Positions 1-64,000 of a stretch of 64,000 nucleotides of DNA are shown piece after piece. Position 1 is the stretch's first letter, and the number at the start of each line of letters is the position of its first letter. Under the pieces are notes generated by a model. It saw nothing but the letters and a program-made list of their open reading frames with translations, was not told the origin of the DNA and searched no databases. The DNA lies in NCBI GenBank assembly GCA_033182465.1, contig CP137326.1, positions 2,139,501 through 2,203,500 of the forward strand. Reading direction: 5' to 3'. The position numbers and the translations under genes are program-made. This stretch comes from Sanghuangporus weigelae (lineage: Eukaryota; Basidiomycota; Agaricomycetes; Hymenochaetales; Hymenochaetaceae).

Positions 1-300
1 CTAGCTGAAACCCCGTTTCTTCCTCTAGATTTCCTTGAGTTGGATGCGCGAAGATCGCCAAATGTAGGAGATAAATTAGAAAAGGTTAGAAAAACTGAAT
101 ATGAGTATATCGAACGGGAATGATGCCGGATTTGCAGTTGGTCAGTGACCCGGGATATGCCGAGACTACACCCAAAAGATACTCGATTTACACGGAAATT
201 TCAATGAAAATCAAGTTTTATTCTCTCAATGGTCAAATTGTCAGTACATGCAGAGAGGTCTTTGTAAACGATACCTCTATCAATGATTCTTGTGGTTGCT
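1..300. other. 3' flank of the aldolase gene, no gene seen
   Basis: This stretch lies downstream of the minus-strand aldolase stop. I see only short open frames with no recognisable motif and no repeat shared with the array to the right. It probably holds the aldolase 3' UTR. Confidence 0.4.
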
Positions 301-1695
301 TCAATTCTCCTTTCCGCCTTTTGCAGCCTTCCAGCACTCCTTCGCGCGGGCTTTGAAAGCCTCACAAGCACCCTTCTCGTCGTCTCGCACCCAGCGAAGC
401 ATTGCATCTCCCTGCAAACCTCGACCAAAGGAAAATGACAAGGGCGGTAGACGAGAGTACGGAGAAGGTTGAGAATTTGCATTTGTTCTCGCCTTATCAA
501 CGACTTCGTTCACTTTTTGGAGGTACAGAGCTGCCGTTTCATCAGAAAGCCCTCCTAAGAAGAGAATAAATCATGCGAATAGAGCCAGGACCGTTCCACT
601 CCTACCAGAAAGGAAAACGACTCCCGCTACTCCGACAGGCAGTGCGCGCACAAGTACTGCAGCAGTAGCCTCTCCTATTTCGTCCGGAGTCGTGTTCGCT
701 CTTGAGGGGTGTTTCAGACCAGGCTGAGGGAATGAAGGCTTGATCAAGGAACCTTGAAGATAAATACATAGTCAGCAATGTACATACTCACATATTTTAG
801 TAAGCGAGTTTACCTTCCGTCAATACTCCATATGCTGCACATCTCGAGTAGATCATCGCGATCGCCTTAACATGCACCTCAACGCTACGTGCAAGACTTG
901 CGTCTTCCGCAAAATCGACATCCGGTTCGACAATCGGGACTAAACCTGCCTGTTGGCTGATTGCTGCAAATCTTGCAAGTGACTCTGCTTGAGCCTCAAG
1001 AGCAGCGTGTGACGGTAAAGTCGACGAATTGCAAAGAATCGGGGCACGCCACTGATAATAACTGTTAGTATGCCCAAATCGCAGTATTGTCTCTAAGTAC
1101 GACAGACTTTGCTGAAACGTGCCCCGTGAGCACGCGCATTACGTAATCGTGGAAGAAGATCATCAAGTCCTTGCGTTGCCGGTTCAAGTGGAGATATCGG
1201 CAACGGATGCGAGTCTGTATCTGCGCGTACTCCAGGAATGATACCTCTTGCCTCAAGGACGGGAGCGAGTTTGAAATCAACAAGCGTCTCATAGTAAAGA
1301 ATTACGCCAGATATATACTCTTCAGTTCAATCGAATTTGGCATCCGCTGAATTATTCCGATAAATTATCGACTCACCGGTCGGCAATGTCTCGTAAAGAC
1401 ATTCTCTCCAGCGACGCCTGCGAGCCTTCTTCTCTTCTTCAGTCCACTGCTTTCCTGCGCCCTGCTCGCCAAGCGCGGCTACTAATCGGGCTTCAATACC
1501 ATCCGGAGCCTCATCGGTTGCGTAGATCCCGACACCTCGTGGGTTCACCAATGCCTGCGCTGTCGCAATCAGATCGCGCGCCGTCTCGGGAGAATGGTAA
1601 GGATAAAGAAACGACTTCTTTGTTTCCTGAAGATCTGCGTTGCTGGTACCAAATCCGTATCCGGGAGTCGCGGTGGCATTCAAGTTGGCGGACAT
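301..1695 (-). CDS. Class I fructose-bisphosphate aldolase
   Basis: Cleaves fructose 1,6-bisphosphate into DHAP and glyceraldehyde 3-phosphate by a Schiff-base mechanism (cytosolic glycolysis/gluconeogenesis). Model: complement(301..554, 606..752, 814..1051, 1108..1319, 1377..1695); introns are 51-61 nt and the exons sum to 1170 nt, in frame, giving 389 aa (animal enzymes are about 363). Visible class I landmarks in order: TAQALV and a DEAPDGIEARL stretch matching the ADES..I..RL region; GVILYYETL; FSKWRAP (Lys about 177, matching rabbit Lys146); LVPIVEPDV (matching Glu187); TEGSLIKPS with the Schiff-base lysine at about residue 261; and GGLSDETA in the phosphate-binding region. The ATG at 1695 has a purine-rich ACCACC context. 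Most fungi use the unrelated zinc-dependent class II aldolase, so a class I gene is notable. The C-terminus lacks the terminal Tyr of animal enzymes. Confidence 0.93.
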
Positions 1696-2483
1696 GGTGG
1701 TCGGCGTCAAACAACGGAACGGATGAATGGCGTTGGTCGAATGTACATGGGAACAGAAGACTAGTCAGGTGACGGAAACTCTGTATTCCGGAAAGTTAAT
1801 CCATACTTCATCTTTCGGCATTCTTGTTTATATTGGCTGGAAGTTCTTATGAAGGCGCGCAGGAGACGAGATTTCGTAAATTAAGATACACAGGCATATC
1901 CCGTACGGTCGTATCTGATTAAATTGTCATCGTTCACGGGTTTTAAGACAAGCAAGCGCTACAGGAGCAACTGGATCTGGAGAAGAAATGCTAAATAAAT
2001 TATAGCTGTATATGAGCATCGGACTCACTCTAGTGAAAATCTCTGGACCGACGTCCCACCAGCCAATAGTGGAGTAAACGAACGTTGCTCTGTAAGGTCC
2101 ATTCCACAATCGATCTTTCCTCATGATAGGTCGAAGTCAATCAAGTCCAGCTCAACTGCAGTTTATGGATGGACATTCGAAATTCTAACATAGCAAGCAG
2201 TGAAGAAAGGAAGAAAGCCGTGAAACAAGAAGTATTGCTTCGTGCTTCGCCAGCCAGCAATGACTAAACCTCGGCAGTTTCCGAACGCAACTTCCGAAGA
2301 AGAGCTCGACTCCCGACACACTCTCCTTGTTCATACATTTCAAAGTTTATTATGCTCCACAAAGGTATCAACGTCCATTTTCATCGCTTAAACAAACTGA
2401 TATTGAAAGTCAAACGAACACATAGGTAATAGGCAGTCGAATCGAGGATAAATTTCCATATTGATAAGAACAGAAGCGCAAGA
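1696..2483. other. Intergenic, nothing recognised
   Basis: This lies between the aldolase start and the 3' end of the first DUF6533 gene. It has short frames only and no similarity to the array modules that I could see. It must carry the aldolase promoter on the minus strand. Confidence 0.4.
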
Positions 2484-4209
2484 TCATGCAGTCTCTTCCC
2501 GTCCAACGTCTTCTGCCTCGCTTCCCCTGCACAACTATGAGTCGCTTATCGGCACGCAAAGAATAGAAACCTAACCTTTGTGCATTACCTGATATGGCAA
2601 AGTTCATCTCACTGACGGTATCTGATGGTACTCTGTAACTTGTTCCTTCATTTTGGCCTCGTTCTCCTGCTTCCTTGAGGTTAAACAGCATTCGAGTGCC
2701 GAGAAGAGACAGGAGAGCTGGATTTCCAAGAGAGCTCAGGATATTTGAGAGGACCTGGTTTTCAATCTGTAGTTTGAAGCTTAAGACGGCGACCACGGAA
2801 CAGGAGATGACGTTGACAAGCCTCTCAGCTATCTCATGTGGAAATCACAGGAGGAACACTACCCACAGCATAAAATACAAGACTTGGTCTCGTATGAGAA
2901 CTTTGGCAAGTGTGAGCCCTCGGAAACCAGCAGACTCTTTCCAATATGCGGAAGCTTTGTAAAGCGCGAGTCCCATGAGGACCACTCCGTACCCGACAGG
3001 AATCGTCCTTGATCAAAATTCGTGGCTATGTAAGTCATTACTGATATTGATCTATAGAACTCACCAATCAATCATTCCCCATTTCCATGGAGGGATCGTG
3101 TCCAAGGTGCATACCGTCACACCCTCGGCAAGACCCCCAACTGCGACTGTACGTGGTGTAAACACCAGTAGCACCTTTTGAGAAAACTGATTCACTGTGC
3201 TCCGTCACGTCGAGATAGTTGATCAGCGCGATTTTGAAGCTTGCTTCCAATGCGAGTAGCAACTTGAGGCAAATTGACAAAGTCCTATCTAGACTAATAT
3301 GAGCGCGGTCACTAAAGAAAGCTACCGCTTACTTTGTGAATAAAGCGCCAGGACGCGGATAATGAGGATATCTTAGAGTGTGTGAGTTGACAGGCCACAA
3401 ATAGTCGCTTTATCACTTACAATCAATCGAGGTAATCGTTATCCAGTCTAAACGGCAGTGAGTAACTTGCTCGGGAGAATCAATCATATTCGCACTTGCG
3501 ATATCGCTCGCCCATTGGGAGAAGGAACCTGATGCATGCAATCAGTGCGAAGATCATCGTCATAGTTTCGCAGCTAACTTACACCTTGATGCAAAAGACT
3601 GTGGTCAACAGGGATAGTATATACGCCTGATAGAAGATAAACTTACAGGTGAACGTTCGCGCTATACGAATTCCCTTTGTACATGTAGATGATCAGTTCC
3701 ACAAGATATCACATATAACTATTGTATCCTCACAGAGTAGTCGGGCAACAGATCCGAAGATCATGATGTAACGGTTCTTCGTTATCCGGCTTCAACACGG
3801 AGTTTGGTGGGTAGCTCAATTCTACGTACCATGTAGTATACAAAATCAACCTCTTTTTGAGGTACTTTCTTCAAGATGGTAAATACGCTGCGCTGGAGTA
3901 TTCGAGAGAAGGAAAACGAACCCAGAAATATGTCGCCTGACGGTTGAATGTATCAGCTTTTTTATGCACAAAGACGGCATATAGCCATCTCACCTCTTTA
4001 TCCATTGTGACCACTTCCTTTGGCGTCAATTACAAGATATGAAACCGCTAGGTTGTGCACTTACGGGCATCATACACCAAGAGAGCGAGAATGGCCATTT
4101 GAAAGTACTGATTCAGAGTTTGTTCTGACACCCAAAGTGGGACTTCACTGGGATCAATAGCCTCGATGGATGAACGGACAGAAAGCATCGCAGGGGATGA
4201 GCTTGACAT
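2484..4209 (-). CDS. DUF6533 seven-helix membrane protein, copy 1
   Basis: Left edge copy and clearly diverged from the rest. Fourteen exons can be followed with the same phases as copy 5, and I see no lesion. Landmarks: SVRSSIEAIDPSEVPLWVS leader; first helix ending LLVYDA; MDKE; a 15-nt exon encoding ATYFW; KVPQKEVDFVYYM; NRYIMIFGSVARLL; ILIIRVLALYSQ; a fourth helix from LSICLKLLLALE; a loop with VTVC; RDQVLYFML; and the family C-terminal signature LGTRMLFNLKEAGERGQNEGT. The last exon, after an intron of 49 nt, gives a short acidic tail ending ETA and stops at 2484. An upstream in-frame ATG at 4314 exists, but the family leader begins at 4209. The function of DUF6533 proteins is unknown; the topology resembles receptor-like seven-helix proteins. 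Confidence 0.85.
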
Positions 4210-5547
4210 AGCGCAGTTCAGTGGTATCTTGTTTGCAGGAGATGGTGCGTAGAACGGTATATATTGCAACTCACCGGGTATGTTAGTATTAGGAATGTGC
4301 TGTTCCACCCTCATGATTCTTTCAATGTGCGAAGATAGTGAGATCTGATATACCTAAGTGTATCATGATTTGATGATCTTTCAGTTCCTGGAGATGGAAA
4401 GGACCTACTACTGCAAGAGTTCATGACTCCCAGGTGAGCAAGGGACAGGAATGCCAAGCCGATCCTTTTCTTTTCTCAGTATTGTTAAAAAGATTAATCA
4501 GGCCTACCTAGCCAGTAGATGGAAAGGCAAGAGATATGGAGATGTACCAACCAGGAATGAAAGCTTTCGCACAAACCAGCAGAAGATGATGCCGTCACAA
4601 ACAATTGAAAGACTCTGGGATCTGGAACTAGAAGGCGGAACGGAACAATGATTTAGGCGGTCCTTAAAATGATTGGGGAACAAGTGACCGCAGTGAAACG
4701 TGAGACTTTTGTTACACGATCTGTTTTGATTGAGATCGTCCGAGGGAAAAACGAACATTTAGTCAGACGGGGCGATCTGGAGTAGAAATAGACAAGAAAT
4801 GAAATGAAGAAGATTGACGCTAGCCAGCACCGAGGTTAGGGCTCGATAGGATAGCTCTTCCTTCGTTTCATCGTTGCTGAGACGTCTCAGTTGCCATTCT
4901 TGACCAAGCGAGTGCCCATAGTCAGTGAGTACAAGAGACCGACAATCTTGTAACAGAAGGCTTGAAAAGTTGATACGGCAGGATAGAATGACCAGCGCTA
5001 CGTTGCCATGCTTGTTTTCGGAAGTGGAGATATTCTGGCGTGTACCTTTGTATTCGCGAGGCATTCAAACGATCGCTGCTAGCAACAGTCAGATATTTTT
5101 TGCGCCTCGCGCAGCTCAAGAGCGTGCTGTTTGTCAGATTCCGTTGATATCGATGGTCGTGGAAGAGAGACAATTGACGAAATAGGCATGTTCGCCTCTC
5201 ATTTTTCACACGCCTTTCATGTGCTCTACTCCTTTCCTTCAGCAGACGCCTATCCCAACCTCGTTTTCGGTCAGCACTTATGAAGCTCCGTCCGCTTGTA
5301 TTTACGTTCTCCATCAGCAGAAGCTAGATTGAGAGGCGTATATTACTGCACTACTCCTAATGAAATGAAGGACTATAAACGTAATTGTGAAAGGTGGTTT
5401 TACTCTTCCCGAGCTCGACATCTTCCATCATGCCGATGCAAGCAACTCGCTGAAATAGCGTGAGTCTCCGAGTCTAGACGATCATGTTCTCATGACTCAT
5501 GCCCATTGTGACTCTTCGCATTCTGATTTTCTTTTTCTGGACAACAA
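4210..5547. other. Upstream region of copy 1, nothing recognised
   Basis: Contains the copy 1 promoter next to 4209. Unlike the other units I could not find the AKR fragment here. Several open frames of 60-130 codons overlap one another on both strands without motifs and are probably chance. Confidence 0.4.
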
Positions 5548-5890
5548 TCAGATACTGGCTATTCTGTGGCTACTCCCATTGTTCATACCACATTCTCTGG
5601 CCTCCTTCAATTTTAATGCCGTCCAACTAGCAAAGGCAGATAGGAGCGCCGGATCTCCAGTTGCCTGAATGGCCACTGCACGAAATTACCTGATACCGGG
5701 AGCATAAATTATGCCAAATGCGCAACTAGCAATTAGGCTACATATGCATCTAAGAGATTGATCAGTGGAAAAGGTATAAACGTACAAGGCAAGATACACA
5801 GCTTTGATCACGTATGAGCACATTGACAAGCGGTAGTCCTTTCAGACCTGCCGAGGTTTTCCAATATTCCTCAGTCTTGTAAAGCGATAG
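5548..5890 (-). pseudogene. Diverged DUF6533 C-terminal remnant
   Basis: Read on the minus strand, a frame gives GDPALLSAFASWTALKLKEA followed by RECGMNNGSSHRIAS. This lines up with the family C-terminal motif GNPALLTILGSRMLFNLKEAGERGQNEGTSYR. Just upstream, around 5810-5890, nucleotide similarity to the exon encoding the YKAAEYWK..GFKG region remains. Only the last third of a gene is left. It is far more diverged than the other remnants, so it is an older loss. Confidence 0.65.
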
Positions 5891-5934
5891 GAACGTCAGC
5901 TTTCTCCTTTAGACGGGGGTCTGTTATTGCATCC

Positions 5935-6440
5935 ACTTGAAGAGGATATGATTCTGCTTGATGAGGGCTTACAGGTGCTCCGTGGGATGTCGTGATGAAT
6001 ATGGATAGTGACAAGGATAAAGATCGACTCTACGAATGTGCCCGGAGAAACAATGCGGCAACATGCTCATCCCCATACTGCATGCCAAATTCTTCAACGC
6101 ATCTCCTGCGGTTCTCGTGTTCCGTTCGCCGAACCCGATAAACTCCACTTGCAACTTCTTCGACTTCACACGCCGCATCAAAGTATGCCTATGATGGTCC
6201 GACCAGGCCAGTTTTGTCATTGCTGCCGGCATTCACATGAAAAACCGGGTGGCAATAGCATTGCTAGTGTAGTGCTTCGTCGCCATACACCTGCGCTCCG
6301 TCGGTCTACCTTGGATGACATAAAGAAACCCGTACATCTCGCAAAGACCACGGTGCTGTCTTTTCAAAAGAATCTGTGGACCATAACAGACAAGTAAGCA
6401 CTTTGTTTCATGTATTATAGTAACATAGGTAAAATAATAC
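5935..6440. repeat. Module X, unit 1-2
   Basis: Unrecognised segment repeated once per unit, about 500-600 bp. It opens with a short stretch like the AKR codons for QNQILFKW (minus strand), then holds a plus-strand frame reading about STCNFFDLTRGMK..., and ends just after ACCATAACAGACAAGTAA-like sequence. Reading frames differ between copies, so it is decayed or non-coding. Other copies start near 12065, 21665, 26455, 31885 and 46485. Confidence 0.5.
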
Positions 6441-6659
6441 AGTCACGATCCATCATGACAGTCAAGAAAGATAAAAAAATAACAACGATCCTTGTCGAGG
6501 ACTCTGTGTGGAAGAGAAAACCCCCAAAGACAAAATGAGGAATTATGCCTGTCTGCTGTTTTCACTGATTCCCGTTTCGCTCTTCCTGAATCAATCGCAG
6601 CCAGAATCAAGCTGATGCGGAGAAAGTCTAATGACTGACTTTTGAGGATGCACTGGCTC

Positions 6660-7265
6660 AGCAAACTCCACTTCGTTTATCATAGCTGATGGCGCCTTGT
6701 ACTTGTTTCTTCGTTCTGCCCTCGTTCTTCTGTTTCCTTTCCATTGAACAACATTCGACTTCCGAGAATACCGAGAAAACGTCATGTTTCCGATGGATCT
6801 TACGCCATTTGCCATAAATGAATTCACTTCCAACCTAAGCTGGTGAATAGCAAACACGGAACAGGCAATGATGCTGGGAAAAGCGATAATCAGTGTCGTT
6901 CTCGGGAAGTAACGAGAAACTTACAGCATAATGTACAGGACTTGGTCTCGAATGAGAACCTTGACAAGCACAAATCATTCGAATCCAGTGGACATTTCCA
7001 GTATTCAGTCGTCCTGCAGAGCAAGAATCATGTTGATATATAGTTCCGAATGTCACAGGTATCAGCTTGATACAGATTGGGTACTTGTTTAAGTTGTACC
7101 ACTTCACTCACCAGCCGACCATTCTCGATTGCCAAGGAGTTTTGCTATCACATACTTGGGAGGATCGCAGCAGATTCATAAGTCGCAACCACACATATTG
7201 GTTCAAACAACCTTTCCTGACCTCAGACAAGATAAACTTATCTCCTCACGTATGACCACCCACCC
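6660..7265 (-). pseudogene. DUF6533 remnant B1
   Basis: Minus strand shows GILGSRMLFNGKETEERGQNEETS, split over frames, and an upstream exon related to LIPMTYGAILMI..GFKGF..RDQVLY, then a PWQLGMVDW-like stretch near 7110-7130. The N-terminal half of the gene is absent. Frames shift several times and no start exon is found. This is the second, decayed DUF6533 series that recurs in every full unit. Confidence 0.7.
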
Positions 7266-7560
7266 TCGGGGGTGGCATGACGAGGCCAACTGGGACTTGT
7301 TTGAGCACAGGCCATCTTCAAGCTTTCGTGGTGGTAAGTTATGGTACTTCATATACACCGCTCACCTGTTCTTTTCACCCATCGCTCCTCCCAGGATAAC
7401 CTGAGATCGCTTTCACGAACCGTGCGCTGTGTGGATATGTAGACGAGAAACGTTCCTTCATGGCACCGCGAGAATGGATAGTTGTATCATGGCAGCTTTG
7501 ATACATTTTTAAGTCTCATCCATGCAGATTCTAGAAGAGGGTCCCGAGATCGCGCAAAAG
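7255..7560. repeat. Module Y, unit 1-2
   Basis: Short segment found once per unit. The plus strand reads about GWHDEANWDLFEHRPSSSFRG, followed by GTAAGTTATGG and, some 50 nt on, CTCCCAG, so it looks like an exon-intron-exon junction of a plus-strand gene. Frames are broken in some copies. Other copies lie near 13325, 22985, 27880, 33220, 43195 and 47455. I do not recognise the product. Confidence 0.45.
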
Positions 7561-7911
7561 AGGTTGGAGGCGTTCGATAGTCATCAGTGAATTGGTGAGT
7601 CAATAAGAACTGGCAAGCACAATTGGAGATGTCGGAATGTACCGCCGCAGATCACGACTGATTGATCCGTCGCATCCCCTCGGCAGCGATGACTTTCACG
7701 CGCAACTCAAATAACTTGAGGTTCCAGAAACACGGCCGTTCGCAAACACCCATATCGTGTATTACTGTAACATGAATAAATATGCGGTCACAACACATCA
7801 TCTCGGCCAAGAAACTTCAGCATAACAGACACAATCTATGCCTGGATCATTCATGAGGACTAACGTTCCATCGCCGGTTCCCCGGAAGGTTGGTCCGTAG
7901 GTCATGCCTGT
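7560..7911. other. 3' flank of DUF6533 copy 2, conserved between units
   Basis: Conserved 300-400-bp block just downstream of each DUF6533 stop. It includes AATAAATA-type A-rich stretches and a GAAACTTCAGCA motif on the plus strand. Equivalent blocks are near 13620-13954, 23290-23632, 28180-28543, 33500-33895, 43400-43707 and 47700-48075. Likely 3' UTR and polyadenylation region; no gene is seen. Confidence 0.45.
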
Positions 7912-10279
7912 CCGCCGCCTCCATCAATTCCCGTTTCGCTCTCTCTGGGTTCATCGACGTTAGGATAAGGTGGTACTGAAATAATGTAATGATTCACCTT
8001 TGAGGAGGCGCCGGCTCATCAAAATCCATATCGCTTATCGTCTTAGAAGTAGGGCTCCGCGCGTAACCGTATACGGGGACGGCCGTATAAAGGAAGACCG
8101 CATGCGGGGACGGTCGTATTTTTACCGGCCGTATGAAGGGATTCTGGGACCTGATACGGTTACGGGATGCCTGGATACGCCGTATACGCCGTATACGGCA
8201 AGTCCATCTATAATATATCATTTCAACCGAAGGGTCATTTAGAAAATTATTTTGATTGATCTATATTATATTATCAACACAGATTAGTGTAAAATCAGTT
8301 CACTTCGAGACCGGTTAGTAAGTACTAGTGATTTTGAAAAGAGATTAGATAAGAAATCATTTACCTAATACCATGAGAAAACTGTTGTCGGACCCTAGCA
8401 AGGCCTGAATTGGTCCGAGAAATGCTTGATTTGGACCTTTTGCCTAGATAAGGGTGAAATGAATGAGCACCGGATAAAATACTCTGTGATTTTATATGAT
8501 TTCCTTGTTGGACTTACCGAGTGATAGGTAGTCTCCGGATACGGCGTATACGGCGTATACGTCAATTTCTGGCAAGTTGTGGGACGGACATGGCCGCACA
8601 TATACGGCCCGTATATTCCCCTCCCAGAGAGTAGTACGGACACGGTCGTATCCGTATACGATGCGGCCCGTACCCGTAAAGTACGGATACGTGCGGAGCC
8701 CTACCTAGAAGGTACACTGCAGCTTGTCCCTTCGTTCTGACCTCGTTCACCCGCTTCTTTCAAATTGAATAGCATCCGGCTACCGAGGATGGTAAGGAAA
8801 GTCGGATTTCCGAAGGCATCTAGGATATCTGAAAGGAATTCGCTCGAGACTAGCAATCTGAATTCAAGAATGGCAAATATGCAACAGGCGATCACCCTGA
8901 ATATACGATCATCAGCCTAGTTAGTTGGTGAAAGTTGTTTAGAGCTTACAGCATAAAATACAAAACCTGGTCTCGTAAAAGAACCTTGAGAAGCATAAAT
9001 CCCTTGAATCCAGAATTCAACTTCCAGTATTCAGCTGCCTTGTAGAGAGCAAGGATCATGAGAATTGCCCCGTATATCATCGGAATCACCCTGGTACGGT
9101 TTGAGTGCCGGTTCACATAACACCAAGTCACTCACCAGTCAACTATCCCCAATTGCCAAGGAGGATCGTTGTCATATCCACAGACCGTCACATTCTTAGC
9201 AAGACCATGGACAGCGTCTCAAGTCGATATTAGTAATTATGCGTCCGGAATGACGTTGAACTCACTATGCTGTATATCGTCCAGATAGATCATCAATACT
9301 AGCTTAAAGACTGCCTCCAGCATTAACAATAGGTTGAGGCATATAGACAATCGAGTATCTAAATATAAATCAGCACGCTTCCTCGCTGGCTAACATAGTA
9401 ACCTACCTTGTGAATAGAGCGCAAGTACTCGGATCATAAGGATGTCTGCGAAGACGGTGAGTTAGTAAGCTGGAGACAAGCTTTCGTGACGCACAGTCGA
9501 TCGAAATGATTGTCACCCAGTCTGATTGCTCGTCAGCGATAGTTTTGGAAAAAACCCTTGTACACTCACTGGCACTATTTGTCGTCCAATACGCGAAGTT
9601 ACCTGACCTCAAGTTATTCCGTCGATTCACACATCATTAAGACTCAGCTGCTTACACCTGGAATGAAGAAAATATTAGACGAAAGGCGCGAGGGAATCAG
9701 ATAACTGACGTTACAATATCTACGCCGTATACATCCCCTTCAGCATCAGAAGTGATCAGTTGTATTGAAACACATATGAGTAAAATGGATTTCACAAAAC
9801 AGAAATGCGACCGATCCGAAGATACCAATGTATCGATTCTGTGATAATCGCTCAACGGACATATCACTCGCGCCAAGTTGTACATACCAGAAAATAGACA
9901 TAGTCGATCGCTCTTTGAGGGACCTTCTGTAGTAAGCATAATAGTCGATTTAAATTCCAGATGAGAGACAAAGATATATCTACCCAAAAGTACTTCGCCT
10001 GAAGATTGAATAGGCTCCTGAGAATGAGGTGTTGTCTAGAGAGGCATAATGCTCACCTCCTTATCGAGCGTAATGACTTTCGATACGATCATCATAGGTG
10101 CAGATAAACCAAGCAAGAAGCTCACGAGCATCGTAGACCAAGACGGTGACAGTTGCTACTTGAAAGTACTGATCGATGGTTGATTCAGAGACCCAGAGAG
10201 GGACCTGACTAGGATCTATAGGTTCAACCTCCGATCGAACTGAAAGGACTCCGAGATGATGGCTAGTGGAATTAGTCAT
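7912..10279 (-). pseudogene. DUF6533 copy 2, interrupted by a hAT-type MITE
   Basis: Same exon order as copy 5 and identical in sequence to copy 7 over 8803..11257. The MITE at 8050..8703 sits in exon 13 inside the PSR^TISDMDF tail; its first bases create a stop right after PSR, removing about 35 residues of the cytoplasmic tail but none of the helices. In addition the 48-nt exon 6 is one base short, as in copy 7, which would stop translation if that exon is included. If exon 6 is skipped the membrane core stays in frame, so a truncated product is still conceivable. Confidence 0.75.
8050..8703. mobile_element. hAT-type MITE (654 bp)
   Basis: Terminal inverted repeats start TAGGGCTCCGC (8050..8060) and end with its complement GCGGAGCCCTA at 8703. 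Flanking 8-bp target duplications are CTTAGAAG (8042..8049) and CCTAGAAG (8704..8711), one mismatch. Copy 7 has the empty site with a single CCTAGAAG at 43848..43855. An 8-bp duplication with TAGGG-type ends fits the hAT superfamily. Both ends are packed with CCGTATACGG-like palindromes, as expected of subterminal transposase-binding repeats. No transposase is encoded, so it is non-autonomous. Confidence 0.88.
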
Positions 10280-10291
10280 GAGCTAGGAATG

Positions 10292-10315
10292 AGGGGAGGG
10301 GGCGGGGGGGAGGGG
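10292..10315 (+). other. G-run cluster before DUF6533 copy 2 start
   Basis: Runs of 4, 5, 7 and 4 G separated by single bases lie on the plus strand about 15-35 nt upstream of the copy 2 ATG (10279, minus). This is a classical G-quadruplex-capable pattern. The same block precedes copy 7 (45436..45459) and is absent in the other copies. Confidence 0.6.
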
Positions 10316-10639
10316 CTGGTGGGAAGTGGTCGTCTTGCGTGCCCTTCTGTCGTTAATATGCCCGAAGAAAAAGCCAAATTAAGCTTAAGTGCGAGCGATG
10401 CCCGGAAATGAAACACTGATATTTTTGTCCTCCTATCACACCTCGTTTGATTGTACGGAAAAAGCTGGAGCACCGTCGAAGCCCGAACCAGAACTTCCAG
10501 CATTCATCACCTGGAAGGAATCAGATTCCGTTTGGTCTACATTGTTCTGCTGAGATGCTGCCTCGTAGGGACTGTGCGGATATAACAGACGATGTCGCAT
10601 TGAGGATCATCAGCACAAAGAGCTGGCTACTTACTCCTG

Positions 10640-11095
10640 AATTGTCTAACCATAAGCAGTTTAGCTAAGTGAATCTTCAGTAGAAACTTTTTCCCTCAGA
10701 GGTGATTTTCTGGTGGATGCCTTCACGGCGGTGCCCTGCGACGATTCCGCCAACTTAAAGAGGATCTGGTTCGGTACCATAGAAGGACATCGAAACTGCG
10801 CTAGCTTGCCAAACACAACGCTTTTAGCTTTGAGGATATTTTACAGTTCGAAACAAGCGGATGGAATCACGTACTTGCTCCACGACAGGCTTCTCGAACG
10901 AAGACTAGGATAGTACTGATGACATCTCTGGGTATTCCCTATTCATACCGAATGCAACGTCTTAACCCCTTCTTCTTAGATCTGGCATCACCTTCCACAT
11001 CTGTTTCAAGTCGCCTATGCGATCCTAATGGATAGATTCCTGAATAGGCAACAGTTTGGTCTAGTTAGCGGTCTCGTTAAGCTCAGGTGACGGGC
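10640..11095 (-). pseudogene. AKR fragment, unit 2
   Basis: Collinear with the intact AKR gene at 54487-55450. Recognisable nucleotide blocks match its TESLPDL / LKENL region, the QNQILFKWLE region (CTTAAAGAGGATCTGGTTC on plus), the exon 1/intron junction (CGTACTTG..CACGACAGGCTTCTC on plus), and the stretch covering LKQVWKEMVDVKEKG. The first 90 or so residues are missing and the frame is broken many times. Confidence 0.7.
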
Positions 11096-11305
11096 ATCGT
11101 TGATTGTTTCTCGTCGAGTCGTATCATGGGTGCAGCACACATTGCCGCTGGAACCGATTGAAGAAGTGGTCTGTCGTAGCATTTGACAGACAGAGAGATG
11201 CGGATGCACAAGGACAGTAGTTGTTGTGTTAACGTGTAGACTGTGACATATCTGTCACGGACCTCGTCTACGTCAACACCCAACTCATCGGGCTCAATTC
11301 CTTTA

Positions 11306-12040
11306 GAGCCTGTTCGGGTGCAGTAACTCGCGAGATAGCGCGTGCCAAAAAAAGAGATCACAATCTCGTGAGATAGAGATTGATAATCTCTATCTCACGA
11401 GTTGTTCGGCTGCCTCTATCTCGACTCGCTATCTCTATCTGTAACCTCTATCTCCCTGCCAAAACTTGTCACGGCCGAGGTACAGGTCTGACCTGTATCT
11501 CGTTCATACAATCTCAATCTCTTGGCATGGCCTCTGCAATGCCTTTCCCCTCTCCATACTATCTCTCTCCCTCTCCCTCCATCAACGGCTGTTGTCAATT
11601 GACTGATCTACGACCAACAACGACTCCGAGGTGACTCGCTTGATGATCGGCGACTACGTGATGTCCACTCCCTGTTCATGGAACAGCCACCAAGAGACCA
11701 TCCTCCTTAACATGCTCAAGAAGGCAAGGGAAGCCGGTCTGCAGTCGGAGTCCGGATTGAAGAACACTGCTTTTGAGCTGGTCATCGAGGCATTGGATTG
11801 TTCTTCTTCAGTGTCGACATCGAGGGAGGGGGCATTTTGCAGTGAATAGCTTTGTAATAAAGTATATTATATAATACACAAGTCTCGGCAGGAACAATCA
11901 TGTCACATCAGTGCGTCACATCAGAAATAGGCAGACTGTTCGGTACACATGATCCTCTACCTCTATCTCTATCTTGCAAAGTGCCAGATAGAGATAGAGC
12001 AAGATAGAGATTGCGTGAGTTACTGCACCCGAACAGGCTC
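11306..12040. mobile_element. PIF/Harbinger-type MITE (735 bp)
   Basis: Perfect 24-bp terminal inverted repeats, 11306..11329 and 12017..12040, beginning GAGCCTGTTCGGGTGCAG. The 3-bp target duplication TTA lies at 11303..11305 and 12041..12043. The sister unit keeps the empty site, CCTTTACATATC, near 46470. A TTA duplication and these ends fit PIF/Harbinger (Tourist-like) elements. GAGATAGA-type motifs in both orientations are clustered inside each end. It lacks a transposase gene but retains a Myb/SANT-like reading frame (11631..11849). Confidence 0.88.
11631..11849 (+). pseudogene. Myb/SANT-like domain fragment inside the Harbinger-type MITE
   Basis: 72-residue open frame with WNSHQETILLNMLKKAREAG followed by SGLKNTAFELVIEAL, resembling the first part of the Myb/SANT-like (Myb_DNA-bind_3 type) domains that accompany Harbinger transposases. 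The second half of a normal domain is missing. It suggests that the element is an internal-deletion derivative of an autonomous transposon. Similarity is by eye and modest. Confidence 0.45.
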
Positions 12041-12064
12041 TTACATATCATTTGAGATCTGAGA

Positions 12065-12620
12065 TCTTTGAATTGAAGAGGATATGGTTCTGCTTGATGA
12101 GGGCTTCCTGGGGTCGAACAAGTGGATGATGTTCGATCTACGAATGTGACTGGAAAACAATACGACGGATTCTGGCACCCTACGTTCTTTCTATGTATGA
12201 AAATGCTCGTCCCGATGTTGCATGCCAAATTCCCTTTCCCTCCTGGTCAGTCATTCTTCCACGCACCTCCTGCGGTTCTCGTGTTCTGTTCGCCGGGCGC
12301 GATAAACTCCACTTGCAACTTCTTCGACCTCACACCTGGCATGAAGGCATGCCCATGATGGTTGGACCAAGGAGGAAGCTTCGTCATTGCTGCCGGCATG
12401 GTATTCACATGGAAGACCGGGTGGCAATGGCATTGCTGGTGCTTTCTTCGTCACCATATACACCTGCACCTCGTCGGTTTACCTTGGACAACATAAAGAA
12501 ACCCGTACATCTGCGAAGACTATGGTGCCGTCTTTTCAAAAGAATTTGTGGATCATAACAGACAACTCAACGCTTTGTCTCGCGTATTACAGTAATATAG
12601 ATTAGGGAAATACAGTCACG
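12065..12620. repeat. Module X, unit 2-3
   Basis: Directly follows the Harbinger-type MITE. It keeps the plus-strand frame FPPGQSFFHAPPAVLVF..INSTCNFFDL. It is the longest readable copy of the module, but no family is recognised. Confidence 0.5.
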
Positions 12621-12739
12621 ATTAATCATGGCAGCCAAGGAAACGCTGGGGGGAAAAGGCGGTCTTTTTCGAGGGCTCGCACAAAAGAACGTGTTGCGCT
12701 CCCGGAATACAGAACGATGGATATAGTAAAGTCTAATGA

Positions 12740-13320
12740 CCGGCTTTTAAGGACGGATTGGCTCAGCAAACACCGTTTCGCTAATCCTCGTAGATTGCGC
12801 CTTGTACTTGTTCCTTCGTTCTGTCCTCATTCTTCTGCTTCCTTTCGGTTGAACACCGCTCGACTTCCGAGAATGTTACCAAGGGATCTTATGACATTTG
12901 CTACAAATGAATCAACTTCCAACCTAAGCTGGTGAATTGCAAACACGGAACAGATAATAATGCTGGGAAAGCGATCATCAGTGTAGTTCTTGGAATGTAG
13001 CATAAAACTCACAGCACTTGATCTCGGATGAGAACTTAACAAGCACAACAAGTTGAATCCAGTGGACATTGCCAGTAGTCAGGCACCCTGTAGAGAGCAA
13101 GAATCATAAGGCATAAGGATATATAGCACCGAATGTCATAGGTGTCAGCTTGATACAGACTGGGAACTTGCATAAGTTATACACTTCTCTCACCAGCCGA
13201 CCATTCTCGATTGCCAAGGAGTTTTGTACTTGGGAGGATCGCAGCAGATTCATAAGTCGCAACCACACATACCGGTTCAAACAACCCTTCCCGACCTCAA
13301 ACGAGATAACTTCTTTCCTC
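12740..13320 (-). pseudogene. DUF6533 remnant B2
   Basis: C-terminal half only. The signature region around 12800-12900, a degraded RDQVL..-type exon near 13010-13040, and the W-loop exon near 13180-13210 survive in scattered frames. Same position and extent as the other B remnants. Confidence 0.6.
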
Positions 13321-13324
13321 ACTT

Positions 13325-13620
13325 ATGACCACCCACCCCCGGGGGAGGAACGGATGACGAGGCCAACTGGGGCTTGCTCGAGCACAGGCTACTTTCAAGC
13401 TTTCGTGGTGGTGAGTCATGGTACTTCATATACACCGCTCACCTGTTCTTCTCATCCATCGTCTCTGTCCAGGATAACCCGAAATCGCCTTTACGAACAA
13501 GCGCTACATGGGTATATGGACGAGAACTGTTCCTTCACGGCTTCATGAAAATGTGTAGTCGTATCGTGGCATCATTGTTGCAAAAATGAAGACGGGTCCA
13601 TACATGCATCGTTGTATTAG
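13325..13620. repeat. Module Y, unit 2-3
   Basis: Copy of the segment with the HDEANW..LEHRL-like frame and an apparent plus-strand GTGAGT...CCAG junction near 13407-13472. Confidence 0.4.
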
Positions 13621-13954
13621 AAAAGAGCCAATTTATCACGTGAAGGAAGATGAATGCATTCATTGCCATTCAACACTCACCGGTGGATTGGTGAGTCGGA
13701 CTCAGTGAGGACTGGTTCACGCAATTGGATTCGGAATTACGGATCACGTCTGGTTGATCCGTCGCATTTCCTCAGCAGTGAAGATTTTCGCGAGCAATTC
13801 ACAACAACATGAAACAGAGCCGCTCGGTGAATCATCTGCAAGCACTCTGCACCATATCATCTCGGGCAAGAAACTACAGCAACATAAATACAGCCTATGT
13901 CTGGACACTTTATGAGAACTGAACTAATCCGCCGCCGGGCCTCCGGAAGTTTGG

Positions 13955-16900
13955 TCATGCCTGTCCGTCGTCTCCATCAATTCCCGTTTCGCTCTCCCTG
14001 GGTTCGTCGAAGTTAGAACAAAGTGGCACGGAAATAATGTAATGATCCACCTTTGAGGAGGCGCTGGCTCAGCAAAATCAATATCGCTTATCGTCCTGGA
14101 TGTTGACCTGTAGCTCGTCCCTTCGTTCTGACCTCGTTCTCCAGCTTCTTTCAAGTTGAATAGCATCCGGCTACCGAGGATGGTAAGGAAAGATGGGTTC
14201 CCGAGAGCATTTAGGATACCCGCAAGGAAGTCATTCGAAAATTGCAATCTGAATTCAAGAATGGCAAATACGCAACAGGCGATTACCCTGGGAAAGACGA
14301 CTGTCAGCCTAGTTCTCGGAAGTGAGTTAGAGCTTACAGCATAAAATATAAGACTTGATCTCGTATGAGAACCTTGACAAGTACGAAGCCCTTGAACCCA
14401 GCGGACATCTTCCAGTACTCGGCTGCCTTGTAGAGAGCAAGGATCATAAGGATCGCTCCATATGTCATTGGAATCAACCTGTACAAGAATGAGAGTTTGT
14501 TTGTATTATGGCACTTCACTCACCAGTCGACCATCCCCAATTGCCAAGGAACGATATTGTCGTATCCACAGACGGTCACATTTTTGGCAAGAGCACCAAC
14601 AGCGACTGAAGTCGATGTGAGCATTTCTGCGAACGGGAAGGCATTGAACTCACTATGTTGTATCACTCCCAGATAGATCATCAATGATAACTTGAAGACT
14701 GCCTCGAGTATTAACAATAGGGTGAGGCACATAGACAATCGAGTATCTAAACAGAAATGAGCATACTTCCTCGCTGGCATAACCACCTACTTTGCGAATA
14801 GAGCGCAAGTACTCGGATCATAAGGATGTCTGCGAAGACTGTGAGTCGGTAGACTGGGTACAATCTCTGACGACTCACAGTCGATCGAAATGATTGTGAC
14901 CCAATCTGATTAGTCGTCAGCGATGCTTCTGAGAAAACTCCAGATGTGCTTACTAGCAGTATTTATCGACCAGCCGGCAAAGTTACCTGACCCGAAGTTA
15001 TTCCGTTGATTCACGCATCATCGAGACTCGACCGCTCACACCTGAATCGAAGAAAGTATTAGACGAAAGGCGCGAGGAGATCAGATAGACTGACAGTGCA
15101 ATATCTACGCCATATCCATTCCCTTCAGTACCAGAAATGATCAGTTTTGTTGAAACACGTATAAGTGAAATGGATTTCACAAAAGAGATATGCAACCGAT
15201 CCGAAGATACCAACGTATCGGTTCTGTGATGACCGTTCAACGGACATATCATGGGCACCAAGTTGTACGTACCAGAAAGTAGACATAGTCGACCGCTCTT
15301 TGAGGGATCTTCTGCATCAAGCATAGTAGTCGATTTAAATTCCAGATGAGAGAAAAAAGGCTGAGCTACCCAAAAGTACTTTGCCTGAAAGTCGAGTCGA
15401 CTCTGTTAAGAATATATCATCGTTATCGTTGTGATCGTCAGATTTGAGTTCGGACTGTTTTTCCTTTTCTATTTTCTTTATAAACGACCAGCCGCTTGTT
15501 ATAACACCTCAGTCTTCTACTATATTCATCAGACTGAGGTGAGGGTCTTTTACCATTCCGGACAGTATTATATCCTTACATTCGTTTGTAGCACATTCTC
15601 AATAGGTTATGAGCCTTGGGCCGGCCGCTGAACGAACGCCATAGATAGAACACGTTTATGCCCGTATACACTAGACATCAGAGGGAATCAAATAACGACC
15701 CACTCCCCGCTTTAGACCTAGACCCGTGGTTATCCAATACAGATCGATTCCAACCTAGAGCATCGTACTCGGTAGGATCTTCGGTGGCACAGACTCCATC
15801 TTCTCTCAGCTCTCTTACAACACTTCCAAGCAACATGTCAGCCCGTCAATCCAGAACCCACTCTGCGTCTCCCCCCCCAGATACCAATCCAGAACAAGCA
15901 CATATATCGCCGGTTCCTAGCCGTGAGTCTCTTGAGGATCTTGCTAGTCAACCCATTCCCCAACCATCACAATCGCAAAACCGGCCCAACTCTGCCCGGT
16001 CTCCCGAACTTGACACGGAGACCCTCTTCCAAAGGTTTAATCAAGAATTCTCTCTAGTTCCCGTGGCTAAGACTCCTACCGTCGAGACTAAGATCAAGCA
16101 ACCTTGGGAATACCGTGTCAAGGAGTTCTCCGATTCCAACCACCTGAAACCAGACGGCTCAAACTTCATCTCTTGGAAGAAAGTGCAACTAGTGATTCTC
16201 AGAACTCACAAGTGGATTTCTCATGCCGAAGGCTCGTCTATCCCTCCCTCTGATGTCACCAGTAAAGCATATGATGTCTGGCAAACTGTGGACAACTTGA
16301 CGACTTCTCAGATTGCGATGAACATGGACTTCGATCTCTACGGCGAGCTTGGTGATGAATTGGACTCTGCTGCCGAACTCTGGAGAGCGATCAATTCCCG
16401 ATTTTCAAAGAAGACCTCTGCTGCGCGTTCTACTTCAAAGCTGAATCTGGATAGTAAAAGGATTCAGCCAGGTGAGAAGATGAAGGACCATATAAAGACA
16501 CTTCGAAATCTGAAAGCTCAGTACATCAACTGCGGTGGCAAGATGGACAATGACGATTGGCATACCACTATCATTAATTCGCTATCAGACCATGAACAGT
16601 GGAAATCCTTGGCTGTCTTCGGGCACTCTCTACCCCTCCCAGACCAGATGATCGCATTCCTTGAAGACCAGGATGCACGCGGTTATGCAAAACCATCTAA
16701 ATCTGAGGCTGCTCTTCAAACGAGACCCCAACCTCGTCCTCGCTTCCGTATCCGATGCCCTAATTGTAACCGTACTGGTCACTCTCTACAAGACTGCTGG
16801 GCTCCAGGGGGGGGTGCAACTAGTAGGCGCCCGCAGAACTATCGGATGCCGCCTGACTTTGCTCAGCGAGAACACGCCAACATTAGCGCTCAAATAGCTG

Positions 16901-19900
16901 CTTTAGAAAGACAAAGGGCTAACCTTTACGTCCCGGCATCTCCTCGAGGTGACGACTTCGAAACGGCAAGAGTGACAATTCAACACCGCATAGGTGACGC
17001 TGCCATGATAGCCAACAACGTTGGTCTATCGCGCGAATCCTGGGTGTTCGACTCTGGAGCAACGTCGCACATGACGAACGATAGAAGCAATTTCACATCC
17101 TATGAAGAGATTCAGCCAATACCAATCTCTACAGCCCATGACCGTGCGCAGCTCCTGTGGGGAGTTGGAAGAGGAACGGTATTGGGATCATTCGAGTACA
17201 ATGGAGAAATTACTGTCGTACCTGTAAAGGACGTCTTGTACGTCCCAAATGTCTCCATCAACCTTCTGTCACTTCTTCAATTGCACCGGAAAGGAATTCG
17301 CATCTTCTCAGATGACGAGCACATCCACTTCATGGTCAGAGGAACACCCTACACAAGGGCCTCTGTGGTAATGAATCAGTGGATTATGGACATGTCTGTT
17401 TCTCATGAACGTGCGCACCTCGTCACTGAGAAGAATAATGTCAAACAACCTCTCCACGTCTGGCACGAGCGACTTGCACACATTGATGCAAGACGTGTTG
17501 AAGAGATAGCTCGTGACAATCTGGCAGAAGGAATCCAATTAGCTGAGTCGGAATCCAATAATTCCTGCGAAGCATGTGTGCTGTCGAAAATGCCAGCGTT
17601 GCGAGCCGACTCGAAGGAACTTCGTGCGGTCAAACCAGGGGACATTGTCCACTCTGATCTCGAGTTCATGGGTCACAAGTCTTTCTCTGGCGCCACCATT
17701 AGCCTAAAATTCGTTGATGAGTATTCCAATTACGTCTGGTGTCATTCTATTCAAGATAAAAGTGCACATACCATCCTATCATTCTGGAAAGCGCTATGTA
17801 ATTCCCTTAAAACCCAACATTCCGTCACTGTCAAAGCTCTTCACTCGGACAATGGAGCTGAATTCGTCAACCATGCTATGGATGAGTTCAATCAACAACA
17901 CGGAATTACCCACCATCTTACCGTACCATTTCGACACGAGATGAATGGCAGAGCGGAACGAATGAACAGAACAGGATCAAATGCAGTACGAGCCATGCTC
18001 CAATTTGCAGATCTCCCACCGATTTATTGGGCTGAAGCATACAACACCTTCATTTACATCCATAACCGATGTGGCAGATCACACCGAGGGAACGCCACCC
18101 CATACGAAGTCCTACATGGAACTAAACCCACCATTGATCACATCAGAACCTTCGGATCTCCGGGTTATGTCCATGTTGTACCTGAAAAACGGAGGAAGCT
18201 CGACGCAAAGGCGACAAAGTTAATATTGGTGGGGTACCGAGACAATGCGGCTTACAGAATGATCGACCCCAACACGAAGAAAATTTCTTACTCTCGTGAT
18301 GTCATTTTTGATGAATTCCGTTCTTTTCGAGTAAATGATCTTCAAGTCAATTCAAACTCAGCTACTTCGTCGATCTCTTCTGCCACTCCTCCTTTACCTC
18401 TTCGCTCCTCTTCTCGAGTCCCAAAAATGACTGGCAAAGCCATAGCGAGTGCAGAACAGCACAAGTCCTTGTCATTCCTTGATAGAGCTCCCCAAAAGGA
18501 TGAACACTTATATTCCACTACATCACTCAGAAACATCTCCATCCCCAGGTCTGCTCATGAAGCTCTCGTCTCCGATCAGTCCAATGAGTGGCATGCGGCC
18601 ATGTTGTACGAAATCGCAAAGCTTGATCAGATGGACGTGTGGGATGTTGTCGAGAAGCCAGATGATTTACATGTAATCAAAGGCATGTGGGTGTTCTCTC
18701 TCAAAGAACAAGCTGATGGGACTCTTGAGTTTCGAGCGCGTTGGGTTGCTCGTGGTGATTCACAAGTTCCTGGACTTGAGTTTGGCGAAACTTTTGCTGC
18801 CTCTGGGGACTTCATCTCAGCTCGGTTCGTGTGTGCCCTAAGCTGCCAAGAACACACTCAGCTTGTTACTTTGGACATAAGCTCCGCTTACCTTCACAGT
18901 CCTTTGATCGAATCTGATCTCGTTGTCGAATACCCGACCGGCTTCTCTGTCCCCAACCTGATCCACCCTTGTTGCCACCTGAAGAAAGCTCTGTATGGTC
19001 TCAGGCAAGGTGCTAGGGCCTGGGCTGATCACTTCACTGCCAAATTAAGTGACATTGGATTCGAAAGATGCATTTCCGCACCGACCGTTTACATTCGTTC
19101 AGACAGCGAGGGGGGCAGGACAATTATGTCCACTCATGTCGATGACTGTACAGCTGCACCGATGTCTTTGACACTGTCTGGACCGAACTCTGCTGACTGT
19201 CTGAGAACCGACATCAGGAAACACTTCGACTTCAAAGAGAAGGACCCAAGAGCCGGTGCAAACACACTAGGACTCACACTCAAGTACGACGAAATCAATG
19301 GGGCAGTAAAGCTGACATTAGCACAGAAGATAGAACGAGCGGTGGAAAGATATGGAATGAAGAATGCGCATACGGCACGTACACCGATGGCTCAAGATGC
19401 GCTGAACACGTTCGCCACTGATGATCTGCCTGCCGAAGCCAATCCCCCATGGCCATATGCACAACTTGTTGGAGAACTACTTTGGTTCGCGACGGTCTTG
19501 CGCATGGACATCTGTTTCTCGGTCAACATGCTAGCTAGGTACCTTCAAAAACCGACTAGAACTCACTGGGAAGCGGCGCTACGTGTACTGAGATATCTGA
19601 AGGGAACGAAAGACTTGGGGATTGTGTACGAAAGAAAGAAAGACAGGGAGCTACTGGCGTTTTCTGACTCTGACTGGGCTGGAGATGCCACTGATAGAAA
19701 ATCGATCAGTGGGTACGTCTTCATGTATGCTGGGGGTCCTATTGCTTGGAAATCGCGCAAACAAACTGTTGTCGCCAAGTCTACGGCTGAAGCAGAGTAC
19801 ATATCGGTGTCCGCTTGCGCGCAAGAAGCCATCTGGTTCCGCCATCTTATGAAAGAACTCGGAATGGATCTCACTGAAAGTCCGCTAGACATTCATGTCG

Positions 19901-20612
19901 ATAACCAAGCAGCAATCCTTATGACCAAGAATCCTGTTTACCTGTCTAAGACGAAACATATAGACATCCCTGCACACCACATTCGAGACGAAGTTCACAA
20001 AAGGCGCATTCGTTTGGTACATGTCAACGGAAACGAAAACCCCGCCAATATCCTCACTAAACCTCTTGGTGCCACTCTACATGAACGGTGTCTGGCTTTA
20101 CTTGGAATGAAATGAGTCCTACCAACGACACAACGAGGGGGGGTGTTAAGAATATATCATCGTTATCGTTGTGATCGTCAGATTTGAGTTCGGACTGTTT
20201 TTCCTTTTCTATTTTCTTTATAAACGACCAGCCGCTTGTTATAACACCTCAGTCTTCTACTATATTCATCAGACTGAGGTGAGGGTCTTTTACCATTCCG
20301 GACAGTATTATATCCTTACATTCGTTTGTAGCACATTCTCAATAGACTCCTGAGAACGGCATAATGGTCTAGAGAGGCATAGCACTCACCTCCTTATCAA
20401 GCGTAATGACTTTCGATACGGTCAGTATCGGTGCAGATACATTGAGCAGTGAACTCACGGGCGTCGTAGACTAAGACGGTGACGACTGCTGTTTGGAAGT
20501 ACTGTTGGACAGCTACTCCAGAGACCCACAGAGGGACCTCCTTAGGGTCTATAGGCTCAGGCTCCGATCGAACAGAAAGGATCCGAAGATGCTGACTGAT
20601 AGAATTAGACAT
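13955..20612 (-). CDS. DUF6533 membrane protein, copy 3, with a copia element in intron 2
   Basis: All fourteen exons are readable with correct phases, including exon 6. Start at 20612 (MSNSISQHLRILSVRSEPEP), exon 2 at 20390..20409 (ITLDKE), exon 3 ending at 15384 (AKYFW), stop at 13955. The copia retrotransposon 15404..20344 lies wholly inside intron 2, whose original length was about 59 nt (15385..15403 plus 20350..20389), and in the opposite orientation to the gene. Splice donor and acceptor are untouched, so the protein could still be made if a roughly 5-kb intron can be removed, but failure or premature termination is more likely. In all other respects this is one of the best preserved copies. 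Confidence 0.78.
15404..15604 (+). repeat. 5' LTR of copia element 1
   Basis: 201 bp, begins TGTTAAGAAT and ends CTCAATA. Contains TATAAA at about 15479..15484 and a perfect 11-bp stem (15505..15515 with 15531..15541) around a 15-nt loop. Confidence 0.93.
15605..15619 (+). promoter_or_regulatory. Primer-binding site of copia element 1
   Basis: GGTTATGAGCC directly follows the LTR and is complementary to the anticodon-loop region of initiator tRNA-Met (GGCTCATAACC). Priming by a cleaved half of that tRNA is known for Drosophila copia. The same motif follows the other copia LTR at 36443. Confidence 0.8.
15658..20115 (+). CDS. Copia gag-pol polyprotein
   Basis: Single frame of 1485 residues. 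From the N-terminus: a disordered S/P/Q-rich stretch; a UBN2-type gag region (about 130-350); a CCHC zinc knuckle; an aspartic protease with the DSGATSHMT motif; a GAG-pre-integrase HHCC region; an integrase core of the DD35E type; a copia-type reverse transcriptase (RVT_2) including the YLHSPL and THVDD motifs; and RNase H with FSDSDWAGD and AEAEYI. Length and order are those of a complete fungal copia element. Confidence 0.94.
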   Translation: MPVYTRHQRESNNDPLPALDLDPWLSNTDRFQPRASYSVGSSVAQTPSSLSSLTTLPSNMSARQSRTHSASPPPDTNPEQAHISPVPSRESLEDLASQPIPQPSQSQNRPNSARSPELDTETLFQRFNQEFSLVPVAKTPTVETKIKQPWEYRVKEFSDSNHLKPDGSNFISWKKVQLVILRTHKWISHAEGSSIPPSDVTSKAYDVWQTVDNLTTSQIAMNMDFDLYGELGDELDSAAELWRAINSRFSKKTSAARSTSKLNLDSKRIQPGEKMKDHIKTLRNLKAQYINCGGKMDNDDWHTTIINSLSDHEQWKSLAVFGHSLPLPDQMIAFLEDQDARGYAKPSKSEAALQTRPQPRPRFRIRCPNCNRTGHSLQDCWAPGGGATSRRPQNYRMPPDFAQREHANISAQIAALERQRANLYVPASPRGDDFETARVTIQHRIGDAAMIANNVGLSRESWVFDSGATSHMTNDRSNFTSYEEIQPIPISTAHDRAQLLWGVGRGTVLGSFEYNGEITVVPVKDVLYVPNVSINLLSLLQLHRKGIRIFSDDEHIHFMVRGTPYTRASVVMNQWIMDMSVSHERAHLVTEKNNVKQPLHVWHERLAHIDARRVEEIARDNLAEGIQLAESESNNSCEACVLSKMPALRADSKELRAVKPGDIVHSDLEFMGHKSFSGATISLKFVDEYSNYVWCHSIQDKSAHTILSFWKALCNSLKTQHSVTVKALHSDNGAEFVNHAMDEFNQQHGITHHLTVPFRHEMNGRAERMNRTGSNAVRAMLQFADLPPIYWAEAYNTFIYIHNRCGRSHRGNATPYEVLHGTKPTIDHIRTFGSPGYVHVVPEKRRKLDAKATKLILVGYRDNAAYRMIDPNTKKISYSRDVIFDEFRSFRVNDLQVNSNSATSSISSATPPLPLRSSSRVPKMTGKAIASAEQHKSLSFLDRAPQKDEHLYSTTSLRNISIPRSAHEALVSDQSNEWHAAMLYEIAKLDQMDVWDVVEKPDDLHVIKGMWVFSLKEQADGTLEFRARWVARGDSQVPGLEFGETFAASGDFISARFVCALSCQEHTQLVTLDISSAYLHSPLIESDLVVEYPTGFSVPNLIHPCCHLKKALYGLRQGARAWADHFTAKLSDIGFERCISAPTVYIRSDSEGGRTIMSTHVDDCTAAPMSLTLSGPNSADCLRTDIRKHFDFKEKDPRAGANTLGLTLKYDEINGAVKLTLAQKIERAVERYGMKNAHTARTPMAQDALNTFATDDLPAEANPPWPYAQLVGELLWFATVLRMDICFSVNMLARYLQKPTRTHWEAALRVLRYLKGTKDLGIVYERKKDRELLAFSDSDWAGDATDRKSISGYVFMYAGGPIAWKSRKQTVVAKSTAEAEYISVSACAQEAIWFRHLMKELGMDLTESPLDIHVDNQAAILMTKNPVYLSKTKHIDIPAHHIRDEVHKRRIRLVHVNGNENPANILTKPLGATLHERCLALLGMK
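20144..20344 (+). repeat. 3' LTR of copia element 1
   Basis: 201 bp, no difference from 15404..15604 seen. Followed by the second GACTC target duplication and then the rest of DUF6533 copy 3 intron 2. Confidence 0.93.
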
Positions 20613-20668
20613 GAGCTGGGAAGGAGGGAGGCTGGTGACGAACTGGACGCCTTGCGAGTTCTCCTGTC

Positions 20669-20680
20669 GTTTATATGCAC
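20669..20680 (-). promoter_or_regulatory. TATA-like element of DUF6533 copy 3
   Basis: Minus strand reads GTGCATATAAAC about 60 nt upstream of the ATG at 20612. An equivalent A/T-rich GCATATAAGC-type motif sits at nearly the same distance in copies 4 and 8, and as weaker versions in 2, 5, 6 and 7. Confidence 0.5.
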
Positions 20681-20929
20681 CGAAGAAAAAGCTAAATCAA
20701 GTGCGAGCGATGCCCGGAAAAGAATTATTGATGTTTTTGTCCTCCTATCGCATCTCGTTACTATACGGGCGCAACTGGACCACTATCGAAGCCGGAACCA
20801 GTACTTCCTGCATTCATCACCTGGAAGGAATCAGATCTATTTTGTTCTGATGAGATGCTGTCTCATTGGGAATGTGCGGATACAAAAGACGACGGCGCAT
20901 CGAGGACCATCAGCACAAAGAGCTCGCCA

Positions 20930-21390
20930 ACTACTCCTACATCGCCTGATTGTCAGCAGTTAAGCTAGGTGAATCCTTAATGGAAAGATTCTCCTTCAGA
21001 GGCTACTTTCTCGTGGATATCTTCACGGCTATGTCCTGCGAAGTTTCCGGCAACTTGAAGAGGATCTGGTTCGGCGCGATGGAAGGACAGTAGACCTGTG
21101 CAAGTTCGTTGAAAGCAACATTCTGAGCTCCGAGAGCGCCTCACAGATGGAAACGAGCAGGAATCACATACTTATCTCACTACAGGCTTCTCGAACGAAG
21201 ACTAGTAGCGACGACATTTCGACGTATGCCCTGTTCGTACCAAAGCACCGCGATAACCCCTTCTTCTAATATCTGATATCACCTTCCACATCTGCTTCAA
21301 GTCGCCATGCTATCCTTATGCTACATAGTAGGTTTATGATTCGGCAATAGTTTGGTCTAGTCGACGGACTCTTCAAGCTCAGGTGACGGT
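20930..21390 (-). pseudogene. AKR fragment, unit 3
   Basis: Collinear blocks to the intact AKR at 54487-55450 covering its middle and C-terminal part, among them the CTTGAAGAGGATCTGGTTC block (ILFKW) and the ACAGGCTTCTCGAACG junction block on plus. No continuous frame is left. Confidence 0.7.
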
Positions 21391-21664
21391 CATCGTTGCC
21401 AGTTTCCGCATTGCCGGGGGCACGGGGAGGGTGGGGGCGGCAGCGCAATGTCTGTCTGAGCTGAGTATTTGACAAAGAAATACGTATGCGGTCAAATTTT
21501 TGCATTGGGCATAAGAGCTGTGCGCACCTCCGGACGACGTGATGATCGGACCGATCCACCTGTCGTGAGCACTCTTGCTTATGTCAACGGCCAACTTTGA
21601 CCCACTCCTACTCCTTCGACGTCCTTTGATGTCAACCTGCTATGAGCCGATCCTTCTTTAGACG

Positions 21665-22200
21665 AGGGTCTGTTATGATATTCACTTGAAGAGGATATGG
21701 TTCTGCGTGATGAGGGCTTGCAGGTGCCCCGTGAGATGCGGTGATGAATATGGACAGCGCGAGTGGAATCAGTGGATGAAGTTTGATCTACGAATGTGAC
21801 CGGAGAAACAATGCGGCAACATGCTCATACCCATACTAGTACTGCATGCCAAATTCTTCAACGCATCTCCCGCGGTTCTCGTGTTCCGTTCGCGGGACAA
21901 GAAATAACCCGATAAACTCCACTTGCAACTTCGACCCACGATGGTCCGACCAAGAAGGCAGCTTCGTCATTGCTGCCAGCATTCACACTGAAGGCCCGGC
22001 GGCAATAGCATTTCCAGTGCTTTCTTCGTTACCATATACACCTGCACTTCGTCGATTTACCTTGGACAACGTGAAGAAAGTCGCAAAGACTACAGTGCGG
22101 TCTCTCCAAAAGGATTTATGGACCATAACAGACAAGTAAACGCTTTGTTTCGTGTATTACAGTAATATAGATTAGGAAAATACAGTCACGATTAATCATT
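21665..22200. repeat. Module X, unit 3-4
   Basis: Begins with CACTTGAAGAGGATATGG at about 21685. The internal FFDL frame seen elsewhere is partly deleted here; the 3' half is well conserved. Confidence 0.45.
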
Positions 22201-22379
22201 CATGGCAGCTAAGGAAACGCTGGAAAAAATCCTTGTCGAGGACTCGTGCAAGAGAACAACGTGGTGCACTCCCGGAATACAGAACGACGGATCATGCCTC
22301 TCTGCTGTGTTCACTGGTTCCCGTTTCGCTCTTCCTGAATCAATCACAGTCAGAATCAAGCTGACCAGAAGACGTCTAA

Positions 22380-22950
22380 TGACTGACTTTCGAGGATGCG
22401 CTGGCTCAGCAAACCCCGTTTCGCTTATCCTCATAGATGGTGTCCTGTAACTTGTTCCTTCATCCTGACCTCGTTCTCCTGGCTCATTGGCTCGATAGCA
22501 TTCATCTTCTGAGAATGGCGAGGAAACGTCATGTTTCCGAGGAAGATTACGACATTTGCCACAAGTGAATTCAGTTCCGACCTGAATTGGAGAATAGCAG
22601 AGACGGAAGAAGCAAAACTCACGGCATCACGTACAGGACTTGTTCTCCGAATGAGAACCTTGACAAGAAGAAATCTAGCGGACATCTTCCAGTATTCTGT
22701 CGCCCTGTAGAGAGCAAGAATCATAAGGACGACTCCGTATGTCATAGTAATTAACTTATTACAGATTGGGCACTTGCTTAAATTGTACCACTTCACTCAT
22801 CAGCCGACCATTCTCGATTGCCAAGAAGTTCTGCCATTGAATCCACAGACTGTCACATCCTTGGGAAGACCGCAGCAGAGTTATCAGTCGCAACCACACA
22901 TACCTGGTTCGGACCAGCCTTCCCGACCTCAGACGAGATAATCTCCTTCC
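22380..22950 (-). pseudogene. DUF6533 remnant B3
   Basis: Minus strand keeps TYGVVLMILALYRATEYWKMSA and the RTSPVRDAV-like continuation (near 22620-22750) and the LAIENGRL loop exon near 22800-22830. The N-terminal exons are absent. Confidence 0.65.
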
Positions 22951-22984
22951 ACGCGTCAACCGATTCTATCTTCCAGTTTCTCGT

Positions 22985-23290
22985 GCGTGACCACCCAACC
23001 CCGGGGATGGGCTGGAACACGATTGATGAGGCCAACTAGGGCTAGTTCGAGCACAAGCTATCTCCAGGATTTCATAGTGGTAAGTTATGGTGCTCCATAT
23101 ATACCACTCGACTGTCCTTCTTGCCCATCGTCCCCTCCCAGGACCACCCGAGTTCACCTTCACGAACCGTGCGCTGCGTGAATATACAGACGAGAAACGT
23201 TCCTTCTCGGCACACGAAAATGTGTAGTTGTATCGTGGCATCATCGTTGCAAACATGAAGTCGCGTCCATGCATGCGTCGTTGTATTAGA
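22985..23290. repeat. Module Y, unit 3-4
   Basis: Copy with GTAAGTTATGG near 23080 and an acceptor-like CTCCCAG near 23135-23141; the upstream frame carries an in-frame stop. Confidence 0.4.
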
Positions 23291-23632
23291 AAAGAGTCCA
23301 ATTTTTCACGCGAAGAAAGATGAAGGCTTTCAACGCTCACCGGTGGATCGGTGAGTTGGACTCGGTGAGTGAGGGCTGATTCGCGTATTTTTTGGACTCG
23401 GAATTAACCGCTACAGATCACGACTGGTTGATCCGTCGCATCTCCCCAGCAGCGAGGAATTTCACGAAGTCACAACAACTTGAAGTTCAAGAAATTATAA
23501 TTTATTCTACACGGACTTTATGCTGCCTCCAGGAATTAGAAGGTTGCGTGGTCGGAAAGTATGACACGGCCATCATGTGTCTATCGGCGAATCCTTCGCC
23601 TCGTGCATGGATAAATAGGCAGTCGCAACATA

Positions 23633-25434
23633 TCATCTCGGACAAGAAACTTCAGCAAAATGAATACAGTCTATGTCTGGGTCCTCTATGAGAACTATTC
23701 CGTCGCTGGATCCACGGAAGGTTGGTCGTGCCTGTCCGTCATCTCCATCAGTTCCCGTTCCGCTCTCCCTGGGTTCGTCGAAGTTAGGGTAAGGTGGTAC
23801 GGAAATAATGTAATGATTCACCTTTGAGGAGGCGCCGGTTCAGCAAAGTCAATATCGCTTATCATCCTAGACGGTGCCCTGTAGCTTATCCCTTCGTTCT
23901 GTCCTCGTTCTCCAGCTTCTTTCAAGTTGAATAGCATCCGGCTACCGAGGATGGTAAGGAAGGCTGGGTTCCCGAGGGCATTAAAGACCTCTGAAAGGAA
24001 TTCATTCGAGAATACCACCCTGAACCCAAGAATGGCAAATATGAAACAGGCGATTACCCTGGGAAAGACGATCATCAAACTAGTCCTCGGAAGTGAGCTA
24101 GAGCTTACAGCATAAAATACAAAACTTGATCTCGTATGAGAACCTTGACAAGCACGAATCCCTTGAATCCAGCAGACATCTTCCAATATTCAGCAGCCTT
24201 GTAAAGAGCAAGGATCATTAGGATCGCTCCATATGACATTGGAATCAACCTGTACAAGAATGAGAGTCTGTTTGCATTGCAGCGTTTCACTCACCAGTCG
24301 ACCGCCCCCAATTCCCAAGGAGCATCGTTGTCGTATCCGCAAGCCGTCACATTTTTGGCAAGACCACCGACTGCGACTGAAGTCGATGTGAGCGCTCCTG
24401 CAACCGGGAAGGCATTGAACTCACTATGCTCTATAACTCCCAGATAGATCATCATTGCTAACTTGAAGACTGCCTCCAGCATTAGCAATAGGGAGAGGCA
24501 CATAGACAATCGAGTATCTAAACAGATATGAGCACACTTCCTTGCCAACATAACTACCTACTCTGCGAATAGAGCGCAAGTACTCTGATCAAAAGGATGT
24601 CTAAGAAAACGATGAGTCGTTAGACCGGGCACAATCTCCGACGACTCACAGTCGATCGAAATGATTGTCACCCAGTCTGATTGGCCGTCAGCGATGCTTT
24701 TGGGAAAACTCTTTGGATGCTCACTGGCAATATTTCTCGTCCAATCGGCAAAGTTGCCTGACCTGAAGTTATTCCGTTGATTCGCACATCACCAAGACTC
24801 GACCGCTCACATCTAAATCGAAGAAAATATTAGACGAAAGGCACGAGGGAATCAGACAAACTGACAGTGCAATATCTACGCCGTATGCATCCCCTTCAGT
24901 ACCAGAAATGATCAGTTTTGTTGAACATGCATGAGTGAAATAGATTTCACAAAAGAGAAATGCAACCGATCCGAAGATACCAACATATCGGTTCTGTGGT
25001 GACCATTCAACAAACATATCACTCGTGTCGAGTAGTACGCACCAGAAAATATACATAGTCGACCGCTCTTTGAGGGACCTTCTGTAGCAAGCATAATAGT
25101 CGATTTAAACTCCAGATGAGAGACAAAGATGAACTTACCCAGAAGTACTTCGCCTGAAGGTCGATTCGGCTCCTGAGCATGACATACTGATCTAGAGAGG
25201 CATAACACTCACCTCCTTATCGAGTGTAATGACTCTCGACACGGTCAGTATTGGTGCAGATACACAAGCAATGAACTCACGGGCATCGTAGACTAAGGCG
25301 GTGACGACTGCTACTTGAAAGTACTGCCCGAGGGCTACTTCAGAAACTATAAGAGGAACCTCATTAGGATCTATAGACTCAGGCTCCGATCGAACAGAAA
25401 GGATCCTGAGAGGCTGAATTGTAGAGCTAGACAT
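23633..25434 (-). CDS. DUF6533 membrane protein, copy 4, extended C-terminus
   Basis: Exons 1-5 (25281..25434, 25213..25232, 25139..25153, 25043..25081, 24951..24993) and 7-14 follow copy 5. The donor after the 48-nt exon 6 has become AT instead of GT (near 24811), so this copy probably skips exon 6; that keeps the frame and gives a cysteine at the junction. The usual stop after DGDDGQA is lost and the frame runs 30 codons further (RPTFRGSSDG...AEVSCPR) to a stop at 23633. All helices and the LGSRMLFNLKEAGERGQNEG signature are present. Confidence 0.78.
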
Positions 25435-25487
25435 GAACTAGGGAGGAGGAGGAACTGGCGGGAACCGGACGTCTTGCGTGCCTTTCT

Positions 25488-25500
25488 GTCGCTTATATGC
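25488..25500 (-). promoter_or_regulatory. TATA-like element of DUF6533 copy 4
   Basis: GCATATAAGCGAC on the minus strand about 55-65 nt upstream of the ATG at 25434; the best match to a TATA box in the array promoters. Confidence 0.5.
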
Positions 25501-25764
25501 ACAGAAACAAAATTAACTGTGAGCGATACAGGGAAAAGAATTATTTATATTTTTGTCCCCCTATCGCGTCTCGTTTAAGTATACGGGCGCAGCTGGAACA
25601 CTGTCGAAGCCGGAACCAATACTTCCAGCATTCATCACCTGGAAGGGATCAGATTCTGTTCGATCCATCTTGTTCCGCTGAGATGCTGTCTCGTAGGGAA
25701 TGTGTGGATACAAGAGACAATGACGCATCAAGGATCATCAACACAAACTTGAAGAAAGCTGGCC

Positions 25765-26170
25765 ATCTATGCCTGCACTGCCTTGTCGTCAGCGGATAGG
25801 TTAGGTGAAACCTCAACGGAAAGATTCTCCTTCAGAGGTGACTTTGTAGTGGATATCTTGTTTCAGGCAATTTAGATCTGGTTCGGCACGATGGAAGAAC
25901 AATAAACCTGTGCAAGTTCACTGAAAACAACAATTTGAGCGAAATCACATACGCGCCTCACTACAGGCATCTCGACTAGCACTAGCATTGAATACATCAC
26001 GAGGTACGCCCTATTCATCCCAAATGCACCGCGTTGAACCCTTCTTCTAACATCTGGTATCACCTTCCACATCAGCTTCAAGTCGCGTTCGCCGTCCCTA
26101 TGCTGCATAGCTTTATGATTCGGCAATTGTTTGGTCTAGTTACCGGACTCTTCAAGCTCAGGTGACGGGC
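25765..26170 (-). pseudogene. AKR fragment, unit 4
   Basis: A minus frame still reads KLMWKVIPDVRRR..GAFGMNRAYL, alignable to LKQVWKEMVDVKEKGLTRSIGVSNFNKAYLEE of the intact AKR. Upstream and downstream parts are frameshifted and shortened. Confidence 0.75.
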
Positions 26171-26454
26171 ATCGTTGCCAGCTTTCGCATCGCCGGGGGG
26201 TGTCGATCTGAGCTGAGCATTTGACAAAGAAATACTATGTATACGGTGAATGTTTTGGTTTTGCATTGGGCACAAGAAGGCACAAGAGGGATTGTGACAT
26301 TGAATGACGTGATGATTGACCCACCTGTCTTCGACTTATTGCTTACGTCAACGGCCAACTTTTTCAAGCTCCAGACAGACGTCGTTTGATGTCAACCTGC
26401 TATGAGCCGGTTCTTCTTTAGGCGCAGCCCGGACCTCGGAGGGCTGGTGGATCT

Positions 26455-27060
26455 GTTATGATATCCACTTGAAGAGGATATGGTTCTGCGTGCGCGATGA
26501 AGGCTTGCAGTCCCGTGAGATGCGGTGATGAATATGGACAGCGACTGCGGATATGGTTGGCGAGACAATGATCGGATGGTATGAACATGACTGACTTCTG
26601 GGCTCCTACGCTGATGTGACTCTATTCATAATGCTCATCCCGATGGTCCATGCCAGTCCAATCATTCTCCAACGCTTCTGCTGCGGTTCTCGTGTTCCGT
26701 TCGCTGGACCCAACAAACTCCACTTGCAACTTCTTCGATCTCACACGCGGCATGAAGACACGTCGCGATGGTCCGACCAAGAAGGCAATTTTGTCATTGC
26801 TGCCGGCATTCGCATGGAAGCCGGGTGGCAATAGTATTGCCAGTGCTAGTTTTGCCAGTGCTAGTATTGCCAGTGCTTTCTTCGTTACCATACACCTGCG
26901 CCCATAGGTTTACCTTGGACAGCGTAAAGAAACTCGAAAATCTCGCGAAGACTACGGTGCTGTCTTTTCGAAAGAATTTGTGGACCATAACAGACGAGTA
27001 AGCGCTTGCTTCGTGTATTACAGTAACATAGATTAGAAAAATGCAGCCACGATCCATCAT
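26455..27060. repeat. Module X, unit 4-5
   Basis: Contains the NSTCNFFDLTRGMK frame and, at about 26834-26880, three tandem copies of a roughly 15-bp ATTGCCAGTGCTAGT-like unit not seen in the other X copies. Confidence 0.5.
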
Positions 27061-27239
27061 GACAGCCAAGGGAAAATAAAAAAATAAAAACGATCCTTGT
27101 TGAGCACCCTGCATGGAAAATAGAAACGTGTCGTACTCCCGGATGACAGAACGAGGGGTCATGGCTGTCAGCTGTTTTCACTGGTTCCCGCTTCGCTCTC
27201 CCTGAATTGATCGCAGTCAGAATACAGAAAACGTCTAAT

Positions 27240-27830
27240 AACTGACTTTTGACGATGCACTGCCTCAGCAAACACATTTCGCTTAGCATTGTTGGATGGT
27301 GTCCTGTGACTTGTTTCTTTGTTCTGACGTCATTCTCCTGCTTTATTTGGGCTAAATAGCATTCGACTTCTGAGAACGGTGAGGAAACGTCATGTTTCGA
27401 ATGGATCTTATGACAGAATTCACTTCCAACCTGAAATGAAGAATAGCAAACACGGAACAGTAACGCTGGGAAAGCGACAGTCAGTGTAGTACTCGGAAAG
27501 TAACCCAAAACTCACGGCATAACGTACAGGACTTGTTCTCGAATGAGAACCTTGACAAGAAGAAATCTAGCGGACATCGTCCAATATTTTGTCTCCCTGT
27601 AGTAGAGAGCAAGAACCATAAGGATGGCTCTGTATAGATATCAACTTGAAACAGATTGAGTGCTTGTTCATATTTTTCTACTTTACTTGCCAGACGACCA
27701 TCCCATTGATCGCCAAAAAGTTCTGCCATTGACTCATCGGACCGTCACATCTTTTTGAAGTGTTTGTATTGCCCTGGAAGACCGCAACAGAGTCATCAGT
27801 CGCAACCACACATACCGATTCAGACCGTGA
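27240..27830 (-). pseudogene. DUF6533 remnant B4
   Basis: C-terminal signature region around 27310-27380 and the RDQVLY-equivalent exon near 27520-27560 are recognisable at the nucleotide level. No open frame spans them. Confidence 0.6.
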
Positions 27831-27879
27831 CAACCCTTCCCGACCTCAGACAAGATAAACTTCTTTCCTCGCGTATGAC

Positions 27880-28180
27880 CACCTATCCCCGGAAGTGGCA
27901 TCGTTGACGAGGCCAACTGGGACTTGTTCGAGCACAGGCCATCTTCAAGCTTTCGTGGTGGTAAGTTATGGTACTTCATATACGTCGCTCACCTGTTCTT
28001 CTCACCCGCCGTCTCCTCGTCCAGGACCACCCGAGATCGCCTTCATGAGCGTGTGCTACGTGAGTATGTGGACTAGAAACGTTCCTTCATGGCGTCGCGA
28101 AAATGTGTAGTTGCATCGTGGTATCATTGTAGCAAACATGAATTCGCGTCCATGCATGCGTCGTTGTATTAGAAAAGAGT
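27880..28180. repeat. Module Y, unit 4-5
   Basis: Plus frame VDEANWDLFEHRPSSSFRG then GTAAGTTATGG (near 27960); acceptor-like CCAG near 28020. Confidence 0.4.
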
Positions 28181-28543
28181 CCAGTTTTTCACGCGAAGGA
28201 AGATGAAGGCTTTCAACGCTCACCGGTGGATTGGTGAGTCGGACTCGGTGAGGACTGGTTCACGCAATTGGACTCGGAATTTACCATCACGGGTCACGAC
28301 TGGTTGATCCGTCAGACGCGATAAATTTCACGCGCAAGTCACAACAACTTGAGGTTCAAGAAACACGACTGTTCGGCGAATCATTCGCAAACACTCCATA
28401 TTGTGTATTACTGTAAATAAATATGCGGTCGCAACATATCATCTCGGACAAGAAACTTCAGTTAAATAGATACAGTCTATGCCTGGATCATTTATGAGGA
28501 CTAACGTTCTTCCATCGGTTTCTCCGGAAGGTTGGCCTAAGGA

Positions 28544-30261
28544 TCATGCCTGTCCGTCGTCTCCATCAATTCCCGCTTCGCTCTCCCTGGGTTCATCCAA
28601 GTTAGGATAAGGTGACACGGAAATAATGTAATGATCTACCTTTGAGGATGCGCCGGTTCAGCAAAGTCAATATCACTTATCGTCCTAGATGGTGCTCTGT
28701 AGCTTGTCCCTTCGTTCTGACCTCGTTCTCCAGCTTCTTTCAAGTTGAATAGCATACGGCTGCCAAGGATGGTAAGGAGAGCCGGGTTTCCGAGGGCATC
28801 TAGGATAGCTGAAAGGTATATATTCGAGACTTCCACCCTGAACTCAAGAATGTCAAATATGCAACAGGCGATTACCCTGGGAAAGACGATCATCAACTAG
28901 TCCTCGGAGGTGAGCTAGAGCTTACAGCATAAAATATAAGACTTGATCTCGAATGAGAACCTGGACAAGCATGAACCCCTTGAATCCAGCAGACATCTTC
29001 CAGTATTCAGCTGCCTTGTAGAGAGCAAGGATCATTAGGATCGCTCCGTATGTCATTGGAATCAACCTGTACAAGAATGAGAGTCTGTTTACATTGCGGC
29101 ACTTCACTCACCAGTCGACCATCCCCAATTGCCAAGGAGGCTCGCTGTTGTCGTATCCACAGACTGTCACATTTTTGGCAAGAGCACCAACAGCGACTGA
29201 AGTCGATGTGAGCAATTCTGCGAATGGGAAGGCATTGAACTCACTATGCTCTATAACGCCCAGATAGATCATCAATGATAACTTGAAGACTGCCTCCAGC
29301 ATTAACAATATAGTGAGGCACACAGACAATCGGGCGTCTAAAAAAACCAGAATTGAGCACGCTTCCTGGCCAACATAACTACCTACTTTGCGAATAAAGC
29401 GCAAGTACGCGGATCATAAGGATGTCTGCGAAACCGATGAGGCGTTAGATCGGACGTAATCTCCAACTACCCACAGTCGATTGAAATGATCGTCACCCAG
29501 TCTGATTGGTCATCAGCGATGTCTTTGAGAAACTCCTTGTATGCTCACTGGCAGTATTTCTCGTCCAATCGGTAAAGTTGCCTGATCCGAAGTTATTCCG
29601 TTGATTCACGCATCATCGAGACACGACCACCCACACCTGAAATGGAGAGAATATCAGACAAAAGGCGCGAGGGAATCAGAGAAACTGACGTTGCAATATC
29701 CACGCCATATACATCCCCTTCGGTACCAGAAATGATCAGTTTTGTTGAAACACATACGAGTGAAATGAATTTCACAAAAGATAAATGCGACCGATCCGAA
29801 GATACCAATGTATCGATTCTGTGATGACCGCTCAACGGACATACCACTGGCGCCAAGTTGTGCGTACCAGAAAATAGACATAGTCGACCGCTCTTTGAGG
29901 GACCTTCTGTAACAAGCATAATAGTCGATTTAATCTCCAAATGGGAGACAAAAGGTAGAGCTACCCAGAAGTACTTCGCCTGAAAGTTGAATAGACTCCT
30001 GAGAACGTCATAATGGTCTAGACGGGTATAATACTCACCTCCTTATCGAGCGTAATGACTTTCGATATGGTCAGTATTGGTGCAGATACATTGAGCTGTG
30101 AACTCACGGGTGTCGTAGACTAAGACGGTGACAACTGCCATTTGGTAGTACTGCTGAAGGACTATTTCAGAAACGACAAGAGGGACCTCATTAGGGTCTA
30201 TAGGCTCAGGCTCCGATCGAACCGAAAGGACCCCGAGATGCTGACTGGTAGAGTTAGACAT
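28544..30261 (-). CDS. DUF6533 membrane protein, copy 5 (reference copy, intact)
   Basis: Best preserved copy. Exons (minus): 30108..30261, 30039..30058, 29965..29979, 29868..29906, 29776..29818, 29637..29684, 29549..29581, 29475..29501, 29387..29425, 29245..29337, 29112..29196, 28926..29066, 28640..28876, 28544..28586; 1017 nt, 338 aa, all GT-AG and in phase. Helix 1 about 34-55 with VLVYDTLITLDKE, then AKYFW; NRY at 77-79 starts helix 2; 91-106 is the possible cassette exon; helix 3 WVTIISIDYILMIRVLALYS (119-138); helix 4 from 143; loop Cys183 in VTVCGYDN; helix 5 YGAILMILALYKAAEYW; helix 6 DQVLYFMLVIACCIF; last helix and LGSRMLFNLKEAGERGQNEG near 283-302; acidic tail DGDDGQA. Plasma-membrane receptor-like role is inference; no DUF6533 function is established to my knowledge. 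Confidence 0.9.
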
Positions 30262-30599
30262 GAGCTGGGAAGGAGGGAGGCTGGTGACGAACTGGATGCC
30301 TTGCGTGTTCTCTTGTCATTTATCTGCACGAAAAAAAAGCTAAATCAAGTGCGAGCGATGCCCGGAAAAGAATCACGGATATTTTTGTGGCAATGTCGTA
30401 CCTCGTTTGATTATACGGGCGCAACGGGAGCACTGTCGAAGCCGGATCCAGAACTTCAAGCATTCATGACCTTTGAAGGGATCAGACTCTGATATTCTGT
30501 TCGGTCCGTGTTGTTCTGCTGAGATGCTCTCTCGTCGAGAATGCGTGAATACGAGAGACGATGATGCATCGAGGATCGTCAGCACGAACTTGACGAAAG

Positions 30600-31080
30600 C
30601 TGGCCATCTATGCCTGCATTGCCTTCTCCTCAGCTTTTAGGTTAGGTGAATCCTCAATGGAAAGATTCTCTTTCAGAGGCAACTTTTTGGTGGATATCTT
30701 CATGGCGATGCCCTGCAAAGTTTCCAGCAACTTGAGGAGCATCTGGTTCGGCGAGATGGAAGGACAATAAACCTGTGTAAGTTTGTTCGAAGCAACACTT
30801 TGAGCTTCGAGTGTACCTTACAGATGGAAACGAGCAGACGGAATCACATACTTATCTCACTACAGGCTTCTCGATCGAAGACTAGGACTGATGACACCTC
30901 TAGGTATGCCCTGTTCATACCGAGTGCACCGCGATAACTTCTTCTTCTTACGTCTGGCATCACAGTCCACGTCTGCTTGAAGTCGCCTATGCGATCCTTA
31001 TACTGGATAGGTTCGTAAATAGACAACGTTTGGTTCAGTTAGCGGTCTCCTTAAGCTCAGATGACAGTCATCGTTGCCAG
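30600..31080 (-). pseudogene. AKR fragment, unit 5
   Basis: Minus frame keeps FKQTWTVMPDVRRRSYRGALGMNRAYLE near 30880-31000, corresponding to LKQVWKEMVDVKEKGLTRSIGVSNFNKAYLEE. The remainder is out of frame; the catalytic N-terminal third is absent. Confidence 0.75.
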
Positions 31081-31217
31081 CTTTCGCATCGCCGGGGGCC
31101 CGGAGAGGGTGAGGGAGGCCTCCCAAGTTCTGTCTGAGCTGAGCGTTTGACAAAGCAACATGCGGTCAATTTTTTGCATTGGGCACAAGAAGGCACAGAG
31201 TGGTTGTGACATTGAAC

Positions 31218-31721
31218 GTGGGGGTCGGCAACTCCGTACGGATTTGCGTGCGTTCCCACGGGTTCGGTTATAGGTATGATCGTCGGAGTTCAAAAAGAGT
31301 TTACAATGATTCTTTGACTTGAATTTCCCTCTACCACAGTTCATGTATCGGTCTAATAAAATGGTAGAATATATGTTTGAATAAGATGCTTCAACTCTCA
31401 GGAGGTACTTTTTGCAAAAACTGCACTGTTGCCAATAATTAAGCTAATTTGTTGTGAATCTTGTGATGAAACAATGGATTTTTGTCTTTGAATTTCAGCC
31501 AGCTAAAACTCATACATCGACACGAAATTTTCCGTAGGATACACTGAAGTACTATACTTCAACTCTCAGGGGCTACATTTTCGAAAACATAAGTAGGTGA
31601 ATTGTTCTGTTGTGCACTTTGTGATGCATGATTTTGCCAAGGATTTGCGATACTTGCCTATTTGGGCTTATTTTCGGCCTCCGACGCGCACGCGAAGACC
31701 ATAGGGATTGCCCACCCCCAC
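31218..31721. mobile_element. hAT-like terminal-inverted-repeat element (504 bp)
   Basis: Ends are imperfect inverted repeats: GTGGGGGTCGGCAACTCCGT on the left against GTGGGGGTGGGCAATCCCTA read from the right. Flanks ATTGAAC and AATGAAC form a 7-9-bp target duplication with one mismatch. Other units (for example TTGTGACATTGAATGACGTG at 26291..26310) keep the empty site. The GGGGTGGGCAA-type ends resemble hAT elements, but the duplication length is ambiguous. Inside, a TTCAACTCTCAGG motif occurs twice. No coding capacity. Confidence 0.75.
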
Positions 31722-31884
31722 AATGAACGACGTGATGATTGACCCCTGTCAGGTCTTGTATTGCTTACGTCAACAGCCAACTGTTCGAGCTCGACATCCT
31801 TTTAGCTCATTTGATGTCAATCTGCTATGAGTCAGTCCTTCTTAGGACACCTCGGAGGGCTGGTGTATCTGTCATGATACCCGC

Positions 31885-32460
31885 TTGAAGTGGATATGGC
31901 GATGAAGGCTTGCAGACCCGTGAGATGCGGTGATGAATATGGACAGCAACTATGAATAAGGTTGGCGAACCAATGATCGGATGGTATGTACATACATGAC
32001 TGGCTTCTGGGCTTCTACGCTGATGTGACTCTATTCATAATGCTCATCACGATGGATGCTGCGTGCCAGTCCCTTCCCTTCCTTGTCAATCATTTTCCAG
32101 CGCTTCTGCTGCGATTCTCGTGTTCCATTCGCCGGACTTGATAAACTCCACCAACTTCTTCGACCGTACACGCGGCATCAAGGCATGTCCATGATGGTCT
32201 GACTAGGAAGGCAGCTTCGTCATCACTGTCAGCATTGACATGGAAGACCGGGTGGCAATAGCATTGCCAGTGTTTTCTTCGTTATCAGACACTCGCGACC
32301 GTCGGTTCGCCTTGGACAGCGCAAAGAAACTCGCTCATCTCGCAAAGACTACGGTCCGGTCTCTCCGAAAGGATATATGGACCATAACAGACAAACAAAC
32401 GCTTTGTTCGTGTTTTAGGTTAGGAAAATACAGTCATGATGAATCATGACAGCCAAGAAA
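31885..32460. repeat. Module X, unit 5-6
   Basis: Conserved over its whole length, with the FFD and EDRVAIALPV frames displaced relative to one another by small indels. Confidence 0.45.
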
Positions 32461-32589
32461 GCACCGGGTAAAGAATACATACGATCCTTGTCGAGGACTC
32501 TGTATGGAAAGAGAAATATGTGTCGCCCTCCTGTTCTCACTGGTTCCTGTTTCGCTCTCCCTGGATCGCAGTCAGGATCAGGCTGACAC

Positions 32590-33215
32590 AATAAACGTCT
32601 ACTGTCTGACTTTTGAGAATGGGCTAGCTCAGCAAACACCGTCTCGCTTATCCTCGTTTACGGCGCCTTGTACTTGGTCCTTCTTTCTTTCCTCGTTCTT
32701 CTGATTCCTCTCGGTTGAACAACATTCGACTTCCGAGAATGGTGAGGAAACGTCATGTTACCGAGGGATCTTATGACATTTATCGCATGCAAATTCGTTC
32801 CCAACCTAAATCGGAGAATAGTAGACACGAAAGAAGCAATAACGCCGGGAAAAGATCATCAGTGTAGTTCTCGGAAAGTAACGTAAAACTTACAGCCTAA
32901 CGTACAGGACTTGATCTCGGATGAGAACCTTGACAAGCACAAATCATTCGAATCCAGTGGACGCTTTCCAGTTTTCCGTCGCTCTGTAGAGAGCAAGAAT
33001 CTTAAGGATGGCTCCGTATGTCATCGGGATTAACTTGGTACATCAATATTGTACCTGTTTATATTGTACCACTTCACTCGCCAGGCGTCCATTCTCGATT
33101 GTCGAGGAGTCCCGCCATTAAATTCACGGACTGTCTCATATGGAAGATCGCAACAGAGTCATAAGTCACAATCACACATACCAGTTCAAACAACCCTTCC
33201 CGACCTCAGACGAAC
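32590..33215 (-). pseudogene. DUF6533 remnant B5
   Basis: Signature region around 32660-32740, RDQVLYVR-type exon near 32900-32930, and the loop exon near 33080-33110. N-terminal part missing as in the other B remnants. Confidence 0.6.
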
Positions 33216-33219
33216 CTCT

Positions 33220-33500
33220 TGTATGACCGCCCACCCCCCGGGGGTGGCATGGTTGACGAGACCAACTGGGGTTTGTTCGAGCACAGACTATCTTCAAGGT
33301 TAGTAGTGTTAACTTATGGGACTTCATCTACATCACTCACCTGTTCTTCTCACCCATCGTCTCCTCCTGGGACCACCCGAAATCCCATTCACGAACAAGC
33401 GCTACGTGGATACATGGACGAGAAACCGTTCCTCACGACACGGCGAGTTGTATGATAGGATCATGATTGCTAAATTGAAGACGCATCCATGCATACGTCG
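33220..33500. repeat. Module Y, unit 5-6
   Basis: Plus frame MVDETNWGLFEHRLSSR. The GTAAGT of other copies is changed here to GTTAAC, so the presumed splice site is gone. Confidence 0.4.
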
Positions 33501-33895
33501 TTGTATATGAAAAGAATCCCATTTTTGCGCGAAGGAAGATGAAGGTGTTGTTCAACGCGGATTGGTGAGTCGGACTCGGAATTTACCGCCACGGATCACG
33601 ACTGATTGATCCGTCGCGTCTCACCCACCGCCAACAACTTGAAGCTCAAGGAACAAAGACTTTTATACAATTTTCTATGCTACCTTAGGAATAAAAATGG
33701 TTGTGCGGTGGAAAAGTATGACGCGACCATCCGGCAAATCATCCGCAAAACACTTCGCATCGTGTATTGGAGTAACATGAATAACTATGCAGTCGCAACA
33801 CGTCGATGAGAAACTTCAGCAAAATAAATACAATCTATGTCTGGATCATTTAAAAACTATTCCGTCGCTGGGTCCGAGGAAGCCGGGCCTAAGGG

Positions 33896-35604
33896 TCATG
33901 CTTCTCCGTCGTCACCATTAATTCCCGATTCGCTCGCCCTGCGTTCATCCAAGTTAGGATAAGGTGACACGGAAATAATGTAATGATCTACCTTTGAGGA
34001 TGCGCCGGTTCAGCAAAGTCAATATCACTTATCGTCCTAGATGGTGACCTGTAGCTTGTCCCTTCGTTCTGACCTCGTTCTCCAGCTTCTTTCAAGTTGA
34101 ATAGCATCCGGCTGCCGAGGATGGTAAGGAGAGCCGGATTTCCGAGGGCATTGAGGATAGCTGAAAGGAATATATTCGAGACTTCCACCCTGAACTCAAG
34201 AATGTCAAATATGCAACAGGCGATTACCCTGGGAAAGTCGATCATCAATCTAGTCCTCGGAAGTGAACTAGAGCTTACAACATAAAATATAAGACTTGGT
34301 CTCGTATGAGAACCTTGACAGGCATGAACCTCTTGAAACCAGCAAACATCTTCCAGTATTCAGCTGCCTTGTAGAGAGCAAGGATCATAAGGATTGCTCC
34401 GCATGTCATCGGGACCATCCTGGTACGGAGTGAGTGCCTGATTACAGTACACCTCCTTACTCACCAGTCGACCATCCCCAATTGCCAAGGAGGATTGTTG
34501 TCATATCCACAGATCGTCACATTTTTGGCAAGACCACCGACAGCGACTGAAGTCGATGTGAGCATTTCTGCGAACGGGAAGGCATTGAACTCACTATGCT
34601 CTATAACGCCCAGATAGATCATCAATGATAACTTGAAGACTGCCTCCAGCATTAACAATATAGTGAGGCACACAGACAATCGGGCGTCTAAACAGAATTG
34701 AGCACGCTTCCCCGCCAACATAACTACCTACCTTGTGAATAGAGCGCAAGTACTCGGATCATAAGGATGTCTGCGAAACCGATGAGGCGTTAGACCGGAC
34801 GCAATCTCTGACGACTTACAGTCGATTGAAATGATTGTCACCCAGTCTGATTGGTCGTCAGCGATGTTTTTGAGAAACTCGTTGTATGCTCACTGGCAGT
34901 ATTTGTCGTCCATTGGGCAAAATTACCTGACCCAAAGTTATTCCGTTGATTCACGCATCATTTAGACTCGACCACTCACACCTGAATCGAAGAAATATTA
35001 GACGAAAGGCTCGAAGAAATCAGACAAACTTACAGTGCAATATCTACGCCGTATTCATTCCCTTCAGTACCAGAAATGATCAGTTTTGTTGAAACACGTA
35101 TGAGTAAGATGGATTTCACAAAGAAGATTTACAACCGATCCAAAGATGCCAACGTATCGATTCTGTGATGACCGTTCAACGGACATATCACTCGCGCCAA
35201 TTTGTACATACCAGAAAATAGACATAGTCGACCGCTCTTTGAGGGACCTTCTGTGTAAGCATAATAGTTAATTTAAACTCCAGATAAGAGACAAAATGCT
35301 GAGCTACCCAGAAGTACTTCGCCTGAAAGTTGAATAGACTCCTGAGAACGTCATAATGGTCTAGACGGGTATAATACTCACCTCCTTATCGAGCGTAATG
35401 ACTTTCGATACGGTCAGTATCGGTGCAGATACATTGAGCTGTGAACTCACGGGCGTCGTAGACTAAGACGGTGACGATTGCTACTTGAAAGTACTGCTCG
35501 AGGGCTAGTTCAGAAACCGAAAAAGGGACCTCATTAGGGTCTATAGGTTCAACCTCTGATCGAACAGAAAGGAACCTGAGAGGGTGACTTGTGGGGATAG
35601 ACAT
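33896..35604 (-). CDS. DUF6533 membrane protein, copy 6
   Basis: Start 35604 (MSIPTSHPLRFLSVRSEVEPIDPNEV), stop 33896 (tail GINGDDGEA). Exons 1-5 and 7-14 match copy 5 in phase. The cassette exon 6 (near 34985-35031) is one base short, which breaks the frame if it is included but not if it is skipped. Substitutions in the helix 5-6 loop (MFAGFKRFMPVK) are conservative. Its upstream region has no AKR fragment, so it has lost part of the unit. Confidence 0.75.
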
Positions 35605-36122
35605 GAGCTAGGAACGACGGAGGGCTGGTAAGGAACTGGACGTTTTAAGCACGCTTTTGTCATTTATACGCACGCAAAGGATTCACTGATATTTTGGTCT
35701 CCCGTCGCATCTCGTTCGATCATACGAGCGCAACCTGAACACTGTCGAAGTCTGAGACAGCACCTCCACCATTCACCGCCTGATGGAGATCAGATTCTGC
35801 TTGTCATTTTTTACTAAGATGCTGCCTACGGAGTGCATGTGAATGTAAGAGACAACAGTGCATGATCAGAAACTACCAGCACAAAGAGTGCCCGGTTAAC
35901 TATAGTTGCAACGGGTATATCAAACAATTGCTGACCTGCAACAACCAAACTCAGTATCTTGGCCTCGGAGGTGACCTCAGAAATGTTCGAACGAGCAGCG
36001 CCAAACAATGCCTTCGTTCCAACAGAAGAGACGAATCGAAAACCGCTACTTTCTCTCGCTTGACGTGGATAAGTGTTGCTGTATATTTCTTCCTTGAGAT
36101 TCTCTGCGACGAGAAAGTATCT
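35605..36122. other. Upstream region of DUF6533 copy 6
   Basis: Promoter of copy 6 (TATA-like GCGTATAAATG on the minus strand near 35661-35672), then sequence without similarity to the AKR fragments. It ends at the TATCT target duplication of copia element 2. Confidence 0.4.
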
Positions 36123-36442
36123 TGTTGAAATTCGAGTGTTCTATATGTGCGACTCGACCTTTTCCTTCCGATCTCCACTTTCTTAGAATAGTTTTTTATC
36201 GATCACATGGAGTTTCCTTTACATTTTCTTTCCCTCGTCTATTATGTCACGCGTGGCTGACACAGCCTATATCAACATCTACTGCGCATGCCACTCACCT
36301 CAGTCGTTCACTGCTACTACGACTGAGGTGAGTCACATTTCTTTCTTGCTTTATTCTTTTTATTCACTATACCGTGCATGTAGAATTACAAAAGGTGAAT
36401 ACACAGAGTCATTCACTGCTACTACGACTGAGAATTACAAAA
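36123..36442 (+). repeat. 5' LTR of copia element 2
   Basis: Begins TGTTGAAATTC, ends GAATTACAAAA. Holds a 14-bp perfect stem (36293..36306 with 36320..36333) and a partial direct repeat of the TTCACTGCTACTACGACTGA segment near its end. Confidence 0.9.
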
Positions 36443-37579
36443 GGTTATGAGCCTTGGTGCTTATTGATCATTTGCGTTATTTGCTTTCATCAGCCGTTTG
36501 AGTTTACTGTGCATGACCACTACCAGAGGTCAGAGACGACGTGACCATAACAAACTCGGTTGGCTCGATCTCGATCCCTGGAACAGTAATACGGCTCCGG
36601 ACATTGACAATCACCAAGTGGTTGAACCGCCAGAAGAACAACCTCTGTCATCAATTTTTGGCAATAGCCTGCTTTCTTCTTTACCCAGCTCTGCCAGTAT
36701 GCCCCCATCTCGATCTCAAAGCCGTGATACTAGAGCCAGAAGTCACAGTATTCGTCCACTTACCGTCAGCCATTCAAACCAGCCGACCACTTCCGACAAT
36801 GAAACTGCGGCTGGAGAGCCCTACACCTCCAATGCCATACGTTAGCCGCTCGAAAGGTGTATATCCTCTCCTCAACCACTCGAACATCAAATTTCATCAC
36901 CTCAGCCCCTTGAACGTCGAATTTCTTCACCTCACCCGCTTGAATGTCATCCTTCCGTGGAAATGGATGACCATTGACGTTCCTCAGGCAAGAAGCCCGA
37001 GGAATACCGCATCAAGGATTTCGACTCTAGCTCTAAACTCAAGGCAGACCGGACAAACTACTTCCTCTGGAAAGACCTTCAAGAGCAAATTCTTTATGGT
37101 AACTGCTGGTACGAACACGTTGACGGGTCTCTTCCCTGTCCGGACAAGAACCTCCAACCCGAGAAGTGGAGACTGTGGCATCAAGTCGACAACCTAGCCA
37201 AGGGTCAGCTCAGTTTCAACATGGATAACGGTCTATACCAGAACCTACGTGGAGGGGTGACCTGCGCTGCTGATCTCTGGAAGAAAGTCGAGGTCCATTT
37301 TGGAACTGAGAACACAATGTCGCAAAATAAGGCAATAATGGAGCTTAGGAACAAGAGGATTGGACTTACCGAAGCAGTCAAGGACCATAACTTTCAGCTG
37401 AGAAAGCTCAAAGCCGATGTTTTAGACTCTGGACTCAATCTTTCCAACAAGGAATGGAGTTCCATCGTAGTTGCATCCTTTGGTGGCCACCCTAAGTGGG
37501 AGATGGTTGCCAATATGGGATCCTTTTTCGCAGATGGCGAGACTATTCTTACTGCGCTCGAACTCCATGATCTCTAGAA

Positions 37580-39070
37580 TGGTCCTCCTACTTCTCCAGC
37601 CCAATCAGCTTTAGCTGCTGTAGCACACACCGCTATTCTGGGCGTCAGCGGTCGAGTATTGTACATACTTCACCAGTGTCCAACACACTGGTGTATCAGC
37701 TGCCTGAGTGACTCTAACAGTCACAAAGGGTGTATACGACTTGATTCGATCCTTCCGAGTGCTCCGCCATACCTTAGGATGCGCCCGAGACTTCGTACAT
37801 ATCTTGGCTCACCCCATTTTACCTTCCATCACACATATGTCACATTCCGAGACCCCAAAGACCCGCTAATACTGCGCAATAGGTGCCACACCATATTTCA
37901 TTGTCCATACTTTGTCACACTACCACTCACCGACCTCCACCTCAGTCATCCAAGCAGATATCGGCACTCCGAAGCCTGGGCCCAGACTCCTGAAGGGACC
38001 CTAGGCCTTTTTATCAGCATTTCACACTGCCAGGGACCGTTCCGACCTGTTTCGAGGTACCCAACGGTCATGTACCTTCATCCTAGATGTTCCACGAGGT
38101 GCGCTCCATTGTTCGGACTTTGCCGAAGTGGCCTCCGAGGTTTGGACTTCCAATCGGAGTTCGCCGATTGGTACATCCGTTCGATCACTCCGTCCAGTTT
38201 GTTCACCGACTTGGGTGTGCGGTTCGGAGGACCCTTCCTAGACAGTTTTCATGTTGTTTCACAGTTCCTTGCAGTCCGTCTGACCCTTATCGCATCAGTT
38301 TCACACTCCTTGCTATGATTTCATCCTGTTTCACAGTTTCCTGTAGTCCACTAGACTTCTGTCTCGTCGGTTTCACGCTCCTTGTTGTGGTTTTATTATG
38401 TTTCACCTCACGTCTTGTCACAATCCTACCCCAGTCCCAGATCAGTTGTTTTGTACATGTTTTGGACCCCCATAGTCTATAAAACCTGTCCAGATGTCGT
38501 AGTTTTCAGATAGCGAATACCAGAGATCTGTTCAGCGCACGCATCTTCTGTTCCAAAGCCTCTCAGACCGTCCCGACTGACTCAGTCATTCATAGAAAGC
38601 TGTAGTACCCACCTTGGGTGTCTCATCTTCCTTGTCTAGACTAGTCCGGACGTCCTGGGGGTGACTTGGATACTCTCAGCTTGTCTTCTTTCTTCGTCGA
38701 CTCATCTCCGAGGTGATCAAGTCGCCAAAGTATTCACTCGGTTCACCGCAGCATGTCCGGATTGGTCTCCCTAGACGACCATTGAGTATCACATCTTGCC
38801 TACGTGTATTCGCTCCCCCTTTTCTTCCCTTTTTAGATAGTTTACACCGACCGTTCTGGCCGGAGGTATTCCGACTATCCACGGTTCCCACAGAGTAGGC
38901 CAGAGTCTCAGTCTATCTCAGGGGAGTCTTCCAGATCCCCCTTCTTTGTTTGGTTTCCCCGATTCATTCTTGCTCGCTCCCTATAGGATTGAATGCCCTA
39001 GCCTGCTAGGATCGCACCTACAGACCTAGTCCGATCATCCACCCACCCTATCGATCTTACACCAAATTTG
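37580..39070. other. Non-coding block inside copia element 2
   Basis: About 1.5 kb between the gag-like and reverse-transcriptase-like parts shows no copia protein similarity. It has two imperfect tandem copies of a roughly 75-85-bp TGTTTCACAGTT...TTTCACRCTCCTTG unit (about 38250-38400) and a TATAAAACC motif near 38478-38486, so it may derive from another repeat. I could not define ends or a target duplication. Confidence 0.4.
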
Positions 39071-39308
39071 CAAATTCCGCCAGCATGACTTGTTACATCG
39101 CCAATACGCTGATACCCAAGACCCTCAAAGACGCGCTTTGTTCCGAACACACAAATGAATGGATCAAAGTGATGCAATACAAGGATAACAAACTCACCGA
39201 GATGAAATGCTGGGAAGTTGTAGAATGCCCACAAGATGAGCATGTCATCAAGGGCATGTGGGTTTTCAACCTAAAGGAGCAAGCTGACGGGTCCCTAGAC
39301 TACCGCGC

Positions 39309-41074
39309 TGTCGGTCGGCGGTGTCGTATCTGAAGGTGCTACAGATGTCCGTCCTACTAAGGGTGCTGAATGTATGAAGGAACCTCCAAAAATGGGATGC
39401 CGACGCTATCAGACTCTCAAAGACCTACTACCCGGCAGGTGCCAGGAACCGTCGGAGACGTAATGGATGGGTCTAAGGATGCCGCTGGATAAAGGGAATA
39501 GAATAACAGGGCCGCCACTCAAAAGGGAGGGATCACAAGAGGCTGCCGACGTGGTATAAACTCGGCCACAGGAAGGTATGAAGTGTATAAGATGAATATA
39601 AAGGATAAAATGGAGTGAGTGGCTGGAGAAGGCGCCGCTGGGTCGTCTGATAGGATGCCTGGGTCGTCGGATGGCCGCCGACGTCGAATAGAGGGGTGCC
39701 GGACTGAGGGGGAGGCCGCAGGAATCCGCCGCAGTAGCGTAAACGCGATAGATGAAAGGAAAAGACCGTATAAGATCAATATATGGGATAAACTGGAGTG
39801 AAAGGCTGGAAAGGATGCCGAAGGGGAGTCTGATGAGAAGCCTGGGTCGCCGAAGGGTCGCCGACGTCGAATAGAGGGGCGCCGGATCACTGAACGTCAG
39901 AGCAGCAGAGGCGTACCGGAGGCGGCGAAGGCAAGTAGAATGTGGAGTCAAACAAGAGGAGATGTCAAGGATAGTATATAGTCAAGGGGGAGGCTCAGTA
40001 CATGAGGGGAGACTCAGAGTGAGGGATATCTCGAACTCTGGTGCTCGGTCTGGTACATGCTCTTGGAATCCTTGCTAGGCTTGGAATCCTTTTGTCTACA
40101 AGCTAGTATAAGCTCTATATATACTCTACTGCTGTCGCCGACACATCCTACTGTCTGACAACATCTCCTGAGTCATCTGGGTCGCCAAGGGCCGCTGCCG
40201 GAGCGCCCAGGTGAAATCTGAGAGCAGCAACGTGAGGGGGGCGTCCAATAGTATGGAATATCGAGTATCTGCAATAATACGGGCGCCAGCGGAGTTGGGC
40301 TTGGCGGCGCGAGTCGGTGGCTTGGCACGCCGATGTACCACATGCCTACCTTCCATACATGGTCTAATGGGGGCCGCCGCATTGGGGGGAAGTCGGGAAA
40401 CATCGGAACCGATGATCGGAGGCTGATATCGCGTATATGAGACAAAGGGCGCATCAGCCGATGTCCCTGAGGTGTCTGATGCATCGGCGGCACTCAATAC
40501 AGAGTGTGGGCGATCCCTAGTGACTAATATGAGTGGCCGGAGCGGCAGTGCTGTGGGGGACTGCCGGACTGGTGGCAGATACATCGTAATGAGGCATGTA
40601 AGCACATATAACAATATATAGCTCCCTAGACAATGGGGGACTGCTTGGTAAGCTGTAGGAGGCGTCGGCGAGGGTACCTGAGGATGTCTGAGTGTCCGCC
40701 GCATTGATCGGCGCCAAGGGGGGCCGACTCGGAGGCATCCAGAGTCGCCGCACGGCTGTACGTATGGTAAATCATAAGATCGGCGGCACGTAGTCACTGA
40801 GGGATGTGTCCTATAGTGCCTGGTGCTGGGTAGGAGCTGTCGGCGGACCTGTCTGAGTGTCAGGGAGCCATCGGCGGATCGATTTGGGTCATAGGAGGGC
40901 GCCGCAGTACAGTACGTGTGCTGGAATTAATGGATATGTGCTCAAATGATGTCCCGAGTGCAATAGGAGTGTGCCCTCACACTCTCAGGTGTCGGCAGTG
41001 CTGGGATATGGTATCTGCAGTAAGAGGGAGCCATAGTATGAGTGTACTGGCACAGGAGGAGCCAGTGCGCTACA
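39309..41074. mobile_element. Nested 1.77-kb insertion in copia element 2
   Basis: G+C-rich block that interrupts the reverse-transcriptase region. It starts TGTCGGTCGG and ends GCTACA, flanked by GCGC (or GCGCT) duplications at 39305..39308 and 41075..41078. TG...CA ends with a 4-5-bp duplication suggest a solo LTR or short non-autonomous LTR element. Contains a roughly 180-bp imperfect tandem duplication marked by CCGACGTCGAATAGAGGGG near 39680 and 39860. Family unknown. Confidence 0.65.
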
Positions 41075-42445
41075 GCGCTCGCTGGGTCGCTCGAGGCAAT
41101 ACTCAAATCCCAGGACTGGAATTCGGAGAGACATTTGCCACTTCTGGTGACTTCATCACCGCAAAAATTGTCATAGCTCTTTCTGCCGACTCCAGTGCAA
41201 ATCTTGTCACTATCGACATAACCTCCACATACCTCAACAGCCCTCTTGATGAGACTATCCTTGTTGAATACCCCACTGGTTTTGACGTCCTCGGCTTTTG
41301 TCACCCCATTTGTCAACTTTCTAAAGCATTATATGGCCTTAAGCAAGGAGCTAGAGCTTGGTCTGAACACTTCTCACTCAAACTAGGTGAACTTGACTAT
41401 AAAAAGTGCGTCACTGCTCCAAGTGTTTATGTTTGTGCAGATAACAAGAGGGAGACGATAATCGCAACTCACGTCGACAATTGCAACACAAAGTGCACTA
41501 CGTTCTCTGGTGAACCATTGGCCGAGACATTTCACCTTAAAAATGGAATTGGACAGTACTTCGATTTCAAGGAGAAAGACTCTTCAATTGAAAACGTCAT
41601 TTTAGGAATGAATGTCCACCACATCCAAGATCAAGAGATCGTCAAACTTATGGTCAGGCAGAAGATTGAACACACACTCAAAAGATACGGACTCAGCGAT
41701 GCTCCAACTGTCAAGACCCCCATGGCCGTCATGGCTCTTACTGTTTTCGATCGGGATGAAGGAGAATGTTTCAAGAATCCTCCTTGGCCTTATGCACAAC
41801 TAGTCGGAGAATTACTTTGGATGGCTACGATTCTTAGAATCGACATTGCATTCGCTGCAAATGCTCTTGCTAGGTACATGCACAAACCAGGAAGAGTACA
41901 CTGGATAGTTGCTCGACGTGTTCTTCAGTATCTCAATGGTACTAAGAATCTAGGTCTAGTATATCACTTTGATGGCTCAGAAACTCCTGTCGCCTTCTCG
42001 GACTCTGACTGGGGTGGCGATCTCTCTGATAGGAAGTCTACCACTGGTTTTCTAATCATGCTCAAAGGTGGGCCTGTTGCTTGGAAATCTCGTAAACAAT
42101 CTGTGGTCGCAAAATCTACTGCTGAAGCTGAGTACATCGCATTGTCTGCATGCGCTCAAGAAGCAATTTGGTTTCAACACTTTTTTTCAAGAACCATTCC
42201 TCATCTATGCGGACAACCAACCTGCTCTTCAAATGACCGAAAACCCAGTGTACCTTTCCAAAACCAAGCACATAGATATTCCGATCCACCACATATGAGA
42301 CGAAGTCCAGAAAGAGCGTATCAAACTAATCCATGTCCCAGGAAATGAAAATCCAGCAGATATTCTCACCAAGCCACTCGCAGCGGAGAAACATCAGCAC
42401 TGTCTGGCCCTCCTTGGGATGAAGTGATGCCTCGTCGAGGGGGAG

Positions 42446-42765
42446 TGTTGAAATTCGAGTGTTCTATATGTGCGACTCGACCTTTTCCTTCCGATCTCCA
42501 CTTTCTTAGAATAGTTTTTTATTGATCACATGGAGTTTCCTTTACATTTTCTTTCCCTCGTCTATTATGTCATGCGTGGCTGACACAGCCTATATCAACA
42601 TCTACTGCGCATGCCACTCACCTCAGTCGTTCACTGCTACTACGACTGAGGTGAGTCACATTTCTTTCTTGCTTTATTCTTTTTATTCACTATACCGTAC
42701 ATGTAGAATTACAAAAGGTGAATACACAGAGTCATTCACTGCTACTACGACTGAGAATTACAAAA
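42446..42765 (+). repeat. 3' LTR of copia element 2
   Basis: Partner of 36123..36442; the few differences are all transitions. Same internal 14-bp stem. Confidence 0.9.
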
Positions 42766-42770
42766 TATCT

Positions 42771-42989
42771 CAATCTCCCGCGCAACTCGTGATGCATCTC
42801 AGTTTCTCAGCTCCTCGCTTTAGATGAGCTCATTTTGTCTTCGAAGATTCAAAATGCCATTCACGAAGGAATGTACTGGTAGTCCAGTCTCATACATACT
42901 GTATTTGTATGTACTTCCCTATCTCATTTTCGTTAGGTTTTTCATGGAAGTCGATTTAAGTCCCCGAGCTTACATAGTTACTTTTCTCT
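42771..42989. other. Short stretch right of copia element 2
   Basis: Sequence continuing from the copia target site into remnant B6; no similarity to other units recognised, no gene seen. Confidence 0.3.
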
Positions 42990-43195
42990 TTTGAATTAGT
43001 ACAAATTGAGTACTTGCTTATTTTGTGCCACTTCACTCATCAGGCGACCATCCTCAATTGTCAGGGGGTTCTGCCATTGAATTCATGGACTGTCACATCC
43101 TTGGGAAGACCGCAGCACAGTCATAAGTCGCGACCACATATATCGGTTCAAACAACTCTTCCCGACCTCAGACGAGATGAACGTCTTTCCTCGTG
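42990..43195 (-). pseudogene. DUF6533 remnant B6
   Basis: Only the loop-exon part (PW..-equivalent, near 43040-43080) and neighbouring intron sequence remain, next to the copia insertion. It is the shortest B remnant. Confidence 0.5.
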
Positions 43196-43400
43196 TATGA
43201 CCACACGCCTGGGGATGGCACGATTGACGAGGCCAATTAGGGGCTCGTTCGAGCGCAGGCTATCTTCAAGGCTTAGTAGTGTTAACTTCATACCTATTCT
43301 TCCCACTCACCATCTCCTCAACCATGCGCTACGCGGGTACATGGAACAGAAACGTTTCTTCAGAACATCTATGGCCATCAGTGAGTTGGCGAGCCGGTAA
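43195..43400. repeat. Module Y, unit 6-7
   Basis: Shortened copy, plus frame GTIDEAN-like near 43215-43240; the intron-like part is truncated. Confidence 0.35.
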
Positions 43401-43707
43401 GGACTGGTCCCGCGCGCGCAACTGGATGAGTCGGAAAGCACCGCCGCGGATCACGACTTGTTGATCCAGCAACGAAGACTTTCGAGCGCAACTCACAACA
43501 ACTTGAGGCTCAAGAAACATAGCCGTTCGGCGAATCAACCGCAAGCACTCCGCATCGTGTATTACTGTAACATAAATAAATATGCAGTCGCAACATATCA
43601 TTTCGGCCAAGAGACTTCAGCATAACAGACACAATCTATGCCCAGATCATTTATGAGGACTAACATTCCGTCACCGGTTCCCCGGAAGGCTGATTCGGAT
43701 TCGTAGG

Positions 43708-45423
43708 TCAAGCCTGCCCGTCGTCTCCATCAACTAAAGTTTCGTTCTCCCTGAGTTCATCGAAGTCAGGATAAGGTGGCACTGAAATAATGTAATGATT
43801 TACCATTGAGGACACACAGGCTCATCAAAGTCCATATCGCTTATCGTCCTAGAAGGTACACTGTAGCTTGTCCCTTCGTTCTGACCTCGTTCTCCTGCTT
43901 CTTTCAGGTTGAATAGCATCCGGCTACCGAGGATGGTAAGGAAGGCCGGATTTCCGAAGGCATCTAGGATATCTGAAAGGAATTCGCTCGAGACTAGCAA
44001 TCTGAATTCAAGAATGGCAAATATGCAACAGGCGATCACCCTGAATATACGATCATCAGCCTAGTTAGTTGGTGAAAGTTGTTTAGAGCTTACAGCATAA
44101 AATACAAAACCTGGTCTCGTAAAAGAACCTTGAGAAGCATAAATCCCTTGAATCCAGAATTCAACTTCCAGTATTCAGCTGCCTTGTAGAGAGCAAGGAT
44201 CATGAGAATTGCCCCGTATATCATCGGAATCACCCTGGTACGGTTTGAGTGCCGGTTCACATAACACCAAGTCACTCACCAGTCAACTATCCCCAATTGC
44301 CAAGGAGGATCGTTGTCATATCCACAGACCGTCACATTCTTAGCAAGACCATGGACAGCGTCTCAAGTCGATATTAGTAATTATGCGTCCGGAATGACGT
44401 TGAACTCACTATGCTGTATATCGTCCAGATAGATCATCAATACTAGCTTAAAGACTGCCTCCAGCATTAACAATAGGTTGAGGCATATAGACAATCGAGT
44501 ATCTAAATATAAATCAGCACGCTTCCTCGCTGGCTAACATAGTAACCTACCTTGTGAATAGAGCGCAAGTACTCGGATCATAAGGATGTCTGCGAAGACG
44601 GTGAGTTAGTAAGCTGGAGACAAGCTTTCGTGACGCACAGTCGATCGAAATGATTGTCACCCAGTCTGATTGCTCGTCAGCGATAGTTTTGGAAAAAACC
44701 CTTGTACACTCACTGGCACTATTTGTCGTCCAATACGCGAAGTTACCTGACCTCAAGTTATTCCGTCGATTCACACATCATTAAGACTCAGCTGCTTACA
44801 CCTGGAATGAAGAAAATATTAGACGAAAGGCGCGAGGGAATCAGATAACTGACGTTACAATATCTACGCCGTATACATCCCCTTCAGCATCAGAAGTGAT
44901 CAGTTGTATTGAAACACATATGAGTAAAATGGATTTCACAAAACAGAAATGCGACCGATCCGAAGATACCAATGTATCGATTCTGTGATAATCGCTCAAC
45001 GGACATATCACTCGCGCCAAGTTGTACATACCAGAAAATAGACATAGTCGATCGCTCTTTGAGGGACCTTCTGTAGTAAGCATAATAGTCGATTTAAATT
45101 CCAGATGAGAGACAAAGATATATCTACCCAAAAGTACTTCGCCTGAAGATTGAATAGGCTCCTGAGAATGAGGTGTTGTCTAGAGAGGCATAATGCTCAC
45201 CTCCTTATCGAGCGTAATGACTTTCGATACGATCATCATAGGTGCAGATAAACCAAGCAAGAAGCTCACGAGCATCGTAGACCAAGACGGTGACAGTTGC
45301 TACTTGAAAGTACTGATCGATGGTTGATTCAGAGACCCAGAGAGGGACCTGACTAGGATCTATAGGTTCAACCTCCGATCGAACTGAAAGGACTCCGAGA
45401 TGATGGCTAGTGGAATTAGTCAT
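43708..45423 (-). CDS. DUF6533 membrane protein, copy 7
   Basis: Identical to copy 2 over 43947..46401 but without the MITE. Exons followed: 45270..45423, 45201..45220, 45128..45142, 45032..45070, 44950..44992, exons 7-8, 44551..44589, 44410..44502, 44280..44361, 44094..44234, 43804..44040, 43708..43750. Ends VDGDDGQA. Exon 6 is one base short, which would cause a stop; skipping it gives a continuous product with the junction cysteine. The loop intron between helices 4 and 5 has diverged but keeps GTGAGT and AG. Confidence 0.75.
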
Positions 45424-46401
45424 GAGCTAGGAATGAGGGGAGGGGGCGGGGGGGAGGGGCTGGTGGGAAGTGGTCGTCTTGCGTGCCCTTCTGTCGTTAA
45501 TATGCCCGAAGAAAAAGCCAAATTAAGCTTAAGTGCGAGCGATGCCCGGAAATGAAACACTGATATTTTTGTCCTCCTATCACACCTCGTTTGATTGTAC
45601 GGAAAAAGCTGGAGCACCGTCGAAGCCCGAACCAGAACTTCCAGCATTCATCACCTGGAAGGAATCAGATTCCGTTTGGTCTACATTGTTCTGCTGAGAT
45701 GCTGCCTCGTAGGGACTGTGCGGATATAACAGACGATGTCGCATTGAGGATCATCAGCACAAAGAGCTGGCTACTTACTCCTGAATTGTCTAACCATAAG
45801 CAGTTTAGCTAAGTGAATCTTCAGTAGAAACTTTTTCCCTCAGAGGTGATTTTCTGGTGGATGCCTTCACGGCGGTGCCCTGCGACGATTCCGCCAACTT
45901 AAAGAGGATCTGGTTCGGTACCATAGAAGGACATCGAAACTGCGCTAGCTTGCCAAACACAACGCTTTTAGCTTTGAGGATATTTTACAGTTCGAAACAA
46001 GCGGATGGAATCACGTACTTGCTCCACGACAGGCTTCTCGAACGAAGACTAGGATAGTACTGATGACATCTCTGGGTATTCCCTATTCATACCGAATGCA
46101 ACGTCTTAACCCCTTCTTCTTAGATCTGGCATCACCTTCCACATCTGTTTCAAGTCGCCTATGCGATCCTAATGGATAGATTCCTGAATAGGCAACAGTT
46201 TGGTCTAGTTAGCGGTCTCGTTAAGCTCAGGTGACGGGCATCGTTGATTGTTTCTCGTCGAGTCGTATCATGGGTGCAGCACACATTGCCGCTGGAACCG
46301 ATTGAAGAAGTGGTCTGTCGTAGCATTTGACAGACAGAGAGATGCGGATGCACAAGGACAGTAGTTGTTGTGTTAACGTGTAGACTGTGACATATCTGTC
46401 A
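43947..46401. repeat. 2455-bp tract identical to 8803..11257
   Basis: Partner of the tract in unit 2. Flanking sequence on both sides shows the usual between-unit divergence. Confidence 0.85.
45785..46240 (-). pseudogene. AKR fragment, unit 7
   Basis: Lies inside the identical tract and so equals the unit 2 fragment, including all its frame breaks. Confidence 0.7.
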
Positions 46402-46413
46402 TGGTCCTCGTCT

Positions 46414-46429
46414 TGGTTAGGTTAGGGTT
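46414..46429 (+). other. Telomere-like 16-nt insertion
   Basis: TGGTTAGGTTAGGGTT is present here and absent at the equivalent place in unit 2 (CGTCT^ACGTC near 11270), 12 nt beyond the end of the identical tract. It contains TTAGGTTAGGGTTA, close to the TTAGGG telomere repeat of basidiomycetes. Confidence 0.6.
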
Positions 46430-46484
46430 ACGTCAACACCCAACTCATCATCGGGCTCAATTCCTTTACATATCATTTGAGATT

Positions 46485-46800
46485 TTTGAAGAGGATATGG
46501 TTCTCGATGAGGGCTTCCTGGGGTCGTACAAGTGGATAATATTAATGTTCGATCTAAGAATGTGACTGGAAAACAATACGACGGATTCTGGCACCCTACG
46601 TTCTATTCTATGAAAATGCTCGTCGCGATGCTGCATGCCAAATTCCCTTTCCCTCCTGGTCAGTCGTTCTTCAACGCACCTCCTGCGGTTCTCGTCTTCC
46701 GTTCACCGGACCTGATAAACTCCACTTGCGACTTTTTCGACCTCACACGCGGCATCAAAAGTATGCCTATGATGGTCTGACAAAGAAGACAGCTTCGTCA
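46485..46800. repeat. Module X, unit 7-8 (shortened)
   Basis: Keeps FPPGQSFFNAPPAVLVFRSPDLINSTC in a plus frame, closest to the unit 2-3 copy; the 3' half of the module is missing. Confidence 0.5.
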
Positions 46801-46899
46801 TTGCTGGAAGGATCATTCCTGTCTGCTGTTTTTCATGCTTTCGCTTTCGCTCTCCCTGAATCCATCGCAGTCAGAATCAAGCCGATACGGAAAATATCT

Positions 46900-47430
46900 A
46901 CTGTCTGACTTTTGAGGATGGACTGGCTCAGCAGACACCATTTCGCTTATCCTCGTATACGGCACCTTGTACTTGTTCCTTCGTTCTGTCCTCGTTCTTC
47001 TGCTTCCTTCCGGTTGAGCAACAAGTGACTTCCGAGAATAGCGAGGAAACAAAGACGGAACAAGCAATAACGCCGAGGAAAGCAATCATCGATGTAGTTC
47101 TCGGTCTCGGAAAGTAACTTAAATCTTACAGCATAACGTACAGGACTTGATCTTGGGTGAGAACCTTGGCAGGCACAAATCCTTTGAATCCAGCGGACAT
47201 TGCCAGTATTCAGTTGCCCTGTCGTGAGCAAGAATCATAGAGATAGCTCGAATGCCATTGGAATCTTGGTACGGATTGAGTGCTTGTGTATATTGTACTA
47301 CTTCACTCAGCAGACAACCATTCCCAGTTACCAAGCAGTTTTGTCGTTGAATTTTTGGACTGTCTCATACTTGGGAACGACCGGTGCAGAATCATAAGTC
47401 GCAACACACATACTGAGTCAAACAAGCCGT
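46900..47430 (-). pseudogene. DUF6533 remnant B7
   Basis: Signature region near 46970-47040, acceptor region and RDQVLYVM-like exon near 47130-47170, loop exon near 47320-47350; all in separate frames. Confidence 0.6.
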
Positions 47431-47454
47431 CCCGACCATTCTCTTCCTCGCGTG

Positions 47455-47700
47455 TGACCATCCACTCTTGGGGATGGCCTGGGACACGGTTGACGAGGCC
47501 AGCTGGGCCTCGTTCGAATACCGGCTATCTTCAAAGTTTCGAAGTGGTACGTTATGGTACTTTATACACACCGCTCACCTATTCTTCCCACCCACAATCT
47601 CTTTGTCCAGGACTGTCCAAAATCACCTTCATGAACTGTGCGCTACGTGAGTACATCATGGACCAGGAACGTTTCCTCACGACACCGTGAGAATGGGTAG
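47455..47700. repeat. Module Y, unit 7-8
   Basis: Plus frame WDTVDEASWASFEYRLSSKFRS; donor-like GTACGTTATGG near 47548 and CCAG near 47610. Confidence 0.4.
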
Positions 47701-48075
47701 CTGTATCATAAAATGAAGCGTAAAGGCGGATAAAGGTGTTCGGTCATCAGTGAATTGAATTGGTGAGTCGGTAAGGACAGCGCAATTCAATTGGACGAGT
47801 CGGAAAGTGCCGGTACGGATCACGACCAGCAGTGAAGAATTTCGCGCGCAAATCACAGCTCAAGAAACACGGCCGTTCGGCAAATCATCTGCAAACACTC
47901 CGCATCGTGGATTACTGTAATATGAATAAATACGCAGTCGCAACGCGTCATCTCAAACAAGAAACTTCAGCAAAATAAATACAATCTATGTTTGGATCAT
48001 TTATTGAAACTATTCAGTCGCTGGTTCCGAGGAAGCCGGACCTAAGGGTCATGCCTCTCCGTCGTCTCCATCAAC

Positions 48076-49756
48076 TCACGTTTCACTCTGCCTGGATTCA
48101 CCAAAGTTAGGATAAGGTGGCACGGAAATAATGTAATAATTTACCTTTGAGGAGGCGCCGGTTCAGCAAAGTCAATATCGCTTATCATCCTAGATGGTGT
48201 CCTGTAGCTGGTCCCTTCGTTCTGACCTCGTTCTCCAGCTTCTTTCAAGTTGACTAACATCCGGCTACCGAGGATGGTAAGGAAAGCTGGGTTTCCGAGG
48301 GCACTTAGGATGTCTGAAAGGAACTCATTCGAGACTTCCACCCTGAACTTAAGAATGGCAAATATGCAACAGGCGATTACCCTGGGAAAGATGATCATCA
48401 AACTAGTCCCCGGAAGTGAGCTAGAGCTTACAGCATAAAATATAAGACTTGATCTCGAATGAGAACCTGGACAAGCATGAACCCCTTGAAGCCAGCAGAC
48501 ATCTTCCAGTATTCAGCTGCCTTGTAGAGAGCAAGGATCATAAGGATTGCTCCGTATGTCATTGGGACCATCCTGGTACAGAGTGAGTGCCTGATTACAG
48601 TACACCTCCTCACTCACCAGTCGACCATCCCCAATTGCCAAGGAGGATTGTTGTCATATCCGCAAGCCGTCACATTTTTGGCAAGACCACCGACAGCGAC
48701 TGAAGTCGATGTGAGCAATTCTGCGAATGGGAATGCATTGCACCCACTATGTTCTATAACGGTTCCATAGATCAGCAATCCTAACTTTAAGACTGCCTCC
48801 AGCATTAACAAGAGGGAGAGGCACATAGACAATCGAGTATCTAAACAGATATGAGCACGCTTTCTTGCTAACATAACTATCTACTTTGCGAATAGAGCGC
48901 AAGTACTCGGATCATAAGTATGTCTGCGAAGATGGTGAGTCAGTCGGCTGGAGACAAGCTTTGATGGCTCACAGTCGATCGAAATGATTGTGACCCCGTC
49001 TGATTGCTCGTCAGCGGTGTTTTCGAGAAATCGTTAGGTGTGCTCACTGGCAATATTTCTCATCCACCCGGCAAAGTTACCTGATTCGAAGTTATTCCGT
49101 TGATTCACGCATCATCGAGACTCGACCGCTCACACCTGAAATGAAGAAAATATTAGACGAAAGGCGCGAGGGAACCAGATAAACTGACATTGCAATATCT
49201 ACGCCGTATACATGCCCTTCAGTACCAGAAATGATCAGTTTTCTTGGACATGCATGAGTGAAATAGATTTCACAAAAGAGAAATGCAACCGATCCGAAGA
49301 TACCAACATATCGGTTCTGTGGTGACCATTCAACAGACATATCACTCGTGTCGAGTAGTACACACCAGAAAATATACATAGTCGACCGCTCTTTGAGGGA
49401 CCTTCTGTAGTACGCATAATAGTCGATTTAAACTCCAGATGAGAGACAAAGAGAAACTTACCCAGAAATACTTCGCCTGAAGGTCGATTCGGCTCCTGAG
49501 AACGGCATACTTGTCTAGAGAGGAATAATGCCCACCTCCTTATCGAGCGTAATGACTTTCGATACGGTCAGTATCGGCAGATACATCAAGAAATGAACTC
49601 ACGGGCATCGTAGACTAAGACGGCGACGACAGCTACTTGAAAGTACTGCCCGACCATCATTTCAGAAACCCAAAGAGGGACCTCATTAGGGTCTATAGGT
49701 TCGATCTCTGGTCGAATAGAAAGGACTCCGAGATGCTAACTGGTGGTATTAGACAT
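48076..49756 (-). pseudogene. DUF6533 copy 8, stop at codon 7
   Basis: Begins MSNTTS then TAG at 49736..49738; after that the leader HLGVLSIRPEIEPIDPNEVPLWVSEMM and all later exons, including the full-length 48-nt exon 6, are in frame. A start at the MM pair (about codon 33) would still keep helix 1, so an N-terminally shortened protein is possible. The last exon ends early (RQSET, stop at 48076). Called pseudogene with reserve. Confidence 0.65.
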
Positions 49757-49812
49757 GAGATAGGAAGGAGGAGGGCCAGGCGGGAGCTATACGTATTGCG
49801 TGCCCTTCTGTC

Positions 49813-49824
49813 GCTTATATGTAT
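49813..49824 (-). promoter_or_regulatory. TATA-like element of DUF6533 copy 8
   Basis: Minus strand reads ATACATATAAGC about 60 nt upstream of the 49756 ATG; a TATG duplication distinguishes it from copy 4. Confidence 0.4.
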
Positions 49825-50079
49825 GCACAGAAACAAAATTAACTGTGAGCGATACAGGGAAAAGAATTATTGATATTTTTGTCCCCCTATCGCATCTCGT
49901 TTAAGTATACGGGCGCAGCTGGAACACTATCGAAGCCGGAACCAATACTTCCAGCATTCATCACATGGAAGGGATCAGATTCTGTTCGATCCATCTTGTT
50001 CCGCTGAGATGCTGTCTCGTAGAGAATGTGTGGATACGAGAGACGATGACGCATCAAGGATCATCAACACAAACTTGAA

Positions 50080-50530
50080 GAAAGCTGGCCATCTATGCCT
50101 GCACTGCCTTGTCGTCAGCGGATAGGTTAGGTGAAACCTCAACGGAAAGATTCTCCTTCAGAGGCGACTTTCTAGTGGATATCTTGTTTCAGACAATTTG
50201 GATCTGGTTCGGCGCGATGGAAAGACAATAAACCTGTGCAAGTACATTGAAAACAACAATTTGAGCTCCGAGAGCACCATACAGATCGAAACGAGTGGAT
50301 GGAATCACGTACTTGCCTTACTACAGGCTTCTCGAACTAGCACTAGCACTGATGACATCTTGAGGTACGCCCTGTTCGTACCAATGCACCGCACCGCGTT
50401 GAACCCTTCTTCTAACATCTGGTATCACCTTCCACATCTGCTTCAAGTCGCCTTCGCGATACCTATACTGTATAGGTTTATGAATAGGCAACAGTTTGGT
50501 CTAGTCGACGGACTCTTCAAGCTCAGATGA
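50080..50530 (-). pseudogene. AKR fragment, unit 8
   Basis: Very similar to the unit 4 fragment. Blocks for the C-terminal TESLPD.. region, the exon junction (ACAGGCTTCTCGAACTAGCA on plus) and the LKQVWK region are visible; many frame breaks. Confidence 0.7.
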
Positions 50531-50752
50531 CGGGTGTTGCCAGTTTCACATCGCCGGGGGCCTGGGCAGGGTGGGTGAGGCAGCGCAAGGCCTGTCTGAG
50601 CTGAGCATTTGACAAAGAAGTACGTATGCGGTCAATTTTTGCATTGGGCACAAGAGCCGTACGCGTGCGCACCTCCTCCAGTTGTGACATTGAACGACGT
50701 GATGATGCTAGAAGCAGACTGTGACCACCTGTCGTTACAGGAAAGTAATGAG

Positions 50753-51789
50753 AATCACGTGATTTCACCACTTTTCTCGCCATGAGAGCCTCAAAACACA
50801 GATAAAATCATATCTCACCCAAATCTCAACGGTTTCACATCATCTAAGTTGCTAAATTCATCTTTTCGAAAGGGCTTTCGCTTAAAGAAAACTGTAGAGA
50901 AAATAGAGCGAAAAATGACCCTAAAATGGCGAAAATATCGGTTTTTGCCTCTTCCTTGCATGTGCAATTTTTTCTGTGATCCCTGCTGGTCCAGCACCTC
51001 CCCAAAGCTATCCAGAATGATAATATGATTATAAAATGAATTTACAGACTGAATTTGAGTTGGATTGTGTGCCAGAATGTGCTGCTTTGAGGCATGCCTG
51101 AATCACTCAAAACTCATCATTTCCCCCTAGCCTCCCAGGCTCCAGGAAAAATTCTTACAGGCCAGATTCATGCATGTAAATTCATTTTAGATATAATAGA
51201 CTAGGTTTATGTGCTAGCTAGGTCCTCAGCATCCACTAGTGAGCTGGGCTGAACATGAGATTCTGTTGTATGCATCATTTTAGACAGCATCTTCCCAGCT
51301 CACCAGTGGATGCTGAGGACCTAGCTAGTACATAAACCTAGTCTATTATATCTAAAATGAATTTACATGCATGAATCTGGCCTGTAAGAATTTTTCCTGG
51401 AGCCTGGGAGGCTAGGGGGAAATGATGAGTTTTGAGTGATTCAGGCATGCCTCAAAGCAGCACATTCTGGCACACAATCCAACTCAAATTCAGTCTGTAA
51501 ATTCATTTTATAATCATATTATCATTCTGGATAGCTTTGGGGAGGTGCTGGACCAGCAGGGATCACAGAAAAAATTGCACATGCAAGGAAGAGGCAAAAA
51601 CCGATATTTTCGCCATTTTAGGGTCATTTTTCGCTCTATTTTCTCTACAGTTTTCTTTAAGCGAAAGCCCTTTCGAAAAGATGAATTTAGCAACTTAGAT
51701 GATGTGAAACTGTTGAGATTTGGGTGAGATATGATTTTATCTGTGTTTTGAGGCTCTCATGGTGAGAAAAGTGGTGAAATCACGTGATT
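50753..51789. repeat. 1037-bp near-perfect palindrome (foldback element)
   Basis: Two 496-bp arms, 50753..51248 and 51294..51789, are reverse complements with about four mismatches, separated by a 45-nt spacer. The ends read AATCACGTGATTTCACCAC; the outermost 12 nt are themselves palindromic. Both arms hold the same meaningless open frame (50815..50997 minus, 51545..51727 plus). It interrupts the unit at a place where other units continue, so it is an insertion, but no clear target duplication is seen. Transcription through it would give a long hairpin RNA. Confidence 0.9.
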
Positions 51790-52054
51790 GCCAACAATTT
51801 TGCAACTAGCTGTATGTAAGTAATTATAATACTGAAGCTTCTGTCTCGGAGACCGATAAAACTAAGCTATCCTCATATAAAAGCAGATTAAAGCCTATCG
51901 CTTGAATTCATGAATCAACACAAATATATGTACGTGGCAATACATAATATCAGATAGAAATACTGCTGAGAAAATAGACACGTAGACGACAACGTCACCT
52001 CGGTGTATACATCTCAAGTAAATAGCACATTTATCAGAAAGCAGAATAAGTAAA

Positions 52055-53768
52055 TCATGCCTCCTCATTACGTCCTTCGACATCCGTTTCGCTGTCCCTA
52101 GACGATAATCAGCCTAAAGCCATCAAAGAGAAACAGAAACAAGACCTTTGTGCATTTACTGGCTCCGCGAAATCGATCTCGCTTATTGTCCGCGATGGCG
52201 ATCTGTAGCTTGTCCCTTCGTTCTGACCTCGCTCTCCGGCCTCCTTGAGGTTGAATAGCATGCGGCTGCCGAGGATGGTAAGGAAAGCAGGGTTTCCAAG
52301 CGCATTTAAGATACCCGCAAGGAAAGCATTCGAGATTTCCAGCTTGAATTGAATGATGTCGAATATGCAGCACGTGATAACGCTGGGGAAATCGGGCATC
52401 AACTCAACTAAGCTCTCGGGAAGTAACGTACAGCTCACAGCATGAAATACAGAACCTGATCTCGAATGAGAACCTTGACTAGCATGAAGCCCTTGAAGCC
52501 AGCGGACATCTTCCAATATTCAGCAGCCTTGTAAAGAGCGAGGACCATAAGGACTGCTCCGTATGCCATTGGAATCACCCTAGCATAAATTGAGCGTTTG
52601 TTAATGCTGCACACCACCTCACTTACCAGTCGATCACTCCCAACTGCCAAGGAACGAGGAGGTCTTGACCACAGATTGTCACGTTTTTAGCGAGACTACC
52701 GACGGCGACTAAAGCTAACATGAGTATTTATGCGACAGCTCAACTGATCGACTCACTACGTTGGAAAATATCCAAATAAATGACCATGGCTAACTTGAAA
52801 AGTGCCTCGAGCATTAATAGCAGGCCGAGAGATAACGACAATCGTCTATCTGTACAGCAATGAGCATGGCTCCTCGTCGACATCATTGCCTACCTTGTGA
52901 ATAGAGTGCAAGGACTCGAATCATAATCTGCAGGGGCGATGAGTAAGTCTAGGCAGAGCAGAGTTTGACGGCTTACAATCGATTGAAATGATTGTCACCC
53001 AAGCTGCTTGAACGTTAGCGATACAATTGAGAAAGATTCAATATCTGCTCACTGGCAATATTTTGAGCCCACTCAGCAAAGTTACCTGACTCGGATTATT
53101 CATTGACACATTTCAACGTTGGGACTCAACCACTCACACCTAAATTTTGAGGAAAGTATTAGGGAAAGTGCGAAAGGGAATTAGAAAAACTGACATTGTA
53201 AGGTCTACACTGTATACATTCCCTTCGACGTTTGAGTGATCAGTTTTGCGGAAATATGCGCTCACGAGTAAAGTAGACCTCACAAAAGAGAAATGCAATT
53301 GCCCCAAAAATGCCAATGTAACGGTTCTGTGACGATAGTCTCATTAGACATGTCATCTAGTTTGAGTTGAACGTACCACAAAATAGACATAGTCAACTGT
53401 ACTTTGTGGAAACTTCTGCAGGAAACCCGTAATTAGTGTAAGTCTCGACTCGAGAAAGGAAAGTATCTTTACCCAAAAGAACTTAGCCTAAAGATCCAAA
53501 CGGTTACCGATGACGATATATTGGTCTAGAAAGGGTAGTCCTCACCTCCTTATCCACCGTAATAACTATTAATGTGCTCAGTATGAGAGTAGAAATATCA
53601 GAAGATAGACTCACGAGTATCGTAGACTAAGACGGCGACGACTGCTACTTGAAAATACTGTCCAGTCGTTTTCACAGTGACCACAGACGGGACTATACTA
53701 GGATCCAATGGCTCAACCTCTGATCGAATAGAAAGAACTTCGAGAAACAGACTAGCCACGTTAGACAT
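52055..53768 (-). CDS. DUF6533 membrane protein, copy 9 (right edge)
   Basis: Diverged edge copy. Start 53768 (MSNVASLFLEVLSIRSEVEPLDP), stop 52055 (tail DSETDVEGRNEEA after a short final intron). Visible: helix 1 VLVYDT; NRYIGIFGAIAFLF; NFAEWAQNIA; WVTIISIDY; RDQVLYFML; LGSRMLFNLKEAGERGQNEG. The block matching exon 6 is 50 nt and would end in TAG, so this copy too works only if the block is skipped. Other splice sites look normal. Confidence 0.75.
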
Positions 53769-54486
53769 GGTTTGGGAAGAGAGATAACTGCTGGTGGGGA
53801 GTGGATTTCTTGAGAGTGCTTCTCCCGTTGTTATACGTTTATTATACGCGAAAGAGAGCTGGATTAGATAGGAGCAGTACACGGAGAAGGATCACTGAAT
53901 CTGACATTTCTTTTTTGTACTCTTATAACACCACGTATGATTACGTGGTCGCAACTGGAGCGGACTAGAAGTCCGAGACGGAAGTTCCAGGGTTCATGAG
54001 CTAAATCTTGAAGGAATCAGATTCTGTTCGAAGCTCTGATGAGGTGTCATCTTGCAGTGTTTGCGCGTTGAAAGATGGATACGCTCCGGAAATCATCAGA
54101 ACAAAGGAACTAGTCAACGAACGCTGCAACGAGATAATCAAGGCCCTCTGCCTTTGATGTTCTTTGTACTGAGGAGGTATCACGGGTCCCTCTGGTGACT
54201 CGTGTCGCGCCTCGGTTTCTCGGCACCTCGCGTCGGTTGCAAAGCTAGATGTACCTATCTCATCTCTGATGTTTCAAACCGCGGCTCCCGAAGAACAAGA
54301 CTGGTGATCCCTGTCGTAAAGATACATATATTCACTATTTCTATTTATTTCTCTATCGCGCTGTCGTTAGATCCTTTCAGAAACATCATTTAGAAACAAT
54401 GACTTATACAATGTCGTCTTTAATGGTTCCGCTTAATTGTCGTCCATATGAGTAAAGGAAGGCTATAGTTAGAATGCAAGTATGAG
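53769..54486. other. Between copy 9 and the AKR gene
   Basis: Holds the copy 9 promoter (TATA-like GCGTATAATAAACG on the minus strand near 53835-53850) and the 3' flank of the AKR gene. No additional gene seen. Confidence 0.4.
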
Positions 54487-55450
54487 TCACGCGGCACATC
54501 TCCATAGGCCGAGACTAAAATAGAAACGCACGAAAGCTCGATAGTGAGCACCGCCGACCGCATCCTCGATAGCCTTCATGTCTTCCACGGTCAGATCTGG
54601 CAAACTCTCGGTAGAGAGATTCTCCTTCAGACGCGACTCCTTGTTGGACGTTGTGACGGCGATGACTTGCTGAGCTTCCAGCCACTTGAAGAGGATTTGG
54701 TTCTGCGAGACCGTGGGACCGCGAGCCTGAGCAAGCTTATCGAGCGTAGTTTTGAATTTCGAGAGAACGGGCTTGATGGCTTCGTTCGTCGTGCGATTGG
54801 GAAGAATTGGAGAAAGCGTGCCGTAGGAAGCTAGCGTGATTCCTTGCTCGCGCATATAGGTAAGGAGAGGAGCCATACGAGTCGAAACGAGTGGGTGGAA
54901 TTCAATCTTTGATGCGCTGATTAGCTTAAGGGATAAGATGTTTGCATCTCTCACGTACCTGATTCACGACAGGCTTCTCAAGTCCAACACTGATAACCTC
55001 CTCCAGGTACGCCTTATTGAAGTTGCTCACCCCGATGCTACGCGTCAACCCTTTCTCCTTCACATCTACCATCTCTTTCCACACCTGCTTCAAGCCGCCT
55101 TCACGATCCTTGTGCTGAGTAGGTATATGAACAAGGAACAAATCCACGTAATCTATTTGCAGTTTCTTCAAGCTCCCACGAAGGGTATCTTCGACCGTTT
55201 GTCCCTGAGGAATCGCAGCGAGCTTTGTTGTGATGAACAGCGAGTCCCGCGGAAGGCCAGAAGAAGCGATAGCCGCGCCTACGCCATCCTCGTTGCCATA
55301 CATCTGTGCTGCGTCGAGGTGTGTGAATCCGACGGAAAGCGCGAGTTTACAGGCAGCTACACATTCTTTCTGATAGAGAGCTGTGCCCGTACCAAACGCC
55401 ATCCATGGAATTTGGATACCGTCTGCGAGCTTGTACAACTTGACTGGCAT
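54487..55450 (-). CDS. Aldo-keto reductase
   Basis: NADPH-dependent oxidoreductase of the AKR superfamily, cytosolic; substrate unknown. Exons 54959..55450 and 54487..54906 (intron of 52 nt) sum to 912 nt, 303 aa, slightly short of the usual 310-320. Starts MPVKLYKLADG. Catalytic tetrad visible: Asp46 (THLDAAQMYGNE), Tyr51, Lys76 (FITTKL) and His108 (LFLVHIP). Further family marks: GSLKKLQIDYVDL, RSIGVSNFNKAYLEE, VVNQIEFHPL across the splice junction, and the C-terminal ILFKWLEAQQVIAVTTSNKESRLKENL cofactor region (the usual 'IPKS' is VTTS). The divided fragments throughout the array derive from the same family. The open frame is continuous and the intron canonical, so it is probably functional. 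Confidence 0.9.
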
Positions 55451-56642
55451 GGTCGGTGATACTGGCGGCGGGGTGGAGACGAGGACGTGTTTGTAAGTTA
55501 AATTCTCATACTCATGTGTGTCTTAGGTTTAGTCGGTACTTATATGCCGATTAGACAGATCAAAAAGCCCGGCCCGCCTACCGAGATTTATTTTGTAAGA
55601 ATGCCTTCACTTGGAAATTACACGCAGGAAGAAATAAATTCCGGAACCGGCGGAATTTTGGTGGGAATATGAAATCAGCCAATCAGATCTAGAGCAATAT
55701 TAATTCTCACGTTCCGTTCCGCTCGCTGATTCCGACCGTTTTTAAGGCCCACTGTGACTTGTCATTTGTGCAGTCAACTCGGCGACATGTTCAGAACCGA
55801 GTAAGGCAGACTCTCTGCAGGCTCGCGGTGGCATAGATAAGAAGACATCGATATGAATGATAGACCCTGATTGACATGGTTAAGAAGATCACAGACTTGA
55901 AAAGCGATGACGGGTCGCTAACAGTTCGCTATCTCGCTGAATGGTTTCGAATCTCGTATCATGCAGCGTTAGCGTTGCTTGCAAATAATCAATCAAACGC
56001 GTACATCAGATAGGAAAAAAAGACACTGTCGTTTCTGTTCGGTCGTCTGACGGTGTGCACGCATAGGTTGTACTCGACACAACCTGAAGCACTCCTGAAG
56101 CCTGGCCCATGGATGAAGTTAAGAGAAGCTAACGGGTTCTATATCCGAAGATATGGAAATGTGCTGATATTTCTTTGTGGTGTTGGAAACCGGCGGCCTG
56201 CGGCAGGAAGAAAGATGCGTTCTCCGGGATCCCGAGACAGAATTCAGAGATCTGTGTTTCCGATCAATGGACTTGATTAGCTTGATTTCCATACCGGGCT
56301 ACAGCTGCTACAAAGTAATCGCCCGAAACAGGTTTTATATTCGTGGGAACTTTTCTTATTTCTATCGTCATTTCCAATCGAAACCATGACCAGGAACCTC
56401 GGCAAGGCGCATTAATTTTAACACTTTGACCCAGCTTGTTTTGTCGGGCTGAATGACTGTCCTCACCGAGTTATACCTATAACTGGCAAGACACGAAAAA
56501 AGCCCGGATTCAGGATCAGGAAAAACATCATCCGGTCGCGTTTGATAACTTAACGTTTAGTCCCCTCTTTCTTTTCTTCCACCATCACCTCGCCGTCCTC
56601 CTCCTTGCTTTCTTTCTGTGTAGGAGGTCTGTCACGGACAAA
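55451..56642. other. Divergent intergenic region
   Basis: 1.2 kb between the AKR (minus) and DUF6534 (plus) starts, so it should hold both promoters. TATATGCC-like sequence at about 55541 may serve the AKR. A pyrimidine-rich tract (56560-56625) precedes the DUF6534 ATG, as is common in fungal promoters. No gene recognised. Confidence 0.4.
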
Positions 56643-58319
56643 ATGAGCGCGACAACTGGGACTGTCTCGATAGACGACACCGTGCGTATGCCGTAAGAAT
56701 TATCTTGGCTTTAGCCAATTGACTTCATCGTTATGTAGTTCGGGATTATGACCCTCGGTGGACTGTGAGTACAGATACACTCTTCACCTCACAATGCGAC
56801 TTGATGTGTAAATTTACATTAGATTGGCGATGGCGTACGCTTTGTTCCGTGATGACACTTACGAAAGATAATTCGACTAATTGTTATTATGTGTTAGGTT
56901 GTGGGGATCGGGTAGCGTGCAGGTGTATTACTACTTCGACGTACGTCTCTTGTTGCTCATTCCGTACCGGAGGAGGGTATTGAACGACCGGTTCTTTTAG
57001 AGATATACTTCCGACTCTCTGTATCTGAAGGTCCAGGTCTTTGCGGTTTGGGCACTCGAGACAGTACACCAGGCATTCGTACTTGGAGCGGCGTATAAGT
57101 ACTTGGTCACTCACTATGCGGATGTAACATACCTCGAGACATTCGAAAGGTAAGATTTATGCGTGGATTATGAGATGCGAAGCTTCTCACAGCGTTCGCG
57201 TAGCATGCTATGTGACGCTATTATCTTGACTGGAGTTATTGCCGTCATCGTCCAAACGATCTTCGTTGATAGGATATATCTTCGTACGTCTCTCATCTTC
57301 ATAGCGTTTCCTACATGCTCACATTTATTCATCCCATAGTTAGCAAGAAGAATCTCACCCTTACTGGCGCAACAGCCGCTCTGGTTCTTGGTCAACTGAT
57401 CTGCACCATCTTGCACTATACCAAGGCGCATTCAGTTGCCACGTTCGACGAGCTGCGGTCCGTGCGCACCTTCATGTGGGTAGATAATGCCGTCACGGCC
57501 GCTGCAGACATTGGCATTGCTGTAACACTCCTATATCTGTTCCATACGACAAGAACTGGTTTCAAGAAGAATGACACTCTCTGTAACAAGATATTAGCAT
57601 TCGCACTTAATACCGGCGCTACGACGGCCGTAGTTGCTGTCTTGTGCTTGATAATGACGTTCGCCCTCGAGGACACGTTCGTACATCTCTTCTTTTACTA
57701 CATCCTCACGCGATGTGAGTGCTCTATTCCAATCCCTACTCTTAAACTCCGACCAGTCTCTTACGAAATGCTTGTTTACAGTATATATGAACTCTGTGAT
57801 GTCATCGTACGTGTTTCCATTGTCAGGCTCTTTTACAGGCCCCATCGACCTTACGCATCGATGCAGGTTGAATTCGCGATCGATTAAGAGCGGTGGTTCT
57901 ACTACTGATAGCTCCGGTACACCTGGCCGTAACTTCCGCATGACTGACATGCGAGATAACCGTCCTGAAGTGTCATCATACTCAATACGTGTACGTTTCA
58001 CCTTATGCACGTTCACAATTCCCCTGTTCCTAATATCGTTCTCTTCCCTGTGGCTGTTTATCTTTCCGTTTGCGTTGTCTTTTGCTATTCAGCCGGCTGG
58101 CGGACCTCGAATCGTCACGATCAAAGTAGATACAGAGACGATTTTGGACCACGAAGCGCAAAAGGTGTGTTACTCTTTCGCGTTGTTCTGTCATTCATTC
58201 ATATCGACATTTCTATTATTTTCCCTCTATATAAATAGGACATTAGTAGGCAAGATTCGGACATTGAAGGGGACGGATATGGTCCATCATACTCGCACTC
58301 AAAGGGACAAGCCATCTAG
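56643..58319 (+). CDS. DUF6534 membrane protein
   Basis: Seven-helix membrane protein of the DUF6534 family, common in Agaricomycetes; function unknown. Exons 56643..56681, 56739..56764, 56898..56940, 57001..57149, 57183..57283, 57340..57714, 57782..57806, 57867..57990, 58093..58164, 58239..58319; 1035 nt, 344 aa, all in phase. Family marks: FGIMTLG..VQVYYYFDRY; FAVWALETVHQAFVLGAAYKYLVTHYAD; a helix ending VQTIFVDRIYLLSKKN; a long segment with FMWVDNAVTAAADIGIAVTLLYLFHTTRTGFKKND and NTGATTAVVAVLCLIMTF; and LYMNSVMSSLNSR built across three exons, matching the family LYxNSLLxxLNxR motif. C-terminal tail is polar and likely cytoplasmic. Exon 3 to 4 assignment is the least certain. Confidence 0.88.
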
Positions 58320-61051
58320 AGTCGGCGTTTCACCACAATACTTTCCTTCTCTCCGCATCAGCTCCCGTTTTGAAGCGCCGATGTCGAATGGCTCGTATTG
58401 TGTATCAATCATGGATGGATAAATGCTACTGTAAATAATTCATGCTAATTTCGCCCCTGATTATTCGTTCCCGTAGAGTCAGCGAGAACGCTAGGAATGA
58501 AGTATTCATGGCGACGCTCTTTGTCTTCGTTTCGACAATCAATCGTGTGGATCTATTACTTATCTGTCATTCATCCTGTATATATATGAAAGAGACGACC
58601 AAAAAGATACGTAATTCAATCTGTTCGATGAAATTCGGACAAAGCGATTTGTTCGGATTCAAGACGTGGAAGCTCAGATGCGCAGATCACTTCCCAAAAA
58701 CATGAATGACAAAAGCGTTGATCTGCGGGATAGTTGCCGCCTTCCTCCAATCATGATGTGCTCTTCTCCCCTAAACAGTGTGCGCATGATTGACCGTACA
58801 AAGGAACAGAGAAACTGAATATTTGCATTGGCAAACGGTCCTTTGTGATTGCACGGTCTTTCGGACGCGGAAATCCGCTTCACCTTCACGAGTGTGTACG
58901 TAAGTTCTGTCGTTCGTCATCCCTTCACGAGTCGAATGGACAACAACAGTCTTTTCCTTTCTAGTCATTCCATAGCTTTCATCCTGCGAGTGGGAGGATA
59001 TCGTGGGCTCAAATGAGCTATTAGTGTAGCCGTCTCATCTTGGTCGCGGTACAGTACGAGCATCGCTCTCGTCCGCGAAGGCCTATACTGCCTGTCCGTT
59101 AACGGTTAAGTACATGGATCGATTTGTACCGTAAGCTCGTCCTCGGAGAGAAAGAGGGATCTGACCTTGTTATGTCTTTCATACAGCGTTTCATCCGGTG
59201 TTCTCGCTTGTGCTTACTTATTCGCAACTCCGGCAGGGTACTATCTATCGGTCTCAGGAGTCGCACTTTTTTGCGTTTTCAGAAGGAACGAAACGCCCTG
59301 GGACTTGTAGCGAGGCTAATCGCCCGTGTCATTTGGAAGCATGTACGTCCTGTTTACGAACTCCGATGTGTCTTCCTACTCGCAGCTCTACTCGAACGAA
59401 ACGCACCCGGCGACATGACATATCTCAGCTCTAGACCTTCTAACATGCATAGCGTTCATTTGTAGTCTTTCTGTTGAATGCCTCCGAATGTAGCACCATT
59501 CCTCCTCCGCGTGAAGTTTGCCATGTCTCATCACTACGTTGAGTTTCTTTCCGAAATCGTACAGTATTGGGACTGATGATTGAATTGTGCTTCAAACTTG
59601 TGTGCTGCTCCGCTGTTCCAAACTTCTGTCGAACGTTTGCACTCTCAAGTTTTTTGCTTGAATATTTGAGACGTAGTTGCGCTTCTGCAGCCGAGATCTT
59701 GCAGGTTGCTTTCCATTAGTGAGTACTTCTCTTTGAACTGAAAACCTGCCGTATGAATGACAAATCTTGTCCAGTCTTGCTGCGGTCCGCAGTTGGTCTT
59801 GGACTTGCTAAGAATTTGCCTGCCCGTCCACCCTCAAGTACCAAGGCTGTCGGATTGGATATCATCTACGCGAACGATGAGAAGAACGTATTTGATGTCT
59901 GTCCTTAGCTGAACTCACTATATTGTAAGTGACAGAGCTTCCTTCTATTTTGATTCCTCTCAATCGATACTGCTGCTTACTTTTCTTTACGCCCATGACT
60001 TCTAGTTCATCTTTACCGGTGTGAGTTCTTTTCGACCCATTATTCCGCGGCTAAAACTGAGAAGGCCGAAACCAAGAACGTAGCATTTAGCAGATTACGC
60101 TGTAAATTGAAGGCGATTCCGCATATTCCAGGAATCGCAGTCCATTAGACAATCATTTATCCGCAGGTTCTATTCGGGTTCGATTAGGTATGGCGGCGGG
60201 CCGCACGGCCGTTTATATACTACCCTACGCTGATGCTGACCTGTCAAGGACGTAATATTTATCCTATCCTTCATCGACACTTCCCTCAGAACGTTTGCTG
60301 CTTGAGGCTGAATTCACCACGCAGCGTGTTCCAGTTAATCAAGGTTTTGCGTGATTAGGTTTGGCATTTTAATTTCTCACCGCCTATTTCATCACGCTAA
60401 CGGTCCGCACGGTCCTCAATGGCTGGGCAAACGATCATCTGCGAGTACTTTGACATCTCTCTGAATCTTAAATATGTGCCTGCACGATGGTTCAGAGATC
60501 TAGACCATCATCGCTTGAAGGACTAGGTTCCCGGAATACTTTCTGTCGCTGCCTTGCCTCAGCTTGCCTCGCGGCAAAGAAGTTATGCTCAGAACGTAAT
60601 TTAGATAACGCAGTGTCCCTACTATGTTGCCTTTTCAGGGATGATCGAAGCGCTCGCTATTTTGATGCCGGGTCTCCACGTGCAAAACTGGATGCACTGA
60701 ACGAAGTACCTGTTTCAGAAACTCCTAAGCTGGTTAGTCTTTCTGCTTCGCCCGTTATAATGACGGAATATCTGAGCTCATAGCCTCGCTCAGCGATGAA
60801 AGTGGACGGATCTACTGCGTTGTCACCAAACAGCTGGTTGTGCATCTACCGTCCAGTCAAGTCCACGTTGGTTGCCTAATCACGGCACTCGATATGACCC
60901 CGGAGAACCAGGGACGTCAGCCCTTCGCTAATTGATTTCTGCAGACTTCTGGGCAACAGACGGTGAATGGATGCAACGCGGTGACCCTTTCTGAAGGTGC
61001 TGGATGTCTTTCATCCACAGCTATTCAGTAATCCTCTCATTGCTCCTGGTC
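58320..61051. other. 2.7-kb region without a firm gene
   Basis: Several frames of 60-110 codons exist on both strands with no motif. One short plus-strand frame near 59775-59910 (LAKNLPARPPSSTKAVGLDIIYANDEKNVFDV) has coding-like composition and could be an exon of a small gene, but I could not extend it. Otherwise nothing is recognised. Confidence 0.35.
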
Positions 61052-62879
61052 ATGACGGAAAGCAGGAACTCTTTTTGCTCCCGTCCGAGATACCCGATAC
61101 CCCGGTTGGCGGACATTGTGGAGATCACATCCACCCCTAAAGCAAGACGAGGCACCATAGCCTCGGATACAGAAACTCAAATGTCTGGCATCTCCGTGTC
61201 TATCTCTATAAAAGCGTCAACTCTTCAGTGCTCGTACCAAGCTCCCAATTCGTCTGTCCCTGTTCGAGTCCACGGCGTAGAACATCTCCGTTTCTGGTCT
61301 TCCTTATACTATCGTCTTTTCTACCATCGAACCAAATTGCTTGAATCCCATCGAAATGAGTTTATGGGAGAAGGCCTCGACATCATCTGGTCGTAAGTCT
61401 TAGACCGTCCATTCTCTTGTAAAAATACTTATGCGTTACTTCAGACAGCTTGAGCGCACAAGGCACGCGATTTATTACTTGCACAAGTGTCTATTTGAAC
61501 TTACATTCAGCATGATTTCAGAGCGCGCAAGTAGACGGTTGTCATTAAGAAGGGTATCTTTCAAATCCCACGTGCATTTAGTTCGACTCCTCGCGGAGGT
61601 TTACTATTGCGCTATCCCGGATTCTTACGATGATTCGGCCTCCGAAACGCTTGTTCTCTGTTTGGATCGCAATAAAAACGTACCGAATGCGATAGAGAAC
61701 AACATACTAGGCGCTTTCGATAGCGAAGGCGACCTTGAGTCGCAACGAAGGCCCGAAATCGAGGCGGAGTTGTTGCGACTTGTTCAAGAATCTCTATCTT
61801 CAATTGAACGCTTCTTGATGCCAGCAACACGAATCAGCATTCGCACCGAGCCCGGGAATAGAATAACGTACTCAGTTAACGAGGACAATGAACTCATTTT
61901 CCCGTCTCGCGAGATCCCACGTGCACTTGCTGCGTTGCGTCTGCCCACGGCACAGATCACATCACTGAAGCGGCTTGGCCCAGTTGGCCGATTCGGCCTC
62001 ACGGAAGGCATTGATAGGGTCCTATGGAGTGGACACGAGGGCGTATTTGCTCTCAAAAGACCTGGTAGAGACGCGAACACCACAGCTCATGAAATTGAGC
62101 TGCTTCTACAGTCGCCTTTACGTGGTGACGGATCCGCGAAGACTTTGTCGGTCTCCGCCATCGTAGTAGATGCGCGCGGACGTCTGCGAGGCTTTCTTTC
62201 GCCGTTCGAACCATACGGGAGCATGGAAGAGGTATTCACCAACCGTCGGCATCTAGCTGCGGGTCAAGCCAGTCCGGGTAACATTGGAAGCACCGTGTTT
62301 CCCCGGCAGCTCGAATGGAAAGAAAAGCTCGGCTGGGCCGCTCAGCTCGCTCGGGGTGTAGCTACGCTTCACGACGGACATTCAATACTCGGACAACTCA
62401 CTCTTCGCAATCTGAATCCGCGAAACGTGCTCGTATCAGGTACTGCATCTTCCATGAGTTCAAAGAACACGTGCCTCATCATAGCCGGTTTCCGAGGGGC
62501 AGCGTCTCCTACTGGTATGCGTTACTCGAAGCGCTGGGCGGCTCCAGAGCGCTGGCGAAGGTCAACATACGAAATCGGAACGGCGCTTGACGTTGCAAAC
62601 CTTGGGATGACACTTTGGGCACTAGCGGAAGAGAACTTCGACGGCTTTCCGGACATTTACAGCGAAGCCAGCCGTCAGAGATCTTCTAGCAATACTTCCC
62701 GGCGCGGTGGTCCAGTGCAACAGGGACGCAGTGATCTGTGGAGAAAAGATAATCCCGCAACTCCCGGATGGTATAGGTTGCTCATAGAGAGTTGCGTTGA
62801 AGAGGAACCGGCACGACGCCCGAAGGCCGCGGAAGTCGCGTCAGCGATAGAGAGACATCTCCAGCTTCCTTCATCCTGA
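61052..62879 (+). CDS. Protein kinase-fold protein, probable pseudokinase
   Basis: Two-exon model 61052..61392 and 61445..62879 (intron of 52 nt), 591 aa; an alternative start at 61004 adds 16 hydrophobic residues. The N-terminal 290 residues are unrecognised and partly helical. The C-terminal part has kinase-fold order: a glycine-poor loop, FALKR (Lys about 318, in the place of the ATP-binding lysine), HDGHSILGQLTLRNLNPRNVLV in the place of the catalytic loop but without its aspartate, IIAGFRG in the place of DFG, RWAAPERW matching the APE motif, an LGMTLWALA helix, and CVEEEPARRPKAAEVASAI matching the kinase C-lobe end. Loss of both catalytic aspartates suggests a pseudokinase with a scaffolding or regulatory role. 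Upstream exons may exist. Confidence 0.72.
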
Positions 62880-63198
62880 TGGCACGTAAATCTATCATTG
62901 TTTCCTAGCATATGTTTGGTATCGTAGAACGATTCTGTTGTCTTGTTTAGCTTGCGAGCTGCTCATACCATAGATTGGAGTTTTCAATAAGATGATGTTT
63001 TGGGTATACAGTATATTTTGCAAACATGACCAAACCTAGACCAGCGAGTGACATCCATTCCTTAGCATCTCCATCGTACAATGCTACCTGCGCTATCCTG
63101 AAGATGATTGATACTGGTCTCTAATTCACTTCTCAATCGTGCGAGAGTGAATTCTAATGTGCAGCTTTTTCCGGTGGCTATTACACCTTCAACCTCAT
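62880..63198. other. Convergent 3' region
   Basis: Lies between the stop codons of two converging genes; likely both 3' UTRs. Nothing else seen. Confidence 0.4.
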
Positions 63199-63830
63199 GG
63201 ACAACTGAGACAAGACGTCAGCTGTAAGTCTTCCTGAAGACGAGGGTACACGTACCTTTTGCGTGCCACAGGCCATGGGATATCTGTCTATAAAATAGCC
63301 TACTGCCCGGGTAGAACAAATCCATAGCTAAGTCCCGATTTACGTCAACGTGCATACACGGGATGGGGCTGGAAACAGAATGCTCGCCGTCAAAAATGCC
63401 TCCGAATCGCTTCATCCTTCTATCGCCTCGCACACCGATATCATTGCTATAAAGATCGACCAAAGTACCGATGGCTTCTTCGGTAGTTTTGGCACAAGTC
63501 CGAAATCCGCAAATTGCATGTTCAACTGCGGGCAAATTGAATTTGACGGCTACCGAACCAAAGGAATGGCGAACCTTTAACGTGCCTTCGGCCATATTTA
63601 TCGGTTTTGTGCATCACCTTTGCGTCTGGAAACTTTTTGTCGAAGACTACCGGCAGCATTCCGATCAGATCGCGGCTCAAAGTCCAGCAGCATATTTAAG
63701 ACATACATACCCTGGAAGAGGTCTGCGAACCGAGTATCGTCACAGCTGACATCCTCGAATTCCAGGTCATACTGCATTTCCTTCACTGCCGTATCAAGAC
63801 TAGATTCTATTACTTCCAGTTTCCCTAGTT
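63199..63830 (-). CDS. Unrecognised spliced gene, 5' end uncertain
   Basis: Minus-strand coding can be followed over three exons in phase: ...LEVIESSLDTAVKEMQYDLEFEDVS..FADLFQ, then VFDKKFPDAK, then VRHSFGSVAVKFNLPAVEHAICGFRTCAKTTEEAIGTLVDLYSNDIG and onward to GLWHAK. Introns about 63657-63719 and 63585-63627 have GT-AG ends. A last short exon may end at 63199. No family recognised and no membrane segment. The first exon is not identified; a stop lies in frame not far upstream. Confidence 0.4.
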
Positions 63831-64000
63831 GATGATGTTCGACTATTCGTACAGATGTAAGCTTCTTGACTCAACGGTGATGCGAAAAGAGTGCATCTAC
63901 AAACATTTTACTCTATAATACACGGAGCCACTGATTGTTTCCTCCCTATAGCGAATGCGGGCACCTCCGTATCGCTTTTCAATAACTACCAGGTGTGTAA

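What the first reader, a model, noticed from the sequence alone, without database searches (positions are those of the whole stretch)
28544..30261. A 48-nt in-frame block in DUF6533 genes behaves like a cassette exon
In copy 5, exon 6 (29637..29684) is 48 nt and is flanked by introns of the same phase, so it can be included or skipped without changing frame. When skipped, the exon 5/7 junction makes a cysteine codon in each copy I read through this junction (T + GT or T + GC). Copies 1, 3, 5 and 8 have a usable block, but copies 2 and 7 (one base short), 4 (donor GT changed to AT), 6 (one base short) and 9 (50 nt, ends in a stop) have lesions in exactly this block and almost nowhere else. This suggests that skipping is the normal or alternative form and that the block is an optional extracellular-loop segment. 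A junction cysteine could pair with the conserved loop Cys183.
Basis: partly seen in the sequence, partly recalled or inferred. Interest (0 to 1): 0.75.

Follow-up and report, generated by a model that had tools for sequence, protein, structure and literature searches.

The report
Two-base exon in mushroom receptor-like genes
The supposed optional exon is really the end of an intron, and beside it nine related mushroom-type membrane-protein genes appear to carry a missed 28-base exon and an exon of only two bases that completes a conserved cysteine codon; ultra-small exons are known but rare and easily missed by gene-finding programs.

Summary
The 48-nt block at 29637-29684 exists as described, but it is not a cassette exon. 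It is the 3' part of an ordinary 53-nt intron (29637-29689) and holds that intron's branch-site-like motif.

The lesions seen in the block in five copies are then plain intron changes. In copy 5 all 14 introns become 45-59 nt. The protein reads NRYIGIFGSVAFIF-WDVYGVDIAT-C-NFTDW, and the 2-nt exon (29635-29636; GT, but AT in copy 4) supplies the first base of conserved Cys101.

Enumeration finds only two GT-AG solutions that are in frame and open in all nine copies: this one and a direct 194-nt intron. None of 10,000 column or block shuffles gives a solution with an internal exon.

No transcript data and no homologue outside the window were available, so the splicing is inferred. One-nucleotide exons are published for plants and Fusarium. 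This is therefore a new member of a known kind, notable for repetition across a tandem family and for a ratchet-like AG|GT|GTRAGY site.

The parts
28544..30261 (-). DUF6533 gene copy 5, 15 predicted exons, 332 aa
   Evidence: PF20151 match
29776..29818 (-). exon 5 (43 nt, NRYIGIFGSVAFIF + T)
29718..29775 (-). intron 5 (58 nt, gtgaaa..ccgaag)
29733..29741 (-). AACTGATCA, branch-site-like motif, invariant in the 8 distinct copies, 17-18 nt before the exon-6 acceptor
29637..29689 (-). intron 6 (53 nt, gtcagt..tttcag)
29635..29636 (-). exon 7, two bases (GT); second base begins the Cys101 codon
29582..29634 (-). intron 7 (53 nt, gtgggt..gatcag; donor GTRAGY in the other eight copies)
3647..3674 (-). 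copy 1 exon 6; its exon 7 is 3583-3584
9710..9737 (-). copy 2 exon 6; its exon 7 is 9656-9657
15095..15122 (-). copy 3 exon 6; its exon 7 is 15040-15041
24866..24893 (-). copy 4 exon 6; its exon 7 is 24811-24812 (AT)
35034..35061 (-). copy 6 exon 6; its exon 7 is 34980-34981
44854..44881 (-). copy 7 exon 6; its exon 7 is 44800-44801
49189..49216 (-). copy 8 exon 6; its exon 7 is 49134-49135
53195..53222 (-). copy 9 exon 6; its exon 7 is 53138-53139

Best explanation
The 48-nt block is the downstream part of the intron between them. The two introns flanking exon 7 are probably removed one after the other by intron definition: the acceptor of intron 6 and the donor of intron 7 are two bases apart (..AG|GT|GTRAGY) and could hardly be occupied at once. 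If intron 6 goes first, exon 6 ends in ..AACGT directly before the intron-7 donor, like a recursive-splicing (ratchet) site with a 2-nt offset. The two exons add ten residues (W..Y....) to the end of helix 2 and the first outer loop and place Cys101 before helix 3, where it may pair with Cys177 of the second outer loop. Shown from sequence: the splice-site positions, the frame and their conservation in nine copies. Inferred: that the splicing happens, its order, helix limits and the disulfide.
For: Exon lengths 28 and 2 nt with GT-AG introns hold in 9 of 9 copies (8 distinct sequences here; copies 2 and 7 are identical in this stretch). From exon 5 to exon 8 only four columns have GT in all nine copies and only four have AG; of 20 splice chains (introns 40-220 nt, up to three introns) two are in frame and open in all nine, this one and the direct 194-nt intron, and with introns of 40-120 nt it is the only one of 17. 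0 of 5000 column shuffles and 0 of 5000 five-column block shuffles (8 distinct copies, introns 40-70 nt) give any solution with an internal exon. In copy 5 the three introns measure 58, 53 and 53 nt; the other eleven 45-59 nt. AACTGATCA in intron 5, 17-18 nt before the exon-6 acceptor, is the longest invariant run in any of the 14 introns; a YTRAY motif lies 16-20 nt before the intron-6 acceptor in 8 of 8 distinct copies. Exons 6 and 7 show no indel in the comparisons. In frame, the exon-6 peptide of the most diverged copy (copy 1) scores BLOSUM62 17-30 against four other copies, -7 to 5 in the other frames. Trp91, Tyr94, Cys101 and Cys177 are invariant in the five proteins aligned of nine copies.
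Against: No RNA evidence. No relative found outside the window, so the usual spacing to the Cys in other DUF6533 proteins (about 20 residues after NRY-) is recalled, not tested. Exon 6 differs from copy 1 at 49% of sites, within the range of introns (46-66%) and above every other exon (8-48%). Against random mutation, in-frame similarity is notable for copy 1 (0.003-0.059 of simulations reach the observed score, six comparisons) but weak for copy 9 (0.04-0.18, six comparisons). The exon-5 donor gtgaaa of seven copies scores 1.0, below the 5th percentile of the other introns (1.8), though the direct-splice rival uses the same donor. Intron 7 lacks a YTRAY motif in 6 of 8 distinct copies; several other introns of the array lack it too.
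Confidence: 0.87

Rival explanations
1. The whole 194 nt is one long intron: exon 5 is spliced directly to the reader's exon 7, and T+GC or T+GT makes the cysteine. Exon 6 and the 2-nt exon are not used.
For: In frame and open in 9 of 9 copies; gives a 322-aa protein with the same cysteine. Exon 6 is as diverged from copy 1 as introns are.
Against: A 194-nt intron would be more than three times the longest other intron of copy 5 (59 nt). It does not explain conserved internal GT and AG columns at frame-keeping distances (0 of 10,000 shuffles), the invariant AACTGATCA 17-18 nt before the exon-6 acceptor, the lack of indels in exons 6 and 7, or the in-frame peptide similarity with copy 1.
Confidence: 0.08
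2. Exons 6 and 7 together form a 30-nt optional unit: messages with and without them coexist and both keep frame and cysteine.
For: Exon 5 and exon 7 both end in T and the unit is 30 nt, so joint skipping is in frame in 9 of 9 copies. Donors of exon 5 and exon 6 are weak in seven copies each.
Against: No transcript evidence. Skipping either exon alone breaks the frame (stops after 104 or 211 aa), and joint skipping would need a 194-nt intron in a gene of 45-59 nt introns.
Confidence: 0.12
3. One reading: the 48-nt block is an optional cassette exon coding an outer-loop segment.
Against: Frame-breaking lengths in copies 2, 6, 7 and 9, no GT donor in copy 4; the donor is outscored two bases downstream in 9 of 9; a branch-site-like motif lies inside it in 8 of 8 distinct copies; inclusion removes the Cys codon.
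Confidence: 0.02

Closest known systems
Single-nucleotide exon of APC11 (PMC4674806: abstract, opening text and discussion read)
   Same: An exon too small for exon definition between two introns, needed for the frame; its authors favour intron definition with the two introns removed one after the other.
   Different: 1 nt, Arabidopsis and rice, tested with constructs; here 2 nt, fungal-type family, nine tandem copies, no RNA.
1-nt microexons of APC11 and VPS55 in land plants (PMC8831610: passages found by term search)
   Same: Conserved, missing from annotations, GTRAGT donor directly behind the microexon in VPS55.
   Different: 1 nt; validated by RNA-seq and RT-PCR; conserved across species rather than across paralogues.
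One-nucleotide exon of CYP621A P450 genes in Fusarium (PMC12940212: abstract, introduction, discussion read)
   Same: Fungal; inferred from a phase mismatch inside a conserved motif; conserved in relatives. The authors call it the first in a fungal gene.
   Different: 1 nt; ascomycete; confirmed by reads. Its introduction says that 2-5 bp exons are known in Arabidopsis, Drosophila and humans (work not read by me).
Recursive splicing at ratchet points (PMC8605326: start of abstract in a search listing only)
   Same: Acceptor directly followed by a donor, stepwise removal.
   Different: There in long Drosophila introns; here introns of about 53 nt, and two bases stay in the message.
Stwintrons of fungi (search listing only)
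   Same: Two neighbouring introns that must go in consecutive reactions.
   Different: In stwintrons an internal intron interrupts a splice signal of the outer one; here both introns have intact signals.
SNB1, a DUF6533 protein needed for fruiting-body patterning (PMC10949477: one passage read)
   Same: DUF6533 domain, called basidiomycete-specific there; seven predicted helices.
   Different: Its gene structure and sequence were not compared here.

Membership tests
DUF6533 (Pfam PF20151) proteins | match to the PF20151 profile above its gathering score | tested here: met
   5 of 5 predicted proteins scanned (of 9 copies), best E 5.4e-14; copy 5 49.6 bits against cut-off 24.1
DUF6533 (Pfam PF20151) proteins | seven transmembrane helices | tested here: inconclusive
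   hydropathy computed only over helices 2-3 of copy 5; no topology program or structure prediction run
ultra-small (1-3 nt) exons | exon needed to keep the frame and a conserved motif | tested here: met
   skipping exon 7 alone in copy 5 gives a stop after 211 aa; Cys codon completed in 9 of 9 copies
ultra-small (1-3 nt) exons | canonical flanking introns conserved in relatives | tested here: met
   GT-AG in 9 of 9 paralogues; no orthologue outside the window available
ultra-small (1-3 nt) exons | inclusion shown in transcripts | not testable with these tools
   no RNA data; no whole genome held for this window
stwintron | internal intron interrupts a splice signal of an outer intron | tested here: not met
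   intron-7 donor is intact downstream of intron 6 in 9 of 9 copies: GTRAGY in eight, GTGGGT in copy 5
   lengths 57, 47, 48, 48, 48, 47, 47, 48, 50 in copies 1-9; AT at the donor in copy 4

The most novel reading that the evidence does not exclude
The AG|GT|GTRAGY site is a built-in splicing switch shared by a tandem family of receptor-like genes. Stepwise removal gives the long-loop protein; skipping the 2-nt exon, or using the GT two bases early, shifts the frame and silences the copy; skipping exons 6 and 7 together gives a short-loop protein that keeps the cysteine. The weak donors in most copies would set the balance between these outcomes.
Probability: 0.1. Interest if true: 0.7.

Novelty: new member of a known kind. 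Interest (0 to 1): 0.42.

Why it matters
Automatic annotation would be expected to miss a 28-nt exon followed by a 2-nt exon, and so to lose part of the first outer loop or break the frame in this family. If transcripts confirm it, a 2-nt exon repeated in nine neighbouring paralogues, with natural variation in the donors around it, is a ready set of comparisons for how spliceosomes that recognise short introns handle an acceptor and a donor two bases apart. It also corrects which residues lie around the conserved outer cysteine of this little-studied seven-helix family.

Tried and rejected
Stwintron: rejected because no splice signal is interrupted. Second-type DUF6533 fragments between the copies as an independent test of exons 5-8: they are relics of the 3' half only (the one read through by eye, 6500-7760; the others from tblastn hits), so they do not reach the region. 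Relatives elsewhere: nothing confirmed in viral contigs (28 pattern matches in the second, none a relative) or prokaryote genomes (69 pattern matches, none a relative); a 64-aa C-terminal piece found nothing in plasmids; PDB profile search gave two hits, a designed protein at E 0.0057 and a ribosomal protein at 1.8, neither informative. Paper searches for a 2-nt exon gave no paper recognisable from its listing as reporting a 2-nt nuclear exon; PMC12940212 mentions 2-5 bp exons. Hits (PMC5241210, PMC7725694, PMC7247714) were seen as listings only. DUF6533 occurs in 2 held papers (one passage of each read).

Full report
What is there. DUF6533 is described as basidiomycete-specific (PMC10949477, one passage). 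The copies are alternated with 3'-half relics of a second DUF6533 type. All five predicted proteins scanned match PF20151.

Check of the observation. The 48-nt block is at 29637-29684, its lengths in copies 1-9 are 57, 47, 48, 48, 48, 47, 47, 48 and 50 nt (intron 6 minus 5), and copy 4 has AT after it. The exon 5/7 junction gives Cys in 9 of 9 copies. The claim that lesions are almost confined to the block fails: copies 2, 3, 4, 8 and 9, and copy 1 at one acceptor, have others.

What it is. The same 28 and 2 hold in 9 of 9 copies. The block then is the intron's 3' part, with its pyrimidine-rich end and a YTRAY motif 16-20 nt before the AG in 8 of 8 distinct copies.

Is it more than chance? From exon 5 to exon 8 there are four columns with GT in all nine copies and four with AG. 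Of 20 possible splice chains with introns of 40-220 nt, two are in frame and open in all nine: the 28+2 chain and the direct 194-nt intron; with introns of 40-120 nt the 28+2 chain is the only one of 17. Shuffling alignment columns (8 distinct copies) gave no solution with an internal exon in 5000 column shuffles or in 5000 five-column block shuffles.

Choosing between the two solutions. For 28+2: intron sizes match the other eleven of copy 5 (45-59 nt); AACTGATCA, the longest invariant run in any of the 14 introns, sits 17-18 nt before the exon-6 acceptor; exons 6 and 7 have no indel in the comparisons; the exon-6 peptide of copy 1 resembles the others in frame and not in the other frames; against random mutation this reaches 0.003-0.059 in six comparisons. 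From memory, other DUF6533 proteins have about 20 residues between NRY- and the Cys, which fits 28+2 (20) and not the direct splice (10); this could not be tested because no relative was found.

How it would work. The two introns around exon 7 cannot easily be recognised at the same moment, since acceptor AG and donor GT are two bases apart. Consecutive removal by intron definition, as proposed for the 1-nt exon of APC11 (PMC4674806 discussion), is the simplest mechanism. Skipping exon 7 alone in copy 5 leads to a stop after 211 aa, skipping exon 6 alone after 104 aa, skipping both gives 322 aa in frame. The product of full splicing is 332 aa with Cys101 and Cys177, both invariant in the five proteins aligned. 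SNB1, another DUF6533 protein, is predicted with its N-terminus outside; on that topology both cysteines would face outward.

Compared with what is known. One-nucleotide exons are known from plants (PMC4674806, PMC8831610) and from Fusarium P450 genes (PMC12940212), and the last paper mentions 2-5 bp exons in Arabidopsis, Drosophila and humans. So the kind is known. What is unusual is the repetition in a tandem array of a basidiomycete-type family and the AG|GT|GTRAGY arrangement. It is not a stwintron.

Verdict. The cassette-exon reading is not supported; the most likely content is a missed 28-nt exon and a 2-nt exon. Confidence 0.87 from sequence alone; transcripts would settle it.

Noticed in passing
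15404-20345: Copia-type LTR element (1485-aa gag-pol ORF 15658-20115, two 202-nt terminal repeats 100% identical) inserted in intron 2 of DUF6533 copy 3, with GACTC on both sides (15399-15403, 20345-20349): a young insertion.
   Followed up: partly
8042-8711: An insert that makes exon 14 of copy 2 662 nt longer, with terminal inverted repeats (arms 8042-8071 and 8682-8711, 83% complementary): a small DNA-transposon-like element.
   Followed up: partly
8704-11269 and 43848-46413: 2566-nt segments 99.65% identical, carrying most of copies 2 and 7: a very recent duplication or gene conversion.
   Followed up: no
6542-7139, 12734-13221, 22289-22869, 27156-27704, 32544-33139, 43015-43109, 46808-47338: 3'-half relics of a second DUF6533 type, alternating with the full copies, as if the array grew by duplicating a gene-plus-relic unit.
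   Followed up: partly
36123-36442 and 42446-42765: 320-nt direct repeats 99% identical with a Copia reverse-transcriptase fragment (40918-42345) between them: probably a second, partly decayed LTR element.
   Followed up: no
29549-29581 and 29387-29425: Cys101 and the Arg of the IRVLALY motif (Arg126) are 25 residues apart, the spacing recalled for Cys3.25 and Arg3.50 of class A G-protein-coupled receptors (for positions; the comparison is from memory).
   Followed up: no
2812: Copy 1 lacks AG at the projected intron-13 acceptor (..tgtcaa); an AG further upstream may be used instead.
   Followed up: no
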